Of a stretch of DNA of 64,000 nt, positions 1 through 64,000 are shown in pieces. The notes under the pieces are model-generated. The model was not told the DNA's origin and made no database searches. It was given only the letters and a program-made list of their open reading frames with translations. Origin of the DNA: Prochlorococcus sp. AG-355-P07 (lineage in GTDB: Bacteria > Cyanobacteriota > Cyanobacteriia > PCC-6307 > Cyanobiaceae); the NCBI GenBank assembly GCA_003280575.1, contig QCEN01000001.1:1-64000 (forward strand), in the 5' to 3' direction. The first letter of the stretch is position 1; each line of letters begins with the position of its first letter. The translations under genes were made by a program, and so were the position numbers.

Positions 1-1
1 A

Positions 2-538
2 AAGGAGGTTGATTTCCTTATAAATCTTTTTAGAGAAGTCTTGAGAAACGAAATCGAGGAGATACATCAAGAATTAATTAAAATAAAATTCATCGGAGAT
101 CTATCCCCTTTCCCGAAGGATCTAAAACAATTGATCTATAGTTCGGAATCCCTAACTAAAAATAATAATTCCTTTTTATTAAATGTTTGTGCGAATTACG
201 GAGGTAGACAAGAAATAGTAAATGTTGCAAAAGAACTAGCATTAAAATCCTCGTCAGGGGAAATAAAACCAAGTGAAGTTAATGAAGAACTATTTAATTC
301 AGAACTATTAACTCGAGGAATCAAGGATCCTGAATTACTAATAAGAACTAGTGGAGAAAAAAGGATAAGTAACTTTCTTTTATGGCAATTAGCTTATTCT
401 GAAATTTATATATCTGACGTACTTTGGCCAGATTTTAATGAGTTTGAATTTCTAAAAGCAATAATTGATTACCAATCAAGGAATAGACGTTTCGGCGGTA
501 TAGAATCATTACCAAATGAATCTTTTGAAGATTCTTAA
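2..538 (+). CDS. uppS: Undecaprenyl diphosphate synthase, 3' part (truncated by window start)
   Basis: This cis-prenyltransferase condenses isopentenyl units into the C55 lipid carrier used for peptidoglycan and polysaccharide export. The visible part holds the family blocks NYGGRQEI and DPELLIRTSGEKRISNF followed by LLWQLAYSEIY. The reading frame is open back to base 2 with family-like residues (KEVDFLINLFREVL), so the gene begins before the window and the TTG at 41 is not its start. It is followed 18 bases later by bioB on the same strand. Identification rests on the conserved C-terminal motifs and is firm. Confidence 0.93.
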   Translation, partial: KEVDFLINLFREVLRNEIEEIHQELIKIKFIGDLSPFPKDLKQLIYSSESLTKNNNSFLLNVCANYGGRQEIVNVAKELALKSSSGEIKPSEVNEELFNSELLTRGIKDPELLIRTSGEKRISNFLLWQLAYSEIYISDVLWPDFNEFEFLKAIIDYQSRNRRFGGIESLPNESFEDS

Positions 539-556
539 TATTCTTCTTAACAAAAA

Positions 557-1564
557 ATGACTAAGTCGAGTAACCAACTTTATAAAGAAATTAGATTCGA
601 TTGGGATAGAAATGAGATATTAGAAATACTTAATATGCCCCTTATTGATTTAATGTGGAAATCGCAAATTGTACATAGAAAATTTAATAAATACATAGTT
701 CAATTAGCATCATTATTCAGCGTAAAGACAGGCGGATGTGAAGAAAATTGTTCATATTGTAGCCAATCAATTTACAGTACTAGTCAAATAAAAAGTCACC
801 CACAATTTCAGGTTGAAGAGGTTTTAGCAAGAGCCCAAGCTGCAAAAAATGAGGGTGCTGATAGGTTTTGTATGGGTTGGGCATGGAGAGAAATCAGGGA
901 TGGAAAATATTTTAATGCAATGTTAAAGATGGTAAGTGGTGTGAGAGATCTTGGAATGGAAGCATGCGTTACTGCAGGAATGCTTACTGAAGAACAAGCC
1001 TCAAGGCTTGCTGAGGCAGGTTTAACAGCTTATAATCACAATCTTGATACTAGTCCAGAATATTATGAAAATATCATTACTACTAGAACTTATCAAGACA
1101 GATTAGATACTATTAGAAGAGTAAGAAATGCAGGAATAAATGTATGTTGCGGAGGGATAATAGGTTTAGGGGAAAGCAATGGTGATAGAGCATCTCTTTT
1201 AGAGGTCCTTTCAAACATGAATCCACACCCCGAAAGTGTTCCTATCAATTCATTAGTAGCTATTGAAGGTACTAGCTTAGAAGATAATCAAGAAATTGAT
1301 TCTATTGAAATGATAAGGATGATAGCTACAGCTAGAATTCTTATGCCTAAAAGTAAAATAAGATTAAGTGCAGGGCGAGAAAAGCTTTCAAAAGAAGCCC
1401 AAATTTTATGTTTTCAATGCGGGGCAAATTCAATTTTTTATGGAGATGAGCTACTCACAACTTCAAATCCATCTTTTCAATCAGACAGAGAGCTCCTTAA
1501 AGAGGTTGGAGTATCATTTAATAAAAATTTTGAAACTTGTGAAAAAACATTATCTTCTTTATGA
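557..1564 (+). CDS. bioB: Biotin synthase
   Basis: This radical-SAM enzyme inserts sulfur into dethiobiotin, the last step of biotin synthesis. The 335-residue protein has the SAM-cluster motif C-x3-C-x2-C at residues 61, 65 and 68, and the [12 protein letters not shown] and [10 protein letters not shown] blocks typical of BioB. Length is normal for the family. Its stop overlaps the start of the next gene by 4 bases (ATGA), so the two are probably translationally coupled. It lies in a same-strand run uppS-bioB-trhO-hypothetical. Confidence 0.97.
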
Positions 1565-2493
1565 AAAGCAAAAATTATAAAATAGTTTCTCTTTACTCTT
1601 TCTTCCCATTTCAAGAAAAATTAATTCTTAATCTAAAAAATAAACTACATGAAATCGAAAATGAAAACGATCTTTCAGGTTTGTTAATTTTTGCAAGTGA
1701 GGGCATTAATGGAACTATTTGTGCTGAGAATAATGTAATTGATATTGTTATTAATTTACTTAGCAAATATACAGGTAATAAAAATTTGAATATTAAGGCA
1801 AACTTTTCAAAAAAGAAAGTCTTCAAAAAATTAAAAATAAAAATTAAGAAAGAAATAGTTACAATGGGAGTCCCTGAAATAAACCCTTCAGAAAATAATG
1901 GGACTTATGTTGACTCAGCTGATTGGAATAAGTTAATTAAAAATCAAAATACAATAGTAATTGATACTAGAAATCATTATGAGGTTTCTATAGGAACATT
2001 TCAGAATTCTATAAACCCAAATACAAGAAACTTTAGAGAATTCCCAAAGTGGGTTGATGATCATTTAGATACTCATTTAGAGAATAAAGAGTCTACAAAT
2101 ATAGCAATGTTTTGTACTGGAGGAATAAGATGTGAAAAAGCTACTAGTTTTCTGAAAAAGAAAGGTTATAAAAATATTTATCAACTAAAAGGGGGCATCC
2201 TTAAATACCTTGATGATATACCAAAAGAAGAAAACTTATTTGAAGGTGAATGTTATGTTTTTGATAAAAGAGTTGCTTTAGATCAAGAATTAGAAAAAGG
2301 CTCCTACATGATTTGCCATGCATGTGGAATGCCAGTTTCAATTCAAGATCAAAAAAGAAAAGAATATATAAAGGGTATCCAATGTCATTTTTGCATAGAT
2401 CAATTCAGTGATAATGATAGGAAAAGATTTAAAGAAAGGCAGAAACAGATCGACAGATTGAAAGTGGAAAATCATAAAATCTATCAGGACTAA
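1561..2493 (+). CDS. trhO: tRNA uridine(34) hydroxylase, rhodanese family
   Basis: This 310-residue protein belongs to the YceA/TrhO family, which forms 5-hydroxyuridine at the wobble base of tRNAs. An N-terminal half of the family type is followed by a rhodanese domain with the active-site loop [10 protein letters not shown] near residue 185. A C-terminal cysteine-rich stretch ([13 protein letters not shown]) looks able to bind metal. The ATG overlaps the bioB stop. The assignment comes from domain order and the active loop; the hydroxylase role is family knowledge. Confidence 0.88.
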
Positions 2494-2504
2494 TTTTTAA
2501 AATC

Positions 2505-3005
2505 ATGCAAGTTAAAGAATTGGAAAAATTAGCAGGTACCATTGGATTATTAATTAAAATTCAGGTAAGAGAAACTCTCGGATTATGTTTCTTTAGAATC
2601 GTTATAGCAGAACAGAAAGATAACATCATTAAGATTTGGGCCGAAATGAAAGGTTGGACTTATTTAAATAAAAAAGGTATTCAACTTGATACGTTAAGAA
2701 TCCTTAGTAAAGCTCCTGCTTTTGTTTCGGAATTAATATGGGCAACAACAATGGCTTGGGCAATCGAAAAAAAATCAAGCAACAAAGCAAGACTTTTAGC
2801 TATTTTTGACAGTGAAGGGTATAGTAAAAAACTTGTAAGATATTTCAAGTTAATAGGCTTCAAAATTGTGAAAGAAGTTGGTTCTAGCCCTGTAGATCTT
2901 TTATTAAGATTGGTTTGGGGAGGTGCAGGTACTCTTATGAACGGAGAATGTAATTCCATATTGAAAAAACTTGAGAAGAAACTTTCTTTAATTGAAGGAA
3001 GTTAA
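2505..3005 (+). CDS. Conserved cyanobacterial hypothetical protein, possibly acetyltransferase-like
   Basis: This 166-residue protein has no signal peptide and no clear membrane span. It has a basic C-terminus. The central part (SKAPAFVSELIWATTMAWAIEKKSSNKARLLAIFD then a K-R-Y-F-K-L-I-G-F stretch) has the flavour of a GNAT acetyltransferase fold, but I see no unambiguous acetyl-CoA loop. It follows trhO by 11 bases and its stop overlaps the convergent lipA stop by 4 bases. Function unknown. Confidence 0.75.
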   Translation: MQVKELEKLAGTIGLLIKIQVRETLGLCFFRIVIAEQKDNIIKIWAEMKGWTYLNKKGIQLDTLRILSKAPAFVSELIWATTMAWAIEKKSSNKARLLAIFDSEGYSKKLVRYFKLIGFKIVKEVGSSPVDLLLRLVWGGAGTLMNGECNSILKKLEKKLSLIEGS

Positions 3006-3901
3006 CCTGCATGATAACTACTTCTAACTAAGGGACCAGAAGATACTTTTTTGAATCCTAATTCCTTAGAGAAGCGATATAAATATTCAAACTCTGATGG
3101 ATCCCAATATTTTTTAACTTCCAAATGATTGAATGAAGGTCTTAAATATTGGCCAATTGTAATTTGATCACAATCTATTTTTTTAAGATCATAAATTGTA
3201 TTTTTTATTTCATCCAATGTTTCCCCAAGACCTAACATAATGCCTGATTTAGTTTGAATATGAGGAGCAAGATCTTTTGACTTTTTTAGTAAACAAAGAG
3301 ATTTTTTGTAATTTGCACCTCTCCTAACTTCTTTTTGCAATCTTTCAACAGTTTCAAGATTATGATTAAAACATATTGGATCTTTTTCTAAAATCATCTT
3401 TAATCTCTCAGTCTGAAGGTTATTATTTTCATCAAAATTTTTGCCCCCACCCCATAAATCAGGAGTTAAAACCTCTATTTTAATTGTCGAATCAATTTTT
3501 CTAATCTCATCAATTGTAGATATAAATAAATTCGCACCATGATCAGGGAGATCGTCTCTAGCTACAGATGTCAAAACAACATATTTTAAATCTAGCACTT
3601 TCACTGCTTCAGCGACTTGTTTACATTCATTAATATTGATAGAACTAGGTCTACCTTTATTTACCTGACAAAAAGCACAAGAACGAGAACATATCGATCC
3701 ACCCAATAAGAAAGTGGCTGTTCCTGAGGCATAACATTCTGCTCTATTCGGACATCTTGCTTCTTCACAAATAGTATGAATATTTGATTTTTTGATGAGC
3801 GTTTGTATTTTTTCGAACTCTGAAGCTTTACTAATAGGAAATTTTATCCAAGATGGAAGTCTTAAGATATTTTCTTTCTTGATTAGATTATTGTCTCTCA
3901 T
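3002..3901 (-). CDS. lipA: Lipoyl synthase
   Basis: This radical-SAM enzyme inserts two sulfurs into protein-bound octanoyl groups to make lipoyl cofactors. The 299-residue protein has both family cysteine clusters: CEEARCPNRAEC (auxiliary cluster) and CSRSCAFC (SAM cluster). The terminal RSSY block, ligand to the auxiliary cluster in LipA, is present near the C-terminus. It lies directly downstream of recR on the same strand with 3 bases between them and converges on the hypothetical gene at 2505. Confidence 0.97.
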   Translation of the reverse strand: MRDNNLIKKENILRLPSWIKFPISKASEFEKIQTLIKKSNIHTICEEARCPNRAECYASGTATFLLGGSICSRSCAFCQVNKGRPSSININECKQVAEAVKVLDLKYVVLTSVARDDLPDHGANLFISTIDEIRKIDSTIKIEVLTPDLWGGGKNFDENNNLQTERLKMILEKDPICFNHNLETVERLQKEVRRGANYKKSLCLLKKSKDLAPHIQTKSGIMLGLGETLDEIKNTIYDLKKIDCDQITIGQYLRPSFNHLEVKKYWDPSEFEYLYRFSKELGFKKVSSGPLVRSSYHAG

Positions 3902-3904
3902 TGT

Positions 3905-4504
3905 CTAATTTAGTTTTGTTCTCCCTTCTAAGGCCCTAGCGAGTGTAACTTCATCCACGTATTCAAGTTCACTGCCCATTGGAAGTCCATATGCAATCCT
4001 CGTAACTTTAGTAAAAGGGGCTAAAAGTTTTCCAATATAAAGACTTGTTGTATCTCCCTCTACACTAGGGGTCAATGCCAATATGATCTCATCTATTTCA
4101 GACTTACTAACTCTCTCTACCAAGCTTCTTATTTCTAAGAGTTCGGGGCCAACAGAATCCATTGGAGATATTAAACCACCAATAACATGGTAAACACCTT
4201 TAAATTCTCTGGCACGCTCCAAAGCAAGCAAATCTTTTGCTTCTGCTACTACACAGATTAGTTTTTGATTTCTTTCAGTATTTTTACAAATTTCACATTC
4301 ATCTTCTGAAGTCAAATTGAAGCATTTTTTGCAACGACCAACATTACTACGCGCTTCTAAAAGAGCCTTTGAAAAATCTCTTATTGTGCTTTCAGGCTGT
4401 TTTAGAATAAACAGTGCTAATCGTTGCGCTGTTCTTGGACCTATCCCAGGGAATTTCTCAAAATGACCAATTAATTTTGAAAGCGGTTTCGTATAAGTAA
4501 TCAA
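3905..4504 (-). CDS. recR: Recombination mediator RecR
   Basis: RecR loads RecA at gaps together with RecF/RecO. The 199-residue protein shows helix-hairpin-helix residues near the N-terminus ([13 protein letters not shown]), a four-cysteine zinc finger (CKKC...CEIC, residues about 58-72), and a Toprim domain starting at [14 protein letters not shown]. Length is normal. It is the first gene of a two-gene unit with lipA. Confidence 0.96.
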
Positions 4505-4607
4505 AATTAAACTATTTCTAGGAATAATTTAGACGCAAAATTCTGAATTGCCATAATTGTTTGCTTTTAATGTCTTATTATGTTTTTAGTTAGTAATTTC
4601 AAACAAA

Positions 4608-5165
4608 ATGAAAAATATTAAATTTAACCCTTTCAAATATTTATTTTTGATTTTTTTGTGTTTAACATTGAGTGCTTGTAGTGGCGGACTAAATGCGGGA
4701 TTAGAAGCTTATCAAAGTCCAGATGGAAGATATGCCTTTTTGTATCCAACAGGATGGACTAGAGTAAAAGTCGATGGAGGACCTGAAATTATTTATCATG
4801 ATTTAATCAATAGTAATGAGACCTTAAGTTTAGTTATTTCTGATGTTAAAAAAGAGGTTCAATTAGAGCAATTAGGAAGCCCAGTTGAAGTAGGTCAAAC
4901 ATTAATTGATAAAGTCATTGCTCCCGAAGGTTCAGGTAGAGAGGTAAAACTTATAAATGCCAATAAGAGGGAGGCATCCAATCATATTTTCTATGATTTG
5001 GAGTATGAATTAAATTTAAATGAACAAGCCAGACACGAATTAGCTACTGTCGTAATTGACAGAGGAACACTTTACACTTTCGCTGTGGGAACAAATGAAG
5101 AGAGATGGAATAAAGTTGACGGTATGTTTAGTAATGTAATTGAATCATTTAACTTCTTAATATAA
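4608..5165 (+). CDS. psbP: PsbP-like photosystem II lipoprotein (CyanoP type)
   Basis: This 185-residue protein has a short lipoprotein signal ending in the lipobox LSAC, followed by a PsbP domain (YQSPDGRYAFLYPTGWTRV near the start, ATVVIDRGTLYTFAVGTNEERW near the end). Cyanobacterial PsbP-like proteins attach to photosystem II on the thylakoid lumen side and assist its assembly. The gene is divergent from recR and has its own upstream region of about 100 bases. Confidence 0.88.
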   Translation: MKNIKFNPFKYLFLIFLCLTLSACSGGLNAGLEAYQSPDGRYAFLYPTGWTRVKVDGGPEIIYHDLINSNETLSLVISDVKKEVQLEQLGSPVEVGQTLIDKVIAPEGSGREVKLINANKREASNHIFYDLEYELNLNEQARHELATVVIDRGTLYTFAVGTNEERWNKVDGMFSNVIESFNFLI

Positions 5166-5180
5166 TTTAGAAATTCTATC

Positions 5181-6953
5181 CTAGATTCCTACTTGAACAT
5201 TCCATAAATCAGCATAAATTTTGTTCTGATCTAATAGTCTTTCATGTTTTCCGCTTTCAACTATTTTGCCTTTATCAATAACAACAATATTATCCGCATT
5301 TTTTATAGTGCTTAATCTATGAGCTATTACTATCGTTGTTCTTTCTTCGGTGATTTTAGATAATGATTTTTGAATTAAAGCCTCTGTTTCATTATCAACT
5401 GAGGCTGTAGCTTCATCTAAAATTAATATTGGTGCATCTTTTAAAACAGCTCTCGCCAAGGCAATTCTTTGACGTTGTCCGCCTGAGAGTCTTTGGCCCC
5501 TTTCCCCCACTATAGTTTTATAACCATCTGGTAATTTTTCGATAAATTTATGAGCTTCCGCAATCTTTGAAGCTTTGATTATATCTTTAAGACTTGGGTT
5601 GATTGAGCCATAAGCAATATTTTCTTGTACACTACCATGAAATAAATAAGTTTCTTGACTTACTAAAGAAATACACTTTCTTAAATCCCTTAAATTTATT
5701 TCTTTAATAGAAATACCATCCAAGGTTATTGACCCATTATTACTATCATAAATTCTAAGGAGTAATTTTATTATTGTACTTTTCCCAGAACCTGTTAAAC
5801 CAACAATTCCTAATGTTGAGTAATTTTCAATTTTGAAATTTATATTTTTTAAAGTTAAATCTCTCCCAGGATAATTAAAATTTATATTATTAAAAATGAT
5901 TTCTCCTTTAATATCTTTAGGTTCAATTTTTATTTTTCCATCTTTTATTTTTATAGGTGTATCTATGAGATCAATTACTCTATCTATTGAAGCCATAGAT
6001 CTCTGAAAATCATCTAAAACATGCCCCAAAGTAGTTAAAGGCCATAATAGTCTTTGTGTAATAAAAACTAAAAAACTATAAGTTCCTACATCAAGCGTCT
6101 TATTCCAAGTTTGGAAACCTCCAATTAATAGAATCGCTATAAAAGCAAATAAGATTGCAAACCTTATAAGAGGAATAAAAGCAGAAGATAATTTTATTGC
6201 AGCCTTATTACTTCTTTGATAATCGAGACTTTCTTTATTTAATCTATTTAGTTCCCATTTTTCTTTAGTAAAACTTTTTATGGTTAGTATTCCACTTAGA
6301 TTGTTATTAAGTCTTGATGCCAACAGTCCAGCTTTATTTCTAACATCTCTATATTTTGGAGCAAGCTTCCTTTGAAATTTAATTGACCCTAAAAATATAA
6401 TTGGAATAGGCAAAAAAGCAAATAAAGCAATTTTTGGAGCGACAAAAATCATAGTACCCCCAATTATTAAGACAGTTATAAATAACTGAATAATCTGATT
6501 AGCCCCTTGGTCTAGAAATCTCTCGAGTTGATTTATATCATCATTCAAAATAGATAATAGCCTTCCAGTATTATCATTTTCAAAAAAATCCATATCTAAT
6601 TCCTGGATATGCTCATAAGCTTTTATCCTTAATTTATGTTGCGATAGCTGAGCCAAATTTCTCCATAAAATCGAATATAAATATTCAAAGGAGGATTCAC
6701 CAGACCAAACTATTCCTGAAACAAATGCAAGAAAAATCAATTGTGCTGGTACTTCTTTTATCCCAAAACCAGCAATCCATGAATTCTGTTCCTTTACAAC
6801 GATATCAACCGCGAGACCAATTATTACAGGGGGAGCTAAATCTAATATTTTATTAATTATGGAACTAATAAAAGCAAAAAATAGTAACCTTCTTTCTTCA
6901 ATCAGATTTAAATAAAGTCTAATTATTGGATTTTGATTGCTCTTAGACCTCAT
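5181..6953 (-). CDS. ABC exporter half-transporter (fused membrane and ATPase domains)
   Basis: This 590-residue protein has a type-1 exporter membrane domain of about six spans (residues about 1-320) followed by a nucleotide-binding domain. Visible motifs are Walker A GLTGSGKST, the signature LSGGQRQRIALARA, Walker B ILILDEATASVD and the H-loop IAHRLSTI. Such proteins act as homo- or heterodimers that export lipids, peptides or drugs; the substrate cannot be told from sequence. It lies 10 bases after the small gene at 6964. Confidence 0.93.
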   Translation of the reverse strand: MRSKSNQNPIIRLYLNLIEERRLLFFAFISSIINKILDLAPPVIIGLAVDIVVKEQNSWIAGFGIKEVPAQLIFLAFVSGIVWSGESSFEYLYSILWRNLAQLSQHKLRIKAYEHIQELDMDFFENDNTGRLLSILNDDINQLERFLDQGANQIIQLFITVLIIGGTMIFVAPKIALFAFLPIPIIFLGSIKFQRKLAPKYRDVRNKAGLLASRLNNNLSGILTIKSFTKEKWELNRLNKESLDYQRSNKAAIKLSSAFIPLIRFAILFAFIAILLIGGFQTWNKTLDVGTYSFLVFITQRLLWPLTTLGHVLDDFQRSMASIDRVIDLIDTPIKIKDGKIKIEPKDIKGEIIFNNINFNYPGRDLTLKNINFKIENYSTLGIVGLTGSGKSTIIKLLLRIYDSNNGSITLDGISIKEINLRDLRKCISLVSQETYLFHGSVQENIAYGSINPSLKDIIKASKIAEAHKFIEKLPDGYKTIVGERGQRLSGGQRQRIALARAVLKDAPILILDEATASVDNETEALIQKSLSKITEERTTIVIAHRLSTIKNADNIVVIDKGKIVESGKHERLLDQNKIYADLWNVQVGI

Positions 6954-6963
6954 AAAATAACAA

Positions 6964-7257
6964 TTAATTTTTTTTATTATGATTTAAATTTTCTTTAATT
7001 TCTAATTTACATTTTGTTTTTGCTTCTTGATGACTTGCAGTTTGCGTAAATTCTTCGTAGTAACAATGACAAGTTTCATTCGCAATTTCTTCACTATATA
7101 CCATTTCTGCTTTCTCCATTTCCTCTTTGACACTCTGAAGACAAAATAATTTTATAATTGAATTTTGTTTCGTTTGAGCTAAAAAATAACTATTAAAAGA
7201 GTTGAATAGTATCATCAGATTTACAAAAATAAAGAATTTATATTTGCTAGCTTTCAT
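6964..7257 (-). CDS. Small secreted cysteine-containing protein, unknown
   Basis: This 97-residue protein has a hydrophobic N-terminal segment (FFIFVNLMILF) that looks like a signal peptide or anchor. A later C-x-C pair (TCHCYYEEF) and a third cysteine (TKCKLEI) follow. The spacing resembles that of the small secreted protein at 33591-33842 (TCACIVNN...C), so both may belong to one family of small cysteine-rich exported proteins. It sits between the DEAD-box helicase and the ABC exporter on the same strand. Function unknown. Confidence 0.65.
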   Translation of the reverse strand: MKASKYKFFIFVNLMILFNSFNSYFLAQTKQNSIIKLFCLQSVKEEMEKAEMVYSEEIANETCHCYYEEFTQTASHQEAKTKCKLEIKENLNHNKKN

Positions 7258-7266
7258 TCTCTATTA

Positions 7267-9069
7267 CTAGTTTCTGACTTTAATTTTTTTTAATTTATTT
7301 TTAGTTTCTCTATGCAGATCTCTGGGTAAATCTACCAAACTGTAATCATTAAAAATCTGTATCTTACCTATGGATCTACCATTTATATTAGTTGAATTGC
7401 AGATTGAAGATATAATATTTGCAACTCTAACCCCATCAAATTTACCAAAGTTAAATTTGTATGTTTCAAAAGAATCATTTTGATAATTATTTTTCCTATT
7501 TGAATTTCTCATACGATTATTTATATTCCTATTTGATCTATTTCGATCAGTATTATTTTGTTTGTGAATCCAAGAATCATCCTCATTAACAAAAAATGAT
7601 TTATTACCTATTACTAAATTAATCGCCGCCATAGCAATATTTGAGTCATCCATAGAATATTTTTCTTTTAGATTATCTAGTAGATCAATAATCAAAGCTT
7701 TATTTTCTTCATTTTCATCTTTAGCTAATGAACTCTCATTAACATTATCTATAAGTTTTTCCATCCTTTTTTCATTTATTATTTTATTACTTGGAATATT
7801 AATTTCTTCAATCTTAGTTCTTGTTGAGTTTTCTAAGTTTCTTAGAAAATGTTTTTCTCTTTGATTAACAAATAAAATTGCTTCCCCTGATCTGCCTGCC
7901 CTTCCAGTTCTTCCAATTCTATGAGTATATGTTTCCTTGTCAAAAGGAAAATCGTAATTAACAACAAGTTTTATCCTCTCAACATCTAATCCTCTAGCTG
8001 CCACATCTGTTGCAACAAGGATATTAATAAATCCTTTTTTTAATCTATCTACAGTATTTTCTCTTTGATTTTGAGGTATATCTCCATTAAGTACTGCCAC
8101 AGTGTGACCTGAGTTCTCTAAAGCTTCAGCTATTGACGTAGTAAGTAGTTTTGTCCTCACAAAAATAATCACTCCCTCGTTATTAAGTTCTAATATTCTT
8201 TTTAAAGCATCTAACTTATGATGCCTTTGAACATATAGAAATTTTTGCGAAATTAATTGAGTTTCTTTTTTGACACTTTTGATTAATATTTCAGCGGGAT
8301 CATTTAGATATTTTTTTGCTATATTTCTTATTTCACTTGGCATTGTTGCTGAAAACAATACCATCTGCTTATTTTGCGGAAGTTGATCTATTATCCATTC
8401 AATATCTTCAAGAAAACCCATATTTAACATTTCATCTGCCTCATCTAAAACAAGACAATTTATATCTTTAATTTTAAAAGTCCCCTGCCTTATATGATCC
8501 ATTATTCGGCCTGGGGTCCCAACTACTACGTCAACTTTTCTTTTTAATGCAGAAATTTGATTTCGATAGTCGGTACCTCCATATATTGCAACAGTCTTAA
8601 AATTACTGGATTCAGAACTATAACTTTTAAAAGATTCTGCCACTTGAGTTGCTAATTCTCTTGTGGGAGTCATAACTAAAACTTTGGCATTTAATTCTTT
8701 ATTATCTGCAAGTTTTTCTATTAATGGTAATGCGAAAGCTGCAGTCTTTCCAGTCCCTGTCTGTGCTTGGCCTAGTAAATCTCTGCCTAACATTAGTTCT
8801 GGAATTGCAGCTTTTTGGATGGGAGTTGGATTTTTATATCCTTTATTTCTTAACGAATTTAAGATCGATTGATTAAACCCAAAATCGATAAATCCATTCT
8901 CATTCTCATTCTCATTCTCATTCTCATTCTCATTTTCTTTCGATACTTCGAGTAGTTGAGTTTCAATTTCTTTTTTGTTCTCTAAGTTATTTAATTTCAA
9001 CAGGGAAGCATCATTCTGAGATTTTTTCTTCTCATTACTAAGAGAGTTGCTATCTTTTTTTAAAGTCAT
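7267..9069 (-). CDS. deaD: DEAD-box ATP-dependent RNA helicase with DbpA-type RNA-binding tail
   Basis: This 600-residue helicase unwinds RNA, typically in ribosome assembly and cold adaptation. It has a low-complexity N-terminal extension (residues about 1-60), then the helicase core: AQTGTGKTAAF (motif I), PTRELA, DEADEM (motif II), SATMP (motif III), and HRIGRTGRAGR (motif VI). An Asn/Arg-rich linker leads to a C-terminal DbpA/CsdA-like RNA-binding domain (VRVANIISSICN...IGKIQIFNDYSLVDLP). The extension contains a run of Glu-Asn pairs encoded by a hexamer repeat. A 10-bp stem-loop lies 4 bases upstream of the start codon. The deaD/csdA symbol is by family, not proven orthology. Confidence 0.93.
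   Translation of the reverse strand: MTLKKDSNSLSNEKKKSQNDASLLKLNNLENKKEIETQLLEVSKENENENENENENENGFIDFGFNQSILNSLRNKGYKNPTPIQKAAIPELMLGRDLLGQAQTGTGKTAAFALPLIEKLADNKELNAKVLVMTPTRELATQVAESFKSYSSESSNFKTVAIYGGTDYRNQISALKRKVDVVVGTPGRIMDHIRQGTFKIKDINCLVLDEADEMLNMGFLEDIEWIIDQLPQNKQMVLFSATMPSEIRNIAKKYLNDPAEILIKSVKKETQLISQKFLYVQRHHKLDALKRILELNNEGVIIFVRTKLLTTSIAEALENSGHTVAVLNGDIPQNQRENTVDRLKKGFINILVATDVAARGLDVERIKLVVNYDFPFDKETYTHRIGRTGRAGRSGEAILFVNQREKHFLRNLENSTRTKIEEINIPSNKIINEKRMEKLIDNVNESSLAKDENEENKALIIDLLDNLKEKYSMDDSNIAMAAINLVIGNKSFFVNEDDSWIHKQNNTDRNRSNRNINNRMRNSNRKNNYQNDSFETYKFNFGKFDGVRVANIISSICNSTNINGRSIGKIQIFNDYSLVDLPRDLHRETKNKLKKIKVRN
8895..8930 (+). repeat. Hexanucleotide tandem repeat, six perfect CATTCT units
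   Basis: Six uninterrupted copies of CATTCT (GAGAAT... on the coding strand) lie within the helicase gene and encode alternating Glu-Asn. Copy-number change by slippage would add or remove two residues without breaking the frame. Confidence 0.95.
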
Positions 9070-9073
9070 TTAA

Positions 9074-9102
9074 AATGCCTAATAATCTTCTGATTAGGCA
9101 TT
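9074..9102 (-). promoter_or_regulatory. Stem-loop directly before the helicase start codon
   Basis: The arms AATGCCTAAT (9074-9083) and ATTAGGCATT (9093-9102) form a perfect 10-bp stem with a 9-base loop. On the transcript the hairpin ends 4 bases before the ATG of the helicase, where a ribosome would bind, and no Shine-Dalgarno sequence is visible. It could control translation or end the recBCD transcript, though no long U-run follows it. Confidence 0.55.
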
Positions 9103-9207
9103 CAACAAATATCTAAATTGACTTAAAATGTTGACTAGCCTTACAGAGCCGAATTATTAATCTAACACCTTGGGGTTAAGATCTTACTAATTTCTCAAAA
9201 ATAAAAT

Positions 9208-10908
9208 TTAATTTAAATAATATATATCTAGAAATTTTTTCGCTCTTGTAACCGCAGTATAAAATAACCTTCTTTCAAAATTATCTCTGCAAAAGATATT
9301 TTCATTATCTTTTTTTTCTTTTGAAGAATTTTGATTTATTCTATACTTTTGGGACCACAAAATGCTTACTTTTTCAGATTCGCTTCCCTGAGATTTATGT
9401 ATAGTAATGGCTATTGCTGGCACAACATTTTCTAAATTAGATGGATCAATTAATGCAACAATTTGTTCGTTATTTTCGTTAAATTTTCTAAAAAGATATT
9501 TTCTTTGATTTTTTAAACCTATGAGTACTCCGATATCCCCATTTGACAATCCAAGTTCATTATTATTTTTTGTACACATTATCGGAACACCCTCGTTAAG
9601 AGTTTTAAGGTCATAGGGTTTTTTTTGACCAAAAACAATTTCATTCAAATATTCAACGCTCCATATTCCAGAATTTTTTTCACATAAAATTAAGTGACTT
9701 TTTAAATCCAGAAATATCTTATCTAATAAATCTTTTTCATTTAGCAATAAATTATCAATACCCTCATCAAATATATATTTTTTTTTACTTAAATTTGAAG
9801 TTGAGAGATTTAACTGTTTTAGATGACTTGTAATAGAAAAAAATAGATCTTTTGGAATATCTTTTCCTCTACTTTTTGAAATAGTAATTTCTTTTGAATT
9901 ATTATCTTTTTCTAATTCTTTTATCTTTTGATTAAGTAAAGAAGAATCATTTTTAAATATTAAACTACTAATTAATGATATATCTCCAATATTTCTATAA
10001 GTTTTTTCTAAATTTACTACACAAGATTTAATTGAACTATTATCATTATATTCAAACAAGTAATTCCAAATAGAACAATTATTTACTGGAGACAATTGAT
10101 TTTTATCTCCAACTAAAATTATTTTACAGTCCTTTGCTAACAAATTTAAAACTGATTCAATCAAATCGATATTAACCATCGACATTTCATCAATTATGAA
10201 AATATCAAGCTCTTTTAGTTTAAATTTCAACTTAAGAGTTTTATTTTGAGAATTTAAAATCCATCTATGTAAAGTTTGAAATTCTATTCGGTCTAGAAAT
10301 TCGCTACTAGGAATATTTTTTTTATCATTGAGAGTTTCTTTTAGACGTGCTGTAGCTTTACCCGTTGGAGAAGACAAACCAATATTTAAAAAGTTATCAA
10401 CTCGAAGGAGTTCTATTATTAACTTTATTATTAAAGTGGTTTTACCCGTACCTGGTCCTCCTTGAAGGAAAACTAAGTTTGAATATTTAAGTATATTTTT
10501 TATTTGATCAATTTTATTATCATCTTTATAAATTATCGAATTCATTAAATTATCGGTATCTATTTTTTTTAAAAATAAATTAATAACTCTTTCAATCTTT
10601 TTTGACCATTTTGATAGAGATAATTTTCTATTTAATAATACGAATGGAGAATTAGGGGAACCTATCAAACCGATATTTTTTAGAACTTCTATATGTTTAT
10701 TGGGCCAGCCAGCTTCTAATAATTCAAAAATTATAAAACTACTATCTAAATCAATAATAGTTTCACCATTTTTTTCAAACTCTAATAAAATTCTTATTGC
10801 ATCTTTTACGTAATTTCCATATTTTTTTTCATTGAATTTGTAAATAACTAAGATTAAATTGAATATATGATCATACTGGAACTTTTCAATATCAGGAGTT
10901 TTAGTCAT
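9208..10908 (-). CDS. recD: Exodeoxyribonuclease V alpha subunit (RecD helicase)
   Basis: RecD is the fast 5'-3' helicase of the RecBCD double-strand break repair complex. The 566-residue protein shows Walker A QGGPGTGKTT, motif II FIIDEMSMV, the late helicase block ITIHKSQGSE and the terminal TAVTRAKK motif. It follows recB with one base between stop and start, so the two are co-transcribed and likely coupled. Confidence 0.95.
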   Translation of the reverse strand: MTKTPDIEKFQYDHIFNLILVIYKFNEKKYGNYVKDAIRILLEFEKNGETIIDLDSSFIIFELLEAGWPNKHIEVLKNIGLIGSPNSPFVLLNRKLSLSKWSKKIERVINLFLKKIDTDNLMNSIIYKDDNKIDQIKNILKYSNLVFLQGGPGTGKTTLIIKLIIELLRVDNFLNIGLSSPTGKATARLKETLNDKKNIPSSEFLDRIEFQTLHRWILNSQNKTLKLKFKLKELDIFIIDEMSMVNIDLIESVLNLLAKDCKIILVGDKNQLSPVNNCSIWNYLFEYNDNSSIKSCVVNLEKTYRNIGDISLISSLIFKNDSSLLNQKIKELEKDNNSKEITISKSRGKDIPKDLFFSITSHLKQLNLSTSNLSKKKYIFDEGIDNLLLNEKDLLDKIFLDLKSHLILCEKNSGIWSVEYLNEIVFGQKKPYDLKTLNEGVPIMCTKNNNELGLSNGDIGVLIGLKNQRKYLFRKFNENNEQIVALIDPSNLENVVPAIAITIHKSQGSESEKVSILWSQKYRINQNSSKEKKDNENIFCRDNFERRLFYTAVTRAKKFLDIYYLN

Positions 10909-10909
10909 T

Positions 10910-13900
10910 CTAAAAAAGGTTATCTAAATAATTTATTCTCTTTAAAGGTGCTTTGCCAATAAAAATACCTGGAGATATATCTTTCGACTTAGATTTTTCA
11001 AATAATTCAAAATTTGGTAATCCCTTTAAAAACAAATAAATATATCCTCCTAGATGTTTACGTGGCTGATAATTTTTAAGTCTCCACTTTAATAATCTAT
11101 GCAATGCTAATAAATAAAGATGTGATTGCAATGGATAATGATGTTTAATCATTTCATTTCTCATATTTTCATAGTTATAGTTTCTTGGTAAACAATCACT
11201 ATTATCACTGTCAGAAATAAAATTACTTTTCCAATCAATTACCCACCATTTACTATCTTCTAATTTATTGCCTATAGGGAATAAACAATCAATACATCCT
11301 GAATGAAAGCCTTTATTCATAATTAGAAGATCATTTATTTTGTTTGCATATTCTTCACCAAATTCATATTCCTTATCTAAAAAAAAGCATTTTGATATAT
11401 CATAAGAATTAATATTTTTACCTTCATAAGATAGAGTTAAATCATATTTAAGCTCCTTAATAAAGTTTTCATTTGGAATATCAACTAGTTTCTTATTTTG
11501 TAATTCACTTCCTAAAGATATATTTATAATTCTTAAAATCGCATCTTTTACTTTAAAAGCCAAAGAAGTATCGATTTGATGAAAGTTCAATTCCTCAATA
11601 ATTAAATCAATTAATTCTTGATTATTATCGTTTCTAAATTCAAATCTTTCTATTATTTTGTGCAGGCAAGTCCCAGCAATGGTTCCTTTTGGAAATTCAC
11701 TTAAGGGATTAGGATAAGAAAAATAATTAGGGTAATTCTTTGATTTCCTAGTATTAGACTCTTTGATAATTGATATATTATCTTCATAATCCTTATATTG
11801 ATTAATGACTGCATCAATATTTTTATCTTTACGTATCCAAGAAGAATAACTTGAATAAGAAATAAATTGATCAGAATTAAATTCATTGGATATTTTTTTA
11901 TTAACTTTATCGATTTTCCAAAGATTTTTATTCAATCGTTTGGTTTGGAACTTAACAAAAATTTCTTTTATTTTCTCTTTTTCCATCCTGACTTCAAAAT
12001 TTGACTTATAAATATTGATATTTTCCAAATTATTAAGTAAATCATTATTTAAAATATTATTTGTATCTTCTAAATCATTAAAAACAACAAGTTTATATTT
12101 GCTCCTCGTAAGTGCTACATAAATTAACCTTTCACTCTCTTTAAATAAATCTTCTTCTTCTATTAATTTAAATTTTTCAACCTTTGCGTAATTATTAGAA
12201 ATATTAATGTATATGTTTCTATCAAAATTTGATTTCCAAAGAGGGCCTTTAATCTTATTTGACTTATTTGAAATAGTTGAGAGGTATGGACATAGGACCA
12301 TTTCAAATTCGAGGCCTTTACTACTATGAATAGTAGAAAGATTTATTCCATTTTGAAGATTGTAATCTTTTGTCAAAAAATCTTCTCCAGTACAAATTCT
12401 TGAAATATGATCTAACTGATTTTTATACCAGTTGAAAACTTTATAGAGATTAAAATCATTATTCATTAATTCTATTTCAACAATTTCTGAAAGTTGAAAT
12501 AAATTTGAATTTAAATCTAAATCTTTAATAATCGAGGATGACTTGTAATTTATAAGAAGTTCATTAACAATATTTAAAAAACCTTTTTCTTTTAGTTCCT
12601 GGGACCAAGTAATGCATTTATTAATTAAAATTTCTAAATTATTACTAATTCCATCATCAAGTAATTCTTCTAATTCTATTTCTATAAACTTTGAAGTAGC
12701 AAGCACAGTAATATTTTTTAGAAACCTTGGATTTAATAAACATTCAATGAATAAAAATATTAGAGAACTTGCTTCTGTATCAAATATATTTTGTTTGTTT
12801 TGAATTTTGCATGGGAGGTTAAACTGATTTAATTTTTTTTTTAAATCTAAGCATTGCGAATTATTTAATGTAAGAATCGCAATTTTATTAATATCAATTT
12901 CTTGATTATTAAAAATAAAGTTAACAATATAATGCGTTACAAGATCCTCTATATCAGTCTCTTTTTTTGAAAATTCTACAATTTCAAATACATCCTTAAA
13001 TTTAAATTCAGAATTAATATTTTCATTAATTCTTGAGGTTAATTCCGTATATTTTATTTTTGATTGTTTAAGTCCATTCATATAAAGTTTATTAAGAACA
13101 TCAATTAACTTTTTCGAGGATCTATAGTTATCTTTAAGACTAAGAACTTCTATTGCATTAGATCTCGCATCCAAGTAAGTTTCAATATCTCCGCCTCTAA
13201 ATTTGTAGATCGCTTGTTTTGGATCACCTACACAAAGTAAAAAATGATTTTTAGTATTAAAGAACTTTTTTATTAAATTCCACTGAGTAATATCTGTATC
13301 TTGAAACTCATCTACCAACACACATTTAAATCTTTTTTGAATTTTAGATAGAGTAATGCTATTACTAATTTCTGAATCTAGAAAAGTATTTTCTACAGTC
13401 TTTATAAGATCATTGAAGTTGAAAATAGAAAAACTTTTCTTTAATTCAATTAATTTTATATAAGCTAATTGGGTAAATATTCGTACAAATTCAGTATAGA
13501 AACCTTCTTTTATTTTATAAATTTTATCTTGTAATAAATTAAATTTAGTGAAATCTAGTTTTATATTATGTTTATTAATTTCTTTAGATATATTTTCATT
13601 GTAAAAATATTTAGATAAAAGATCATCTTTAGAAATATCATATATAAAATCAATCACATTTTTAGAATTAAGCCTTTTATTAATCTCTTTAATCCAACAA
13701 ACTATTTGATTAAACTTATCATTTCTTGGTTTTGCTGCATATATTTGACTTTTTCCACCACTCTCCTTAATTAATTTTCCCAACTCGATAAGTTGTAAAA
13801 ATAATTCCTTACCTTTCTTATCCCATTCAACACAAAACTCGATCCAATTTAAATAAAAAAATTCATTAAAATAGTTATTTAAATCGGTAATATTATATTT

Positions 13901-14536
13901 ATTATTTATTTGAAATTTACAGATATTTTCTTGATCTATATTTTTTAAAATTTCTACAAAAAATGACTTATTGATCCTACTTCCAAATCTAGAACTTATT
14001 TTTTTTTTGTTGACTGCTGAAATAAGCCCATGATTAAGATTCAGAAAATCATCAATCCACAAATTATCTACTACATCTTTATACAATTTATCTATATTAT
14101 TCTCAATGTATGGATCTTGAGTTACACCTATTTCAATACTGTATTCATCAATAATATTATTGCAAAAAGAATGGAATGTAGTTACTTGTAACTTATAAAT
14201 TTCATTAACAAAATTATCAATTTGGGATATAGTTTTTTTCTTAGATTTTTCCTTCTCCTTAAATTTTAGATACCAATCTTTTAGAGTATTATCTATCTTA
14301 TTTTCATTATGATTTTGCAAATATAATTTTAAATCCTGAAATCTCAAAAGTATTTTATCTCGTAATTCAGAACACGTATTTTTTGTAAAACTTAATAAGA
14401 GTATCTCTTCAGGTTTTATTTTTTTCTCCAAAACATTTCTTAAAACTAGATGAGCCAGAGTGAAACTTTTACCAGTTCCTGCACTTGCTTCTACTAATTT
14501 AAATTTGTTATTTAAATTAATTTGATTAATATCCAT
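10910..14536 (-). CDS. recB: Exodeoxyribonuclease V beta subunit (RecB helicase-nuclease)
   Basis: RecB is the 3'-5' helicase and nuclease of RecBCD. The 1208-residue protein has an N-terminal UvrD-type helicase (VEASAGTGKSFTLA as motif I, LVDEFQDTDITQW as motif II, STIHSSKGLEFE and VALTRSKYKLVV as late motifs). A C-terminal nuclease domain carries the catalytic GCIDCLF...WWVIDWKSN block. Length is normal. The order recC, a small membrane gene, recB, recD runs in one direction. Confidence 0.95.
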   Translation of the reverse strand: MDINQINLNNKFKLVEASAGTGKSFTLAHLVLRNVLEKKIKPEEILLLSFTKNTCSELRDKILLRFQDLKLYLQNHNENKIDNTLKDWYLKFKEKEKSKKKTISQIDNFVNEIYKLQVTTFHSFCNNIIDEYSIEIGVTQDPYIENNIDKLYKDVVDNLWIDDFLNLNHGLISAVNKKKISSRFGSRINKSFFVEILKNIDQENICKFQINNKYNITDLNNYFNEFFYLNWIEFCVEWDKKGKELFLQLIELGKLIKESGGKSQIYAAKPRNDKFNQIVCWIKEINKRLNSKNVIDFIYDISKDDLLSKYFYNENISKEINKHNIKLDFTKFNLLQDKIYKIKEGFYTEFVRIFTQLAYIKLIELKKSFSIFNFNDLIKTVENTFLDSEISNSITLSKIQKRFKCVLVDEFQDTDITQWNLIKKFFNTKNHFLLCVGDPKQAIYKFRGGDIETYLDARSNAIEVLSLKDNYRSSKKLIDVLNKLYMNGLKQSKIKYTELTSRINENINSEFKFKDVFEIVEFSKKETDIEDLVTHYIVNFIFNNQEIDINKIAILTLNNSQCLDLKKKLNQFNLPCKIQNKQNIFDTEASSLIFLFIECLLNPRFLKNITVLATSKFIEIELEELLDDGISNNLEILINKCITWSQELKEKGFLNIVNELLINYKSSSIIKDLDLNSNLFQLSEIVEIELMNNDFNLYKVFNWYKNQLDHISRICTGEDFLTKDYNLQNGINLSTIHSSKGLEFEMVLCPYLSTISNKSNKIKGPLWKSNFDRNIYINISNNYAKVEKFKLIEEEDLFKESERLIYVALTRSKYKLVVFNDLEDTNNILNNDLLNNLENINIYKSNFEVRMEKEKIKEIFVKFQTKRLNKNLWKIDKVNKKISNEFNSDQFISYSSYSSWIRKDKNIDAVINQYKDYEDNISIIKESNTRKSKNYPNYFSYPNPLSEFPKGTIAGTCLHKIIERFEFRNDNNQELIDLIIEELNFHQIDTSLAFKVKDAILRIINISLGSELQNKKLVDIPNENFIKELKYDLTLSYEGKNINSYDISKCFFLDKEYEFGEEYANKINDLLIMNKGFHSGCIDCLFPIGNKLEDSKWWVIDWKSNFISDSDNSDCLPRNYNYENMRNEMIKHHYPLQSHLYLLALHRLLKWRLKNYQPRKHLGGYIYLFLKGLPNFELFEKSKSKDISPGIFIGKAPLKRINYLDNLF

Positions 14537-14548
14537 ATCTTTAAAGAA

Positions 14549-15025
14549 TTAATATTTGACCTCATTTTTATAAAGTAAGTAATTCTTAAATTTATTATTT
14601 AAATATTGCTCTTCTAAATCAATCTTAAATTTAATTATTAAACCTAGACTTATTAACAAAAATAAATAATAAATAGATAGCTTGGTTATGAAAACGCCAA
14701 AGGAAATTAATATTAAAGAATAGTACATAGGATGACGCATAAATCGATAAATACCTGTAGTTACAAGATTGCTATTGTTTATAGGTCTTGGGAAAGGAGA
14801 TAAATTTCTACCTAAGTCTTTAATTGCAACTAACAATATTATTAAAGCGATTATGATAATTAGAAAACCCACTAAATAAGATAAAGTATTAACTTGAATT
14901 ATTTGTTTTTGCGGAATAAATTCCAATTGAAAAAAATGAAGACTAATAATAAAGAACTGAAAAAAAACAAGGCTTATCTCATAAGCAGCCTTTAAAAAAT
15001 TTTTCAAGTGAAATTTATTCATCAT
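14549..15025 (-). CDS. Isoprenylcysteine methyltransferase-like membrane protein
   Basis: This 158-residue protein has four hydrophobic segments and the block RFMRHPMYYSLILISFGV, typical of the ICMT/NnrU-like membrane methyltransferase superfamily, where the Arg-His-Pro motif helps bind S-adenosylmethionine. The substrate is unknown. It sits between recC and recB: its ATG begins one base after the recC stop in the transcript, and it ends 12 bases before recB. It therefore must share their transcript, although no link to recombination is known. Confidence 0.75.
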   Translation of the reverse strand: MMNKFHLKNFLKAAYEISLVFFQFFIISLHFFQLEFIPQKQIIQVNTLSYLVGFLIIIIALIILLVAIKDLGRNLSPFPRPINNSNLVTTGIYRFMRHPMYYSLILISFGVFITKLSIYYLFLLISLGLIIKFKIDLEEQYLNNKFKNYLLYKNEVKY

Positions 15026-18000
15026 TTATTTCTTTAATGCATTTACAAGAGGACCATATAATCTGAACGATAATTTATCAAAATTATTATTTCTTAAAAA
15101 GAAATCAGGTTCTTTTTCATTTCCAAAACATAATTTCATTTCGATGTTATCTCTTTCTCCTTTAGAAAAAGATTTATTACCAATCCATGTGTCCGTAAAA
15201 GCTTTTTTCTCATTTTTTGTTTTTATTTTTGCTTCTACATATTTATAAGAACTTTCTGGAGGTAGAGGAAAACATTTTTCAGAATAATTTTTAAAAATAT
15301 TTATATATTCCTCCAAAATTAAATTTGAAGCAATTGCTTCGGGAGATTGAATAATTTGGAATTTATAATAATTCTCTGTTCTAAAAATTAATTTAGTCTT
15401 TTTTATATTCTTCTTTAAAGAAAAAATAAAGAGTGATTTTATCCAGGCTTCTGTCAAACGACTTAAAGTTAGTTTCGAATGAATTAATTCAATTACGGTG
15501 TCATCAGCGATAAAATATTCTTCTTTATTTGCATTTGATTTAACATAAATTCTATTAATCTGATTATGTTGACTCAAAATTATAGATAAACTTTCTAATA
15601 AATCTTTAATTTCTTTTTCTTTTATAAAAATACTATTTTTGGGCATAATAATACCATTTTCAACCAATTGAGCATTGATATTCAAATTTTTTAAATCATC
15701 AATAACATTATGGTTATCAATCTCTAATTCCTGAATTATTTTTGTAATAAGTTGAGACTTCTGCAGATTACTTATATACTCCTCATCTGGATGATGAATA
15801 AATATTTCCTTGGGAGAAATATTTTTTTTATTTAGCCAATATTTTTGTGGAGTCTTGAACCAATAAATCAGTTCTGATAATTTGTAATTTTTAATATCAA
15901 ATTTTTTTTCATTCCAATCTATTTCTTCTACTAAAGAATAATTACTTTTAATTATCTTAGAACTCTCAAGATCAATGATTGATTTTTTATTTAAATCAAA
16001 ATCTTTAATTATTAGTTCTCTTTGGCCTTGGTTTAAAAAACTATTAAAAAAAGAAATTAACTCTTTAATAGGAAAAGAAACATCTAATTTTTTATTGTTT
16101 TTGTCATTCTTTATCCAACTAACTATAAATTTATCTCTGCAGGCAATTAACAACTCTAGAAATGAATATTTATCTCTCTCAAAGACTGATGGATCACCCA
16201 GGTGATATATATTATTTAATAAATTGATATTTTCATTCTTTGATAATTTTGGATAATAAACGCTATTCATATCTATTAAGAAGATAACCTTATGTGGAAT
16301 ATGCCTTGCACTTTCAATATTACTTACGAGGATCTTGTTAATACGTGTTTTGCTTTGATATTTAGCTTTATTTATGCAAGAAATTAATATCTCCCTAAAA
16401 ACATTTAACAAAATAAGATCATCAGGTATAAAAGGTACTGAGTGATTATCAAGAATTCTATTTATTTCACTTATTTCTAAATTAAAATTTGTATTAGAAT
16501 CAGAAATACTTTTTAGTATAAACTTTATCTTTTCAAGCCAAATTGAGTAAGAAAAAGAACCTCTCAGCAAATTAATATATTTTTTAAAATCAAATAATAA
16601 TTTAACCCATTTATTCAAATCCAAACTTATATTTTTTAAGCTAAATGGTTTTAAATTATAAGGAGTCAATTTGACTTCTTTGTCATAAATTAAGCCTAAA
16701 GTAATTCTATTTATGCACCACTCTAAAGTATTTTTTTCTTCGCCAAATCTTTCATTAGCATCTAATCCCCAATGAAAACCAACTTTAGTAAGTAAAAAAA
16801 TAATTTCATCCTTCTCAGTAATATCAAAATTAAAAATGTTCTGAGTTACTTTTTTTGAAAGAATGTAATCTATTTTTTCAAGTGTAATTTTCTCATTTGC
16901 TATTTCAATGATATCAATTAAAAATTTATAAATATCTGGAGAATCATAATTTTCATCATCAATAAAAAAATAAGGTATCTTTCCACCATTAATTAACTCA
17001 TTATTAAAGATATACCTTAAATAAGGTTTAATTTGATTAGTTTGCGGAGATACAATAGCAATATCACTATATTTAATATCGTCGCAAGTATTTATTATTT
17101 CTAAAATTTTATTTCTTATGAATTCTAATTGAGTATTTTGATTAAAATGCTCACAAAGTAATAATGAATCATCCCTATCATTTACTATAAAATCATTGCT
17201 ATTATTATCAATTAGTCTTTTTTGTATTTGATTAAGAAGAGGAATATCTTTCTTCTCAAAAAAATTAGTTGTTGGATCAACATATATTAAATTATTTTTT
17301 AAATTTATACCTTCTTTATAAATATTTTCCTCAATTAATTTTTGAAAGTTTGCACCGAATCTACCAAATATTTGCTCTATATTTGTTTTGTTTAAATTCA
17401 ATTTGCTTTCATAATTATTAAATTCCAACTCACCTTCAAAATAATTAATTCTATTCCATAAATCATCTCCTGCGGATAGTAAATATAAATTTACCTTTGT
17501 AACTTTTGAAAGTTCCGAATAAAAGTTTATATGTAATTTAGATAAGTTATTATCTGAAATAATATAAATTTGATTTGGCACTTTAATTTGTACTTTTTTG
17601 ACTTTTCTTAAATTCTTTATTAATTCAATCATATATAAACATGAAGGCTTCTCAGATATCTTCTTCTCTAATAATTTAAATAAAATAGGTTGCCAAAATT
17701 GATCATAATTTAAATTCTTAAACAGATTAAGTGAATTAATTTCATATTTATTCCATTCAGAAATCATTTCAGGTCTAAAAATTAGATAATCAATAAAATT
17801 ATTCGCGATCTTTTTTGTAAGATTATAGAGGTCACCATCAATTGTTTTTTCATTATCCAAATATTTATTAATCCAATTTCTAAGCGGAAATGATTCTTTA
17901 AAGCTACTTAATTCTTCTAATGAATCAATAATGCCCCATTTAATTGAATCAAAATTCCATAACCCCATATCAATTCCTGGAAAAAAATTTGTCAATAATG

Positions 18001-18208
18001 ATTCGGTGTAACTAGATATTGTCTTAAATTCACAGAGAGCACTTATTTTGTTTTTTATAGTTATTTGTTCACTTAACCACTTCCCAAAAAAATAATTAGG
18101 TACCGCTATTTCTAAATTATCAGTTATTAGAGGAGGACATATTTTTAATTCTTCTGCCAACAGCTCACTAATCACTTCAATTTTGTTTGACTTATATAGA
18201 TTGAGCAA
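15026..18208 (-). CDS. recC: Exodeoxyribonuclease V gamma subunit (RecC)
   Basis: RecC holds the RecBCD complex together and scans for Chi. The 1060-residue protein is recognised from its length, its place beside recB and recD, and family-like segments such as the N-terminal LYKSNKIEVISELLAEEL and the central VIFLIDMNSVYYPK. RecC proteins are poorly conserved, so residue-level functions cannot be read. It begins the recC-(ICMT-like)-recB-recD unit, 17 bases downstream of ycf54. Confidence 0.92.
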   Translation of the reverse strand: MLNLYKSNKIEVISELLAEELKICPPLITDNLEIAVPNYFFGKWLSEQITIKNKISALCEFKTISSYTESLLTNFFPGIDMGLWNFDSIKWGIIDSLEELSSFKESFPLRNWINKYLDNEKTIDGDLYNLTKKIANNFIDYLIFRPEMISEWNKYEINSLNLFKNLNYDQFWQPILFKLLEKKISEKPSCLYMIELIKNLRKVKKVQIKVPNQIYIISDNNLSKLHINFYSELSKVTKVNLYLLSAGDDLWNRINYFEGELEFNNYESKLNLNKTNIEQIFGRFGANFQKLIEENIYKEGINLKNNLIYVDPTTNFFEKKDIPLLNQIQKRLIDNNSNDFIVNDRDDSLLLCEHFNQNTQLEFIRNKILEIINTCDDIKYSDIAIVSPQTNQIKPYLRYIFNNELINGGKIPYFFIDDENYDSPDIYKFLIDIIEIANEKITLEKIDYILSKKVTQNIFNFDITEKDEIIFLLTKVGFHWGLDANERFGEEKNTLEWCINRITLGLIYDKEVKLTPYNLKPFSLKNISLDLNKWVKLLFDFKKYINLLRGSFSYSIWLEKIKFILKSISDSNTNFNLEISEINRILDNHSVPFIPDDLILLNVFREILISCINKAKYQSKTRINKILVSNIESARHIPHKVIFLIDMNSVYYPKLSKNENINLLNNIYHLGDPSVFERDKYSFLELLIACRDKFIVSWIKNDKNNKKLDVSFPIKELISFFNSFLNQGQRELIIKDFDLNKKSIIDLESSKIIKSNYSLVEEIDWNEKKFDIKNYKLSELIYWFKTPQKYWLNKKNISPKEIFIHHPDEEYISNLQKSQLITKIIQELEIDNHNVIDDLKNLNINAQLVENGIIMPKNSIFIKEKEIKDLLESLSIILSQHNQINRIYVKSNANKEEYFIADDTVIELIHSKLTLSRLTEAWIKSLFIFSLKKNIKKTKLIFRTENYYKFQIIQSPEAIASNLILEEYINIFKNYSEKCFPLPPESSYKYVEAKIKTKNEKKAFTDTWIGNKSFSKGERDNIEMKLCFGNEKEPDFFLRNNNFDKLSFRLYGPLVNALKK

Positions 18209-18225
18209 TTTATTAGTTGGTTATA

Positions 18226-18543
18226 TTACTCAACTTTAAATGGATCAGTTATTTCTGCATTAGGACATTCGAATTCCCCCACAACAACAAACTCTAATCG
18301 AAGCTTTAAAAAAGTTATAAATTTTTTATCAGTCGATAAAACAGCTGCTGGAGGGGATGGAATCTTTGCTTTCAGATCATCAAATTGATTGGTTTGCAAA
18401 AAAGATGGATTCTTTAAGAGCCAAAAATCTATTTCTTTATTGTTTTCTTTATAGTTCCTCAACCTCTCTTTCAATATCTCTTCAAGAGGTTCTTCAACTG
18501 TTAAAAACTTTTCACTTGCCGCGACGAAAAAATATGTTGTCAT
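18226..18543 (-). CDS. ycf54: Ycf54, chlorophyll cyclase accessory protein
   Basis: This 105-residue protein matches the cyanobacterial Ycf54 (DUF2488) family, needed for stable activity of the oxygen-dependent Mg-protoporphyrin monomethyl ester cyclase in chlorophyll synthesis. Recognisable blocks are the N-terminal MTTYFFVAAS, NNKEIDFWLLK, AAVLSTDKKFITFLKLRLE and VVVGEFECP. It is soluble. It lies 7 bases after pdxJ and upstream of recC. Confidence 0.9.
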   Translation of the reverse strand: MTTYFFVAASEKFLTVEEPLEEILKERLRNYKENNKEIDFWLLKNPSFLQTNQFDDLKAKIPSPPAAVLSTDKKFITFLKLRLEFVVVGEFECPNAEITDPFKVE

Positions 18544-18550
18544 TAGAAAT

Positions 18551-19267
18551 TTAAATTGATGTAAGAAGGGACTTCATTTCTCGTACAGACTTTTCTAATC
18601 CTATAGCTAATGCCCTTGCAACAATACTATGACCTATGTTTAACTCGTTAATATTGTCAATTGATGCAATTTTTTTAACATTATTGAAGTTAAGTCCATG
18701 ACCAGCATTAACAACTAATCCAAGGTCATTTGCTAAATGTGTAGACTCTATAATCCTTTGGAGCTCTTTATATTGCTCAGATCCTGATAGTTCAGCATAT
18801 TTTCCAGTATGTAATTCTATAAAATCAAACCCTATTTCTTTGGAATAATGTATCTGTTCACCAACAGGATCAATAAATGCACTTACTTCTATATTTGAAT
18901 CCTTTAAATTACCAACAAAATTCTTAAGGTATTGCAAATTACTTTTTAAATCTAACCCGCCTTCAGTAGTAACTTCCTCTCTTTTCTCGGGTACAAGCGT
19001 TACATAATCGGGAAGAGTTTTTTTGGCAATTTCTAACATTTCTTCTGTAGCAGCCATTTCTAAATTGAGTTTTGTTTTTATAGTATCTTTCAGAAGAAAC
19101 ACGTCTCTATCTTGTATATGTCTCCTATCTTCTCTTAGATGCACTGTTATGGAGTCTGCCCCTCCTAATTCAGCTAAAAAAGCAAATTGCACAGGGTCAG
19201 GCTCGACAGTTTTCCTTGCTTGCCTTACATTTGCAATATGATCGATGTTTACACCTAATGTTGCCAT
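18551..19267 (-). CDS. pdxJ: Pyridoxine 5'-phosphate synthase
   Basis: PdxJ makes pyridoxine 5'-phosphate, the last ring-closing step of vitamin B6 synthesis. The 238-residue TIM-barrel protein begins MATLGVNIDHIANVRQARK and carries TVHLREDRRHI and GHGLNF, typical family blocks. I chose the ATG at 19267 because the protein from there matches the normal family start; the frame is open 51 codons further upstream, but that part is unlike PdxJ and overlaps the divergent promoter region. Confidence 0.95.
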   Translation of the reverse strand: MATLGVNIDHIANVRQARKTVEPDPVQFAFLAELGGADSITVHLREDRRHIQDRDVFLLKDTIKTKLNLEMAATEEMLEIAKKTLPDYVTLVPEKREEVTTEGGLDLKSNLQYLKNFVGNLKDSNIEVSAFIDPVGEQIHYSKEIGFDFIELHTGKYAELSGSEQYKELQRIIESTHLANDLGLVVNAGHGLNFNNVKKIASIDNINELNIGHSIVARALAIGLEKSVREMKSLLTSI

Positions 19268-19367
19268 AATTTTGGAAATTTTAATCTCTAGACAATCTAG
19301 TAACCGCCCAATAATAGCTAATAAAAAAAGACAAACACTTAAATTATTAATATATAGTTTATAGAAC

Positions 19368-20039
19368 TTGAAGAAATCTTTTGATATTTGGCATAAAATC
19401 AACCCTGTATTGGGATTCATTGCAATGTTTGTTACTCAGGATATTATTCTGAGATTTTTTTTTAGTAGAAAGAAAATAATTAATAATATTTTTCCTTTAC
19501 CAATTAATTCATCTATTATTCTAGCTCCAACCCATAGATCAAGATGGGATGGTTTAGTTCTCACTATGGCAATGGGTAGAAGGGTAACAAATAAGGATTG
19601 CAGGTTTATGGTTACTAAATCAGAAATGAAAGGAATACAAGGTTGGTTTTTAAGAAGACTTGGATGTTTTTCGATAAATCAATTATCGCCATCTCTCTCA
19701 ACTTTAAGATACGCTATTGATCTTATAGAAAAAGGGGAACAACTAGTTGTATTCCCTGAAGGTAAAATTAATAAATATGGTAGAAAATTAGTTCTCAAAG
19801 AAGGACTATACAGATTAGCGCGATTAGCAACAAAAAAAACAGAAACCATAACTATAATTCCAATTGGTATTGCTTACAGCAAAGTATCTCCGAAATTTAG
19901 GAGCGAATTTTGTTTATCATTTGGACAACCAATCGCAATAAATAATTATTTAAACATTACCATTAAAGAATTTAATAAATTCCTTCATGAAAAAATGATC
20001 ATAGAGGAAAAAATAGCATTAAAAAATGTCGGTAGATGA
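19368..20039 (+). CDS. 1-acylglycerol-3-phosphate acyltransferase-like protein
   Basis: This 223-residue protein belongs to the PlsC/LPLAT superfamily, which transfers acyl chains to lysophosphatidate in membrane lipid synthesis. It has the catalytic H-x4-D block (THRSRWDGL, the His-Ser-Arg-Trp-Asp form), the substrate block FPEGKINKYG and a hydrophobic N-terminal region. The start is TTG at 19368; no better ATG precedes the conserved part. It is divergent from pdxJ. Confidence 0.83.
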   Translation: MKKSFDIWHKINPVLGFIAMFVTQDIILRFFFSRKKIINNIFPLPINSSIILAPTHRSRWDGLVLTMAMGRRVTNKDCRFMVTKSEMKGIQGWFLRRLGCFSINQLSPSLSTLRYAIDLIEKGEQLVVFPEGKINKYGRKLVLKEGLYRLARLATKKTETITIIPIGIAYSKVSPKFRSEFCLSFGQPIAINNYLNITIKEFNKFLHEKMIIEEKIALKNVGR

Positions 20040-20082
20040 ATCTTCAATAAGTTAATATAAGACTAAATAATTTACCGAGAAT

Positions 20083-20598
20083 ATGAAGTTCTTAAAGTTA
20101 ATACCAATTTTATTTATATTCACTGGAATTTTTTCATACGAAAATTTAGTTCGAGCAGAAGTTAAAAACCCAAATGATTTTAAAGTACTTTCAACTACGA
20201 ATAAAACACTTACTATTGCGAATGTAAAAGATTATCTAAAAAAAGGCGACAAATTTATTAAAAGCGGGGATTATGATAAAGCTAAAGCTTTTTATATTGA
20301 TGCGAGAGAATTAGCAACAAATCTTGCATCATTCTATTCAGACATAAATAAAGTATTTAAAGGAGTGGATGCGAGAATACCAATTGAAATGCGAAAGAAA
20401 GGTAAAGCATCATTACAAATTTTGGCAGAATCTAATAAAAGACTAGCATCTCTTTATATACAAAATAAAAAGCCTGATGTGGCCGTGCCACTTCTCATTG
20501 AAAATATAAGAATATTGACTCCTAATAGTTCTGAAGGGAAAGAAGCTTATAAAACACTAATGCAACTTGGATTCGTAGAGACAGACTATAAGGGTTAA
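20083..20598 (+). CDS. Exported protein with TPR-like helices, unknown
   Basis: This 171-residue protein has an N-terminal signal peptide (KLIPILFIFTGIFS) with a plausible cleavage after RAEV. The rest is helical, with a TPR-like pattern (KKGDKFIKSGDYDKAKAFYIDARELA and later NKKPDVAVPLLIENIRIL). It is 43 bases after the acyltransferase and 12 bases before bolA on the same strand. Function unknown. Confidence 0.75.
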   Translation: MKFLKLIPILFIFTGIFSYENLVRAEVKNPNDFKVLSTTNKTLTIANVKDYLKKGDKFIKSGDYDKAKAFYIDARELATNLASFYSDINKVFKGVDARIPIEMRKKGKASLQILAESNKRLASLYIQNKKPDVAVPLLIENIRILTPNSSEGKEAYKTLMQLGFVETDYKG

Positions 20599-20610
20599 TA
20601 AAAATTAATT

Positions 20611-20841
20611 ATGATTACAAAAAAAGAAGTTATTAATTTAATTACAAAAAAATTACCAAATTCCCAAGTTTTGGTTGAAAACATTAAAGGAAATGATCAT
20701 TTGCAAGTAACAGTAATTGCATCCGAATTCAATGGATTATCATTAGTTAAACAGCATCAGTTAATCTATTCTGCATTAAAGGATGAATTAGCTTCTGAGG
20801 CGATTCATGCACTGGCCTTAAAAACAGAAACTCCAAATTGA
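20611..20841 (+). CDS. bolA: BolA family protein
   Basis: This 76-residue protein fits the small BolA fold (DHLQVTVIASEFNGLSLVKQHQLIY, with the invariant His and the KQHQ segment). BolA proteins bind [2Fe-2S] clusters together with monothiol glutaredoxins, and here a CGFS glutaredoxin gene starts 3 bases after it. The arrangement supports a BolA-Grx4 complex for iron-sulfur trafficking. Confidence 0.92.
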   Translation: MITKKEVINLITKKLPNSQVLVENIKGNDHLQVTVIASEFNGLSLVKQHQLIYSALKDELASEAIHALALKTETPN

Positions 20842-20844
20842 ATT

Positions 20845-21168
20845 ATGGACAACTTAACAAAAGAAAAAATACAAAAACTCATTGACTCTAATCCAGTAAT
20901 GGTATTCATGAAAGGGACAAAATTAATGCCTCAATGTGGTTTTTCTAACAATGTAGTTCAAATACTAAATTCTCTGGGCGTAGAATTTTATACTTTTGAC
21001 GTTTTAAGCGATTTCGAAGTTAGAGAAGGTATAAAAGAATATTCAGATTGGCCTACAATACCTCAAGTTTATTTAAAAGGAGAATTTCTTGGTGGATCAG
21101 ACATTCTTATAGAAATGTATAATTCAGGATCTTTAAAAGAAAAAATAGAAATTGAATTAGCGTCTTGA
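20845..21168 (+). CDS. grxD: Monothiol glutaredoxin, Grx4 type
   Basis: This 107-residue protein has the monothiol active site CGFS inside [14 protein letters not shown], the WPTIPQVY glutathione-binding block and GGSDIL near the C-terminus, all standard for Grx4/GrxD. Such proteins bridge [2Fe-2S] clusters with BolA partners. It lies directly downstream of bolA, so co-transcription is very likely. Confidence 0.95.
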
Positions 21169-21223
21169 AACAATTCGTAAGTATAAATACTGATTTAGTT
21201 AATAAAAATTAATATTTTAAAAA

Positions 21224-21487
21224 TTATTTTTTATCAAAAAAGCCTTTATTTTCGTCCATCTCTGGGTCAATAAAACTTGATGGATCTAAAATCCATCTTT
21301 CCATTAATCTCTCTAATTTCACTTGATCTTTTTGCTCTAAACTATTGCAATTTCTTAAAGCTTGGAGATAACCATCACTATATAATTTAAGATCAGATGG
21401 CGTATGAAAACGGGTAACTAAGTCTTGGCAACTATCGCAAATTGATTGAAAATGACGAATTGCTTTAGGATTTTCAAATGATGTCAT
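21224..21487 (-). CDS. Conserved small cyanobacterial protein, unknown
   Basis: This 87-residue soluble protein is rich in charged residues. It has a C-x2-C pair (SICDSCQDL) and a second region YSDGYLQALRNCNSLE. The gene is divergent from the response regulator at 21574 and convergent with grxD. I recognise it as a cyanobacterial conserved type but cannot assign a function. Confidence 0.7.
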   Translation of the reverse strand: MTSFENPKAIRHFQSICDSCQDLVTRFHTPSDLKLYSDGYLQALRNCNSLEQKDQVKLERLMERWILDPSSFIDPEMDENKGFFDKK

Positions 21488-21573
21488 AATTCGATAGATT
21501 CTGATTTTTATTTAGCATTTGTTATACCTTATTAAGGATGATAAAAAATTGGCTGGCCAAACAGTAATTAAGA

Positions 21574-22311
21574 ATGCAATCAACTGAGCAAATCTTAGCT
21601 TCAACTCCTGGCAGTTCACAATTGCCTACAAGCTCTCAAACTCCCTCAAGAGTTCTTGTTGTTGAACCTCACCCCACCCTTAGAACTGTTCTTGTTCAAA
21701 GACTTCGTCAAGATGGTCATCTAGCTGCTGCAGTTGGATCGGCTGCAGAAGCAGTTGACTTGTGTAGGGAACAGTCACCTGACCTATTGGTAAGTGCAGA
21801 GATTCTTGAGCATAATACTGCAATGAGATTGGCTCAACAATTAGGTTCATCAGTTATTGTTTTGACCGCTAGATCAGGAGTTGAAGCATTAGTAAATTTA
21901 TTAGACGAAGGGGCTGATGATGTCCTCAGAAAACCATTTGGATTAGAAGAGTTAGCCGCAAGATGTAGAACGCTCTTAAAAAGAGGAAGAATAGGATTAC
22001 AAGAAAAAGTGGAGGTTGGACCTCTTGAGGTTCATCTTCTTTTAAGACAAGTAACTCTTAGTGAGAAGCCTGTAGAATTAAGCCCTAGAGAGTTCGCATT
22101 ACTTTGTGCTCTACTGATGCCTCCAGGTATGGTCAGAAGCAGACAGGAGCTACTGAGGATGGCTTGGCCTCCATTTAGTGGCGGCCCACGATCTGTTGAC
22201 ACTCAAGTCTTAACATTACGGAGAAAACTAGAACAAGCAGGATTAGGAGAAGGAGGCGGTATTACCACTGTAAGACAACAAGGTTATAGATTTAGTATTG
22301 ATAATATTTAA
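21574..22311 (+). CDS. OmpR-family response regulator with atypical receiver domain
   Basis: This 245-residue protein has a receiver-like domain (residues about 26-140) and a winged-helix DNA-binding domain (VELSPREFALLCALL to TTVRQQGYRF). Where phosphorylated receivers have an Asp after a hydrophobic strand (DLILLDVM), this one reads DLLVSAEI. The acidic pair near the N-terminus is reduced to EP (LVVEPHPTL), while the conserved Lys remains (LRKPFG). It therefore probably works without Asp phosphorylation, like NblR-type regulators. It also looks richer in G and C than its neighbours. No histidine kinase lies beside it. Confidence 0.85.
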   Translation: MQSTEQILASTPGSSQLPTSSQTPSRVLVVEPHPTLRTVLVQRLRQDGHLAAAVGSAAEAVDLCREQSPDLLVSAEILEHNTAMRLAQQLGSSVIVLTARSGVEALVNLLDEGADDVLRKPFGLEELAARCRTLLKRGRIGLQEKVEVGPLEVHLLLRQVTLSEKPVELSPREFALLCALLMPPGMVRSRQELLRMAWPPFSGGPRSVDTQVLTLRRKLEQAGLGEGGGITTVRQQGYRFSIDNI

Positions 22312-22814
22312 TTTAGGAATGCAAAAATTTCACCAAAAATCATTAAAACCGATAAAAAAGTCAATAATTTATAAGTCCAAGGAGGTGATATATAAGATAC
22401 TTCATTAGTTTTAATACCAGTGTTTCTGGAAACTATTATCAAGAATTTTTCGAAATTTTCCACCCTTTGTGGCATAAGAAAATTATCACCCTTTTTTGTA
22501 TTAAAGTAATAAACTCTACTACCCTGACTAGTAGGTAATGATTTGATTAAGGCAATATCTTTCCAAAAAATCTCCCAATTTTTTTTGCCTAAAGCTTTAG
22601 AAATAAGACTAGTATTGTATGAAATTTTTTCATTACTTGTTTCTACGTAATCATTTGTGATATTTATTATTAAATAAAGGCCTAGGACAAATGCCACTAT
22701 AGAAGGGATTTTTAAATTTTGGTTTGATATAAACGGCATAGGGATTGTGAGAGCTAAATATAAAGCAATTAAAGAACTTTTCACAAAAAAAAGAGTTTTA
22801 AACTTTTCTATCAT
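22308..22814 (-). CDS. Membrane protein with PH-like domain, unknown
   Basis: This 168-residue protein has two N-terminal hydrophobic segments, a soluble middle (SRVYYFNTKKGDNFLMPQRVENFEKFL, resembling bacterial PH domains) and a C-terminal span (LLTFLSVLMIFGEIFAFL). It converges with the response regulator, overlapping its stop by 4 bases, and is upstream of no obvious partner except the carotenoid isomerase gene on the same strand. Function unknown. Confidence 0.7.
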   Translation of the reverse strand: MIEKFKTLFFVKSSLIALYLALTIPMPFISNQNLKIPSIVAFVLGLYLIINITNDYVETSNEKISYNTSLISKALGKKNWEIFWKDIALIKSLPTSQGSRVYYFNTKKGDNFLMPQRVENFEKFLIIVSRNTGIKTNEVSYISPPWTYKLLTFLSVLMIFGEIFAFLN

Positions 22815-22828
22815 CTTCTTAGAACTGT

Positions 22829-24397
22829 TTAATCTGGCAAGTTGAAACTATTTATATTTAATTTTGAACCTATTTTATGAGCGCAAGCGTATCCACTAAA
22901 AGCTACTGCATTAAGGCCTTGTCCTGGAAAGCATGAGTCCCCAACGCAATAAAGGTTTTTAATTTTTGTAGTATTAAAAGGCATTGGCAAAAGACCACGC
23001 AACTTTTGACTAGGAATCGGTCCATAGCTACCTTCATATCTTCCAAGAAACTTTTTATGGGTTTTAGGAGTTCCAATTTCCTTGTGATCAATACTCTCTT
23101 CAAGTTTAGGTAAAATTTTGGAAATCCTTTCAATAAGAAAAGAAAAGTATTTTTCTTTCTTTTGTAGATATTCTTTCCTTGATAGGCCTTCCCATTCACT
23201 CATTGCTGATGGTGTAAATGCATGGACGATATGTTTACCCTCTGGAGCTAAAGACGAGTCAAGTAAAGTAGGAATAGAAATAAAAATCACACCTTTTTCA
23301 CTTTCAAGTTCATCCCAATCCTCAACAATAATATGATGACAATTAAAGTTATCGCCTATTAAATTTTTTTCTACGCCAAGGTGAATTGAGACAAAAGAAG
23401 GAGAGGGTTTGTAGGTTTCAGACCACCTATATTCACTTTTTGGTACATTTTTACTTGATATTAATCCTTTCTTTTTATCTTTCAGTCCAAATGTATCCCA
23501 TCGAGTGGAATTGGATACGATGATATTTGAGAAAATTTCCTCCCCATTTGAAAGTTTAACTCCAATTGCCCTCCCATCCTTTAAAAGGATTTCAGTAACA
23601 TTAGCTTTATAGCGAATTTTACTACCTAATTTTTCGATACCAGAAACTAATTTCTCTGCTATAGTTCCCACTCCCCCTTTTGGATAATTTATACCTCCAG
23701 CATGTCTATCAGTAAAAACCATCCCCGCATTTATCATAGGAGTTTTGTAAGCAGGCATTACAGACCAACAAAAACATTCAATATCGATAAATTTCAAAAG
23801 TTCAGGATCCTTTATAAACTTCCTAGCAACATCTCCCGCATTTACAGGTAACCACCTTGCTAATCCTAAGCAGGATAATGGAGATTTGAAGAAAACTTTT
23901 AAAAGATAACTTGGATCCTCTATTGATAAAAGAGGCATTGAATCTAGACATTTAAATACACTTACGCAAGTATCGTAAAATTTTTTGATACCCTCTTTTT
24001 CCTTGGGGAAACATTCTGACAATTTACTTATAAATTGATCATAATTTTTATCTACAGAAATACTAAAGTTATTTGGAAGATGATATTCAAGTTGTACAGG
24101 ATCAGGGATGGTTTCGCATTTCTCATTTACATCTTTTAGAGCACGAGTTAATAAATTGGTATACCCTTCATCGCCAAATCCAAATATCATTGAAGCTCCA
24201 ACATCAAAAGTGTAACCTTTTCTCTTAAAAGAGCCCCCACTTCCTCCTGGGATGATATATTTTTCAAGAACTAAAACTTGTGCACCCTTGGATGCCAACT
24301 GTGATGCTGTAACTAACCCTCCTATTCCTGAGCCAATAATAATTGCATCGAAATTCCCACTATTAGATTTCATTTTTGGGTCTTTTAAAGAATTCAT
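22829..24397 (-). CDS. crtH: Carotenoid isomerase (CrtISO/CrtH)
   Basis: This FAD-dependent enzyme converts poly-cis lycopene to the all-trans form in carotenoid synthesis. It has the dinucleotide-binding motif IIIGSGIGGLVTASQLASKG, the phytoene-desaturase-like PGGSGGSFKRKGYTFDVG block and the C-terminal CVGDSCFPGQGLNA block. I prefer the ATG at 24397, which leaves one base after the trmFO stop; a start 36 bases further up would overlap trmFO, and a third candidate is the ATG at 24373. Confidence 0.9.
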   Translation of the reverse strand: MNSLKDPKMKSNSGNFDAIIIGSGIGGLVTASQLASKGAQVLVLEKYIIPGGSGGSFKRKGYTFDVGASMIFGFGDEGYTNLLTRALKDVNEKCETIPDPVQLEYHLPNNFSISVDKNYDQFISKLSECFPKEKEGIKKFYDTCVSVFKCLDSMPLLSIEDPSYLLKVFFKSPLSCLGLARWLPVNAGDVARKFIKDPELLKFIDIECFCWSVMPAYKTPMINAGMVFTDRHAGGINYPKGGVGTIAEKLVSGIEKLGSKIRYKANVTEILLKDGRAIGVKLSNGEEIFSNIIVSNSTRWDTFGLKDKKKGLISSKNVPKSEYRWSETYKPSPSFVSIHLGVEKNLIGDNFNCHHIIVEDWDELESEKGVIFISIPTLLDSSLAPEGKHIVHAFTPSAMSEWEGLSRKEYLQKKEKYFSFLIERISKILPKLEESIDHKEIGTPKTHKKFLGRYEGSYGPIPSQKLRGLLPMPFNTTKIKNLYCVGDSCFPGQGLNAVAFSGYACAHKIGSKLNINSFNLPD

Positions 24398-24398
24398 T

Positions 24399-25811
24399 CT
24401 AATTACTTTTGATAAGCAAGTGATCTTTCTCAAAATGAGGATCTAATATTTTTTTAAACCCATTCAATGCTTCCATAGATCTTTCATGATAAGCTTTATA
24501 CCTTAATTTTTTATCTTTGATTCTGTGAGTTAGTTCTGGAACTAAACCAAATGATGCAGGCATTGGCTGAAATTTATTTTTAGTCTGATTAGACATTATT
24601 TTATTTTTATTACTAATGAAATTCATTAGAGAACCAATCATTGATTCATTGGGAAAACTTACTGTTTTTTTTCCCTTAGCTAATAAGGATGCATTTATTC
24701 CTGAAAGCAATCCTCCAGCAGCAGCTGCTGCATAACCTTCCGTACCTGTTATTTGACCAGCAGCAAAAAGATTTTCTCTTTTCATGAATTGCAATGTCGG
24801 CAAAAGTAATTTTGGGGACTCTAAAAAAGTATTTCTATGCATTACTCCAAAACGTACAAACTCAGCCCTCTCTAAACCAGGTATCATTCTAAATATTCTT
24901 TTTTGCTCTGACCATTTGAGGTTAGTTTGAAAACCAACCATATTTAGTAATTTACCTTCTAAATCTTCCTTCCTCAATTGGACAATTGCATGAGGCCTTT
25001 TTTTTATTCTATTTTCCTTGTCAAATAAATCACCCCATTTTGGATTCCACAAACCAATAGACTTCAAAGGGCCGAATCTCATTGTATCAAGACCCCTTCT
25101 AGCGATTTCTTCGATTGGTAAGCAAGCTTCAAAGAAATTACCAGATTCTTTCTCAAAGTCTTTTAAATTAGCTTGTTCTCCCTTTACAAGTTCGTTTCTA
25201 AAATTTATATAATCATTTTTATTCATAGGGCAATTAAAATATGCTGGATCTCCTTTGTCATATCTACTAGCTTTAAAGATAATGTCTAGATCAATAGTAT
25301 CACCATAAATTATTGGACTAGCCGCATCAAAAAAATGACAGGTGCCAATACCTGTAAAATCTTGTATCTTATATGACAAATCATCTGAAGTTAATGGACC
25401 AGTAGCTAGGACAGTTATATTTTCTTCGCTTGGCAGATCAAGCTGCTCAAACTTCTTAATATCTATTAAAGGATGATTAGATAAAGTATCAGTCAAAGCG
25501 TTACTAAATTTAGATCTATCAACTGCTAGAGCACCTCCAGCTGGAACAGCAAATTTATCTGCAGTACTAACTATCAATGAATTAAAAACTCTTAGTTCTT
25601 TTTGTAATAAACCTGCAGCTCTATCTGGACTTAATGCCCCAAAACTGTTGCTACAGACAAGTTCTCCAAATTCACTGGTATGATGAGCTGGAGTTGATTT
25701 GAGAGGTCTCATTTCAACTAATTTAACCGGTACACCAGAATTAGCTATCTGCCAAGCGGCTTCTGTCCCTGCAAGACCAGCTCCAATTACTATTACTTCT
25801 TTCTCTATCAA
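24399..25811 (-). CDS. trmFO: Methylenetetrahydrofolate-tRNA-(uracil-5-)-methyltransferase
   Basis: TrmFO makes ribothymidine at position 54 of tRNAs using methylene-folate and FAD. The 470-residue protein starts with the FAD motif [16 protein letters not shown] and the [19 protein letters not shown] block. It has the C-terminal [19 protein letters not shown] block. Length is normal. It follows psbY by 6 bases on the same strand and precedes the carotenoid isomerase. Confidence 0.96.
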
Positions 25812-25817
25812 ACTCGG

Positions 25818-25934
25818 TTAATCCTTTCCCAAAAAGTCTCTATTAAATTGCTCTCTTGCTGGTTTTTGTATATTGAATATCACCCAAGCTAAAGCTGCGA
25901 TAATTGGAGCGAAAACTACGATTGTTCTAAGCAT
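25818..25934 (-). CDS. psbY: Photosystem II protein PsbY
   Basis: This 38-residue protein starts [20 protein letters not shown] and ends in a polar tail ([16 protein letters not shown]). That is the single-span PsbY of photosystem II, which sits near cytochrome b559. It is too short for usual gene-calling limits. It lies 6 bases upstream of trmFO. Confidence 0.92.
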
Positions 25935-26110
25935 TTTAAAAATTCTATTATTTAAAGAACATTTTACCTTTTAACTGTAAATAAAGAGAGAAATTTTAAT
26001 TTTTTATTTCATAAGTTAAGAATTGTTTTTCTATTGTTCAACTTGAAATAAAAAGTTGTTTTTTTCACCTTAAAAAGGGATAATTTCATATGTACTCTAT
26101 TACACAAAAC

Positions 26111-26182
26111 GGGTCGCTAGCTCAGCGGTAGAGCATCCGGCTTTTAACCGGCTGGTCCTGAGTTCGAATCTCAGGCGACCCA
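26111..26182 (+). tRNA. trnK: tRNA-Lys(UUU)
   Basis: The 72-base cloverleaf has acceptor arms GGGTCGC/GCGACCC, D-arm AGCTCAGCGGTAGAGC, an anticodon loop CTTTTAA with anticodon TTT, and T-arm GGTTCGAATC-like sequence (GAGTTCGAATCTC). The discriminator base is A and no CCA is encoded. The pair at the top of the anticodon stem is a mismatch. Confidence 0.95.
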
Positions 26183-26703
26183 TATAATTAAATTGAGATC
26201 ATTCTTTAGAGATGATATATAAGAATAGATCAAACCTTTCACCTTTTTAAAACATTATTTGATTAGGCAGTGGTATCTCTTTGAATAGTCGTTAAAAAAT
26301 AGTGAAAATTAATTTTGCTACTATTAAACTTTTAAATATTTAAAATTAAAAATCAATCATTTATTGAAGGTTATGATTTTAAATAATTAGCGCAAACGGC
26401 AAAAATTGCTGGTAATTATATGCAAGACTCAAAAATTATCCATACCCAAAAGTTTTAAAAAGTGGAGAAGGTTTACCGTATAAAATTAAATAAAAAGCGT
26501 TCTAAAAATTGAAACATTTGTTTTGAATGGTTTCAAAGACTTTCAATAAAATTTCTTAGTTCTAAAGTTTAAAGCTGTTATAGCTAGGCCACCCCTTAAT
26601 TAGGGCCATTTATATTTTTTTTTAGAAATTAGATATCAAAACGCTTTACAAACCTTCATATTTGCTGTTACAATATTTAACATAACATCTAAATTTATTG
26701 ATC
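26183..26703. other. 521-base stretch without a recognised gene
   Basis: The stretch between tRNA-Lys and hli has no long reading frame. A short coding-like fragment around 26391-26460 (reading QTAKIAGNYMQDSKIIH) has no start and ends quickly, so it may be a gene remnant. A likely promoter for hli lies near its end: TTGCTG followed by TACAAT at about 26661-26674 is too closely spaced for a standard pair, but TACAAT is a good -10 candidate. Confidence 0.4.
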
Positions 26704-26811
26704 ATGACTCCTGAAGCAGAACGTTTTAATGGTTGGGCAGCAATGCTCGGTTTTGTAGCAGCTGTTGGTGCATATGTAACAACAGGCCAGATTATTCCAG
26801 GTTGGTTTTAA
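26704..26811 (+). CDS. hli: High-light-inducible protein (Hli), short form
   Basis: This 35-residue single-span protein has the Hli chlorophyll-binding core ERFNGWAAMLGFVAAVGAY. Hli proteins bind chlorophyll and carotenoid in thylakoids and protect photosystems under strong light or nutrient stress. The protein consists almost entirely of the membrane helix, as is common for Prochlorococcus Hlis. It is followed by a strong terminator. Confidence 0.92.
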   Translation: MTPEAERFNGWAAMLGFVAAVGAYVTTGQIIPGWF

Positions 26812-26850
26812 ACTAAACTACTTAATTTCTCTGGTAATCTCTTTTTTAAA

Positions 26851-26880
26851 CCTTGATTAAATTAATCAAGGTTTTTTTTT
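26851..26880 (+). terminator. Rho-independent terminator of hli
   Basis: A perfect 10-bp stem (CCTTGATTAA / TTAATCAAGG) with a one-base centre is followed by nine or more T. It overlaps the 3' end of the small gene on the other strand. Confidence 0.9.
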
Positions 26881-27000
26881 ATTTTTTTCAATCTCATCTA
26901 AACATTTAGAACATAGTAAATGCCCTTTTTTTGCCCAAAAAGTTTTAGTTGATCTTTCAATATTATTCTTGCAAATTAAACATCTAAATATTGGTGTCAT
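26866..27000 (-). CDS. Small zinc-ribbon-like protein
   Basis: This 44-residue protein (start MTPIFRCLICKNNIERS) has two C-x2-C pairs, CLIC and CSKC, about 24 residues apart, and a lysine-rich tail. The arrangement suggests a single zinc site. It converges with hli and its last codons overlap the hli terminator. Function unknown; the gene is too short for usual calling limits. Confidence 0.6.
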   Translation of the reverse strand: MTPIFRCLICKNNIERSTKTFWAKKGHLLCSKCLDEIEKNKKKP

Positions 27001-27060
27001 GAGATTCAATAATCATATTTGTAATTTAGCTCAAATTTTTAAAGATTATTTATTCCCACA

Positions 27061-27090
27061 AAAAGACCTGCTCAAAGGCAGGTCTTTTTG
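27061..27090 (-). terminator. Terminator of porin A
   Basis: The inverted repeat AAAAGACCTGC / GCAGGTCTTTT with loop TCAAAG forms a strong hairpin flanked by A- and T-runs, so it could work on both strands. Confidence 0.88.
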
Positions 27091-28173
27091 TCTAATTTAA
27101 AAGTTTATTTAAAAACTATTTAGATAAACTTAGAAACTAAAGCTTGTTGTTACAACGAAACCGAATTCATCTTCAACTGCGTCTTCAGCGATGAAGACAC
27201 CAGGTGTGATAGTCATCCCATCATTTACAGGATATGAATAAGCTAATTCATACTGTAAGTTGTCTGCATGATCTGCAGCCAATCCTTGAGTTGCCATACC
27301 AACGCTTAGCTCTCCAACACCAACTTCACTTGTTACACCAACAAAGTAGCCAGAATCCTCATCATCATCAAACTCAAATCCAGCACTTATTGAATAAGGT
27401 GCGTCAGGAGTGAATGCAGCTTGGAAACTGTAGAAAGTTGCCTCTGTATTACCACCGCCATTGTCATCATCTGTATAAGCAGCTGATAAAGCGAAAGTGT
27501 CAGCTGTATATGCAAGTTCGAAAGCGACAGTACTCTCATCTTGGTCAGATAAAAGACCTAGAGGAGCAGCATCTACAGCAGCAGTTGTTTCAGTAACAGT
27601 AAGTGCTGTAGCGTCACCATCACCAGCAATAGCAATTTCTAAATCTCCTTCAGCAACGATTGATCCAGCTTGAACACCAGAAACAGTAACTGTTGCATCT
27701 ACGGCATCTGCAGCAGCAGATTGACCGCCACCAGCGATACCAGCAGCGAAAGTAAGTCCATTACCGAAGTCATATGATGCAGCTACTCCTGAATCACCAC
27801 TTCCACCAACTTCGCCAGTACCACAATCACCTAATAGATCTGTGAAAGAACTGTAAGCACAAGCTCCTGAGAATAGTGCATCAGCTCCAACATCGTCTCC
27901 AGTAGAAATTGTAAATCCACCAAGTGGGAATGTGTAAGCAATACCGTCAAGTGTTAGTACATCACCTGTACCATCACCATCCATGTAATCGTCAACTGCA
28001 TTGTCACCACCCATGGCGTTACCACCGACGATTGCTATTTCTAAAGAATCCTCACCAGTAAATGATGTTTCAAGATCAAGGCCGAAGTCATATGTAAAAG
28101 TAGTAACTCCATTTTCATCTCCTGCATCAACAGTACCTACGTAGAAAGTAGTACCGAATGATGCTGTTGTTGT
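27061..28173 (-). repeat. Porin repeat, copy A
   Basis: This stretch of about 1.1 kb recurs at 28508-29620 with an offset of 1447 bases. It covers the terminator, 3' flank and nearly the whole porin barrel. By eye only a few substitutions are seen, near 28120-28145, where the codons remain synonymous. Confidence 0.93.
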
Positions 28174-28410
28174 CGAAGAAAATGAATCTTCTGAAGTTGA
28201 ATCTTCTGAAGTTTCCACAAGACCTTCACCGCCTGAAATTAACTGTGAATCTTGTGTTGAAATAAAATCAAAAGAGTTTGAATTTAATTCAGTATTACTC
28301 TTTGAATAATTGGAAATATCATTGAGATTTATCTCATTAGCTGTAGCTGCTATAGGTGCTAGTAAACCTAGTGTCGCCGGAGCTACAAGCAAGCTTTTAA
28401 AAAGCTTCAT
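27130..28410 (-). CDS. som: Outer-membrane porin A (Som type), variant N-terminus
   Basis: This 426-residue protein has a signal peptide (MKLFKSLLVAPATLGLLAP, cleavage after ATA), a 60-residue serine/aspartate-rich segment, and a beta-barrel from TTTASFGTTFYVGTVDAG ending in a terminal aromatic FVVTTSFSF. Cyanobacterial Som porins form general channels through the outer membrane. The ATG at 28410 is preceded by GAGG at good spacing. From the barrel onward it is identical in protein to porin B, but its N-terminal segment differs and lacks the coiled-coil-like part found there. Confidence 0.88.
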   Translation of the reverse strand: MKLFKSLLVAPATLGLLAPIAATANEINLNDISNYSKSNTELNSNSFDFISTQDSQLISGGEGLVETSEDSTSEDSFSSTTTASFGTTFYVGTVDAGDENGVTTFTYDFGLDLETSFTGEDSLEIAIVGGNAMGGDNAVDDYMDGDGTGDVLTLDGIAYTFPLGGFTISTGDDVGADALFSGACAYSSFTDLLGDCGTGEVGGSGDSGVAASYDFGNGLTFAAGIAGGGQSAAADAVDATVTVSGVQAGSIVAEGDLEIAIAGDGDATALTVTETTAAVDAAPLGLLSDQDESTVAFELAYTADTFALSAAYTDDDNGGGNTEATFYSFQAAFTPDAPYSISAGFEFDDDEDSGYFVGVTSEVGVGELSVGMATQGLAADHADNLQYELAYSYPVNDGMTITPGVFIAEDAVEDEFGFVVTTSFSF

Positions 28411-28507
28411 AAAAAATTCCTCACAAATTTTTACTATCAATCACAAAATACAGCAAATATTAATAATAGACAACAATAAGTAGACAAAAATTTTGCTGTC
28501 CAATAAA

Positions 28508-28537
28508 AAAAGACCTGCTCAAAGGCAGGTCTTTTTG
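28508..28537 (-). terminator. Terminator of porin B
   Basis: The same AAAGACCTGC / GCAGGTCTTT hairpin as after porin A, duplicated with the gene. It separates the two porin transcription units. Confidence 0.88.
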
Positions 28538-29620
28538 TCTAATTTAAAAGTTTATTTAAAAACTATTTAGATAAACTTAGAAACTAAAGCTTGTTGTTAC
28601 AACGAAACCGAATTCATCTTCAACTGCGTCTTCAGCGATGAAGACACCAGGTGTGATAGTCATCCCATCATTTACAGGATATGAATAAGCTAATTCATAC
28701 TGTAAGTTGTCTGCATGATCTGCAGCCAATCCTTGAGTTGCCATACCAACGCTTAGCTCTCCAACACCAACTTCACTTGTTACACCAACAAAGTAGCCAG
28801 AATCCTCATCATCATCAAACTCAAATCCAGCACTTATTGAATAAGGTGCGTCAGGAGTGAATGCAGCTTGGAAACTGTAGAAAGTTGCCTCTGTATTACC
28901 ACCGCCATTGTCATCATCTGTATAAGCAGCTGATAAAGCGAAAGTGTCAGCTGTATATGCAAGTTCGAAAGCGACAGTACTCTCATCTTGGTCAGATAAA
29001 AGACCTAGAGGAGCAGCATCTACAGCAGCAGTTGTTTCAGTAACAGTAAGTGCTGTAGCGTCACCATCACCAGCAATAGCAATTTCTAAATCTCCTTCAG
29101 CAACGATTGATCCAGCTTGAACACCAGAAACAGTAACTGTTGCATCTACGGCATCTGCAGCAGCAGATTGACCGCCACCAGCGATACCAGCAGCGAAAGT
29201 AAGTCCATTACCGAAGTCATATGATGCAGCTACTCCTGAATCACCACTTCCACCAACTTCGCCAGTACCACAATCACCTAATAGATCTGTGAAAGAACTG
29301 TAAGCACAAGCTCCTGAGAATAGTGCATCAGCTCCAACATCGTCTCCAGTAGAAATTGTAAATCCACCAAGTGGGAATGTGTAAGCAATACCGTCAAGTG
29401 TTAGTACATCACCTGTACCATCACCATCCATGTAATCGTCAACTGCATTGTCACCACCCATGGCGTTACCACCGACGATTGCTATTTCTAAAGAATCCTC
29501 ACCAGTAAATGATGTTTCAAGATCAAGGCCGAAGTCATATGTAAAAGTAGTAACTCCATTCTCATCTCCAGCATCAACAGTACCTACATAGAAAGTAGTA
29601 CCGAATGATGCTGTTGTTGT
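28508..29620 (-). repeat. Porin repeat, copy B
   Basis: This is the second copy of the porin duplication at 27061-28173. Identity stops abruptly inside the coding region, at the beginning of the barrel, where the two N-terminal segments diverge. Confidence 0.93.
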
Positions 29621-29806
29621 TTCAGAGAAACTACCAGCTTCAAAGTCATTGAGCCTAGCTTCTAAACCGTCTACACGGCTATTTGTTACTGCAATTTCTT
29701 CTGCAGCGTTGAAGTCATTAATAGTAACTTCGTTAGCAGTAGCTGCAACAGGGGCTAGTAAGCCTAGTGTTGCAGGAGCTACAAGCAAGCTTTTAAAAAG
29801 CTTCAT
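28577..29806 (-). CDS. som: Outer-membrane porin B (Som type)
   Basis: This 409-residue porin has the same signal peptide as porin A. A short periplasmic segment with a coiled-coil pattern (AVTNSRVDGLEARLNDFE) follows, then the same barrel. The heptad segment corresponds to the cell-wall-side region usual in Som porins. The ATG at 29806 has GAGG upstream; an earlier in-frame ATG would add 12 residues unlike a signal peptide. Several in-frame cysteines in the barrel (ACAYSSFTDLLGDCG) may form a disulfide. It is the likely ancestral form. Confidence 0.9.
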   Translation of the reverse strand: MKLFKSLLVAPATLGLLAPVAATANEVTINDFNAAEEIAVTNSRVDGLEARLNDFEAGSFSETTTASFGTTFYVGTVDAGDENGVTTFTYDFGLDLETSFTGEDSLEIAIVGGNAMGGDNAVDDYMDGDGTGDVLTLDGIAYTFPLGGFTISTGDDVGADALFSGACAYSSFTDLLGDCGTGEVGGSGDSGVAASYDFGNGLTFAAGIAGGGQSAAADAVDATVTVSGVQAGSIVAEGDLEIAIAGDGDATALTVTETTAAVDAAPLGLLSDQDESTVAFELAYTADTFALSAAYTDDDNGGGNTEATFYSFQAAFTPDAPYSISAGFEFDDDEDSGYFVGVTSEVGVGELSVGMATQGLAADHADNLQYELAYSYPVNDGMTITPGVFIAEDAVEDEFGFVVTTSFSF

Positions 29807-29971
29807 AAATTCCTCACACGAATTTAAAGTACACTTCATCATAGAACACGTATGTATACAAATTCAAGTAACAACGTATACAATTCTAAAATTTGTGTGA
29901 CAGTTTAAATATTTTCACACAAGTGTAATAGTTAATAAAAATGTGACTTTTATAAATCTTTTTTTAGTGAG

Positions 29972-30151
29972 TTACTTCAATCTAGTATTTAATTTTTTTG
30001 AAATCTTATAAGTAACTTCTTTTGTTTTATATTTTTTCTTTTTATTTTTACTTATTGATTCAACAAACCACCCAGAAGCCAACCTTGTATCTATCTCTTC
30101 GTAATCCGATTTCAAGTCAAGTTTATTCAACGATTTCTTTAAATAATCCAT
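29972..30151 (-). CDS. Small basic protein, unknown
   Basis: This 59-residue protein (start MDYLKKSLNKLDLKS) is rich in lysine, with the central segment LASGWFVESISKNKKKKYK. I prefer the ATG at 30151 over an upstream GTG at 30181. It lies alone between the porins and a small membrane protein gene. Function unknown. Confidence 0.5.
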   Translation of the reverse strand: MDYLKKSLNKLDLKSDYEEIDTRLASGWFVESISKNKKKKYKTKEVTYKISKKLNTRLK

Positions 30152-30348
30152 ATTTATATGAAGATTTAAAAAATATAGCACTTAAATTTTAATTAAACAA
30201 AAAAAATTTTACTTTCCTATCGAATACCTTTACAATAAATCAAAAGTAAATCTTTAGAAAAAAGAAAAATACCAATATTTCTACTCAACCTAAAAATTTT
30301 TTAGTTAGATTTATCAAAATTTTATAAACCTGAGGAGCACAAGGTTAA

Positions 30349-30453
30349 ATGACTCAAATCAATTTAATGATAAATTCTCTCCCGAGAGATCTTTTAGAAT
30401 TTGCATTTTTTTTATTAGTTGGATTTACAGCGGGTTCACTTGGCATAGTTTAA
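30349..30453 (+). CDS. 34-residue single-span membrane protein, unknown
   Basis: This tiny protein (MTQINLMINSLPRDLLEFAF and then a hydrophobic FLLVGFTAGSLGIV tail) has one membrane span ending at the C-terminus. A GAGGAG sequence lies 10-15 bases before the ATG, a good ribosome site. It may be a thylakoid or photosystem-associated peptide, but I do not recognise it. Confidence 0.6.
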   Translation: MTQINLMINSLPRDLLEFAFFLLVGFTAGSLGIV

Positions 30454-30536
30454 AAAGACAAAATTTGAATATAATTCTCTAATATTCTCGAACGTTTTTA
30501 ATTGACTTAAACAGAAAACTTTATTGAATATTGTTC

Positions 30537-31049
30537 TTAATAAGAAATCATTGATTCAACAGGAAAATTAAATTTTTTCCTGCCCTCTAAACTATTTAAT
30601 TCCACTACAGTTATTAAACCTTTTATTTCCTTACAATTAGACCTTACCATACTTGCAACACATTCAACTGTACCACCTGTAGCTAAGAGATCATCTACAA
30701 TCACAAAGGAATTAAATTTTTCAATAGCTTTCTCTTGAATGGAAAGTGTATTTTTTCCGTACTCTAAATTATATTTTTGTTCAATAATTTTCCCAGGAAG
30801 TTTTCCAGGTTTTCTGGCTACTATCATTGGCATAGAAGTATTCAAAGCAATCGCCGAACCAAAAATAAAACCTCTAGCGTCTATTGAAATGATTGCTTCT
30901 GAACTTTTTACAATTTCACTTAAAGACATTTTAGAAATTAGTTTGCGAAAGATTTCAGGACTTTGAATTATGCCCATAACATCTTTAAAATCTATTCCTT
31001 TTTTTGGAAAGTCTTTATAGGTAAATATCAAGTCTCTTAGTTCTTCCAT
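30537..31049 (-). CDS. apt: Adenine phosphoribosyltransferase
   Basis: Apt converts adenine and PRPP to AMP in purine salvage. The 170-residue protein has the family block ISIDARGFIFGSAIAL and the PRPP loop FVIVDDLLATGGT. Length is typical. It lies immediately before the tRNA-Pro insertion site and is the last recognisable core gene on this side of the array. Confidence 0.96.
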   Translation of the reverse strand: MEELRDLIFTYKDFPKKGIDFKDVMGIIQSPEIFRKLISKMSLSEIVKSSEAIISIDARGFIFGSAIALNTSMPMIVARKPGKLPGKIIEQKYNLEYGKNTLSIQEKAIEKFNSFVIVDDLLATGGTVECVASMVRSNCKEIKGLITVVELNSLEGRKKFNFPVESMISY

Positions 31050-31227
31050 AAATTAATGATTCAAATTAATTTCAACAATTCAACTTTATTTTCTTTATAT
31101 CTTAACCAAGTCCATTGTCTAGAAAAAGGGACCAAAAACTCTTTATTAGCCAATAAAGTATGTTTTTATAAATTATTCACAAATCAAGTCTTTTATAGAT
31201 ACATGTTATGGACTAATATCTTATAAG

Positions 31228-31301
31228 CGGGGCGTGGCGCAGCTTGGTAGCGCGGGTGCTTTGGGAGCACTAGGTCGCAGGTTCGAATCCTGTCGCCCCG
31301 A
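31228..31301 (+). tRNA. trnP: tRNA-Pro(UGG), intact; anchor of the cassette array
   Basis: The 74-base tRNA has acceptor arms CGGGGCG / CGCCCCG, D-arm GGCGCAGCTTGGTAGCGC, anticodon loop TTTGGGA (anticodon TGG) and T-arm CAGGTTCGAATCCTG. The discriminator base is A and CCA is not encoded. It is the only complete copy here; eleven copies of its 3' part follow over the next 30 kb. Confidence 0.97.
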
Positions 31302-31323
31302 CTCTTAAAAACCAAGTCATACT

Positions 31324-31349
31324 AGCGAGTTACCCAGACTCGCTTTTTT
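31324..31349 (+). terminator. Terminator after tRNA-Pro (left end of C1)
   Basis: GCGAGT and ACTCGC form a stem followed by a T-run. The same module follows several partial tRNA copies, twice with compensating base changes. Confidence 0.82.
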
Positions 31350-31359
31350 AATGAATAAA

Positions 31360-31393
31360 TTGACATCACTCTCTTGATGTCAGTTTGATGTCA
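31360..31393 (+). repeat. C1 left arm sites
   Basis: TTGACATCA (inverted, 31360-31368) is followed by TTGATGTCA at 31374 and 31385, 11 bp apart. Confidence 0.85.
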
Positions 31394-31466
31394 ATATATA
31401 TGCTTATCACTATGGTTTAATTAAAAAAAACATATAGGATTAAAAAAAAATTATTTTAAATCTGTT

Positions 31467-31916
31467 TTGAGAAAAATTTTATTTTTAATTTCAACTCTGT
31501 GTTGCATATTTGGGCTGACAAATGGCATTGCATTAGCTGGTCCTTTTACTGACGAATTTTCTAAATGCTTAGTTTTGTCTACGACCGAAAAAGATAAACA
31601 AAAACTTATAAGGTGGATAGTAAAAGTCTATTCAGATCATCCTAGTCTTAGCGATATATCTAAAATAAGCTCTAACAAAAAGTTAATGGTAGATAAAGAG
31701 ATAGGGGAAGTATTCACAAGTTTATTAGCTGAAAAATGCAGAGATAAAGCAATAAAGGCCATAGAGCTCGAGGGGGATATGGTCCTCTTTACTGCTTTCA
31801 GAACGTTAGGAGAAGTTGCTGGTCAGCAATTATTGAATGATGAAAATGTTCAAAATTCTCTTAATGAATTCACTAAATATGTTGACTATGAAAAATTAGA
31901 CTATATCAATGATTGA
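31467..31916 (+). CDS. Secreted helical protein in C1, unknown
   Basis: This 149-residue protein has a signal peptide (KILFLISTLCCIFGLTNGIALAG) and a mature part rich in charged helices, with two cysteines (FSKCLVL and AEKCRDK). The start is TTG at 31467; no ATG fits. It is the only gene of cassette C1, lying between the left and right arm sites. Function unknown; export to the periplasm or outside is inferred from the signal. Confidence 0.65.
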   Translation: MRKILFLISTLCCIFGLTNGIALAGPFTDEFSKCLVLSTTEKDKQKLIRWIVKVYSDHPSLSDISKISSNKKLMVDKEIGEVFTSLLAEKCRDKAIKAIELEGDMVLFTAFRTLGEVAGQQLLNDENVQNSLNEFTKYVDYEKLDYIND

Positions 31917-31941
31917 ATATTTTCTTGATTCCAAAAATGGC

Positions 31942-31961
31942 TTGATGTCAAATTGATGTCA
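31942..31961 (+). repeat. C1 right arm sites
   Basis: TTGATGTCA at 31942 and 31953, 11 bp apart, matching the left arm word. Confidence 0.87.
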
Positions 31962-32049
31962 TTTGCTATAAAAACAAATATTAAAAAATAAAATATTCTT
32001 TTAAAAACATTGCAAATACTATTGAGCGGGTGCTTCATTATTATTTCGA

Positions 32050-32095
32050 GTGCTTTGGGAGCACTAGGTCGCAGGTTCGAATCCTGTCGCCCCGA
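32050..32095 (+). repeat. Partial tRNA-Pro copy 1 (46 nt)
   Basis: Identical to the tRNA-Pro 3' part from the anticodon arm (GTGCTTTGGG) to the discriminator base. It lacks the acceptor 5' strand and the D-arm, so it cannot make a tRNA. Confidence 0.95.
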
Positions 32096-32117
32096 CTCTT
32101 AAAAACCAAGTCATACT

Positions 32118-32144
32118 AGAGAGTTTCCCAAACTCTCTTTTTTT
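32118..32144 (+). terminator. Terminator, left end of C2
   Basis: The stem AGAGAGTTT / AACTCTCT with loop CCCA is followed by a T-run. Compared with the GCGAGT/ACTCGC version, both strands changed together. Confidence 0.85.
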
Positions 32145-32169
32145 ATTGTTTACATTCTCACATGAGAAA

Positions 32170-32191
32170 GGGGCTCTAGGGGAGGCTCTAG
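32170..32191 (+). repeat. C2 left arm sites
   Basis: GGGGCTCTAG at 32170 and GAGGCTCTAG at 32182, 12 bp apart, followed at once by the palindrome ATCTTCGAAGAT. Confidence 0.75.
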
Positions 32192-32450
32192 GATCTTCGA
32201 AGATTCCCTAAATGGTGCGGGGTTCATACCCTTACAAAATTTTTTATAAACAATATTTCTTGCCTCCAGCCAATACAAAGTTTGGACAAGAAAGACTATT
32301 TTCTATAGAGGAACTCTCATTATCATCAGAAATATCACCTGAAAAATTTACACCCATAAGGATTACGTTTTTCTCTAAATACCTAAAAATTTTTTTATAG
32401 ACTTGTTCATATGTTTTGTATGGCATTAGTGTAGGTGTCTTATGAAGTTT

Positions 32451-33089
32451 TTACCATTCGCCATTTCGACAAAGATATTCAGCACCCGAGCCTGGGTCTA
32501 CAAAACAAGCTTTTTTACCTGTGTCGATGTTATATGAGAATGTAGGCAACTCGCTCTCATCTTCAGATACAAGCTTCATTTCTCCATTCGTTGGACAAAG
32601 AATAGTCGCACCATGTACTTTTCTATCGTTTCCTATATAGAATCCAGCAACATTCTTTTTCCTTGATTTATAACCATCAACTTCTGGAACAGTTATTAAA
32701 CCTTGTCCTTGATCTGCAATTTTTGCAGCACATTCTTTTACCATTGTTGCAAGTGTATTTGCAGCAGCACTAGCCTTAGCTTTTGGTCTAATATCAACCA
32801 CTGGTGGCACTAAGAGTAACGCAAAGAATAAAACTCCGAAGCCTCCTAAAAATACCGCACAACCTTTTAAACAACCATTTCTAATTGTCTCTCCCCTCAT
32901 TTGATCTAACGAGTAACGAGCAAGAAGTTTTCCTTCAGTAGAAATTAAGTGATAATAATTATCTAAGATTCCACTTTGTTCAGGATCACCATATGTACCA
33001 GTTTTTATCTGCCCTTTTCTTGAAGCTAATTCGTATGCCTTTGTATATAATTTCCATTCGCTATCTTTATCTTTGTTTTTCTTAGACAT
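32451..33089 (-). CDS. Membrane-anchored protein with pilin-like C-terminal region, in C2
   Basis: This 212-residue protein has a soluble N-terminal part of about 75 residues, one membrane span (GGFGVLFFALLLVPPVV) and an exported C-terminal part. That part resembles the variable region of cyanobacterial type IV pilins (AAANTLATMVKECAAK, ending GAEYLCRNGEW with four or more cysteines). Unlike a pilin it has no short prepilin leader with GF-TLIE. It may be a pilin-derived surface protein. It is the main cargo of C2, on the strand opposite to the tRNA. Confidence 0.65.
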   Translation of the reverse strand: MSKKNKDKDSEWKLYTKAYELASRKGQIKTGTYGDPEQSGILDNYYHLISTEGKLLARYSLDQMRGETIRNGCLKGCAVFLGGFGVLFFALLLVPPVVDIRPKAKASAAANTLATMVKECAAKIADQGQGLITVPEVDGYKSRKKNVAGFYIGNDRKVHGATILCPTNGEMKLVSEDESELPTFSYNIDTGKKACFVDPGSGAEYLCRNGEW

Positions 33090-33185
33090 AAAAAAAGAGA
33101 GTTTTATTCCACTAAGTTTAGATCTGCCTTCTTAAAAAACCATCAAATTTACTGACTTGGTTAACACAAGGTACTAGATCTCTCA

Positions 33186-33210
33186 GGGGGGATCTGTAGG
33201 GGGATCTAGG
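33186..33210 (+). repeat. C2 right arm sites
   Basis: GATCT units at 33191 and 33203 in a G-rich context (GGGGGATCTAGG), 12 bp apart. The palindrome ATCTTCGAAGAT follows at 33231. Confidence 0.75.
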
Positions 33211-33336
33211 ATCTATAAAGACCTTATAAAATCTTCGAAGATATTCCCATTTTGAGTCTCAAACTTGTTCCACCCTCTGCAAATAATTAAGGCTATAACT
33301 ACGATTTTGAGGAAATTGCCTTTGATAGATCGAGTC

Positions 33337-33379
33337 CTTTGGGAGCACTAGGTCGCAGGTTCGAATCCTGTCGCCCCGA
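33337..33379 (+). repeat. Partial tRNA-Pro copy 2 (43 nt)
   Basis: Identity to tRNA-Pro starts at CTTTGGGAGCAC, three bases later than in most copies, and runs to the discriminator base. Confidence 0.95.
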
Positions 33380-33401
33380 CTCTTAAAAACCAAGTCATAC
33401 T

Positions 33402-33428
33402 AGAGAGTTTCCCAGACTCTCTTTTTTA
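33402..33428 (+). terminator. Terminator, left end of C3
   Basis: The stem AGAGAGT / ACTCTCT with a T-run, the same compensated variant as in C2. Confidence 0.83.
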
Positions 33429-33452
33429 TTGTTTACATTCTCACATGAGAAA

Positions 33453-33474
33453 GGGGCGCTAGAGGGGGCGCTAG
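33453..33474 (+). repeat. C3 left arm sites
   Basis: GGGGCGCTAG at 33453 and 33465, 12 bp apart. Confidence 0.82.
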
Positions 33475-33590
33475 CATCTTCGAAGATTCTGAAAAGGTGC
33501 TTAATTTGCAAGATTGAAATAAGAAATAAAAGTGTACTTAAATCGGTGCAAGTAGTAAGCGTTTCATCTAATAACTATAAAAAGTTCTTG

Positions 33591-33842
33591 TTAGCGAAAA
33601 AACTCTTTGATTTGACTTTCAGTAACAGTTTTAAAGTCTGGACAACTATTTTCACTTAAGCCTTGGGAATTATTGTTTACGATACACGCACAAGTTCTTT
33701 CAATACCTCTTGCCTCTACAAAAAGTCTTCTATTTGATGAATCATCTATGAAGTCTGCTATACATTCATCCTCTAGCTGTTCGAGATAACCAGAATGAAC
33801 TGGAAAAATAAAAAAAGTCAACAAGACAAATAATAGCTTCAT
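33591..33842 (-). CDS. Small secreted cysteine-containing protein in C3
   Basis: This 83-residue protein has a signal peptide (MKLLFVLLTFFIFPVHSG) and four cysteines in the mature part (DECIAD, TCACIV, NSCPDF). The C-x-C plus C pattern recalls the core-genome protein at 6964-7257. It is downstream of the larger secreted protein gene of the same cassette. Function unknown. Confidence 0.6.
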   Translation of the reverse strand: MKLLFVLLTFFIFPVHSGYLEQLEDECIADFIDDSSNRRLFVEARGIERTCACIVNNNSQGLSENSCPDFKTVTESQIKEFFR

Positions 33843-33910
33843 ATTTAAACGATTTTTAAAACGTATTTCTTTTAATGATAGTTAAGAAGTGATTCTAAGA
33901 AATTGAAACT

Positions 33911-34321
33911 TTAAAAGCATGAAAAACTACTAACATGCCTACCAGAATAACCTTGACAGTTTGCTGGTCTTTGAGAATCATACGTAGGTTGTTGAATAAT
34001 TGTTGAAGTAGGAGTTGAATCCCTATAAATTACTTTTGGATTATTTCGATTTAATAATTCATGTCTTCTGGCTTCTCTATCCAACCTATCTTCTTCTCTT
34101 CTGGATTCTTCCTCCCTATATTCTGCAGCGGCTTCAAGACCCTCTGCCAATTTGAGCCAAAATCCCTTTTTATTTTTCTTTTCATTTTTACTATTAGCTT
34201 TCACACAACCCATATAATCAGAAACATCTTTGCAAAGGTTATGAACTGCAGGATCCACTCCTGCATTAACAGCAGTAGGTAAAGCGAGGGCAGCTATTAA
34301 AGGTATTAAAAATCTTTTCAC
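33911..34321 (-). CDS. Secreted charged coiled-coil protein with shared leader, in C3
   Basis: This 136-residue protein starts with MKRFLIPLIAALALPTAVNA, nearly the same signal peptide as the protein at 58923 in cassette C10. The mature N-terminus VDPAVHNLCKDVSDYMGCVK resembles that of the TPR protein in C7. A strongly charged helix (YREEESRREEDRLDREARR) and a tail with three cysteines follow. The start codon is GTG. Its 5' leader resembles those in C7, C10 and C12. Function unknown. Confidence 0.65.
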   Translation of the reverse strand: MKRFLIPLIAALALPTAVNAGVDPAVHNLCKDVSDYMGCVKANSKNEKKNKKGFWLKLAEGLEAAAEYREEESRREEDRLDREARRHELLNRNNPKVIYRDSTPTSTIIQQPTYDSQRPANCQGYSGRHVSSFSCF

Positions 34322-34330
34322 AAAAAAAGG

Positions 34331-34362
34331 AGCTAATTGACCTTTATTCTAATTCGACTTTC
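34331..34362 (-). promoter_or_regulatory. Shared leader/promoter element upstream of the C3 secreted gene
   Basis: On the minus strand the sequence has AGTCGAATTAGAATAA followed by AATTAGCTCC, matching the leader of the gene at 63247-63540 and, more loosely, those at 41341 and 58881. Confidence 0.5.
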
Positions 34363-34416
34363 CTAAAAAACTATCAAATCTCCGACCTGTTTAACAGAGG
34401 GCACTAGGTCGTAGAG

Positions 34417-34438
34417 GGGGCGCTAAGGGGGGCTCTAA
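34417..34438 (+). repeat. C3 right arm sites
   Basis: GGGGCGCTAA at 34417 and GGGGCTCTAA at 34429, 12 bp apart. Confidence 0.78.
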
Positions 34439-34562
34439 GTTCTATAAACATATTGCATAATCTTCGAAGATTTAGCAATAAGCTGTCTCAAACTCGTTCC
34501 ACCATCTACAGTTAGTCTAGGCTATAACTAAAGTCTCAAGGTTTTCTTAAAAATAACGCCCA

Positions 34563-34608
34563 GTGCTTTGGGAGCACTAGGTCGCAGGTTCGAATCCTGT
34601 CGCCCCGA
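34563..34608 (+). repeat. Partial tRNA-Pro copy 3 (46 nt)
   Basis: Exact copy of the tRNA-Pro 3' part, from GTGCTTTGGG to the discriminator base. Confidence 0.95.
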
Positions 34609-34630
34609 CTCTTAAAACCAAGTCATACTA

Positions 34631-34656
34631 GCGAGTTACCCAGACTCGCTTTTTTA
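34631..34656 (+). terminator. Terminator, left end of C4
   Basis: Stem GCGAGT / ACTCGC followed by seven T, like that after the intact tRNA-Pro. Confidence 0.82.
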
Positions 34657-34665
34657 ATGGAAAAA

Positions 34666-34699
34666 TTGACATCACTCTCTTGATATCAGTTTGATGTCA
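34666..34699 (+). repeat. C4 left arm sites
   Basis: TTGACATCA (inverted, 34666-34674), TTGATATCA at 34680 (one base changed) and TTGATGTCA at 34691, with 11-bp spacing between the direct pair. Confidence 0.83.
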
Positions 34700-34719
34700 A
34701 TTTTCAATATTCCTCAAAC

Positions 34720-35082
34720 TTATTTGTTTAATTTGGCAATTTTAAATTTTCTTCTGGCTAACCATTCTTTTCTATCTCTTACAACATTTGAAGATGTTTC
34801 AAGAATTAATCCCATAACAAGTAGAAAATTAGCAAATTGAAGTATAGGGTCTAGTCTCCAGCCTTGAAAAAATAATATTCCTCCAACCAAAAGAGAACCA
34901 ATAAATCTTCCAATTCCCATCAATAATATACAAATCAAACGTTTAATAGAAGCTTTATTATTTTTTGTTCTTCTATCAAGCAAAAAAATTATTTGAGCAA
35001 TTGATGCCGGTGCAGAAATTACTCCAAAGATAGCGAGAACTATTCCCGTTATTGATGCCCAATTAAGGGAGGCGTTGACCAT
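34720..35082 (-). CDS. Ycf66-like membrane protein in C4
   Basis: This 120-residue protein starts MVNASLNWASITGIVLAIFG and carries the block GGILFFQGWRLDPILQFANF, which I recognise from the Ycf66 family conserved in cyanobacteria and some plastids. It has three hydrophobic segments. The middle region (RRTKNNKASIKRLICILL) differs from typical Ycf66. Family function is unknown. Its presence as array cargo is odd; a core copy elsewhere in the genome is possible but not visible here. Confidence 0.65.
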   Translation of the reverse strand: MVNASLNWASITGIVLAIFGVISAPASIAQIIFLLDRRTKNNKASIKRLICILLMGIGRFIGSLLVGGILFFQGWRLDPILQFANFLLVMGLILETSSNVVRDRKEWLARRKFKIAKLNK

Positions 35083-35183
35083 TTTTGAACTTTATTCTTA
35101 ATTATATTTTTAATGTCAAATGAAAAAATTATATTGCACACACAAGGATTATAGAAAATAATAAGATTTAAATTCTTAATTTC

Positions 35184-35903
35184 TTGAATTTAAAAAAATC
35201 AAATAAATCTCAAGAAGGGTTTTCATTAATCGAATTAGTTGTGGTTACTGCAGTGTTAGCCACATTGTCTGCTATTGCAATTCCTCGTTTTATGGGGATT
35301 ATAAATAATGCAAGATTACAAGGTTCTAAACAGAATTTATCTAATTGTGCAAAAGAATGTATTTATGATTCAAATAAGAAACCTGAATTAGGATCGATTC
35401 CAGGAGTAATCTTTGAAGGTGGAAAAGATTGCAAATCAATAGCAAAGGCAACTATTAATGAAGAATGTTGTATCTCGATAAATTTAGAAACCTTGAAAAA
35501 GAATGCAAATAATATATGGCCAAGCAATTATTCAGCTTGTGATTTGACTTCTTGCGAAACGATATCTAAAAGTGAAATTAGTGGTAATAGTGAAAGTAGT
35601 GGTAATAGTGAAAGTAGTGGGGGTGGGAAAGGAAATGAAAATGATGATACTTGCAATGGGAATCCAAACGTAACCAAAGATGGGTTTTATAAAGACCCTT
35701 CAGCAATTGGCCAAAATTGTGTTGGTTATGGAGGAATAACAAATGTAAAAAATTATAATTTCACATATTGCAGCTGTGATAGACCTTGTGATCAATATGG
35801 GCAACTATATGCTTGTGGTACTCAGGAAGAAATTAACGAGACATTAAAAACTTTTTGTGAAGAAACTGGTTGGGGAAAGAATGCGCAGGTTCCTTATTGT
35901 TAG
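35184..35903 (+). CDS. Type IV pilin-like protein in C4
   Basis: This 239-residue protein has a short basic leader and the prepilin cleavage motif (EG|FSLIELVVVTAVLATLSAIA, with Glu at mature position 5), so it should be processed by prepilin peptidase and built into a pilus or pseudopilus. A cysteine-rich middle, a tandem Ser/Gly/Asn repeat (SGNSES units, about 35578-35620) and a cysteine-rich tail (CDRPCDQYGQLYACG) follow. The start is TTG at 35184. It is probably a minor pilin. Confidence 0.8.
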   Translation: MNLKKSNKSQEGFSLIELVVVTAVLATLSAIAIPRFMGIINNARLQGSKQNLSNCAKECIYDSNKKPELGSIPGVIFEGGKDCKSIAKATINEECCISINLETLKKNANNIWPSNYSACDLTSCETISKSEISGNSESSGNSESSGGGKGNENDDTCNGNPNVTKDGFYKDPSAIGQNCVGYGGITNVKNYNFTYCSCDRPCDQYGQLYACGTQEEINETLKTFCEETGWGKNAQVPYC

Positions 35904-35922
35904 TGATGTCAAATTGATGTCA
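35904..35922 (+). repeat. C4 right arm sites
   Basis: TGATGTCA at 35904 and 35915, 11 bp apart. The first copy begins right after the pilin stop codon. Confidence 0.85.
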
Positions 35923-36010
35923 TTCTCTTAAAAATTTAGAATTACTTTTAATTAATAACTTAAGAAGTATTGATAATACTAAAGACGTAGTGCTCGCTTT
36001 GGGGTGTCGA

Positions 36011-36056
36011 GTGCTTTGGGAGCACTAGGTCGCAGGTTCGAATCCTGTCGCCCCGA
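36011..36056 (+). repeat. Partial tRNA-Pro copy 4 (46 nt)
   Basis: Exact 3' copy. An imperfect duplicate of the anticodon region (GCTTTGGGG) lies about 20 bases before it. Confidence 0.95.
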
Positions 36057-36080
36057 CTCAATCAAAACCAAGTCATAGTA

Positions 36081-36106
36081 GCGAGTTTCCCAGACTCGCT
36101 TTTTTA
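36081..36106 (+). terminator. Terminator, left end of C5
   Basis: Stem GCGAGT / ACTCGC followed by a T-run. Confidence 0.82.
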
Positions 36107-36115
36107 TTGAAAATA

Positions 36116-36152
36116 TTTGTCCACGCATAAAGTGGACAGATAGTGGACAAAT
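36116..36152 (+). repeat. C5 left arm sites
   Basis: TTTGTCCAC (inverted, 36116-36124), GTGGACAGAT at 36132 and GTGGACAAAT at 36143, direct spacing 11 bp. Confidence 0.87.
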
Positions 36153-36227
36153 CATCATTTCACTAAATTAATACTGTGTAGACTTTTTGAAATATTGAGA
36201 ATATAAAAATATAAATGAATTTTTTCT

Positions 36228-37367
36228 GTGAAAGGATCTATAAAGCAAATAAAAAATGAAGGCTTCTCGTTAATTGAATTGATAGTAGTTATTGCAATTT
36301 TGATAATAATTATTGTTTTTGGGCTTCCATTTTTTTTAAGACTTGTAAATATGGCTCGATTTGTAAGTTCAAAATCAACTCTTAATGAAAACTACATTGG
36401 ATGTATTAATAATCCAAGTCGCTCAATAAATAATCCATTTATACCTGGAGTAACCTTCAATTCAAGTAACTGTTCTGGATTGATGTCAGCCAATATTGAT
36501 AATAAATGTACAATCTCTATGAATATGGCTACAGGAGAAAAAGTCGGTTGGAGTAATTCCTATGATTCTTGTGCAGCATCTTCCAATTTCGCATCAAACA
36601 GAAATGATAATTCCCAAAATTCCCAGAAAAAAAATGCGACTACTTTTGATGGGAATAAATCTTTGTCCGGAGAATTTACTGGCCTAGAAACCACCGAAAG
36701 AGGATTTTATTACATGGATATTACTCCTGATAAATTAGAAACTGGTGAAAAAATGGCTCTTTTAATACCGGGAGGTGAGCATGACCTAGAGCTTTTTATT
36801 GTTGGGACCAACGAAAAATTAGCCCCAGGGACAATCGATAAGAATCAAGAATATACAGATCAACTAAATAAGGGTAATTTCAAAATATGTATGTCTGGAG
36901 GCTCAAGTAGCTGGGTTAATGGAAGGCAATCTCCAACAGTTTGTTCTCGGATTTTACCAACTGAGATTGCGAATAGTATTGGTATTAGCTATTCCAATGG
37001 AAGTTATGATGTAAATTATTCTGGAGGTAGTATGTCTGGAGCTGGTGGCTTTGCTCCTGGAACAGGTAATTCTAATCAAACCACAATAGGTAAATTTGAT
37101 CAAAGTACCAAAGAAAAAATCCAAGCTCAATATAATAAGGGTTATGGTTTAGGATCTGCAAACGATAAATTTTCAAACTTTAAGGGCAGTATCAATACTT
37201 TAAGACATGTTGATAAAACTAATATGGACATGGGCAAACCACCTTGGAATAATTCCGAAGTAAGTAAAAGTGGTGGAAATCTTTATAATTTCTTTGTTGA
37301 TGGAGGAAAGTCCACTCCAGGGGATACCTATAGTGGTGAAGATTGGGAGAACCAAAAAGGATTTTAA
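36228..37367 (+). CDS. Large type IV pilin-like protein in C5
   Basis: This 379-residue protein has the prepilin motif EG|FSLIELIVVIAILIIIIVFG after a short basic leader; the start is GTG. The first 110 mature residues resemble the C4 pilin (a C-I-N-N region, PGVTF and a cysteine, then D-N-K-C-T-I-S-M), after which a long Gly/Ser/Asn-rich extracellular domain follows. At 379 residues it is much longer than a major pilin, so it is more likely a minor or tip pilin or adhesin. Its C-terminus lies only a few bases before the right arm. Confidence 0.8.
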   Translation: MKGSIKQIKNEGFSLIELIVVIAILIIIIVFGLPFFLRLVNMARFVSSKSTLNENYIGCINNPSRSINNPFIPGVTFNSSNCSGLMSANIDNKCTISMNMATGEKVGWSNSYDSCAASSNFASNRNDNSQNSQKKNATTFDGNKSLSGEFTGLETTERGFYYMDITPDKLETGEKMALLIPGGEHDLELFIVGTNEKLAPGTIDKNQEYTDQLNKGNFKICMSGGSSSWVNGRQSPTVCSRILPTEIANSIGISYSNGSYDVNYSGGSMSGAGGFAPGTGNSNQTTIGKFDQSTKEKIQAQYNKGYGLGSANDKFSNFKGSINTLRHVDKTNMDMGKPPWNNSEVSKSGGNLYNFFVDGGKSTPGDTYSGEDWENQKGF

Positions 37368-37370
37368 AAA

Positions 37371-37391
37371 GTGGACAAATAGTGGACAAAT
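37371..37391 (+). repeat. C5 right arm sites
   Basis: GTGGACAAAT at 37371 and 37382, 11 bp apart. Confidence 0.88.
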
Positions 37392-37479
37392 GTTGCTTAT
37401 ATTGTCTGGACAAATCACGAAGAATCAGGCAATAAATTAGCTATAGCTTGAAAACCCAGTGCTGCATTAGAGCTATTTA

Positions 37480-37525
37480 GTGCTTTGGGAGCACTAGGTC
37501 GCAGGTTCGAATCCTGTCGCCCCGA
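37480..37525 (+). repeat. Partial tRNA-Pro copy 5 (46 nt)
   Basis: Exact 3' copy; it is followed by TCAGTCATACCAGTAAGTC and not by the terminator module. Confidence 0.95.
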
Positions 37526-37577
37526 TCAGTCATACCAGTAAGTCTCAGCTAATAATATATTTACCATAAAAAGTAGA

Positions 37578-37597
37578 GTGCCCAAAAAGTGCCCAAA
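37578..37597 (+). repeat. C6 left arm sites
   Basis: GTGCCCAAA at 37578 and 37589, 11 bp apart. Confidence 0.87.
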
Positions 37598-37659
37598 GAC
37601 ATATATATATTGTGATTATTTCTTGTACGAACTAAATTATTAAAAGACAAGCCACGAAA

Positions 37660-39294
37660 ATGTTTGATGAATACTCAGCAAAAAGTGTAAGAAAATTAGT
37701 AGATACTTTTTTCTCTTTGCAATGGTGTAGAGATAATTTGGTCGTTCCACTATATGAAGAGCAAAGCAGTAACCAAGTAATTATTGCAATAGCAAATTAT
37801 TCTTATCTTGGGACAATTGCTTCTCCTATTCAAGAAAGACTAAATCAGTCAGGTAAAGAGTGCATTTTTATTCAAAAAACAATAGAAGAGGTACAAAAAA
37901 TTCTAGATTTAGCCTCTGAGGAAAGATTTATAAGTGGAGACTCAATAGAACAATTGCAATTTGATGATGATGCAGTGTTAGAAGCTATTAAAGAAACTTC
38001 TGACAACTCAGATGAAAGTTTTATATTTGAATTTGATGATGATAATGAGGGAGAGCTTTACGAAGATGAGACTCTAGATTTAGCAGTTGAAATGTGCGAG
38101 AGCAAAATACAAAAAGCAGCAGGCACAATTCTTATAAATTCAAGAAAAAGGAATATTTCAGATATTCATATTGAACCAATGGAAAATAATTACTTAGTAA
38201 GAGTTAGGAAAGATGGAGTTATGCATAATTTTATGAGCTTACCCAGAAAGGCTGGAGTACAATTAGTGGCTTGTTTAAAAAATATGGCAATGATGGATAT
38301 TGCCGAAAGAAGGGCAAGTCAAGATGGGAAAATTATTAGAAAATTTGAGGGTAATAAAATTGAATTGAGATGTTCAACAGTTCCAAATTCAAATGGAGAG
38401 AAGATGGTTCTAAGACTTTTAAATAGTGATGCATCAACATTAAGTCTTGATTTCTTAATTCATATTGAAAGTGTTCGTGAAAACTTTAGAAAAATGATGA
38501 GTTCCATTAATGGAATTATTATTGTCTCGGGACCTACAGGATCTGGGAAATCAACTACATTAGCAGCTACCTTGAGAGAAATGGATAGTGGCGATACTAA
38601 TATAGTTACCGCAGAAGATCCCGTGGAGTATAAGTTAGGCGGTGGTATATCACAATCACAGGTTAATAGAGCAAAAGGGCAAACATTTGCCATGCTTCTC
38701 AGAACATTTTTAAGGCAAGATCCTGATGTAATACTTATTGGTGAGACTCGAGATCCTGAGACAGCGGAATCAGCTATGGATGCAGCTGAAACTGGTCATT
38801 TAGTTTTCACAACACTGCATGCCAATTCATCTACTAGTTCATTAACTAGATTACTTGATATGGAAGTCCCAAAATATAAATTAAACGCAAGTTTAAAGGG
38901 TGTATTAGCACAAAGATTGATAAGAAAAGTTTGCACAGGATGTGGAATTAAAAGAGGAGTTTCTGAGAGTGAATCTATTCGTTTTGAAATTGAGGAAGGT
39001 ACTCCTGTAATGTACTCCAATGCTTTATCCGCTGAAGAAAAATCAAAAAGAAAGAGAGAGAATACATTATGTCCAAAGTGTTCCGGCATAGGTTATGAGG
39101 GAAGAATTGGAGTTTATGAATTACTAGAAGTAAATAGAGATATCCAAATCGCGATTGCTGAAAAGAAACCTCTTGAAGAAATTGAAAATATTGCAGTTAA
39201 TAAAAATAATATGCTTACTCTAAGAAAATATGGTCTTGAATTAATTAAAGAGGGTCTAACAACTTTTTCAGAATTAGAGAGGGTTATTCAATAA
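37660..39294 (+). CDS. pilB: PilB/GspE-type secretion and pilus assembly ATPase, in C6
   Basis: This 544-residue cytoplasmic ATPase would power assembly of a type IV pilus or type II-like secretion pilus. It has an N-terminal domain, Walker A GPTGSGKST near residue 290, the Asp box (TAEDPVEYKL), Walker B DVILIGETRDPETAE, the His box THLHAN-like TTLHANSSTS, and a zinc-finger region with paired cysteines (CTGCG and CPKCSGIGYEGR). All catalytic motifs look intact. It is slightly shorter than typical PilB. The pilin-like genes in C4 and C5 are possible substrates, but no PilC-type platform protein is seen in the window. Confidence 0.92.
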   Translation: MFDEYSAKSVRKLVDTFFSLQWCRDNLVVPLYEEQSSNQVIIAIANYSYLGTIASPIQERLNQSGKECIFIQKTIEEVQKILDLASEERFISGDSIEQLQFDDDAVLEAIKETSDNSDESFIFEFDDDNEGELYEDETLDLAVEMCESKIQKAAGTILINSRKRNISDIHIEPMENNYLVRVRKDGVMHNFMSLPRKAGVQLVACLKNMAMMDIAERRASQDGKIIRKFEGNKIELRCSTVPNSNGEKMVLRLLNSDASTLSLDFLIHIESVRENFRKMMSSINGIIIVSGPTGSGKSTTLAATLREMDSGDTNIVTAEDPVEYKLGGGISQSQVNRAKGQTFAMLLRTFLRQDPDVILIGETRDPETAESAMDAAETGHLVFTTLHANSSTSSLTRLLDMEVPKYKLNASLKGVLAQRLIRKVCTGCGIKRGVSESESIRFEIEEGTPVMYSNALSAEEKSKRKRENTLCPKCSGIGYEGRIGVYELLEVNRDIQIAIAEKKPLEEIENIAVNKNNMLTLRKYGLELIKEGLTTFSELERVIQ

Positions 39295-39317
39295 TAAATG
39301 AAAAATAATTTTAAATT

Positions 39318-39941
39318 ATGAAAAAAATTCTTTCAAAATTCAAACTTAAATGGTGGAGCTGGGAAATAGATACAGTAAAACTTCTTCCTTTTATAATTCT
39401 TGTCTTGGCCTTCTTGCCTATCCTTCCTTATGAGAAAAAAGATGGGCAATTAATTTCTGTAATGGGATTTGAGGCAAAAGAAAATAACTTCTACTTAAGA
39501 CTTTCAGATTTTAGGATGTTAGATACTTCAGAGAAAGAAAGTAATACCTCAAACACTGATCAAATAAAAAATAAGCCCGATTCTGGAAATGTTATGGCTT
39601 TAATAAGTTCATACCTTGATAAAAATGGAGATATTGACAAATACAAGAAATATCTAGAAACCACAAATTACAGTGAAAATCTGAAGCAATGCCTAATTTT
39701 AAGAAACATGTTAATGTCTAATCTCGTAATTGATAGTGAAATACAAAACCTTCTTTATCTTTATATCCCAAGCCCAGTGCCAGCCATATGGTTTTCTAGG
39801 TTTATCATCGTCCAGATTATCGAATTAATAGCAGAGACATACTACACAACTGAGATGCTTCAGAAAGGTTCAAAAAAATGCGGCGAATTTGAGCATCTTT
39901 GGCCATCTGAAAAATATCTTGATCTAACCTTCGAAGAATAA
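39318..39941 (+). CDS. Membrane-anchored protein beside the pilus ATPase, unknown
   Basis: This 207-residue protein has a basic N-terminus, one membrane span (LLPFIILVLAFLPILPY) and a helical exported part with two cysteines (KQCLIL, KKCGEF). It starts 23 bases after the ATPase gene on the same strand, so both are probably transcribed together, suggesting a pilus- or secretion-related role. I do not recognise the family. Confidence 0.7.
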   Translation: MKKILSKFKLKWWSWEIDTVKLLPFIILVLAFLPILPYEKKDGQLISVMGFEAKENNFYLRLSDFRMLDTSEKESNTSNTDQIKNKPDSGNVMALISSYLDKNGDIDKYKKYLETTNYSENLKQCLILRNMLMSNLVIDSEIQNLLYLYIPSPVPAIWFSRFIIVQIIELIAETYYTTEMLQKGSKKCGEFEHLWPSEKYLDLTFEE

Positions 39942-39950
39942 TTTTAATTA

Positions 39951-39971
39951 GTGCCCATAATGTGCCCATAA
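39951..39971 (+). repeat. C6 right arm sites
   Basis: GTGCCCATAA at 39951 and 39962, 11 bp apart. Confidence 0.87.
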
Positions 39972-40055
39972 ACAATTTTTGAGTTCTACATAAGCATTCT
40001 TAAACACACAGAATTAGTTGATAGCAACGTAAGTCTAAGTTATAGGCTTCTTCTT

Positions 40056-40105
40056 GCGGGTGCTTTGGGAGCACTAGGTCGCAGGTTCGAATCCTGTCGC
40101 CCCGA
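40056..40105 (+). repeat. Partial tRNA-Pro copy 6 (50 nt)
   Basis: Identity starts four bases earlier than in most copies (GCGGGTGCTTT) and ends at the discriminator base. Confidence 0.95.
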
Positions 40106-40141
40106 TCAGTTATAGCAGTAAGTCTCAGCTAATACCTAATT

Positions 40142-40179
40142 CACACAAATAATTGCTTCACGCAAAACTCACGCAAAAC
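40142..40179 (+). repeat. C7 left arm sites
   Basis: CACGCAAAAC at 40159 and 40170, 11 bp apart, preceded by a degenerate CACACAAA at 40143. Confidence 0.85.
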
Positions 40180-40242
40180 TAATATCCATATATTTTTATA
40201 ACTACAATTCACGATATTAAATCAACTTAAAATAGTGAATAA

Positions 40243-41319
40243 TTACCAGCTTTTTGAACAATTTGTTCCGTACATCGACCAGCCATCAGTGATAGATGCA
40301 TATTTGGTCATTACGTCATAATCTAAAGATTTCCAAGCTTTATCAGCTTTTTTCCAATTTTTGCAGGCAGTCGCAAATTTATTAAGCCAGCTGTAGGTAT
40401 CCCCTTTCCAGGTATGACCCGTAAGTTTTACAAAATCCAGTTCAAAATTCTTTGATGGATTCTTCAAATTTTCTACTTCCTCAAGAGTTGGTGCATTTTC
40501 TATAAGTAAATCAAAATCAGATAGAGATGAATTTAGAAATTCTTTAGATAATACTTTATTTTTTATTGCCCTAATATTTTTGTAATCTGCTCCTAGATTA
40601 TATTTAACCCTTCCTCTAGATCCATATAAATAGTGCAAATATCCAAAAGGAAATAGTCTTTTGTAAAAAGGGTTGAAAGTATCTTTGTAAGATTCAATTG
40701 ATTGCGAAAAATCATTAATAGAAGCATTATTAAATTGAATCACTTTTTGGAAATCAGAATCTTCATAGTATTTACCCGATAAAAAATTATTTGCTTTTCC
40801 TCTAAAAAGGTAAGCCAATGAATTTTCAGGATTTAATTTTATTGATTTATTCAAATCTTCAAGACCTGATTCAACTTGGTCGAGATAAAAAGACTTCAAA
40901 TAACCGAGTGTCATATATTTATCAGAATCTTGATTATCTAATAAAACTGATTTTTGAAGATCCAGTAATGCATTTTTATAATCTTGCATCTCAAGAATTT
41001 TCAGAATGCCTCGAAAAAAATAAGGATCTGATTCATTTGGGTTAGCTCTTATGGCATCATCTAAATAATTTATTGCAATAACATAGTCATTTTCATCTAA
41101 GTATTTAGATTTCGCGATATCTAATAATTCTGAAGAATTTTTATTTTTTTTATTAATTTTCTTTGAATTAATCACCTTTTTCTTTGTTGACATTTCCTTA
41201 ACACATCCAGAAAAATCTTTGGCTTTTAAACAAAACTCCGCAATTTCCCTATCGGTAGAAGCATTAACCGAAAAAGGTAATAGAAAGACAGCTGAAAATA
41301 GAAATAAATATTTTTTCAT
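40243..41319 (-). CDS. Secreted TPR-repeat protein in C7
   Basis: This 358-residue protein has a signal peptide (KKYLFLFSAVFLLPFSVNA) and a short N-terminal module STDREIAEFCLKAKDFSGCVKEMS that resembles the one in the C3 secreted protein. Several TPR units follow (for example ANPNESDPYFFRGILKI and LNPENSLAYLFRGKA). TPR domains bind other proteins; an envelope scaffold role is possible. The C-terminal part (WKGDTYSWLNKFATACKNW) also fits TPR-like helices. Confidence 0.75.
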   Translation of the reverse strand: MKKYLFLFSAVFLLPFSVNASTDREIAEFCLKAKDFSGCVKEMSTKKKVINSKKINKKNKNSSELLDIAKSKYLDENDYVIAINYLDDAIRANPNESDPYFFRGILKILEMQDYKNALLDLQKSVLLDNQDSDKYMTLGYLKSFYLDQVESGLEDLNKSIKLNPENSLAYLFRGKANNFLSGKYYEDSDFQKVIQFNNASINDFSQSIESYKDTFNPFYKRLFPFGYLHYLYGSRGRVKYNLGADYKNIRAIKNKVLSKEFLNSSLSDFDLLIENAPTLEEVENLKNPSKNFELDFVKLTGHTWKGDTYSWLNKFATACKNWKKADKAWKSLDYDVMTKYASITDGWSMYGTNCSKSW

Positions 41320-41340
41320 TGGTAAGGAAGCTTTTCAAAA

Positions 41341-41362
41341 TTATTTTAAATCGACTGTCAAT
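41341..41362 (-). promoter_or_regulatory. Shared leader element upstream of the C7 TPR gene
   Basis: On the minus strand TTGACAGTCGATTTAAAATAA begins with a consensus -35 hexamer; the downstream part resembles the leader at 58881. It lies between the arm sites and the gene start. Confidence 0.5.
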
Positions 41363-41370
41363 TAAAAACT

Positions 41371-41391
41371 CACGCAATATTCACGCAAAAC
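41371..41391 (+). repeat. C7 right arm sites
   Basis: CACGCAATAT at 41371 and CACGCAAAAC at 41382, 11 bp apart. Confidence 0.86.
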
Positions 41392-41472
41392 AACTAATTA
41401 ATGGATTATTTAATAAAAATAAGTTAAGCAAATTTATTGTGAATACTTGAGTCTAAAAAACTTATTAATGTT

Positions 41473-41522
41473 GCGGGTGCTTTGGGAGCACTAGGTCGCA
41501 GGTTCGAATCCTGTCGCCCCGA
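41473..41522 (+). repeat. Partial tRNA-Pro copy 7 (50 nt)
   Basis: Same 50-nt form as copy 6. Confidence 0.95.
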
Positions 41523-41562
41523 TCAGTTATAGCAGTAAGTCTCAGCTAATAATAAATAAATT

Positions 41563-41599
41563 GCACCCAAAAAAGCTTGCACCCAAAATGCACCCATAA
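41563..41599 (+). repeat. C8 left arm sites
   Basis: GCACCCAAAA at 41563, GCACCCAAAA at 41579 and GCACCCATAA at 41590; spacings 16 and 11 bp. Confidence 0.86.
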
Positions 41600-41694
41600 T
41601 TAAGATTTACCATGCTAATTATCAACTATTTGAAATAATTTATTGTGATAAAAGAATATGAAACTAATATGTGAAGAAGTTTTTGCCTAGCTGA

Positions 41695-42381
41695 ATGAGA
41701 AAAAAATCTGCCATTTTTACTTTTATCCTCCTATTTGCATCATTATTAGAACTGTCAGCAGTATATGCTGGCACTTATCAATCAACCTGTCCTGCAAAGA
41801 AATTTGCAAAAATAGAAGCCGAAATAAGAAAAAACTTCAAGCCAAGAAGAAAAAAGGAGAATGGACCTCCTGATACTGTGGAAAGAAGAATAAAAAAAGC
41901 TTTTAAAAAATGCAGAGTTCCCATTGAAATAACTGGAGAAGAAATAAGTTCACCTGACGTATCAATACCAGTTACAAGAGTGACCTCATGGGTAAAAAGC
42001 GGTTATTCAAATAGGAGAGTAAATACTGGGGTGACAACAACAATTCTTTTTGGACCTTTAGGAGCATTAGGCTTTCTAAGTAAAAAACACAGGTATAGTT
42101 TTATTGTTAAGGGGTTTGACGCCGATGGCAAACAAGCAACAGTTCAAATTGATCTTTTTAAAAAACCAGATATAGAAAGACTTACTCAAGAATTACTATT
42201 AATCACAGGTCTAACTATGGGTGAAAAGAGAAGTATTGAAAAAATAAGAAAGCTAGAAAGCGAGGGATTTGATTCTTCTTTAAAAGAAGAGCCAGAGGAA
42301 GAAGAAATAAGAATGGAACCCTTGAAGAAAGCAGATGAAACGCGTCTAGATTTAGAAAAGAAGCAAAATTATATGCCTTAA
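41695..42381 (+). CDS. Secreted protein with charged tail in C8, unknown
   Basis: This 228-residue protein has a signal peptide (FTFILLFASLLELSAVYAG) and a mature part with two cysteines (QSTCPAKK, KKCRVP). A glycine-rich hydrophobic segment (TTTILFGPLGALGFLS) might insert in a membrane, and a strongly acidic C-terminal region (EEPEEEEIRMEP) follows. It is the only gene of C8. Function unknown. Confidence 0.7.
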   Translation: MRKKSAIFTFILLFASLLELSAVYAGTYQSTCPAKKFAKIEAEIRKNFKPRRKKENGPPDTVERRIKKAFKKCRVPIEITGEEISSPDVSIPVTRVTSWVKSGYSNRRVNTGVTTTILFGPLGALGFLSKKHRYSFIVKGFDADGKQATVQIDLFKKPDIERLTQELLLITGLTMGEKRSIEKIRKLESEGFDSSLKEEPEEEEIRMEPLKKADETRLDLEKKQNYMP

Positions 42382-42400
42382 GAATTCTCAAAATAATAAA

Positions 42401-42420
42401 GCACCCAAAACGCACCTAAA
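42401..42420 (+). repeat. C8 right arm sites
   Basis: GCACCCAAAA at 42401 and GCACCTAAA at 42412, 11 bp apart; one base differs in the second. Confidence 0.82.
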
Positions 42421-42506
42421 ACATATGATTCTAGTTTTAATTAGGACACACCTATTTCTCTAAAAGTACTGATAGCAACATAAGTCTCAGTTATAGCTTC
42501 GTTTGT

Positions 42507-42556
42507 GCGGGTGCTTTGGGAGCACTAGGTCGCAGGTTCGAATCCTGTCGCCCCGA
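42507..42556 (+). repeat. Partial tRNA-Pro copy 8 (50 nt)
   Basis: Same 50-nt form, followed by CCATTTAAAACCAAGTCATACTAG and the terminator module. Confidence 0.95.
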
Positions 42557-42579
42557 CCATTTAAAACCAAGTCATACTA

Positions 42580-42603
42580 GCGAGTCTCCCAACTCGCTTT
42601 TTT
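42580..42603 (+). terminator. Terminator, left end of C9
   Basis: Stem GCGAGT / ACTCGC with a short loop and a T-run. Confidence 0.8.
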
Positions 42604-42630
42604 ATTGCTTACTGTCTCATATTGCGAAAG

Positions 42631-42650
42631 GGTAGCTCTAGGGGTAGCTC
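42631..42650 (+). repeat. C9 left arm sites
   Basis: GGTAGCTC at 42631 and 42643, 12 bp apart. Confidence 0.78.
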
Positions 42651-42705
42651 ATACGAAGTACTTTGATCTACTTTGTGCCTATTTTTCTATATACAAGGAA
42701 AGAAT

Positions 42706-42801
42706 TTAAATATCTACAAATCTAGTTGGATTGCCCTCTAGTGCTTCTATTGATTTAAATAATTCTCTAATTTTAGATTTAGTCCTTTTCGCTTTTATTG
42801 G
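42706..42801 (-). pseudogene. Possible gene remnant near the C9 left end
   Basis: An open stretch of about 30 codons on the minus strand reads TKSKIRELFKSIEALEGN and PTRFVDI before a stop, with protein-like composition but no start codon; an in-frame stop precedes it. It looks like the 3' end of a lost gene. The rest of 42651-42924 shows nothing else I can support. Confidence 0.3.
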
Positions 42802-42924
42802 TTAAAGTTTTATTTTCTTCTTTTTCTAAGTAAACATCCTTAAACTTAATTTTTTTAAAAAAAATTTTTCTTTAACTTTACTTAACCATAGGTAAATATT
42901 ATTTATTAAATAGAAATTGTGGGG

Positions 42925-43131
42925 ATGTTTAAATTCAGGGAATTCATTGCTCAAATCAAATATAAAGAAGTAATATCTTCACCTGTATATTTTATTCCTG
43001 TTTTGCTTTTATCCATAATGATTATTATTGAAGGGTTTCACATCTTTAATCACAAACAAAATTGCAAAACTAAAGCTGAGTGGATGGAACAATCAGGAAT
43101 GACTTATGACAGGGAATCAGAAGTTAATTAA
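42925..43131 (+). CDS. Small single-span membrane protein, unknown
   Basis: This 68-residue protein has one membrane span (SPVYFIPVLLLSIMIIIEGF) and a polar C-terminus with one cysteine (HKQNCKTKAEW). I prefer the ATG at 42925; a GTG two codons upstream is possible. It converges with arsR. Function unknown. Confidence 0.55.
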   Translation: MFKFREFIAQIKYKEVISSPVYFIPVLLLSIMIIIEGFHIFNHKQNCKTKAEWMEQSGMTYDRESEVN

Positions 43132-43149
43132 TAAAATCTAAAATATAAT

Positions 43150-43470
43150 TTATTCGCAGCAACGTTTTCTATTTGAAGAATAATCTGTCAAAGAAGTTAT
43201 CCATTTCTTGATCAAAAAGAGAGATTCTTTATTTAGGCTGTAGTAGACCCATCTACCTTCTTGTCTGTCTGAGATAAGACCAGCTTCCTTTAAAATTTTT
43301 ATGTGGTATGAAATTCTTGATTGAGATAACTTAGTTAATTTCATAATATCGCATACACAAACTTCTCCATCCATCATTAGGTCAATTATTTCTAGCCTAA
43401 AAGGATCAGAAAATGAAACCATCAACTTAGATATATTTTCTTTTTTTATTTTGCTAATCTCTTTTAACAC
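43150..43470 (-). CDS. arsR: ArsR-family metalloid-responsive repressor
   Basis: This 106-residue winged-helix protein has the metal-binding helix motif EVCVCDIM (cysteines at residues 38 and 40), the recognition region LTKLSQSRISYHIKILKEAGLI and a vicinal cysteine pair at the C-terminus. ArsR-type repressors leave DNA when they bind arsenite or antimonite. It is divergent from gap-arsJ, and a perfect 24-bp palindrome in between is the likely operator. Confidence 0.9.
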   Translation of the reverse strand: MLKEISKIKKENISKLMVSFSDPFRLEIIDLMMDGEVCVCDIMKLTKLSQSRISYHIKILKEAGLISDRQEGRWVYYSLNKESLFLIKKWITSLTDYSSNRKRCCE

Positions 43471-43535
43471 TAATGAGGAAATAAAATATTCTTTAATATA
43501 GCTTAAATAAAAAAGATTTCATTAATCAAAACATC

Positions 43536-43565
43536 TTGATACATCAAAATATTTTGATGTATAAT
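43536..43565 (+). promoter_or_regulatory. gap-arsJ promoter with ArsR operator
   Basis: A perfect palindrome spans 43539-43562: half-site ATACATCAAAAT followed directly by its reverse complement. It fills the spacer between TTGATA (43536-43541) and TATAAT (43560-43565), an 18-bp spaced promoter for gap. A bound repressor would block polymerase. The ATCAA/TTGAT core is typical of ArsR operators. Confidence 0.82.
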
Positions 43566-43587
43566 TTATATAGAAAATTTCAAAGTT

Positions 43588-44610
43588 ATGAAAATTGGAA
43601 TTACCGGTTTTGGAAGAATTGGCAGATTAGTTTTCAGAGCATTATGGGATAGAGCTGATATAGAAATAACTCATATAAATGAGATAGCGGGAGATTCGAA
43701 TGCTGCTGCACATCTACTCGAATTTGATTCAGTCCATGGTAGATGGGCGAAAGATATAAAGGTTAATGAAGAAGAAATAATAATTGATGGAAAGAAATTA
43801 GCCTACACATCTTTTAAAAATTACCTAGATGTTCCTTGGGAAAAATCTTCTGTAGATATTATATTGGAATGTACAGGAAAGAATAAAAAGCCAGACAAAC
43901 TAAATCCCTATTTTGATTCTCTTGGGATGAAAAGAGTAATAGTAGCTTGTCCAGTAAAGGGGATTGTAGCTGGAGAGGAATCACTTAATATTGTTTACGG
44001 TATAAATCAAAGTCTTTATGACCCCTCCAAACATAAATTAGTAACTGCAGCATCCTGCACTACAAATTGTTTAGCTCCGATAGTAAAGGTAATTAATGAA
44101 AATTTTTCAATTAAACATGGCGCTATTACAACTATTCACGATGTCACGAACACTCAAGTTCCTGTAGATTTTTATAAAAGTGATTTGAGGAGAGCAAGAG
44201 GGTGTATGCAAAGTTTAATACCTACTACTACTGGATCTGCCAAAGCAATAGCTGAGATCTTCCCAGAGTTAAAAGGAAAATTAAATGGCCATGCAGTTAG
44301 AGTTCCTCTACTTAATGGTTCTTTAACAGATGCAGTTTTTGAATTAAATAATAAAGTGACAGTTGAACAAGTAAATTTGGCACTTAAGGAAGCTTCAGAA
44401 ACTTATCTAAAAGGAATTCTTGGCTACGAAGAAAGACCTTTAGTTTCTGCAGATTATGTAAATGACTCAAGAAGTTCAATAGTTGATAGTTTATCAACGA
44501 TGGTTGTTAATTCAAATTTATTAAAGATATACGCTTGGTATGACAACGAGTGGGGTTACAGCTGCAGACTTGCAGATCTTACTGAATATGTAATCAAAAA
44601 AGAGATTTAA
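43588..44610 (+). CDS. gap1: Glyceraldehyde-3-phosphate dehydrogenase, arsenate-detoxification type
   Basis: This 340-residue GAPDH has an N-terminal NAD motif ([15 protein letters not shown]) and the catalytic cysteine in SCTTNCLAP at about residue 155, and ends with [15 protein letters not shown]. Its position between arsR and arsJ matches the known pathway in which GAPDH uses arsenate in place of phosphate to form 1-arseno-3-phosphoglycerate, which ArsJ exports. It is therefore probably not the main glycolytic or Calvin-cycle enzyme. Confidence 0.93.
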
Positions 44611-44621
44611 TTTATGTCTTT

Positions 44622-45881
44622 ATGAAGTTATCTAATGTTCAACAATATAGTGTTGTAACAGCAAACTATTGGGCCTTCACGCTTACTGACGGCGCATTAA
44701 GATTATTAGTTGTTGGTCACTTTCATGATCTAGGTTACACAACTCTACAAATTGCTTTACTTTTCCTTTTTTATGAGTTTTTTGGAATAATTACTAATCT
44801 ATATGGTGGTTGGATAGGAGCAAGATATGGTTTAAGGCTTACTTTATGGATTGGTACTATCCTTCAAATCATTGCTCTTTTTATGCTTATACCAGTTAAG
44901 GAGGATTGGCCAGTAATATTTAGTGTCGTATACGTTATGGTTGCTCAAGCAGTAAGTGGAATAGCAAAAGATTTAAATAAAATGAGTGCTAAAAGTGCTG
45001 TTAAGACAGTAGTTCCAAAGACAAATAATGGCAATGATACTAGCCAAAAACAACTTTTTAAATGGGTTGCTATTTTAACTGGATCTAAAAATGCTCTTAA
45101 AGGAGTCGGTTTTTTCTTGGGTGGACTTTTATATAAGTTATTTGGATTCAATAATGCTGTAGGAATTATGGGTTTTGGACTCTGCTTAGCCTTTTTATTG
45201 ACGTTAATTTTACCTGGAGAAATTGGCAAGATGAAAACCAAACCAGCTTTTAATGATCTTTTTTCAAAATCATATGCCATAAATATTCTTTCAGCAGCAA
45301 GATTCTTTCTTTTTGGAGCAAGAGATGTTTGGTTTGTTGTAGCTCTTCCAGTATTCCTCGATATGGCATTTGGTTGGGACTACATGGAAATAGGATTATT
45401 TCTTGGGGCCTGGGTAATAGGTTATGGAATTGTTCAGGCTTCGGCTCCAGCAATTAGAAAGATGTTGGGACAAAAAGAAAGTCCAGATCGTAAAGCTATC
45501 CAATTTTGGAGTGCCTTATTAATGGTCATACCATCTTTGATAGGAATCGCATTATGGAGAGAAAGTTCTCCATCGATAGCAATAATTTTAGGACTTACTA
45601 TTTTTGGATTTGTTTTTGCAATGAATTCCTCCACACATTCATATATGATTTTGGCCTACTCTGATAATGAAAAAGTCAGTTTAAATGTTGGCTTCTATTA
45701 CATGGCAAATGCTGCTGGAAGACTAATTGGAACATTACTATCTGGCTTATTATTTATGATTGGAAGAAATGCAAGTATTGGTCTTCAATATTGTCTTTAT
45801 TTTTCATCACTTTTAATATTCTTATCTTGGATTTCGAGTCTTAAATTACCCTCGTTCAAACAAAGCCTATCAGCTCCATAA
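44622..45881 (+). CDS. arsJ: MFS transporter exporting 1-arseno-3-phosphoglycerate
   Basis: This 419-residue protein has about twelve membrane spans. It begins with the ArsJ-like segment QYSVVTANYWAFTLTDGALR and LLVVGHFHDLG and has the MFS loop GARYGLRLTLW. It follows gap by 11 bases in the arsR-controlled operon. Export of the unstable arseno-sugar acid removes arsenate from the cell; this is family knowledge supported by the gene order. Confidence 0.92.
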   Translation: MKLSNVQQYSVVTANYWAFTLTDGALRLLVVGHFHDLGYTTLQIALLFLFYEFFGIITNLYGGWIGARYGLRLTLWIGTILQIIALFMLIPVKEDWPVIFSVVYVMVAQAVSGIAKDLNKMSAKSAVKTVVPKTNNGNDTSQKQLFKWVAILTGSKNALKGVGFFLGGLLYKLFGFNNAVGIMGFGLCLAFLLTLILPGEIGKMKTKPAFNDLFSKSYAINILSAARFFLFGARDVWFVVALPVFLDMAFGWDYMEIGLFLGAWVIGYGIVQASAPAIRKMLGQKESPDRKAIQFWSALLMVIPSLIGIALWRESSPSIAIILGLTIFGFVFAMNSSTHSYMILAYSDNEKVSLNVGFYYMANAAGRLIGTLLSGLLFMIGRNASIGLQYCLYFSSLLIFLSWISSLKLPSFKQSLSAP

Positions 45882-45911
45882 AGACTAATTTTTAGGAATT
45901 AGAATATTTTA

Positions 45912-47138
45912 ATGGCAAAAATATCCTTAATTGAACTCGCAAAAACTTTCCTAAAAATTGGCATTTTAAGTTTTGGAGGACCCTATGCTCATATTTCTTT
46001 ATTCGAAGATGAACTTATAAATAATAAAAAATTGATATCAAATCAATCTTTTGAAAAAGGTATTGGATTATGTCAAATACTTCCAGGACCAGTATCTACT
46101 CAATTGGCAATATATATAGGTCTTAAATTAAATGGTTATCTTGGTGGATTGATATCAGGTATAAGTTTCATTATCCCAGGATTCATTTCGGTATTAGTTC
46201 TTAGCTTTTTTTGGCAAATTTATTCTGGATCAAAATTTCTCAATGATTTAATTTATTTTAATCCTCCTATTATTGCAGGAATAATTTTTTCATTTTCATT
46301 AGTTCTTTTAAAAAAAAGATTAAAGTTAGATCGAGTATTATTCTCTAGCTCAATCTTATTTCTACTTATATTTGCAAAATATAATAGTATTCAATTTCCT
46401 CTCATAACAATTCTTACTATTGCAGGATTGATAAATATATTTTTAAGGAAATTCAAAGATAATTTTTATAGCTTGATCCCTTTATCTATATTTTCAATAA
46501 CATCATTTTTGAGTACTACACTCTTTTTAGATATTTTTAAGTTCTATAATTTTTTGAAGGATTCTTTAAACTCAAAGTTTTTAATAAATTATCTTAATCT
46601 GTTTTTATTCTTTTTCAAATCGGGACTTTTTATTTTTGGAGGTGGATTAGTAATCATTCCTCTTATGAGTGATTATGTTATCTCGCAAGGATGGTTAACC
46701 AATAATGAATTTATAGATGGGATAATGATTGGCCAAATAACGCCTGGTCCTGTCTTATTAACTACAAGTTTTATTGGATATAAAGCAGGTTTTTCAATTG
46801 GAGGTATAAATGAGGCTTTAAAATATTCATTTATATCAACTTTTGCAATATTTTTACCAAGTTTTATTTTGATTTTTGTTTTTGGAAAAGGCCTTTTAAA
46901 AAATAGAAGTAAATTATTAAATTACTTTATCGAAGGAGTGGTCAATACAATTCCTGGAGCAGTTATTTTCTCTGGATTTAATTTAATTGAAGATAGTTTT
47001 TCATCAAAATTCTTTTTAATAAGCTCTATTTTTATAGTTTTAATCTCCACACTACTATCTTTTTTAAAAATAGTTCCAACATACATACTCATTCTTTTTT
47101 CTTTAATATTGGGTTTGTCAAAATATTTGTTTGCATAA
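45912..47138 (+). CDS. chrA: Chromate transporter ChrA
   Basis: This 408-residue membrane protein has the two-half layout of long ChrA proteins. The first half contains [10 protein letters not shown] and [17 protein letters not shown]; the second repeats the pattern with [10 protein letters not shown] and [16 protein letters not shown]. ChrA exports chromate, though the true substrate in oceanic cyanobacteria is uncertain. It follows arsJ by 30 bases and ends at a bidirectional terminator shared with pstS. Confidence 0.92.
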
Positions 47139-47166
47139 AAAAAGGAGGAAATAAATTCCTCCTTTT
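47138..47166. terminator. Bidirectional terminator between chrA and pstS
   Basis: AAAAGGAGGAA and TTCCTCCTTTT form a strong stem with A- and T-runs on the two sides, placed between convergent genes. Confidence 0.9.
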
Positions 47167-47183
47167 AAATATTGTCTTACGGT

Positions 47184-48179
47184 TTATTTACCGATTCTTT
47201 TTACAGCAGCTCTTGACTTCTCAAGAATATCTCCTTTTAAGGGGACAAATCCAAGTGATGGAGCTTTATCTTGATACTCATCACTTAACAATGTATTAAA
47301 GGCTTGTTTGATAGCTTTAGTGTTTCTACCATTACCCTCTTCATAAGCAAGTATCCATGTTAATGAAGCTATAGGGTAAGCTCCTTTTGCCGTTGGATTA
47401 GGATTTTTACCCGCAAGATTTTCATCTAGAGTAATACCATTAAGAGCCTTAGCTCCTGCTTCTACAGATGGTTTTAGAAATTCACCTGAAAGATTTTGAA
47501 GAGCAGCAGCTTTGACATTACCTTTTATGTAAGACTGGTTAACATAACCAATTGCACCAGGAGTATTTTGAATAACACCTGCAACACCAGAATTACCTTT
47601 TGCTCCAACGCCTGCTGGCCACTTAACTGATTTACCAGTTCCTAATGTCCAGGTTTTTGAAAAAGCTTCCATAGAGTTTGTGAAAGCTTTAGTTGTACCT
47701 GATCCATCAGAACGATGCGCCCAAGTTAATTTACCTGATTTACAGCCTAATTCTTTCCAGTTTTTAACCATACCCATAGCAACCCTTACTGCTTGCTCTT
47801 GAGTGAGTTTCAAATCGCAATCATAGTTGTAACCAAAAGCGATAGTACCTCCAACCATAGGAATCTGTACTAATCCTCTTGTTACCTTTGCTATATCCTT
47901 ATCTTTCATAGGATCATCTGATGCACCGAAGTTAACAGTTTGATCAATAAATGCTTTTCTTCCAGAACCAGAACCAACAGCTTGGTAATTAACTCTTGGC
48001 CCGCCCGAGGAGGCTAAATCTTTAAACCAACGAGTATAGATTTTGGCAGGAAATGATGCTCCAGCACCACTTAATCTTGTTCTAGCAGAAACACTTGTGC
48101 CAGGAACACTTGTACCAGCAACAACGGCTAGTGCGGAAGTGAAAACCAAAGCTTTCTTAGCTAAGTTCATGGATGTCAT
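47184..48179 (-). CDS. pstS: Phosphate ABC transporter substrate-binding protein
   Basis: PstS captures phosphate in the periplasm for the PstCAB importer. The protein has a signal peptide (KKALVFTSALAVVAGTSVPG), the phosphate-binding start LSGAGASFPAKIYTRW, the SGSGRKAF loop and a WAHRSDGSGTTKAF block, all family hallmarks. I chose the ATG at 48179; a TTG two codons upstream gives a slightly longer form. The other Pst genes are not in the window. Confidence 0.95.
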   Translation of the reverse strand: MTSMNLAKKALVFTSALAVVAGTSVPGTSVSARTRLSGAGASFPAKIYTRWFKDLASSGGPRVNYQAVGSGSGRKAFIDQTVNFGASDDPMKDKDIAKVTRGLVQIPMVGGTIAFGYNYDCDLKLTQEQAVRVAMGMVKNWKELGCKSGKLTWAHRSDGSGTTKAFTNSMEAFSKTWTLGTGKSVKWPAGVGAKGNSGVAGVIQNTPGAIGYVNQSYIKGNVKAAALQNLSGEFLKPSVEAGAKALNGITLDENLAGKNPNPTAKGAYPIASLTWILAYEEGNGRNTKAIKQAFNTLLSDEYQDKAPSLGFVPLKGDILEKSRAAVKRIGK

Positions 48180-48254
48180 AATCAATTTAAAGACTCCATA
48201 TATATAGCATTGAATTTATACACAAATACTCTTTAATTAAAAGTTTATTCTTTA

Positions 48255-48284
48255 ATTAATTATTCCTTAAACTCTTCTTAAACA
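48255..48284 (+). promoter_or_regulatory. Pho-box-like triple repeat upstream of pstS and of a possible sRNA
   Basis: ATTAATTA (48255), CTTAAACT (48266) and CTTAAACA (48277) put three TTAA cores exactly 11 bp apart, the spacing of cyanobacterial Pho boxes (8-bp units with 3-bp gaps). It lies 76 bases before the pstS start, but the units read better toward the plus strand. Confidence 0.5.
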
Positions 48285-48294
48285 ATATAAAAGC

Positions 48295-48471
48295 TGGGCA
48301 TTATTTCGTTAAGCTTTGAAGATATTTGAAAATAAATATGTGTCAATTTTTAACTCTGATTTAAAAAAAATTTATGAAAGCTTCCACGATTAGTTTTAGT
48401 TACTAAGTTTATTCATTTAATTTAAAATCTTTAAAACTATAAAAACCTGCAATAAGCAGGTCTTTTTTTAT
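48295..48471 (+). ncRNA. Candidate small RNA between pstS and the phytase-like gene
   Basis: The region has no reading frame longer than about 10 codons. It starts just after the Pho-box-like repeats and an A/T-rich -10-like ATATAAAA, and ends in a hairpin ACCTGC-AATAA-GCAGGT with a run of T (48445-48468). A terminator here serves no annotated gene, which suggests a short phosphate-controlled transcript or a leader with early termination. Confidence 0.4.
48445..48468 (+). terminator. Orphan terminator in the pstS/phytase intergenic region
   Basis: Stem ACCTGC / GCAGGT, loop AATAA, then TCTTTTTTT. Confidence 0.75.
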
Positions 48472-48484
48472 AAATCTTGTTTAA

Positions 48485-48525
48485 ATTAACCAAACCTTAA
48501 TATTTTTATTTTTTATTCTTAACTT
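48485..48525 (+). promoter_or_regulatory. Pho-box-like repeats before the phytase-like gene
   Basis: TTAA cores at 48486, 48497 and 48519 (ATTAACCA, CTTAATAT, CTTAACTT) fit an 11-bp period with one unit missing. They lie about 40-80 bases before the ATG at 48564. Confidence 0.45.
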
Positions 48526-48563
48526 TTTAAAGGCATTATTAATATTGTTTCTTCACACACTAA

Positions 48564-50846
48564 ATGAAAAAAACATTAGCTGCTGCAAGTTTTTCTGCAT
48601 TACTTGCAATTGTCGCTTCCTCTACAAGTAGCGGATTTGCAAATTGGAATACAAAATATTGGGCAAATGAAAAAAACTTCAACAGAATTTCTTCTTTTAA
48701 TGTAAGTGACAATTTACCAAAGGGATCAAAATCTACAACCAAAACTTCTTCAGAAGTTGTTACAGCTTCAGAAGATGGAAAGACTTTGATGTATACAGAT
48801 AGCGATCTAGGAGTAGTAGGTTTAGTTGATATCTCAGACCCTGCAAACCCTAAAGCATTGGGAGTTGTTGAACTTGAGGCAGAACCAACTGGAATTGCAG
48901 CACTTGGAAACAATGCTTATATAGGTTCAAATACATCCGAAAGTTATACAAACCCTTCAGGAGCATTAGTTCAATACAATTTAGAAACAAGAAAACCAGT
49001 AAAAGCATGTGATTTAGGTGGGCAACCTGATAGCGTTTTTGTTTCACCAGACGGAACATTTCTAGCTGTCGCTATAGAGAATGAGAGGGATGAAGAATAT
49101 AAAAATGGATTTATCCCTCAAATTGATGACAATGGTATTCAAATTAATCCTGCAGGTTATGTTTCTCTTGTGAAATTAAACAAAAGAGGAAAAATACAAT
49201 GTAACTCAATTAAAAAAGTAGATTTAACAGGCTTATCCAAAATAGCTCCTTTTGATCCTGAACCAGAATTCGTTGCTATTAATGATCTTGGTGAAACAGT
49301 TGTCTCTCTTCAAGAAAACAACCATCTTGCAGTTATTGATAAAGATGGAAATGTAATATCACATTTCTCGGCAGGGATTGTAAAACAAATGGCAGGAATG
49401 GATACAAAGAAAGATGGCGCTCATAAATTTAAGAGCAAACTAAAGAACGTAAGAAGAGAACCCGATGGCCTTACTTGGATTGATAATGATCATTTCGCTA
49501 CAGCAAATGAAGGCGATTACAAGCATATTGATCCAAATCAGGCAAAAAGAGGTGGTTCAAGATCCTGGACTATTTTTAAAAAAGATGGAACAGTAGTTTA
49601 TGAAGATGCAAATAGATTAGAAAGAGCAATTGCTCAAATTGGCCATTTCCAAGATGGGAGAGCTGGTAAAAAAGGTGTAGAACCTGAATCAGTTACATTT
49701 TCTAAAATTAATGGAACACCATATTTATTTGTTGGAGCAGAAAGAGCAGGAATAGTAGCTGTTTACGATATCACAGAACTAAATCAACCTTTGCTTACTC
49801 AATTACTTCCATCAGGCATTGGACCAGAGGGATTTGTCGCAATTCCAGAGAGGGGATTAATTGCCTCAGCAAATGAAAAAGACTACAACAAAAAAGAACC
49901 TGGTTTATCTTCTCATGTGACTATTTATCAACTACAAGATGCTCCTGCTTCATACCCACATTTAACAAATGAAAATGGCCTTGAATTTGTATCTTGGGGT
50001 GCGATAAGCGGAATGGTGGCTGGTGATGACGGTAAGATTTATGCTGTAAATGATGGGACTTTTAAAACTCAGCCAAGAATTTACGTTATTGATCCTTCAT
50101 CTTCGCCAGCACTATTAGAAAGAGCTATAGACATAAAGCTAGATGGTAAGACTGCATTATTTATGGATCAAGAGGGTATTACTACTGATGGTAATGGTGG
50201 ATTCTACATTTCTACTGAAGGAATCAAGAAAAAGCTAGATGAACATCCTCCTGCAATCTACCATGTAAGCTCAGATGGTGAAATTTTAGAGAAGATAACT
50301 CCACCAGCTTCATATCTTAATTATGCTAAAAATCCTGGTTTTGAAGGCATAACAAGGAATGGGGAAATTCTTTATATTGCTCAACAGAAGCCTTGGGGTG
50401 ATGATACTTTCAATACTACTAAGATCCTTTCCTATAATTTAAAAACCAAACAGTGGGGGGCCGTAAATTATCAATTAGATAGGATCAAAAAAGGTGGAGT
50501 TGGCATTTCAGAATTGACTTACCATGAAGGGGCACTTTATGTAATCGAAAGAGATAGTTTCTATGGAAAGAAAGCAAAATTGAAAGCTATATATAAAATA
50601 GATTTAGATGATGTTATTTTCGAAGGTCTTCAGAGTAATATTCCTCCCAGACTTTATCCTTTAGTTGAAAAAGAGTTAGTTACTGATCTAAAACCAGTAA
50701 TGAAATCTACGGGTGGTTTTATCCTTGAAAAGGTTGAAGGCTTAGCAATAACAAGCGACGGGCAAGCATGGATTTCAACTGACAACGACGGGACTGGAAA
50801 GAAATCAACTGGTGAAACTCTTTTCCTAAATATTGGAAAAATCTAG
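48564..50846 (+). CDS. Large secreted beta-propeller protein with phytase-like esterase domain
   Basis: This 760-residue protein has a signal peptide (AAASFSALLAIVASSTSSG, cleavage after FAN). An N-terminal half (residues about 30-440) forms propeller-like repeats (SPDGTFLAVAIENERDEEY; PEPEFVAINDLGETVVSLQENNHLAVID; REPDGLTWIDNDHFATANEGD). The C-terminal half has the esterase-like phytase pattern (GLEFVSWGAISGMVAGDDG, QEGITTDGNGGFYISTEG, GFEGITRNGEILYIA). Release of phosphate from organic phosphorus outside the cytoplasm is likely given the pho context, but the substrate is not known. Confidence 0.82.
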   Translation: MKKTLAAASFSALLAIVASSTSSGFANWNTKYWANEKNFNRISSFNVSDNLPKGSKSTTKTSSEVVTASEDGKTLMYTDSDLGVVGLVDISDPANPKALGVVELEAEPTGIAALGNNAYIGSNTSESYTNPSGALVQYNLETRKPVKACDLGGQPDSVFVSPDGTFLAVAIENERDEEYKNGFIPQIDDNGIQINPAGYVSLVKLNKRGKIQCNSIKKVDLTGLSKIAPFDPEPEFVAINDLGETVVSLQENNHLAVIDKDGNVISHFSAGIVKQMAGMDTKKDGAHKFKSKLKNVRREPDGLTWIDNDHFATANEGDYKHIDPNQAKRGGSRSWTIFKKDGTVVYEDANRLERAIAQIGHFQDGRAGKKGVEPESVTFSKINGTPYLFVGAERAGIVAVYDITELNQPLLTQLLPSGIGPEGFVAIPERGLIASANEKDYNKKEPGLSSHVTIYQLQDAPASYPHLTNENGLEFVSWGAISGMVAGDDGKIYAVNDGTFKTQPRIYVIDPSSSPALLERAIDIKLDGKTALFMDQEGITTDGNGGFYISTEGIKKKLDEHPPAIYHVSSDGEILEKITPPASYLNYAKNPGFEGITRNGEILYIAQQKPWGDDTFNTTKILSYNLKTKQWGAVNYQLDRIKKGGVGISELTYHEGALYVIERDSFYGKKAKLKAIYKIDLDDVIFEGLQSNIPPRLYPLVEKELVTDLKPVMKSTGGFILEKVEGLAITSDGQAWISTDNDGTGKKSTGETLFLNIGKI

Positions 50847-50861
50847 TTAAAACTACTAATG

Positions 50862-50893
50862 AAAGCCACCTTTTACATAAGGTGGCTTTTTTT
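50862..50893 (+). terminator. Terminator of the phytase-like gene
   Basis: Stem AAAGCCACCTT / AAGGTGGCTTT with loop TTACAT and seven T. Confidence 0.92.
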
Positions 50894-50923
50894 GCAGTTC
50901 TTATAATTAAAAAAAGTTAAATC

Positions 50924-51250
50924 ATGAAATACCTAATATTTTTTATTTTATTCATCGCTCCAGTTAAAGCTGAAACAAAATATTATTGGCAGGGTGTCAG
51001 GCATTATTTAAATCGACCCAAACTAATGATAGAAGCATGCAAAGATATGAAAGAAGAAAATGATATTGGAACATCTGCTTTTGAGAGTATGTACATGCCA
51101 ACATTACCTGATAGGCTTTGGTTAGCTATTGGCAAAAGAGATTCTTATTGGGCAGATGACTCCAAAGAAGGAAGCATTCTTTTTACAAGAGAAGGGGTTT
51201 TGAATTTAAAAAAATTTATTGCAGAAAAATCATGTCCTAATATTTTTTAA
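50924..51250 (+). CDS. Small secreted protein near phoR, unknown
   Basis: This 108-residue protein has a signal peptide (MKYLIFFILFIAPVKA) and a tryptophan- and tyrosine-rich mature part (KYYWQGVRHYLN, LPDRLWLAIGKRDSYWADD) with two cysteines (EACKDM, KSCPNIF) that could form a disulfide. It converges on phoR with 7 bases between. Function unknown. Confidence 0.65.
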   Translation: MKYLIFFILFIAPVKAETKYYWQGVRHYLNRPKLMIEACKDMKEENDIGTSAFESMYMPTLPDRLWLAIGKRDSYWADDSKEGSILFTREGVLNLKKFIAEKSCPNIF

Positions 51251-51257
51251 ATTTTCC

Positions 51258-52418
51258 CTATAAATCTGTATTAAGACACGGAAAGATAGTTTCAATAATC
51301 GCTCCACCATCTTTATGATTAAATGCCTTTATAAAACCTTTATTGTTATTAATTATTTTTTTTGTAATTGAAAGACCTAAACCACTACCACTTTTCTTAA
51401 ATTTAGTCCTTGATGGATCACCACGATAAAAACGAGAAAAAATGTCATTTGATTCATCTTCTTCTAATCCAATACCTTTATCTCTAACTCTTATAACAAC
51501 AGAGCTATCTCTCTTAAAAACTTCAATTTGTATGCCCTCTTTTGTTGGGGAATAACGAATAGCGTTATCTAAAATATTTATAAATGCTCTTTTTAAATTT
51601 TCAATATCCCCAGATATATAATATTTTGTTGGAGAAAATAAATTTATTTTTATATCCTTTTTTTCTGCAAGCGGTTTTAGTGTTTGCCAAGATTCCATAA
51701 TCAAATCTGAAATAGATATTTTTTTGTTTTTATTAAAATCTTCGCTACTTTCTAGCTTAGAAAGCTCTAAGGTCTCTTCGGCCATTTTTCTAAGTCTTTT
51801 TGACTCTTTCTTAAGTCTTTTAACAAGATACCTATCCTTTTTTGATACTACTGATTCAAGTCTTTCCCCAATTAAGATAAGTGATGTAAGAGGAGTTTTC
51901 AGTTCATGAGACACATCATTAATTAATTGATTTTGTCGTTTTTTTATCGATTCAATTGATAATTTACTTTCCAATAATATTAAATAATTCTTTTTCCTTC
52001 CTCTAACAATATTTACCGAAATGGGTACTCCCGCAATTGTGAAATCAAGGTTGAATGGGAAATCTTTTTTTCTTAAATATAGAATTTTATTACTAAGTAC
52101 TTCAAGCTCATTAATATCATTAATTGCTTTTCCAATAACATCTTTATATTTGATAACCCTAATAAGAGATAAAGCTTTCTGATTAATAAATTTTATTGTT
52201 AGATCAGATGATAAGATTATCCACCCTTGCGATGAATAATCTAACCAAGACAACACTTCTTGAGGTCTAATTTTATCAAATGGGAAATCAATGGTTTTTT
52301 TATACTTATTTTTATCAACTTCAAATTTTTTTTCTTTGGATTGAGAAAAATGCTTGACTTTTATTTTCCACTTCTGATGTAAAAAAAATAATACTTCTTG
52401 TAGTGTTTTCATTTTCAT
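51258..52418 (-). CDS. phoR: Phosphate-regulon sensor histidine kinase PhoR
   Basis: This 386-residue kinase has a PAS-like domain (about residues 60-150: GWIILSSDLTIKFINQKALS), the phospho-accepting H-box NDVSHELKTPLTSL, the N-box FINILDNAIRYSP and the G-boxes VRDKGIGL and GSGLGLSI. I see no membrane-spanning segment at the N-terminus, unlike enterobacterial PhoR, so it is probably soluble or peripheral. Its ATG overlaps the phoB stop by 4 bases. Confidence 0.92.
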   Translation of the reverse strand: MKMKTLQEVLFFLHQKWKIKVKHFSQSKEKKFEVDKNKYKKTIDFPFDKIRPQEVLSWLDYSSQGWIILSSDLTIKFINQKALSLIRVIKYKDVIGKAINDINELEVLSNKILYLRKKDFPFNLDFTIAGVPISVNIVRGRKKNYLILLESKLSIESIKKRQNQLINDVSHELKTPLTSLILIGERLESVVSKKDRYLVKRLKKESKRLRKMAEETLELSKLESSEDFNKNKKISISDLIMESWQTLKPLAEKKDIKINLFSPTKYYISGDIENLKRAFINILDNAIRYSPTKEGIQIEVFKRDSSVVIRVRDKGIGLEEDESNDIFSRFYRGDPSRTKFKKSGSGLGLSITKKIINNNKGFIKAFNHKDGGAIIETIFPCLNTDL

Positions 52419-53143
52419 CCAAACTTATATCCAAAACCTCTTACAGTTTTAAGAAACTTTGGAGCTGAGGGATCTTCTTCTAATTTCTCTCTGAGCCACC
52501 TAACATGAACATCTACAGTTTTAGTATCACCAATAAAGTCAATTTCCCAAATTTTTTCAAGTATTAAATCTCTTGACCATACCCTTTTTGGATTTTTCAT
52601 AAATAACTCTAATAATTTAAATTCTTTTGGAGATAATGTTATTTCTCTATCAAAAGAAGTTACCCTACATTCTTCCAAAAACATTTTTATATGATTAAAT
52701 TCGAGAACAGTTTTTGATTTTTCTATATATTTTCTATTACGTTTAGATCTTCTTATTAACGCTCTAGATCTAGCAATTAATTCATTTAAACCAAAAGGTT
52801 TTGTTAAATAATCATCTGCACCAACCTCTAATCCAAGAACCCTGTCTGATTCATTATCTTTAGCACTCAAAATTAGTATGGGTGTATAGTCTTCATCATT
52901 TCTTATTTTTCTACATAACTCTAATCCATTTAACCCTGGCAACATTAAATCTAGAATTATTAGGTCAACATCTTTTTTATTATCATTATTAATAAAATCT
53001 AAGGCACTTAAACCATCTTTGAAACTTGATACTCTAAAACCTTCGCTGCTCAAGGTTTCACTGACTGTAAGCCTAATACTCTTATCATCCTCTACAAGAA
53101 GAATTCTTGAGTCTTGCAAACTTTTATGATCTTTAATAGCCAT
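52415..53143 (-). CDS. phoB: Phosphate-regulon response regulator PhoB
   Basis: This 242-residue OmpR-type regulator has a complete receiver (ILLVEDDKSI acidic pair, DLIILDLMLPG with the phosphorylated Asp, LTKPFG Lys) and a winged-helix domain ending TVDVHVRWLREKLEEDP and TVRGFGYKFG. The ATG at 53143 has GGAA upstream and removes a five-residue extension from a TTG. With phoR it forms the two-component system controlling the pho genes in this unit. Confidence 0.93.
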   Translation of the reverse strand: MAIKDHKSLQDSRILLVEDDKSIRLTVSETLSSEGFRVSSFKDGLSALDFINNDNKKDVDLIILDLMLPGLNGLELCRKIRNDEDYTPILILSAKDNESDRVLGLEVGADDYLTKPFGLNELIARSRALIRRSKRNRKYIEKSKTVLEFNHIKMFLEECRVTSFDREITLSPKEFKLLELFMKNPKRVWSRDLILEKIWEIDFIGDTKTVDVHVRWLREKLEEDPSAPKFLKTVRGFGYKFG

Positions 53144-53359
53144 TGAAAGTTCCAACAATTTTATTTTATATAATCAAAATTATCTGATCTAATTATTTCA
53201 TAATTAATTTACATTGAATTATTATTTTTTTCATTTAATCTTATTTCCTTTTTAATTTCCCCTAAAACCCTTTTATCTATATTTAGATTGTCTCTTTAAT
53301 CTTCCTCACACAAAATTTTAAAGAGACAAATTTATTGAATTTAATAATAGATATTAAAA

Positions 53360-53527
53360 CTAATATCCCATCGAAGAGTAATAATAATCGTCATCTTCAT
53401 CTATATTTGTTATTACCCATTCTGGTGGAAAGTCACCAATTTTTACATATTGATAAAGCTTATCAAAATCTGGATCGTAATAAGTATCGTTGATTTTTGG
53501 ATCTTTAACTACTTTGCTTGGATGCAT
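53360..53527 (-). CDS. Small acidic protein, unknown
   Basis: This 55-residue protein begins MHPSKVVKDPKINDTYYDPD and ends in an acidic, tyrosine-rich tail (DEDDDYYYSSMGY). It has no signal or span. It lies between phoB and a lipoprotein gene, all on the minus strand. It is too short for usual calling limits and only modestly supported. Confidence 0.45.
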   Translation of the reverse strand: MHPSKVVKDPKINDTYYDPDFDKLYQYVKIGDFPPEWVITNIDEDDDYYYSSMGY

Positions 53528-53624
53528 AATAAAAATTATTTCTACTCTTTTTTTATAGATTATTTAGTTTAAAGTAGCTTTAAATCTCATTTAAATATTT
53601 TCATTTGATCTATTTAATCTAAGA

Positions 53625-54026
53625 CTAATTTAACTTGTAGTTAGTCTTGATTGTTTTAATTACCGATTTTTTCGGATCTTTATTTGGATAACAATTAACA
53701 ATTCTATATTTTCCGCCTTTTCTATCTGTCTCAACAAGAGTAAATTGAACAAATTTTTCTTTTTCAGCACTTGAAAAATCTTTGACTTCTATTTTGATGA
53801 TTTCTTCATTTTTACTATCAATTATTCTGGATTTACCTCCACAAAGAAGAACAGCAGTTTCTTTAGTTAAATAAAATATTTTTTTTTCATCTTTAATGGA
53901 TGATTTATCTTTCTTAATCGAAATTGAATTTTGTGTAATGGATATTTCATCTTGGGTAATGGGTAATTCATCTTTTGGACTACAGGCAGTAATAATAATG
54001 ATAGATAAAACTAATAGCTTTTTCAT
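53625..54026 (-). CDS. Lipoprotein, paralog of 57194-57511
   Basis: This 133-residue protein has a lipoprotein signal with lipobox ITAC followed by Ser-Pro-Lys, a short repeat-like segment (ITQDEISITQNSISIKK) and a C-terminal domain of about 80 residues. The domain, running from FYLTKETAVLLCGGKSRII to VIKTIKTNYKLN, is shared almost block by block with the lipoprotein at 57194. Both cysteines (LLCGG and VNCYP) are conserved in the pair. The two flank the secreted phosphatase gene. Function unknown. Confidence 0.7.
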   Translation of the reverse strand: MKKLLVLSIIIITACSPKDELPITQDEISITQNSISIKKDKSSIKDEKKIFYLTKETAVLLCGGKSRIIDSKNEEIIKIEVKDFSSAEKEKFVQFTLVETDRKGGKYRIVNCYPNKDPKKSVIKTIKTNYKLN

Positions 54027-54352
54027 GATTTTTTAAATGATAAATTCACTAATAATTTCTTCTAATTGACTTTTATTTAGTTTAATAAGATAGTTTTGGA
54101 TTTCCTTTCTAAATAATCTATCTTCAACTCTTTTAGTTTGAAGAATCGAAAGAGTGATGAAGTTAACAAGTTGTTTTTTATCGATACATATTTTCTAAAT
54201 CCCTATTGTTAAATCATAATTAAATCTTGATTAAGCTAGGAATAACAACAAATATCTATTTTAGTAATTTAAGCCATTTAAAAAAAATTTATTTTTTAAT
54301 TAATCATTACTTAATCCAAGAAACCTAAATTTGTAATGTATAAAATATTGAA
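54027..54352. other. 326-base stretch without a recognised gene
   Basis: The region between a minus-strand lipoprotein gene and a plus-strand small gene is AT-rich and has several scattered TTAA sites without regular 11-bp spacing. It probably holds divergent promoters. I see no hairpin or reading frame worth calling. Confidence 0.4.
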
Positions 54353-54607
54353 ATGTCTTTAAAAAACTTATCTTCACAAAAGAATAACCCAAAAAAAATC
54401 GGCACAGAATTTTCAAGAGATTATTATAAAGGAAGCTTTGGGAATAAAGATAAATTTTTCTTAAATGATTCAGAATTTATTGAAAATTACAATAACGCCC
54501 TAAAATCCCCTCAATCAAGGAGACTATACAAAACATTAGAGAATGAAGTATATCCAGACACAATCATGGTCCAAGAAATTTTACCTATAGATAAAATTTC
54601 TATTTGA
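54353..54607 (+). CDS. Small soluble protein, unknown
   Basis: This 84-residue basic protein has no signal peptide or span. A central stretch FLNDSEFIENYNNALKSPQSRRLYKTLENEVYPDTIMV has clear protein-like composition. It converges on the secreted phosphatase gene. Function unknown. Confidence 0.5.
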   Translation: MSLKNLSSQKNNPKKIGTEFSRDYYKGSFGNKDKFFLNDSEFIENYNNALKSPQSRRLYKTLENEVYPDTIMVQEILPIDKISI

Positions 54608-54773
54608 AATCCTTTCACTTAAGAACTACTTTTTAAGATTTTTTACCTACACTCAATAAAAAACATTTTCCTGGGGGAACTAGATCTTAAAAAACCTCTT
54701 GATTATTAATCATCCTCATCATCCTCATCTTCAATACTTGAATTTGTTAAACTCTTTTTTTGAAATATAAAAA

Positions 54774-54808
54774 ACCTATAAACTAATTGTATAAATCAGT
54801 TTATAGGT
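54774..54808 (-). terminator. Terminator of the secreted phosphatase gene
   Basis: An 11-bp perfect stem (ACCTATAAACT / AGTTTATAGGT) is followed on the minus strand by a T-run. Confidence 0.85.
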
Positions 54809-54851
54809 CTCATAAAGTCGCAATTTTTAATTGCTTACTTTAGTTTTAGAA

Positions 54852-56936
54852 TCAGAACTTAGCAATTTTCTCTTCCTGTGGTTTTTCAGGCAAGTTAAAA
54901 GTGAATTGGAAGACTTGTCCACCAGCATCACCACCTTCTTCAGCAACTGCACCACCTGACTCACCACGGGCTTGAACAACACCGATAAAGAGTTGATCAT
55001 CAGTGTCAATACCCTGAATGATCTCTTGTTCACCAGTTCCTGCAAGTTCATCCATAGAGTAGAATTTGCTTCCGAATAAACCATTTGACTTCTTAGCTGT
55101 CAGAGCAGTTACGTTCCAAGAACCAGAGAACTCGGAAGTAGTTGCTTTGGAAAATGCACCACCAAGAGCAGATACACCTGCTTCATAACGTGAAGAGTGC
55201 TTACCACCAGCAAGACCTAATAGGTAGCCAGTGTTCGGTTCACTTAAAGTCATATCTGACTCTTTGATGGGAAGTACATACTTACGCTCTCCAAAGTCGT
55301 TTCCAGAATCCTCATCAACGATAAGGAAAGAACCATCAGCGTGTTTAGTCCAATAAAGTCCATCTGGAGCAACCATTGCTGCCTTATTTTTCTCAACATG
55401 AATTGCGGCAGAGCCATCCTTCACAACACCTTCACCACCAGTCTTGAGAGTAAGGGCACCATCAATAGCAGGAACAACACGAATACCAGTAGCAGGAAGG
55501 AATTCAGGGAGATCACCATCAGCAGCGTCTAGAGTAGCTCCAATGAAACCAAAATCGAAACCAAGAATCCCTCCTTTGTTAGTCATGTTCTGAACATAAC
55601 GAGTACGGTTGATATCAGGATCTACTGCAGGATGTTCGGCTTTTGAATCTCCGTTAAAGAAGGTGTAACCCTCAGGTTGTTCATCTGCTTGCTCCCACAA
55701 CATCATCTCAGTATTTTTTACTGCGACTGGATTATCCCAGCCACCCCATTGATAGGAAGTAGGATAGAAACGACCCTCAAAGGAATTAGGCGCATCAGCA
55801 TTCTGCAGATACTCATCCATCATCTTTGCGGCAGGATTTGCTTCAAGACCTAGTGCAGCATAAGATTTTGTAGGCATTGCAAATCCGTAGATGCGACCGT
55901 AGAGCAAACCATTTCGTCCAAGGAAGGCATCGCGCTCATTAGCAGTAGAGTAATCAATCTCAGAACCATCAGGAAGACGATCCTTCATGCCGACATAAAC
56001 CTTAAGAGGAGCTGGTTCTTGATTGTGATTATAACCAGCACCAACAATAACAACATAGTCTTTGTGTTGAGGGTTGATTGGCATGAGTTTTTCATAACCA
56101 GTCTGACCTAAAGCAGGTGCAGTGTAGGCAACTTCGTTCTTAACATCAACAGCTATTGATGCAAGACCCATCGTTTTATCAGATTCTGTTCTACCAGTCT
56201 TTTTAGAGCCAGTGAACATACGACCGATTTCCCACTCTTCAGCAGTAAACCATACATCATCCTCAAGCCCTATGCCATTACCATATTTATTTGCTTGTTC
56301 ATACCATGCACCACAAAAGGACTGTAGGAAGAAGTCGGCTTCAGAAAGTTTGTATTTATCTAGGAAAGGAACAATGCGTTGACTAGGAAGTGCTTGGTTA
56401 CCCCAGACTAAATTCTCCTTCGTTACTTCATCACCAAATACGTTGTAGATTGTGTTGAATAATTTACCAGAATCCTTGACCATTCCTTCTGCAGAAGAAC
56501 CATTTTTCATGAATTTAGCAAATTTTGCACGATCATAATCAATCGTGTGAATGTGAGAACCACTGAAAGTTACACCATTTTTCATTTCCCAGTTATAAGT
56601 CTCAGGGACTGGTGCTTTACCCATGGTCGCATAAGATTCGGACTGATAAACAACTCGAATAGTATCGTTATCAAGCAGATATGCTGCCTGTCCATCTGGA
56701 TATCCAGTCAGTGCAAGTCCGTTGTCTCCTACTTCGCCAACAGTAGCGAGTGCTTTAAAGTTTCCATATGGGAAGTTAACGTTTCCGTTACTACCATCCA
56801 GGACTGGGTTCAAAGCAAGACCTGCTTCAGGAATTAGAGCTCTGGTCTCACCAATACGTTTTGTTTCTGCAAGAGTACTGGCAGGAGCTACTAGCATCGT
56901 GCCTGTTAATATCGCAGAAAAGAGTTTTCTTTTCAT
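54852..56936 (-). CDS. Large secreted alkaline-phosphatase-like protein (PhoX/DUF839-like, tentative)
   Basis: This 694-residue protein has a Sec-type signal peptide (RKLFSAILTGTMLVAPASTLAE). The mature protein is rich in Gly/Asp loops and aromatic blocks (EDDVWFTAEEWEIGRMF, DGLYWTKHADGSFLIVDEDSGND, GRIYGFAMPTKSY), as expected of a calcium-dependent beta-propeller phosphatase of the PhoX type. Marine cyanobacteria carry such a protein in their pho clusters. I could not identify the PhoX catalytic residues with certainty. It also looks richer in G and C than its flanks, which fits strong expression or transfer. Confidence 0.65.
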   Translation of the reverse strand: MKRKLFSAILTGTMLVAPASTLAETKRIGETRALIPEAGLALNPVLDGSNGNVNFPYGNFKALATVGEVGDNGLALTGYPDGQAAYLLDNDTIRVVYQSESYATMGKAPVPETYNWEMKNGVTFSGSHIHTIDYDRAKFAKFMKNGSSAEGMVKDSGKLFNTIYNVFGDEVTKENLVWGNQALPSQRIVPFLDKYKLSEADFFLQSFCGAWYEQANKYGNGIGLEDDVWFTAEEWEIGRMFTGSKKTGRTESDKTMGLASIAVDVKNEVAYTAPALGQTGYEKLMPINPQHKDYVVIVGAGYNHNQEPAPLKVYVGMKDRLPDGSEIDYSTANERDAFLGRNGLLYGRIYGFAMPTKSYAALGLEANPAAKMMDEYLQNADAPNSFEGRFYPTSYQWGGWDNPVAVKNTEMMLWEQADEQPEGYTFFNGDSKAEHPAVDPDINRTRYVQNMTNKGGILGFDFGFIGATLDAADGDLPEFLPATGIRVVPAIDGALTLKTGGEGVVKDGSAAIHVEKNKAAMVAPDGLYWTKHADGSFLIVDEDSGNDFGERKYVLPIKESDMTLSEPNTGYLLGLAGGKHSSRYEAGVSALGGAFSKATTSEFSGSWNVTALTAKKSNGLFGSKFYSMDELAGTGEQEIIQGIDTDDQLFIGVVQARGESGGAVAEEGGDAGGQVFQFTFNLPEKPQEEKIAKF

Positions 56937-57008
56937 TTTGTAATTTGCGAATTCTATAATTTAGGTGTGGTAACAATTTGTTTGTCACAAATTAAAGATT
57001 TTTTATTA

Positions 57009-57027
57009 GGGTTAAATTGAATTTAAG
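57009..57027 (-). promoter_or_regulatory. Pho-box-like repeat upstream of the secreted phosphatase
   Basis: On the minus strand CTTAAATT and TTTAACCC are 11 bp apart with TTAA cores, in the direction of the gene and 73-91 bases before its ATG. Confidence 0.5.
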
Positions 57028-57193
57028 TAATGTATAAATTTTGATTAGCATTAGTAAATAAAGATACGTAGCTAAAATTTTTTTAATAATTTATTGACAT
57101 TCAAATTTTTTTAATTATTTTAATCAAAAAAATGTTTAACTTCTACTTAATAAAATTACCTTATAAGTTAATAATGTATAAAAACTTTTGACT

Positions 57194-57511
57194 ATGAAAA
57201 AAATTCTTTTAATAGTATTTTCTTTATCTTTTCTGTCCTCATGCAGTAATGATAAAGATTTTTTTCTTACCAAAGAAAATGCATTAATTAGTTGCGGTGG
57301 GATATCTCGTATTATAGAAAATGAAAATGAAGAGATAATTAATACAGAAGTCAAGGATTTAACAGATGGAATAGGTAAGTATGTGGAATTTACAGTTGTA
57401 GAGACTGATAAGAAAGGAGGAAAATATAGAATTATTAATTGTTTCCCAAGTGAAGAACCACAAGATTCAATAATAAAAACTATAAAAACAAATTACAAAT
57501 TAAATAATTAG
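57194..57511 (+). CDS. Lipoprotein, paralog of 53625-54026
   Basis: This 105-residue protein has a signal with lipobox LSSC followed by Ser-Asn-Asp, then the same domain as the lipoprotein at 53625 (FFLTKENALISCGGISRII ... KGGKYRIINCFP ... IIKTIKTNYKLNN). I use the ATG at 57194 rather than a TTG two codons earlier. Both copies lie on opposite sides of the secreted phosphatase gene and face away from it. Function unknown. Confidence 0.72.
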   Translation: MKKILLIVFSLSFLSSCSNDKDFFLTKENALISCGGISRIIENENEEIINTEVKDLTDGIGKYVEFTVVETDKKGGKYRIINCFPSEEPQDSIIKTIKTNYKLNN

Positions 57512-57519
57512 AAGATCTT

Positions 57520-57762
57520 TTGAGTGAGAGACTTGCATTTTCAGAAAATAAAGGGAATATAAAGAAAATGATAATTCCAATGGAATCAATTAAAAATCCA
57601 AAAAGAATTATTAAGAAACAGCTTAAAAATGTTAATAAAGCAATTATTGAAATTGCAGAAATGAAATTTGTAAATATTGAAGAAAAAGAAGAAAAATTAG
57701 ATGCGCTTGTTTTTTTAAAGAATCAAATATTGAGGAAGGCGGAGAAGTTAGAAATTAAATAA
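57520..57762 (+). CDS. Small lysine-rich helical protein, unknown
   Basis: This protein of up to 80 residues has a start at TTG 57520 or ATG 57568. It is rich in Lys, Ile and Glu with a helical pattern (KKQLKNVNKAIIEIAEMKF). It follows the lipoprotein gene by 8 bases and may share its transcript. Function unknown and only modestly supported. Confidence 0.45.
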   Translation: MSERLAFSENKGNIKKMIIPMESIKNPKRIIKKQLKNVNKAIIEIAEMKFVNIEEKEEKLDALVFLKNQILRKAEKLEIK

Positions 57763-57787
57763 CTAAATAATTGTAGATATTGAATCT

Positions 57788-58030
57788 TTATTTTTTTGTA
57801 TCAGCTACATTCTTAAAGAAATCGCAATAAGCCATCAATTCTGACTCGGTTTCGATTTTAAGATTTAAATCGTTAATTGCCTTCTTGGTATCAATTCTGT
57901 AGCCATACCAATCTAGACAAACTTCTCTCTGCCTTTGGGTTTCTGAAATTGAGATCGAATCTGTCATTGAAGTCTTGGAACAACCCCAAATGAAAATAGT
58001 CAAAGGGATGTAGAAAATTCCACGTTTCAT
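57788..58030 (-). CDS. Small lipoprotein, unknown
   Basis: This 80-residue protein has a short lipoprotein signal with lipobox IWGC (FYIPLTIFIWGCSKTS) and a mature part with two cysteines (EVCLDWYGYRID, AYCDFF). Membrane anchoring through the lipid is likely. It converges with the lysine-rich gene at 57520. Function unknown. Confidence 0.62.
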   Translation of the reverse strand: MKRGIFYIPLTIFIWGCSKTSMTDSISISETQRQREVCLDWYGYRIDTKKAINDLNLKIETESELMAYCDFFKNVADTKK

Positions 58031-58121
58031 TTCTTAATCTCAATAAGTTTTCTATGATTCTGCATAAGTCCAAGAAGATTCTTCCATAGTTGAAAAATAA
58101 TTAACCTGTGAATCCCATTTT

Positions 58122-58439
58122 TTATTCTGCTGCCATTAATGAACCAACAAGCTTATGCTCAGCAACTTTTTCATCGTCAGTCATAACTGGTTTGATATCA
58201 AAATCTATATCAAACTTAACTTTCCAAGGAGCAAAGTGTTCTGTCATTTTTATACCTGCTGAAGCTTGGACAATAATATAAACATTATTTGAGTAAGAGG
58301 CATGATACCTTCCCAAAACTTTAAATCCTTCAAACTCATCATTCAAAGTTCCATCTTCAATAACCTTTAAAAAAAGATCATAAGCTGCACCCATAAGAGC
58401 AACATTTTTAAAAGTTGCAGTTACTAAATAAGTATTCAT
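58122..58439 (-). CDS. Small soluble protein, unknown (ferredoxin-like fold possible)
   Basis: This 105-residue protein alternates strands and helices (MNTYLVTATFKNVALM, GFKVLGRYHASYSNNVYIIVQASA, KFDIDFDIKPVMTDDEKV), the pattern of small alpha-beta stress-type or DUF3303-like proteins. There is no signal peptide. A leader-like TTGACAGTCGATC element lies about 90 bases upstream. Function unknown. Confidence 0.65.
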   Translation of the reverse strand: MNTYLVTATFKNVALMGAAYDLFLKVIEDGTLNDEFEGFKVLGRYHASYSNNVYIIVQASAGIKMTEHFAPWKVKFDIDFDIKPVMTDDEKVAEHKLVGSLMAAE

Positions 58440-58530
58440 TTGTAAAATAAATCTAGAATTATTTCTAGGACATATTATTTAAAATTGAGTTAAGGGTCTT
58501 GATATGAATACTTCTGCTAAAGGAATTTTT

Positions 58531-58549
58531 TTTAGATCGACTGTCAATA
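58531..58549 (-). promoter_or_regulatory. Leader-like element near the right end of C9
   Basis: On the minus strand TTGACAGTCGATCTAAA repeats the first part of the leaders at 58881 and 41341. It may be a promoter for the gene at 58122 or a remnant of a lost secreted-protein gene. Confidence 0.4.
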
Positions 58550-58591
58550 GTTTCTTTTTATCCATATAAAAAGTAAGCACTCGGTTGCAAG

Positions 58592-58613
58592 AGGGATCTG
58601 TAGGGGGATCTAG
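58592..58613 (+). repeat. C9 right arm sites
   Basis: GGATCT units (GATCT at 58595 and 58607) 12 bp apart; the palindrome ATCTTCGAAGAT follows at 58635. The whole end closely matches the right end of C2. Confidence 0.78.
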
Positions 58614-58740
58614 GATCTATAAAGACCTTACAAAATCTTCGAAGATATACCCATATTGAGTCTCAGACTTGTTCCACACTCCGCAAACATTTATTACTAT
58701 TACTAAGATTTCAAGGGAAATGGCTTTGATAGATCGAGTC

Positions 58741-58783
58741 CTTTGGGAGCACTAGGTCGCAGGTTCGAATCCTGTCGCCCCGA
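58741..58783 (+). repeat. Partial tRNA-Pro copy 9 (43 nt)
   Basis: Identity begins at CTTTGGGAGC, the same short form as copy 2, and the preceding bases GATAGATCGAGTC are also shared with copy 2. Confidence 0.95.
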
Positions 58784-58806
58784 CCATTTAAACCCAAGTT
58801 ATACTA

Positions 58807-58831
58807 GCGAGTTTCCCAGACTCGCTTTTTT
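58807..58831 (+). terminator. Terminator, left end of C10
   Basis: Stem GCGAGT / ACTCGC followed by a T-run. Confidence 0.82.
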
Positions 58832-58842
58832 AATGCAAAATA

Positions 58843-58877
58843 TGACCACTCGAAATGTGGTCAAATAGTGGTCAAAT
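58843..58877 (+). repeat. C10 left arm sites
   Basis: TGACCAC (inverted, 58843-58849), GTGGTCAAAT at 58857 and 58868, direct spacing 11 bp. Confidence 0.88.
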
Positions 58878-58880
58878 TTG

Positions 58881-58912
58881 TTGACAGTCGATCTAAAATA
58901 AGCGTTATTATT
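58881..58912 (+). promoter_or_regulatory. Promoter-like leader of the C10 secreted gene
   Basis: TTGACAGTCGATCTAAAATA begins 3 bases after the last arm site and is shared in part with leaders in C7, C3 and C12. TTGACA with TTATTA about 18 bases later fits a sigma-70-type promoter. Confidence 0.5.
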
Positions 58913-58922
58913 TCCTTTTATT

Positions 58923-59537
58923 ATGAAAAGATTTTTAATACCTTTATTAGCTGCTCTCGCATTACCTACTCCTGTCAATGCTAATTATCTTTGCACAATC
59001 GACGAAGTTGTCTGGGGCAAAAGTAGAAAATTAAAAGAATATGAACAATTTAATATCATTGCATTTACTTCAACTAATAGGCTTGATGAGGATGGTGAAA
59101 AATTGAAGAAGGGTTTTATATACATCCTAGATGAAAATAAGAATAAATATAAATATAAAGGGGATTTGAATGATGATGATAGATTTTTCTATTCAAGAAC
59201 TTATGAATATGAAAACAATCCCTTTGAAGTAATTTATGAGATTGGCGATTTTGATGGTTCAGGAGGAGAATTTAAAAGAACAGTAAAAAATTTAAAATTT
59301 AAACCAGGCAGTGATTTTTATGACGAAAAAACTGCCAAAGCTGTATTAAGTTATTCACCAGAATCGCGCACTGGATTAGTACATAAAGGAACATGTAAAA
59401 GACGCACGTATGATCTTGATAAAAAAATTTATTATTGGAGTGAGATTACAGGAAATGAATCAGAATCGGAATCAGATCTAGATCTTTTTAAAATGCTTGG
59501 AGAAGGATTACAAAAAACCGACTTGTTTAAAAACTAG
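58923..59537 (+). CDS. Secreted protein with shared leader, in C10
   Basis: This 204-residue protein has the signal peptide MKRFLIPLLAALALPTPVNA, nearly the same as in the C3 protein, but an unrelated mature part. That part is rich in charged and aromatic residues (DENKNKYKYKGDLNDDDRFFY; YEIGDFDGSGGEFKRTVKN) with two cysteines (YLCTID, GTCKRR). Its stop codon TAG lies at the edge of a second copy of the terminator module. Function unknown. Confidence 0.72.
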   Translation: MKRFLIPLLAALALPTPVNANYLCTIDEVVWGKSRKLKEYEQFNIIAFTSTNRLDEDGEKLKKGFIYILDENKNKYKYKGDLNDDDRFFYSRTYEYENNPFEVIYEIGDFDGSGGEFKRTVKNLKFKPGSDFYDEKTAKAVLSYSPESRTGLVHKGTCKRRTYDLDKKIYYWSEITGNESESESDLDLFKMLGEGLQKTDLFKN

Positions 59538-59560
59538 CGAGTTCCCCAGACGCGCTTTTT
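59537..59560 (+). terminator. Orphan second copy of the terminator module in C10
   Basis: GCGAGT and ACGCGC form an imperfect stem (one mismatch) with a T-run directly after the stop codon. The module normally follows a tRNA copy, but none is present here. Confidence 0.65.
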
Positions 59561-59573
59561 TATTACAAAATAA

Positions 59574-59607
59574 GACCACTCGAAATGTGGTCAAATAGTG
59601 GTCAAAT
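59574..59607 (+). repeat. C10 right arm sites
   Basis: GACCAC (inverted) at 59574, GTGGTCAAAT at 59587 and 59598, 11 bp apart; nearly the same as the left arm including its flanks. Confidence 0.88.
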
Positions 59608-59695
59608 GTTACTTAAATTGTCCGGACAAATCACGCAGAATTAAGCAAAAAATTTGCTATAGCTCGAAAACCTAGTGCTGCACTAGAGCAAATAA

Positions 59696-59741
59696 GTGCT
59701 TTGGGAGCACTAGGTCGCAGGTTCGAATCCTGTCGCCCCGA
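59696..59741 (+). repeat. Partial tRNA-Pro copy 10 (46 nt)
   Basis: Exact 3' copy, followed by the second-type flank CAGTTATAGCAGTAAGTCTC. Confidence 0.95.
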
Positions 59742-59777
59742 TCAGTTATAGCAGTAAGTCTCAGCTAATACCTAATT

Positions 59778-59814
59778 CACGCAAATTATTGCTTCACGCA
59801 AAACTCACGCAAAG
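59778..59814 (+). repeat. C11 left arm sites
   Basis: CACGCAAAT at 59778, CACGCAAAA at 59795 and CACGCAAAG at 59806; spacings 17 and 11 bp. Confidence 0.85.
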
Positions 59815-59897
59815 ATGATTTTTATAGCCTGACGCCATACAAAAAAAGCCGAAAGAACGACCCACAGCGAAAGTGCCAAAGATCGTTTAGCCCTTTT

Positions 59898-61091
59898 TTA
59901 AAGCCCTTTGGATAATTTAAGTCCTTCATTCTTTTGTAATGTAAAAGCAATATTTTCTAGCTTTTCTAATCTCGCAAGAAGCTTTGCATTTTGAGAAATG
60001 ATTGCATCATTTTTTGCTTTTAAATCTTGTACTTCTTTTTTTAACTCTTTTGATTCATTAAGACTAATTTTAGTTGGCTCATTTGATTTACCTAATTTCC
60101 AAACAAATCCTGCTCTTGCAGAAAACTGGTCTGTAAAATCCCCAGCATAATCTTGCCCAGGCATAGTCATGGATGCTGCATAATTCAATGATAATTTTTC
60201 ATTTACCTTAGAAGCACAACCTCCAGAAAAAGCAAACTCTCCACCATGAGTTCCAGTTCCTAAACCACAGGCAAGAGTTGTATCAGTTGGAAGTGTTGGT
60301 AATCCTGTTAAAGCAGCACTTAATGCACCGACATTATTGATTGATTGTTCTACATCTCTCCCATTAATAAGTAATTTAGAACCATTAGTTATATCAATGG
60401 GAATAGCATTACCTGATGCATCCTGACCATATAATTTTTGCTTACCATCTTCTTCAATTGTGATAAGTGAGTTTTCACCAATATGTATTGATCCATCATT
60501 TTCTTTTTTTATAATATTTTTACCATCAACAGTAAGACCCTCTCTTGTTATCAACGTATAATCACCATCAACCCCAACAACTAAACTTCCTTTAACAGTG
60601 ACAGTTTCAGTGGATGTCCCAAGAACAATTTGATTATCCTTATCAGTTTCTACGCCCTCTCCAATCGCAATAGAATAATTATGTGTAGCCCTTGTATCCT
60701 CTCCAATCGCAGTAGATCTAATTCCCGAAGCAATTGCACCACTTCCAAGGGCAGTAGATCGATCTCCCGAAGCTTCTGAATCCTCTCCAATCGCAGTAGA
60801 TCTAGCTGCCGTAGCATCTGCACCCATTCCAAGCGCAGTAGATCGATCTGCCGTAGCACTTGAACTATCTCCAATCGCAGTAGATCTAGCTCCCGAAGAA
60901 TCTGCAGTTTCTCCAATCGCAGTAGAAGAAATTCCCGTAGCTTGTGCACCAGTTCCAAGTTCAGTACCATATGCACTATTTGGTTTAAATAACTCAAATG
61001 TAGGCAATACTATTTGTGTTAATAGAAGAGAGAATAAAAAGATATTAGTTCTGTGAAACTTAAATATCTTTAAAAAAAAATTAATTTCCAT
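59898..61091 (-). CDS. Trimeric-autotransporter-like adhesin with head repeats
   Basis: This 397-residue protein has a signal peptide (FLFSLLLTQIVLPTF). About eight 14-residue YadA-like head repeats follow (STAIGEDSEASGDR, STALGSGAIASGIR pattern), then a stalk region and a YadA-anchor-like segment (INNVGALSAALTGLP to FSARAGFVWKLG). Such proteins form trimers on the outer membrane and mediate adhesion. Unusually, a 60-residue coiled coil (LKKEVQDLKAKNDAII) follows the anchor-like strands, where known family members end. Confidence 0.8.
   Translation of the reverse strand: MEINFFLKIFKFHRTNIFLFSLLLTQIVLPTFELFKPNSAYGTELGTGAQATGISSTAIGETADSSGARSTAIGDSSSATADRSTALGMGADATAARSTAIGEDSEASGDRSTALGSGAIASGIRSTAIGEDTRATHNYSIAIGEGVETDKDNQIVLGTSTETVTVKGSLVVGVDGDYTLITREGLTVDGKNIIKKENDGSIHIGENSLITIEEDGKQKLYGQDASGNAIPIDITNGSKLLINGRDVEQSINNVGALSAALTGLPTLPTDTTLACGLGTGTHGGEFAFSGGCASKVNEKLSLNYAASMTMPGQDYAGDFTDQFSARAGFVWKLGKSNEPTKISLNESKELKKEVQDLKAKNDAIISQNAKLLARLEKLENIAFTLQKNEGLKLSKGL
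60690..60960 (-). repeat. 42-bp tandem repeats encoding adhesin head units
   Basis: The DNA repeats with a 42-base period, and alternate units (AIG and ALG forms) make an 84-base higher-order repeat. Such arrays often change length by recombination. Confidence 0.8.
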
Positions 61092-61190
61092 TTTTAAAGT
61101 GTTCTACTTATATCCCTTAAATTATTATTATTTTTTTTGCAAGGCAACATTTAATTTGAGATTTAAAAAATAGCTAATAGCCTTATTCTT

Positions 61191-61240
61191 GCGGATTCTT
61201 TGGGAGCACTAGGTCGCAGGTTCGAATCCTGTTGCCCCGA
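61191..61240 (+). repeat. Partial tRNA-Pro copy 11, degenerate (50 nt)
   Basis: It has the 50-nt form but reads GCGGATTCTTTGGG and GTTGCCCCGA, so it carries substitutions in the anticodon stem and acceptor strand. It is the last copy in the window. Confidence 0.9.
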
Positions 61241-61291
61241 TCACTCATACCAATGGATTAGAAATAATATAGCTTTTCTCATATTGCGAAA

Positions 61292-61312
61292 GGGGAGGTA
61301 GAGGGGGAGCTA
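61292..61312 (+). repeat. C12 left arm sites
   Basis: GGGGAGGTA at 61292 and GGGGAGCTA at 61304, 12 bp apart; the preceding CATATTGCGAAAG also occurs before the C9 left arm. Confidence 0.75.
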
Positions 61313-61454
61313 AGATACAGCCAAAGTGATCATCACTTACTTTTTTTAGTGCCTTTAATTATTTTTAAAAAATGGCTATGAAACAGTATGGGAATAAAAG
61401 TGCTTCTATCTTTCTTTTTTCACTAATTAAAATTTTTACTAGCAATTAAGAAAA

Positions 61455-62597
61455 TTAATTACTTTGAATAGAAGAATTTAATCTTAGATCCTTAATAATG
61501 TCAGATACCAATGAAATCTCATTGTAAATTCTCTCAGCATCCTTTTCTATTAAATCTAAGTTAATTTTCCTTAGAGGTAAAACGTCTCTTAAATCTGGCT
61601 CAAAGATTTGTCCTATACCTAACGCAATAAAAACTTGATTATTTATAAAAGATAATTTTATAGCCATATTATTTACTTCTGCAAAATTTCCAAGATTTTC
61701 AAGTATAACTGGCGATAATATTTTTCTTGCTTCAATATCATCTTCACTATAAACTGAAAAATGTTTATTAAATTTAAAATTCTGAACTTTAATTTTCCTC
61801 AATTTAATTCCCTTTCTAGAGTTCAAAGTACTCATCTCAAATTCGCTTATTAAACTTCCAAGAAAATCAGACTGAAGGATAGTTTTAAATTGAATATTTT
61901 TGTAATCTGAAATAAGAAACAGTCCATGAAAAATTTCTCTATGGGTCGTTCCAGATTCTGCTCCACTGTTTGTCTCTTCACTAATATCTAACTCACAGAA
62001 TTCAATATAATTGTCTCCCAAATAACCTTGTACCGCATCCCTTCCTTCAAAGTGAAATTTTGAATAAGAATTTCTTTTATCTTTTTTATTTTTATTATAT
62101 AAATTTATATCTACTGGTAAGCCTGGGAAAAGATTACTTTCAAATACTTTTTCGTATTTAAAAAATTTCTGAGGATAGTAGTCAACATTAACTACGAATA
62201 ATTCAATAATAGGTTTAAAAAGTAATTTTTTACAATCTAAAATATATGCATTTACTTTTTGATCTATATTTTTTGTTATCTTAGGGAACTCAAAATAATA
62301 ATCATCTTTAGAATTTATTGATACTTTTCTAATAGATTTCATACGTCCTGAAGTATTAAACAATTTAAAAGAAAAAATTATTGTAAAAAAGGCATTCCCT
62401 ATAAACCAAAAAACAAACAAAAAGTCATTCATAAAGGATAAAGCTACTAAAATATAAATTGCATTTATTGCTAAATAAATGATGAATATTCTTAAAATTT
62501 CTTTTCTAAGATAATTTTTTAAATTAACTTTTTTATCCTTCAATATTTCTATTTGTCTTGAAAGATCTGTTTTTAAATAAGTTTTAAATTCGGACAT
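61455..62597 (-). CDS. DUF3137-like membrane protein
   Basis: This 380-residue protein has two adjacent membrane spans near the N-terminus (IFIIYLAINAIYILVALSFM and FLFVFWFIGNAFFTIIFSF). A large soluble part carries FCELDISEETNSGAESG and YSEDDIEARKILSPVILENL, the pattern of DUF3137 proteins. These often sit next to lemA, as here: its ATG overlaps the lemA stop by one base. The function of the pair is unknown; a membrane stress or envelope role is inferred from context elsewhere. Confidence 0.78.
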   Translation of the reverse strand: MSEFKTYLKTDLSRQIEILKDKKVNLKNYLRKEILRIFIIYLAINAIYILVALSFMNDFLFVFWFIGNAFFTIIFSFKLFNTSGRMKSIRKVSINSKDDYYFEFPKITKNIDQKVNAYILDCKKLLFKPIIELFVVNVDYYPQKFFKYEKVFESNLFPGLPVDINLYNKNKKDKRNSYSKFHFEGRDAVQGYLGDNYIEFCELDISEETNSGAESGTTHREIFHGLFLISDYKNIQFKTILQSDFLGSLISEFEMSTLNSRKGIKLRKIKVQNFKFNKHFSVYSEDDIEARKILSPVILENLGNFAEVNNMAIKLSFINNQVFIALGIGQIFEPDLRDVLPLRKINLDLIEKDAERIYNEISLVSDIIKDLRLNSSIQSN

Positions 62598-63166
62598 TAA
62601 TTTTTATTAAATAATTCTTCAATATTTGGTACTTTTTTTTCTTCAATTAAAGCCTCAAAAAACTTTGCTTTTTGCAAATTTAAAGTTTGTGCCACGTATA
62701 CATTCGGGAACATTTCTATGGCGTTATTGTATTGCTTAACATAACTATTAAAAGTTCTTCTTGATGCAGAAATATTTAATTCAACTTCATTTAATGTTTC
62801 TTGTAGGTGAAGAAAATTCTTATTAGCTTTTAAATCTGGATAATTTTCAACTGAAACCATAAGCGAACCTATTGTTTGAGAAATTTCTTTATCAAGGGCC
62901 AATCTTTCTCCACTTTGAGTTTTATTAGAAACTGCTTTTGTTCTTAAAGATATGAGTTTTTCAAGAGTTTCCTTTTCATATTTCATATATTCTCGAACTG
63001 AATTTACAAGGTTGGGAATTAGGTCATATCTTTTTTTTAATTGAACATCTATATTTGCATATGCTGTAGATACATTATTTTTAACTTCTACAAGATAATT
63101 ATAAATCCCCCAATAAATAAAAAAAATAAGGATAATTAAACAAATTAAAAAGATCAGAAATTCCAC
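62597..63166 (-). CDS. lemA: LemA family protein
   Basis: This 189-residue protein has an N-terminal membrane span (FLIFLICLIILIFFIYWGIY) and the LemA helical domain (VSTAYANIDVQLKKRYDLIPNLVNSV and later FNSYVKQYNNAIEMFPN). The N-terminus faces out and the helical part is on the other membrane side in the family model. It forms a two-gene unit with the DUF3137-like gene. Its exact role is not established. Confidence 0.92.
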   Translation of the reverse strand: MEFLIFLICLIILIFFIYWGIYNYLVEVKNNVSTAYANIDVQLKKRYDLIPNLVNSVREYMKYEKETLEKLISLRTKAVSNKTQSGERLALDKEISQTIGSLMVSVENYPDLKANKNFLHLQETLNEVELNISASRRTFNSYVKQYNNAIEMFPNVYVAQTLNLQKAKFFEALIEEKKVPNIEELFNKN

Positions 63167-63246
63167 AAGTCTTATTGAGATTAGATTTATTATCTTTATA
63201 TTTAAAATATAAAAAATTATTAAATATGTCCAAAGATATTAATAAA

Positions 63247-63540
63247 TTAATCTTCATCATTCCAATTTTGACCTTTTTTCAAACCATTACTTTCTAAACT
63301 ACTAATATTTGAAGCGCTACCACCTCGAGTACCACCTTCACTACTATCCCCGAAGTTATCCCTTAATCTTTTATTCACTTCTTTAAATTCAAAGTCGCCA
63401 CAAATTAGATTAAGACTAATCTGAGCTATGGCCATGAAAAATACGAGAATATTATTTGCTAGACCCTTAAATGCAAGAACAAGAAAAATAGCCCAAAGAC
63501 TATAACTTATATATTTTTTGTATTTTCTTACAAATTCCAA
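63247..63540 (-). CDS. Small membrane protein with Gly/Ser tail, unknown
   Basis: This 97-residue protein has two hydrophobic segments (YISYSLWAIFLVLAFKGLA and ILVFFMAIAQISLNLI) and a polar Gly/Ser-rich tail (GDSSEGGTRGGSASN). It lies 80 bases upstream of lemA on the same strand. It may belong to the same unit, as proteins with glycine-rich tails often accompany LemA, but I do not recognise the family. Confidence 0.6.
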   Translation of the reverse strand: MEFVRKYKKYISYSLWAIFLVLAFKGLANNILVFFMAIAQISLNLICGDFEFKEVNKRLRDNFGDSSEGGTRGGSASNISSLESNGLKKGQNWNDED

Positions 63541-63548
63541 ATAAAAAA

Positions 63549-63584
63549 AGGAGCTAATTATCCCTTATTGTAGATCGACTGCAA
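63549..63584 (-). promoter_or_regulatory. Shared leader upstream of the 97-residue gene
   Basis: On the minus strand TTGCAGTCGATCTACAATAA leads to GATAATTAGCTCC, closely like the leader of the C3 secreted gene (34331-34362) and the start of those at 41341 and 58881. Confidence 0.5.
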
Positions 63585-63647
63585 ACCATAGAAGTGTTAT
63601 TTTGACTTAAATGGCACTAAAAAACTGTCACATAGGGGTTGACGATT

Positions 63648-63761
63648 ATGGAAATTACAGACGAAATCATCAAAGAAATTAGAGAAAGCGGATACGACCA
63701 AGAGCTTGTATATACCTACATAAGAGAGCTATTAGACAGCGTAAAAGAATATGATGTTTAA
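63648..63761 (+). CDS. 37-residue acidic protein, unknown
   Basis: This small protein begins MEITDEIIKEIRESGYDQEL and is predicted helical. AGGGG lies 11-15 bases before the ATG. Its stop codon overlaps the start of the next small gene (ATGTTTAA), so the two are probably coupled. Too short for usual calling limits; function unknown. Confidence 0.5.
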   Translation: MEITDEIIKEIRESGYDQELVYTYIRELLDSVKEYDV

Positions 63762-63888
63762 CTTCCCAATTTTTGTAGAAGGTCTATTGATGCCTTTATT
63801 AGGTTTAGGAGTATTTGTTGTTTATGGGAAATCAAAAAGAAAGAGAAGAAAGTTTCATGAACCACCCACCCATCAACTACTAAGTTAA
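63754..63888 (+). CDS. 44-residue single-span membrane protein, unknown
   Basis: This protein (MFNFPIFVEGLLMPLLGLGV then FVVYGKSKRKRRKFHEPP) has one membrane span followed by a strongly basic tail, so the tail should face the cytoplasm. It overlaps the preceding small gene by 8 bases. Function unknown. Confidence 0.5.
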   Translation: MFNFPIFVEGLLMPLLGLGVFVVYGKSKRKRRKFHEPPTHQLLS

Positions 63889-63889
63889 T

Positions 63890-64000
63890 TGGAAGAGAAA
63901 GGTTTTAATGTAATTCAAGGTATGGCTTTATCACTATTGAAGCCTTTAAATTTACCTGCAAACCTAGTCCTTAAATTGATTATTTTTATAATAGGCCCCA
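63890..64000 (+). CDS. Start of a hydrophobic protein, cut by window end
   Basis: An open frame from TTG 63890 or ATG 63922 reads MALSLLKPLNLPANLVLKLI and continues to the window edge. It is hydrophobic and protein-like, but its length and identity cannot be judged. Confidence 0.35.

Follow-up and report, generated by a model that had tools for sequence, protein, structure and literature searches.

This locus raises the question of how small gene cassettes come to stand in tandem behind a single tRNA gene, and whether the two ends of each cassette belong together. The window, a stretch of 64,000 nucleotides from Prochlorococcus sp. AG-355-P07 (positions 1 to 64,000 of contig QCEN01000001.1), contains such an array behind tRNA-Pro(TGG). 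Judging from sequence comparisons across related arrays, the cassettes are very probably tRNA-targeting elements that are mobilised by integrases, mostly do not encode one, and carry arm sites matched to the integrase N-terminus.

Organisation of the array

The features of the array are as follows.

31228–31302, + strand: intact tRNA-Pro(TGG) (ARAGORN), the integration target and start of the array
31302–37525, + strand: cassettes C1–C5 with flank I; words in order GATGTCA, GGCTCTA/GGGATCT, GGCGCTA, GATGTCA, GTGGACA; right copies in order 46, 43, 46, 46, 46 nt
37480–37525, + strand: 46-nt tRNA-Pro 3' copy, the right end of C5 and left border of C6
37526–37554, + strand: C6 left flank, type II, without terminator hairpin
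37578–37595, + strand: C6 left doubled word GTGCCCA (37578–37584, 37589–37595)
37660–39294, + strand: C6 cargo, T2SSE/PilB-type secretion ATPase, 544 aa (Pfam T2SSE, 1.7e-105)
39318–39941, + strand: C6 second cargo, 207-aa protein without Pfam match
39951–39968, + strand: C6 right doubled word GTGCCCA (39951–39957, 39962–39968)
40056–40105, + strand: C6 right end, 50-nt tRNA-Pro copy with half-site TTGCGGGTGC
40106–40134, + strand: C7 left flank, type II
40159–40176, + strand: C7 left doubled word CACGCAA (40159–40165, 40170–40176)
40243–41319, − strand: C7 cargo, 358-aa protein with weak TPR matches (Pfam)
41371–41388, + strand: C7 right doubled word CACGCAA (41371–41377, 41382–41388)
41473–41522, + strand: C7 right end, 50-nt tRNA-Pro copy
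41523–41551, + strand: C8 left flank, type II
41563–41596, + strand: C8 left words, three copies of GCACCCA (starts 41563, 41579, 41590)
41695–42381, + strand: C8 cargo, 228-aa protein without Pfam match
42401–42418, + strand: C8 right words GCACCCA and GCACCTA
42507–42556, + strand: C8 right end, 50-nt tRNA-Pro copy
42579–42598, + strand: terminator-like hairpin of flank I, behind the last (C8 right) copy
58784–59741, + strand: C10, flank I, GTGGTCA at both ends, 46-nt right copy
59742–61240, + strand: C11, flank II, left words CACGCAA, 43-nt right copy (GCGGATTC), YadA-like cargo

C6, C7 and C8 have one or two cargo genes each and no integrase of their own. A preliminary description of the locus set them apart from C1, C3, C4, C5 and C10, and its observations hold. 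The former share the flank TCAGTYATASCAGTAAGTCTCAGCTAATA, located directly behind the copies ending at 37525, 40105 and 41522; their words GTGCCCA, CACGCAA and GCACCCA are doubled at both ends, and their right copies match the tRNA over 50 nt. The latter have a stem-loop and T-run behind the left copy (assigned by reading in C10) and a right copy of 46 nt. Further terminator-like hairpins of flank I occur at 31324, 32118, 33402, 34630 and 36080, and none was found behind the flank-II copies of the window. The possibility that flank II is scarce immediately after the intact tRNA gene, where a missing terminator might be costly, was considered and set aside as weak (3–4 of 41).

Pairing of the cassette ends

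The survey sample comprises 206 dereplicated cassettes from 72 arrays, called by a plain mismatch scan. An identical doubled word is present at both ends in 118 of 139 cassettes, compared with 6.4 on average and at most 16 in 2000 shuffles, and end matching is therefore far beyond chance. The words were named by inspection ahead of the class counts; an unsupervised 6-mer test, which is free of that problem, gave 75 matches in 141 against 5.85. Ends of different word class were encountered in nine of the 139. Cassette ends apparently belong together as a pair, with the genes between them being exchangeable.

The left flank is part of this pairing. Left words of class C accompany flank II in 37 of 37 cases and flank I in none of 111, while at the right end the corresponding figures are 24 of 29 and 1 of 105. 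The covariation of flank and word proposed in the preliminary description is thus near-perfect across the 72 arrays, and at the left end the two never mix. Its division into two types is too coarse, since the words, about two dozen, fall into at least six classes, three of which share flank I.

Word classes and integrase N-termini

A divergent tyrosine integrase stands at the end of some elements, and its start adjoins the right words. The catalytic residues R, K, R, H and Y are invariant in the element integrases. PF00589 scores of the array integrases are weak or below threshold. Word classes coincide with integrase clades: five changes account for six classes, which is the minimum, whereas the lowest value after shuffling was 25.

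Near-identical integrases with different words diverge sharply in the N-terminal 60–75 residues or so, and only there. In class A, integrases with different words that are 95–97% identical in the remainder differ by 57–69% in the N-terminal domain. In class B, the N-terminal difference is 19% at the same identity of the remainder, and 30% in a pair that is 11% apart elsewhere. These contrasts comprise five disjoint pairs, two of them strong, and in one (L161/L192) the words may be variants of one word family. The cleanest contrast is between the integrases of L190 (GCCGACA) and L191:11130 (GCCAACA), 97% identical elsewhere. Integrase pairs sharing a word do not have such N-terminal divergence (disjoint pairs, p = 0.002). 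The N-terminal domain is modelled as a helix, three strands and a helix (residues 9–78). A fold search of the PDB matched only the catalytic and core-binding parts, with poor overall fit, and returned no arm-binding domain.

The words might instead be sites of another factor, for example an excisionase or a replication initiator, inherited by chance together with the integrase. They are known by position and covariation only, and several classes have other short recurrent motifs, TTATAGC for example, in the interval from words to core. However, a change of word goes with a change in the N-terminal domain of the integrase itself, the remainder of the protein being almost constant, and phages have paired arm-type sites around a tmRNA core (PMC3203893). 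Another factor is thus an unlikely reader of the words.

Movement of the cassettes

The preliminary description held that each cassette entered as one unit. This is upheld by the matched ends and by three further observations. Firstly, the same cassettes have different neighbours in other genomes (left side 13 of 14, right side 16 of 16); they were grouped by strict clustering, as a looser one merged unrelated cassettes. Secondly, MIT 9401 (L200/L214) holds a complete flank-II element with its own integrase: the L200 element, 7.2 kb long, combines flank II and a 50-nt copy with a 412-aa integrase and the word TTCCCTC at either end. Thirdly, the unintegrated joint of related elements is found in viral contigs, where a single tRNA copy has the same doubled word on either side. 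None of these joints has flank II, and a flank-II 39-mer had no exact match in the viral contigs.

An integrase is absent from most cassettes. Of 119 cassettes with the same word at both ends, 111 are integrase-less, and a search for integrase remnants in them found none. Two class-C integrases were found, neither with the words of C6 and C7 (GTGCCCA and CACGCAA); the scan of named genomes for their relatives gave only MIT 9401 and one distant fragment. No array-type integrase was found in the window, next to the array or elsewhere in the window's genome, which therefore has no helper now.

The absence of an array integrase from this genome is compatible with growth and reshuffling of the array mainly by homologous recombination between tRNA copies, the words being inert passengers of old insertions. 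Identical tRNA copies are ideal substrates for this process, and fusions would be expected to yield ends of different word class, such as those of the nine cassettes. Homologous recombination nevertheless leaves unexplained the same doubled word at both ends of 118 of 139 cassettes, the agreement of words with integrase clades and N-termini, and the joint change of both ends on the same cargo, which makes it quite improbable as the main process.

Less probable still is that a resident recombinase moves all cassettes in an integron-like manner, recognising the tRNA core only. The candidate is a conserved 389-aa homologue beside a cobO-like gene; it is the only homologue of the array integrases in the window's genome and is present in most genomes searched. 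A single reader cannot account for two dozen words and matched ends, and the words beside element-borne integrases differ along with the N-termini of these integrases. In addition, the cassette ends are tRNA copies with paired words, and not the attC sites of an integron.

Length of the right tRNA copy

The preliminary description also had copy length covary with flank, and here the association is loose. Right copies of 46 and 50 nt number 70 and 9 with flank I, and 7 and 9 with flank II (Fisher p = 2.3e-4); unlike flank and word, flank and length do mix. Lengths of 50 nt also occur in flank-I class D and lengths of 43 nt also in class C, where right copies are 50 nt in nine cases and 43 nt in eight. 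Three cassettes omitted from that description break the 46/50 rule in the window itself: C2 and C9 combine flank I with a 43-nt right copy and the half-site GAGTCC, and C11 is the exception to 50 nt for flank II.

The tRNA part shared by the elements extends from the anticodon loop to the 3' end. The additional 3–7 nt, to the left of the loop, constitute the half-site of the element itself, and this half-site varies inside every class. The earlier suggestion was that the two end types cross over at different points in the tRNA and that the length of the right copy shows this. Although in line with the association of length and flank, it is the least probable of all, since within one class one or two altered bases in the half-site (GCGGGTGC, GCGGGTTC, GCGAGTGC) decide whether the copy measures 50, 43 or 46 nt, and the match of unintegrated viral sites to the tRNA starts only near the loop. 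The best reading is that the unit would be the pair of ends, and not a shifted crossover.

Exchange of ends and a proposed mechanism

Nine of 16 shared cargo families occur with more than one word, and in these both ends have changed together. The C7 358-aa cargo is homologous to the cargo of a GGGATCT cassette of class B (L181:8013, 79% over 1050 nt). Cargo also varies between equal ends: a 1.2-kb GTGCCCA cassette (L210) corresponds to C6 in both ends and the gene next to the ATPase, but the ATPase itself is missing. The 207-aa protein of C6 is found elsewhere beside flank-II copies.

Matched ends, linkage of flank and word, correspondence of integrase clade and word class, N-terminal divergence at word changes and cargoes with exchanged ends can all be read from the sequences, and suggest the following mechanism. 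Each cassette would be an integrated mobile element of the kind that targets tRNA genes by a tyrosine integrase. The left end (tRNA copy, flank and doubled word) and the right end (doubled word, half-site and tRNA copy) would each be one half of a single attachment site that was uninterrupted in the circular form. The doubled words would serve as arm-type sites, recognised by the cognate integrase through its N-terminal domain. One integrase family would have flank II, class-C words and a GCGGGTKC half-site as its ends, with flank I common to three others, and copy length would reflect solely the element's half-site left of the anticodon loop. Cassettes without an integrase probably depend for their movement on one that acts in trans and has the same word. 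The end pair, together with the integrase N-terminus in complete elements, would be exchangeable between cargoes as a module, presumably in the circular form.

A broader proposal, which could equally prove right or wrong, is that many integrase families share one tRNA gene and are kept apart by a two-ended word code. In the circular form, the integrase N-terminus would be swapped as one module along with the complete attachment site, its two words and half-site, thus re-addressing a cargo, integrase-less or not, to another helper in a single step.

Comparison with known systems

The tycheposons of Prochlorococcus, the subject of Hackl et al. in Cell in 2023, reportedly integrate at tRNA genes in genomic islands, carry a divergent tyrosine recombinase and cargo, and remodel the islands. 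The array elements resemble them in integrating at a tRNA gene in Prochlorococcus islands, in cargo and in island remodelling; their tyrosine recombinase is likewise apparently divergent, and its weak or sub-threshold PF00589 scores would fit a deep-branching type. In possible contrast to tycheposons, the array units are mostly 0.6–3 kb long, without recombinase, in tandem, and with a readable two-ended word code. Tandem units of one or two genes that are swapped between arrays at a fixed site and moved in trans are also reminiscent of integron cassettes. The array repeats, however, are tRNA copies with cassette-specific paired words; no attC sites were recognised at the cassette ends, and neither the window nor the sequence adjoining the array yielded an integron integrase. 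As expected of elements integrated at a tRNA gene, the cassettes are bounded by tRNA 3' copies with the intact tRNA at one end, and complete members, though not C6–C8, carry a tyrosine integrase with its catalytic residues next to the attachment site.

The attachment sites are also like those of cluster K mycobacteriophages, where pairs of arm-type repeats surround a tmRNA core that is separated from the arm by a stem-loop terminator, and where between close phages the arm sites vary in step with substitutions in the integrase N-terminus (PMC3203893). The position of the flank-I hairpin, the paired arm-like words and their variation with the integrase N-terminus are all similar. Cluster K is one phage family with small shifts, whereas the array has some two dozen words on one tRNA, a strongly divergent N-terminal domain in integrases that are otherwise near-identical, and cargo units that share these sites but lack an integrase. 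In additive flexible genomic islands, cassettes are gained and lost at a tRNA gene and repeats of the tRNA 3' end are present (PMC10872708, a tRNA-Lys island; PMC5217437); in the parts of these sources that were available, no end code or integrase link was found described.

Implications for Prochlorococcus

The cassettes bear on how the most abundant photosynthetic organism acquires and sheds genes in the absence of obvious vectors. The word at both ends assigns a cassette to an integrase specificity and predicts a possible helper, so mobilisation in trans becomes directly testable. The sharp N-terminal divergence that accompanies different words, in integrases that are otherwise nearly the same, offers a natural experiment on how arm sites are recognised, and matched pairs of domain and word could support a recognition code.

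The tRNA-Pro Cassette Array

The window covers the opening 64 kb of a contig of 266 kb, in a genome of 1.52 Mb. The array opens with an intact tRNA gene, and its cassettes (C1 to C11 in the window) lie between consecutive copies of the 3' end of that gene, each cassette being closed by its right copy.

Features of the array in the window
31228-31302, intact tRNA-Pro(TGG) gene, start of the array
32095, 33379, 34608, 36056, 37525, 40105, 41522, 42556, ends of perfect tRNA-Pro 3' copies
58783, 59741, 61240, ends of the copies after a 16-kb stretch (one mismatch in the copy at 61240)

Further copies past the window end are more degenerate. Across the fetched arrays, copies decay with distance from the start (rho 0.34), which fits expectation if insertion prefers the intact tRNA gene. 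Copies of the flank-I type are followed by terminator-like hairpins, and those of the flank-II type by none.

Several cassettes have recognisable cargo. The adjacent C4, C5 and C6 (35184-39294) between them encode a T2SSE/PilB-type ATPase and two proteins resembling pilins, and the product of C11 (59901-61091) is a YadA-like adhesin that has head repeats and a membrane anchor. C6 resembles a GTGCCCA cassette to which the ATPase gene was added; that gene is related to another in the same genome (contig C2:114263-115889, 71%). The start of C9 (42557-58783) resembles a class-B GGTAGCT element, its first 5.8 kb being 93% identical to a complete 8.1-kb element of that kind (L054:5037), yet it ends in GGGATCT words, which suggests a fusion, or an element whose right end was lost. 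The motif TTGACAGTCGATCTA occurs four times in the window with up to 2 mismatches (41347, 58533, 58881 and 63571; 0.11 expected), mostly near the starts of cassette genes, with more sites beyond the window; it is possibly a common promoter or regulatory site.

Matched Words at Both Ends

Near each cassette end there is a short doubled repeat, or word. In an unsupervised earlier scan, 75 of 141 cassettes had an identical doubled 6-mer near each end, whereas shuffled pairings gave 5.85. A later scan, with a word list compiled by inspection, gave the same word at both ends in 118 of 139 (mean 6.4, maximum 16 in 2000 shuffles).

Doubled words by class
Class A: GATGTCA, GTGGACA, GTGGTCA, GCCGTCA, GCCAACA, GCGGACA, others
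Class B: GGTAGCT, GGAGCTA, GGCTCTA, GGCGCTA, GAGCGCT, GGGATCT, GGGCACT
Class C: GTGCCCA, CACGCAA, GCACCCA, TTCCCTC
Class D: TGAGCGA, TAGCGAT, GGGCGAT
Class E: TGCAGTC
Class F: GTGGGAA, TGGTATA, ACGAAAG, others

The preliminary description held that flank type, word class and right-copy length covary, with C6-C8 (flank II, 50 nt) set against C1, C3, C4, C5 and C10 (flank I, 46 nt). These assignments are correct; the three cassettes omitted there all have 43 nt, C2 and C9 with flank I and C11 with flank II. Arrays from about 70 genomes of the genus, where any two consecutive copies define a cassette, gave 291 cassettes, dereplicated to 206. Class-C left words occur in 37/37 flank-II and 0/111 flank-I cassettes, and the association reaches the opposite end, with a class-C right end in 24/29 and 1/105, respectively. 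Copy length is associated with flank less tightly: 46 and 50 nt occur in 70 and 9 flank-I and in 7 and 9 flank-II cassettes (p=2.3e-4), but class D, mostly flank I, also has 50 nt as its most frequent length, and in class C 43 nt is nearly as frequent as 50 nt. The length is set by one or two bases of the half-site before the anticodon loop (GCGGGTGC gives 50, GCGGGTTC 43 and GCGAGTGC 46), and thus only roughly reflects the half-site of the element itself; the proposal that it marks a crossover boundary was not borne out.

Apparent Exchange of Ends between Cassettes

Among 25 cassette families present in at least two arrays, the left neighbour varies in 13 of the 14 testable cases and the right neighbour in all 16. 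More than one word occurs in 9 of 16 cargo families, both ends differing in each because only same-word cassettes were taken. The clearest example is a 4.3-kb cassette that seven arrays hold with flank I, 50 nt and TAGCGAT at both ends; in another array (L090) its cargo, 95% identical over 3.5 kb, has GGGCGAT ends, a different flank and 46 nt. Cargo is also shared across the two flank types (L058/L081 and L212), a class-B cassette holds a relative of the C7 gene, and L057 and L207 have similar flanks with different words at every copy. Both ends could be swapped by one exchange in a circular form; this would be the simplest account, since only there do the ends touch.

Integrases and Proposed Word Recognition

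In some elements the last gene, reading leftward, encodes a tyrosine recombinase roughly 390-475 aa long and has its start adjoining the right words. Pfam scores are weak or sub-threshold; throughout the alignment R, K, R, H and Y do not vary. The six word classes require five changes, the minimum, on a tree built from 68 integrases (at least 25 with shuffled labels), or six if L161 keeps class D; it was moved to F, the class of its word GAGCGAAA. Two class-C integrases were found, L199 (GCACCCA) and L200 (TTCCCTC); the latter lies inside a complete element of 7.2 kb that has flank II and whose right copy measures 50 nt, and the same protein occurs in Prochlorococcus marinus MIT 9401.

In class-A pairs with different words (L190/L191, L058/L181) the N-terminal domain differs by 57-69%, and in the class-B pair L191/L207 by 19%, while the remainder is 95-97% identical; the switch along the protein is abrupt. 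In class-B L202/L205 the difference is 30%, against 11% elsewhere. Same-word pairs have no N-terminal excess (contrast p=0.002 for disjoint pairs, with counting begun at the conserved W, which excludes words within over-long reading frames). We infer from these comparisons that the N-terminal domain reads the words. In a class-C integrase model, residues 9-78 form a helix, three strands and a helix; in a PDB search the other domains matched those of Xer, Tn1549 Int, Cre and integron integrases, the overall fit being poor.

An integrase of 462 aa sits immediately upstream of an intact tRNA-Pro and reads away from it (L064, L071, L073, L074, L157), sometimes within the array, as if some elements may bring along the entire tRNA gene. 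A conserved 389-aa tyrosine recombinase, kin of the array integrases, adjoins a cobO-like gene (contig C9:34020-34439 of the window's genome; L022), and recurs in most genus genomes searched.

Relation to Known Elements and Probable Mobilisation

In cluster K mycobacteriophages, arm-type sites stand in pairs around a tmRNA core, with a terminator placed between the core and the arm, and the arm sites vary together with the integrase N-terminus (PMC3203893). Islands growing by cassettes with repeated tRNA ends are already described (PMC10872708, PMC5217437). No description was found of a two-ended word code that spans many families on a single tRNA and is common to cassettes lacking an integrase, with cargo and ends reassorting. 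Tycheposons are the closest named elements.

Viral contigs matching the tRNA-Pro core have one copy with the same doubled word on each side, for example GTAATCTAG (L233, L259), GCGCACAT (L240) and CTGCTCAAAA (L253). Flank II occurs in none of them. Judged by sequence, this is the arrangement predicted by the model before integration. Five further viral contigs (L231, L263, L239, L261, L255) have the tRNA-Pro T-arm in common, are unlike Prochlorococcus tRNA-Pro further upstream, and also have the same doubled word on each side of the core, so the layout extends beyond cyanobacterial elements.

Of 119 dereplicated same-word cassettes, 111 lack an integrase and show no remnant of one, and in the window's genome the only array-integrase homologue is the conserved 389-aa protein at another locus. 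The likeliest reading is that integrase-less cassettes would be mobilised in trans by a visiting helper.
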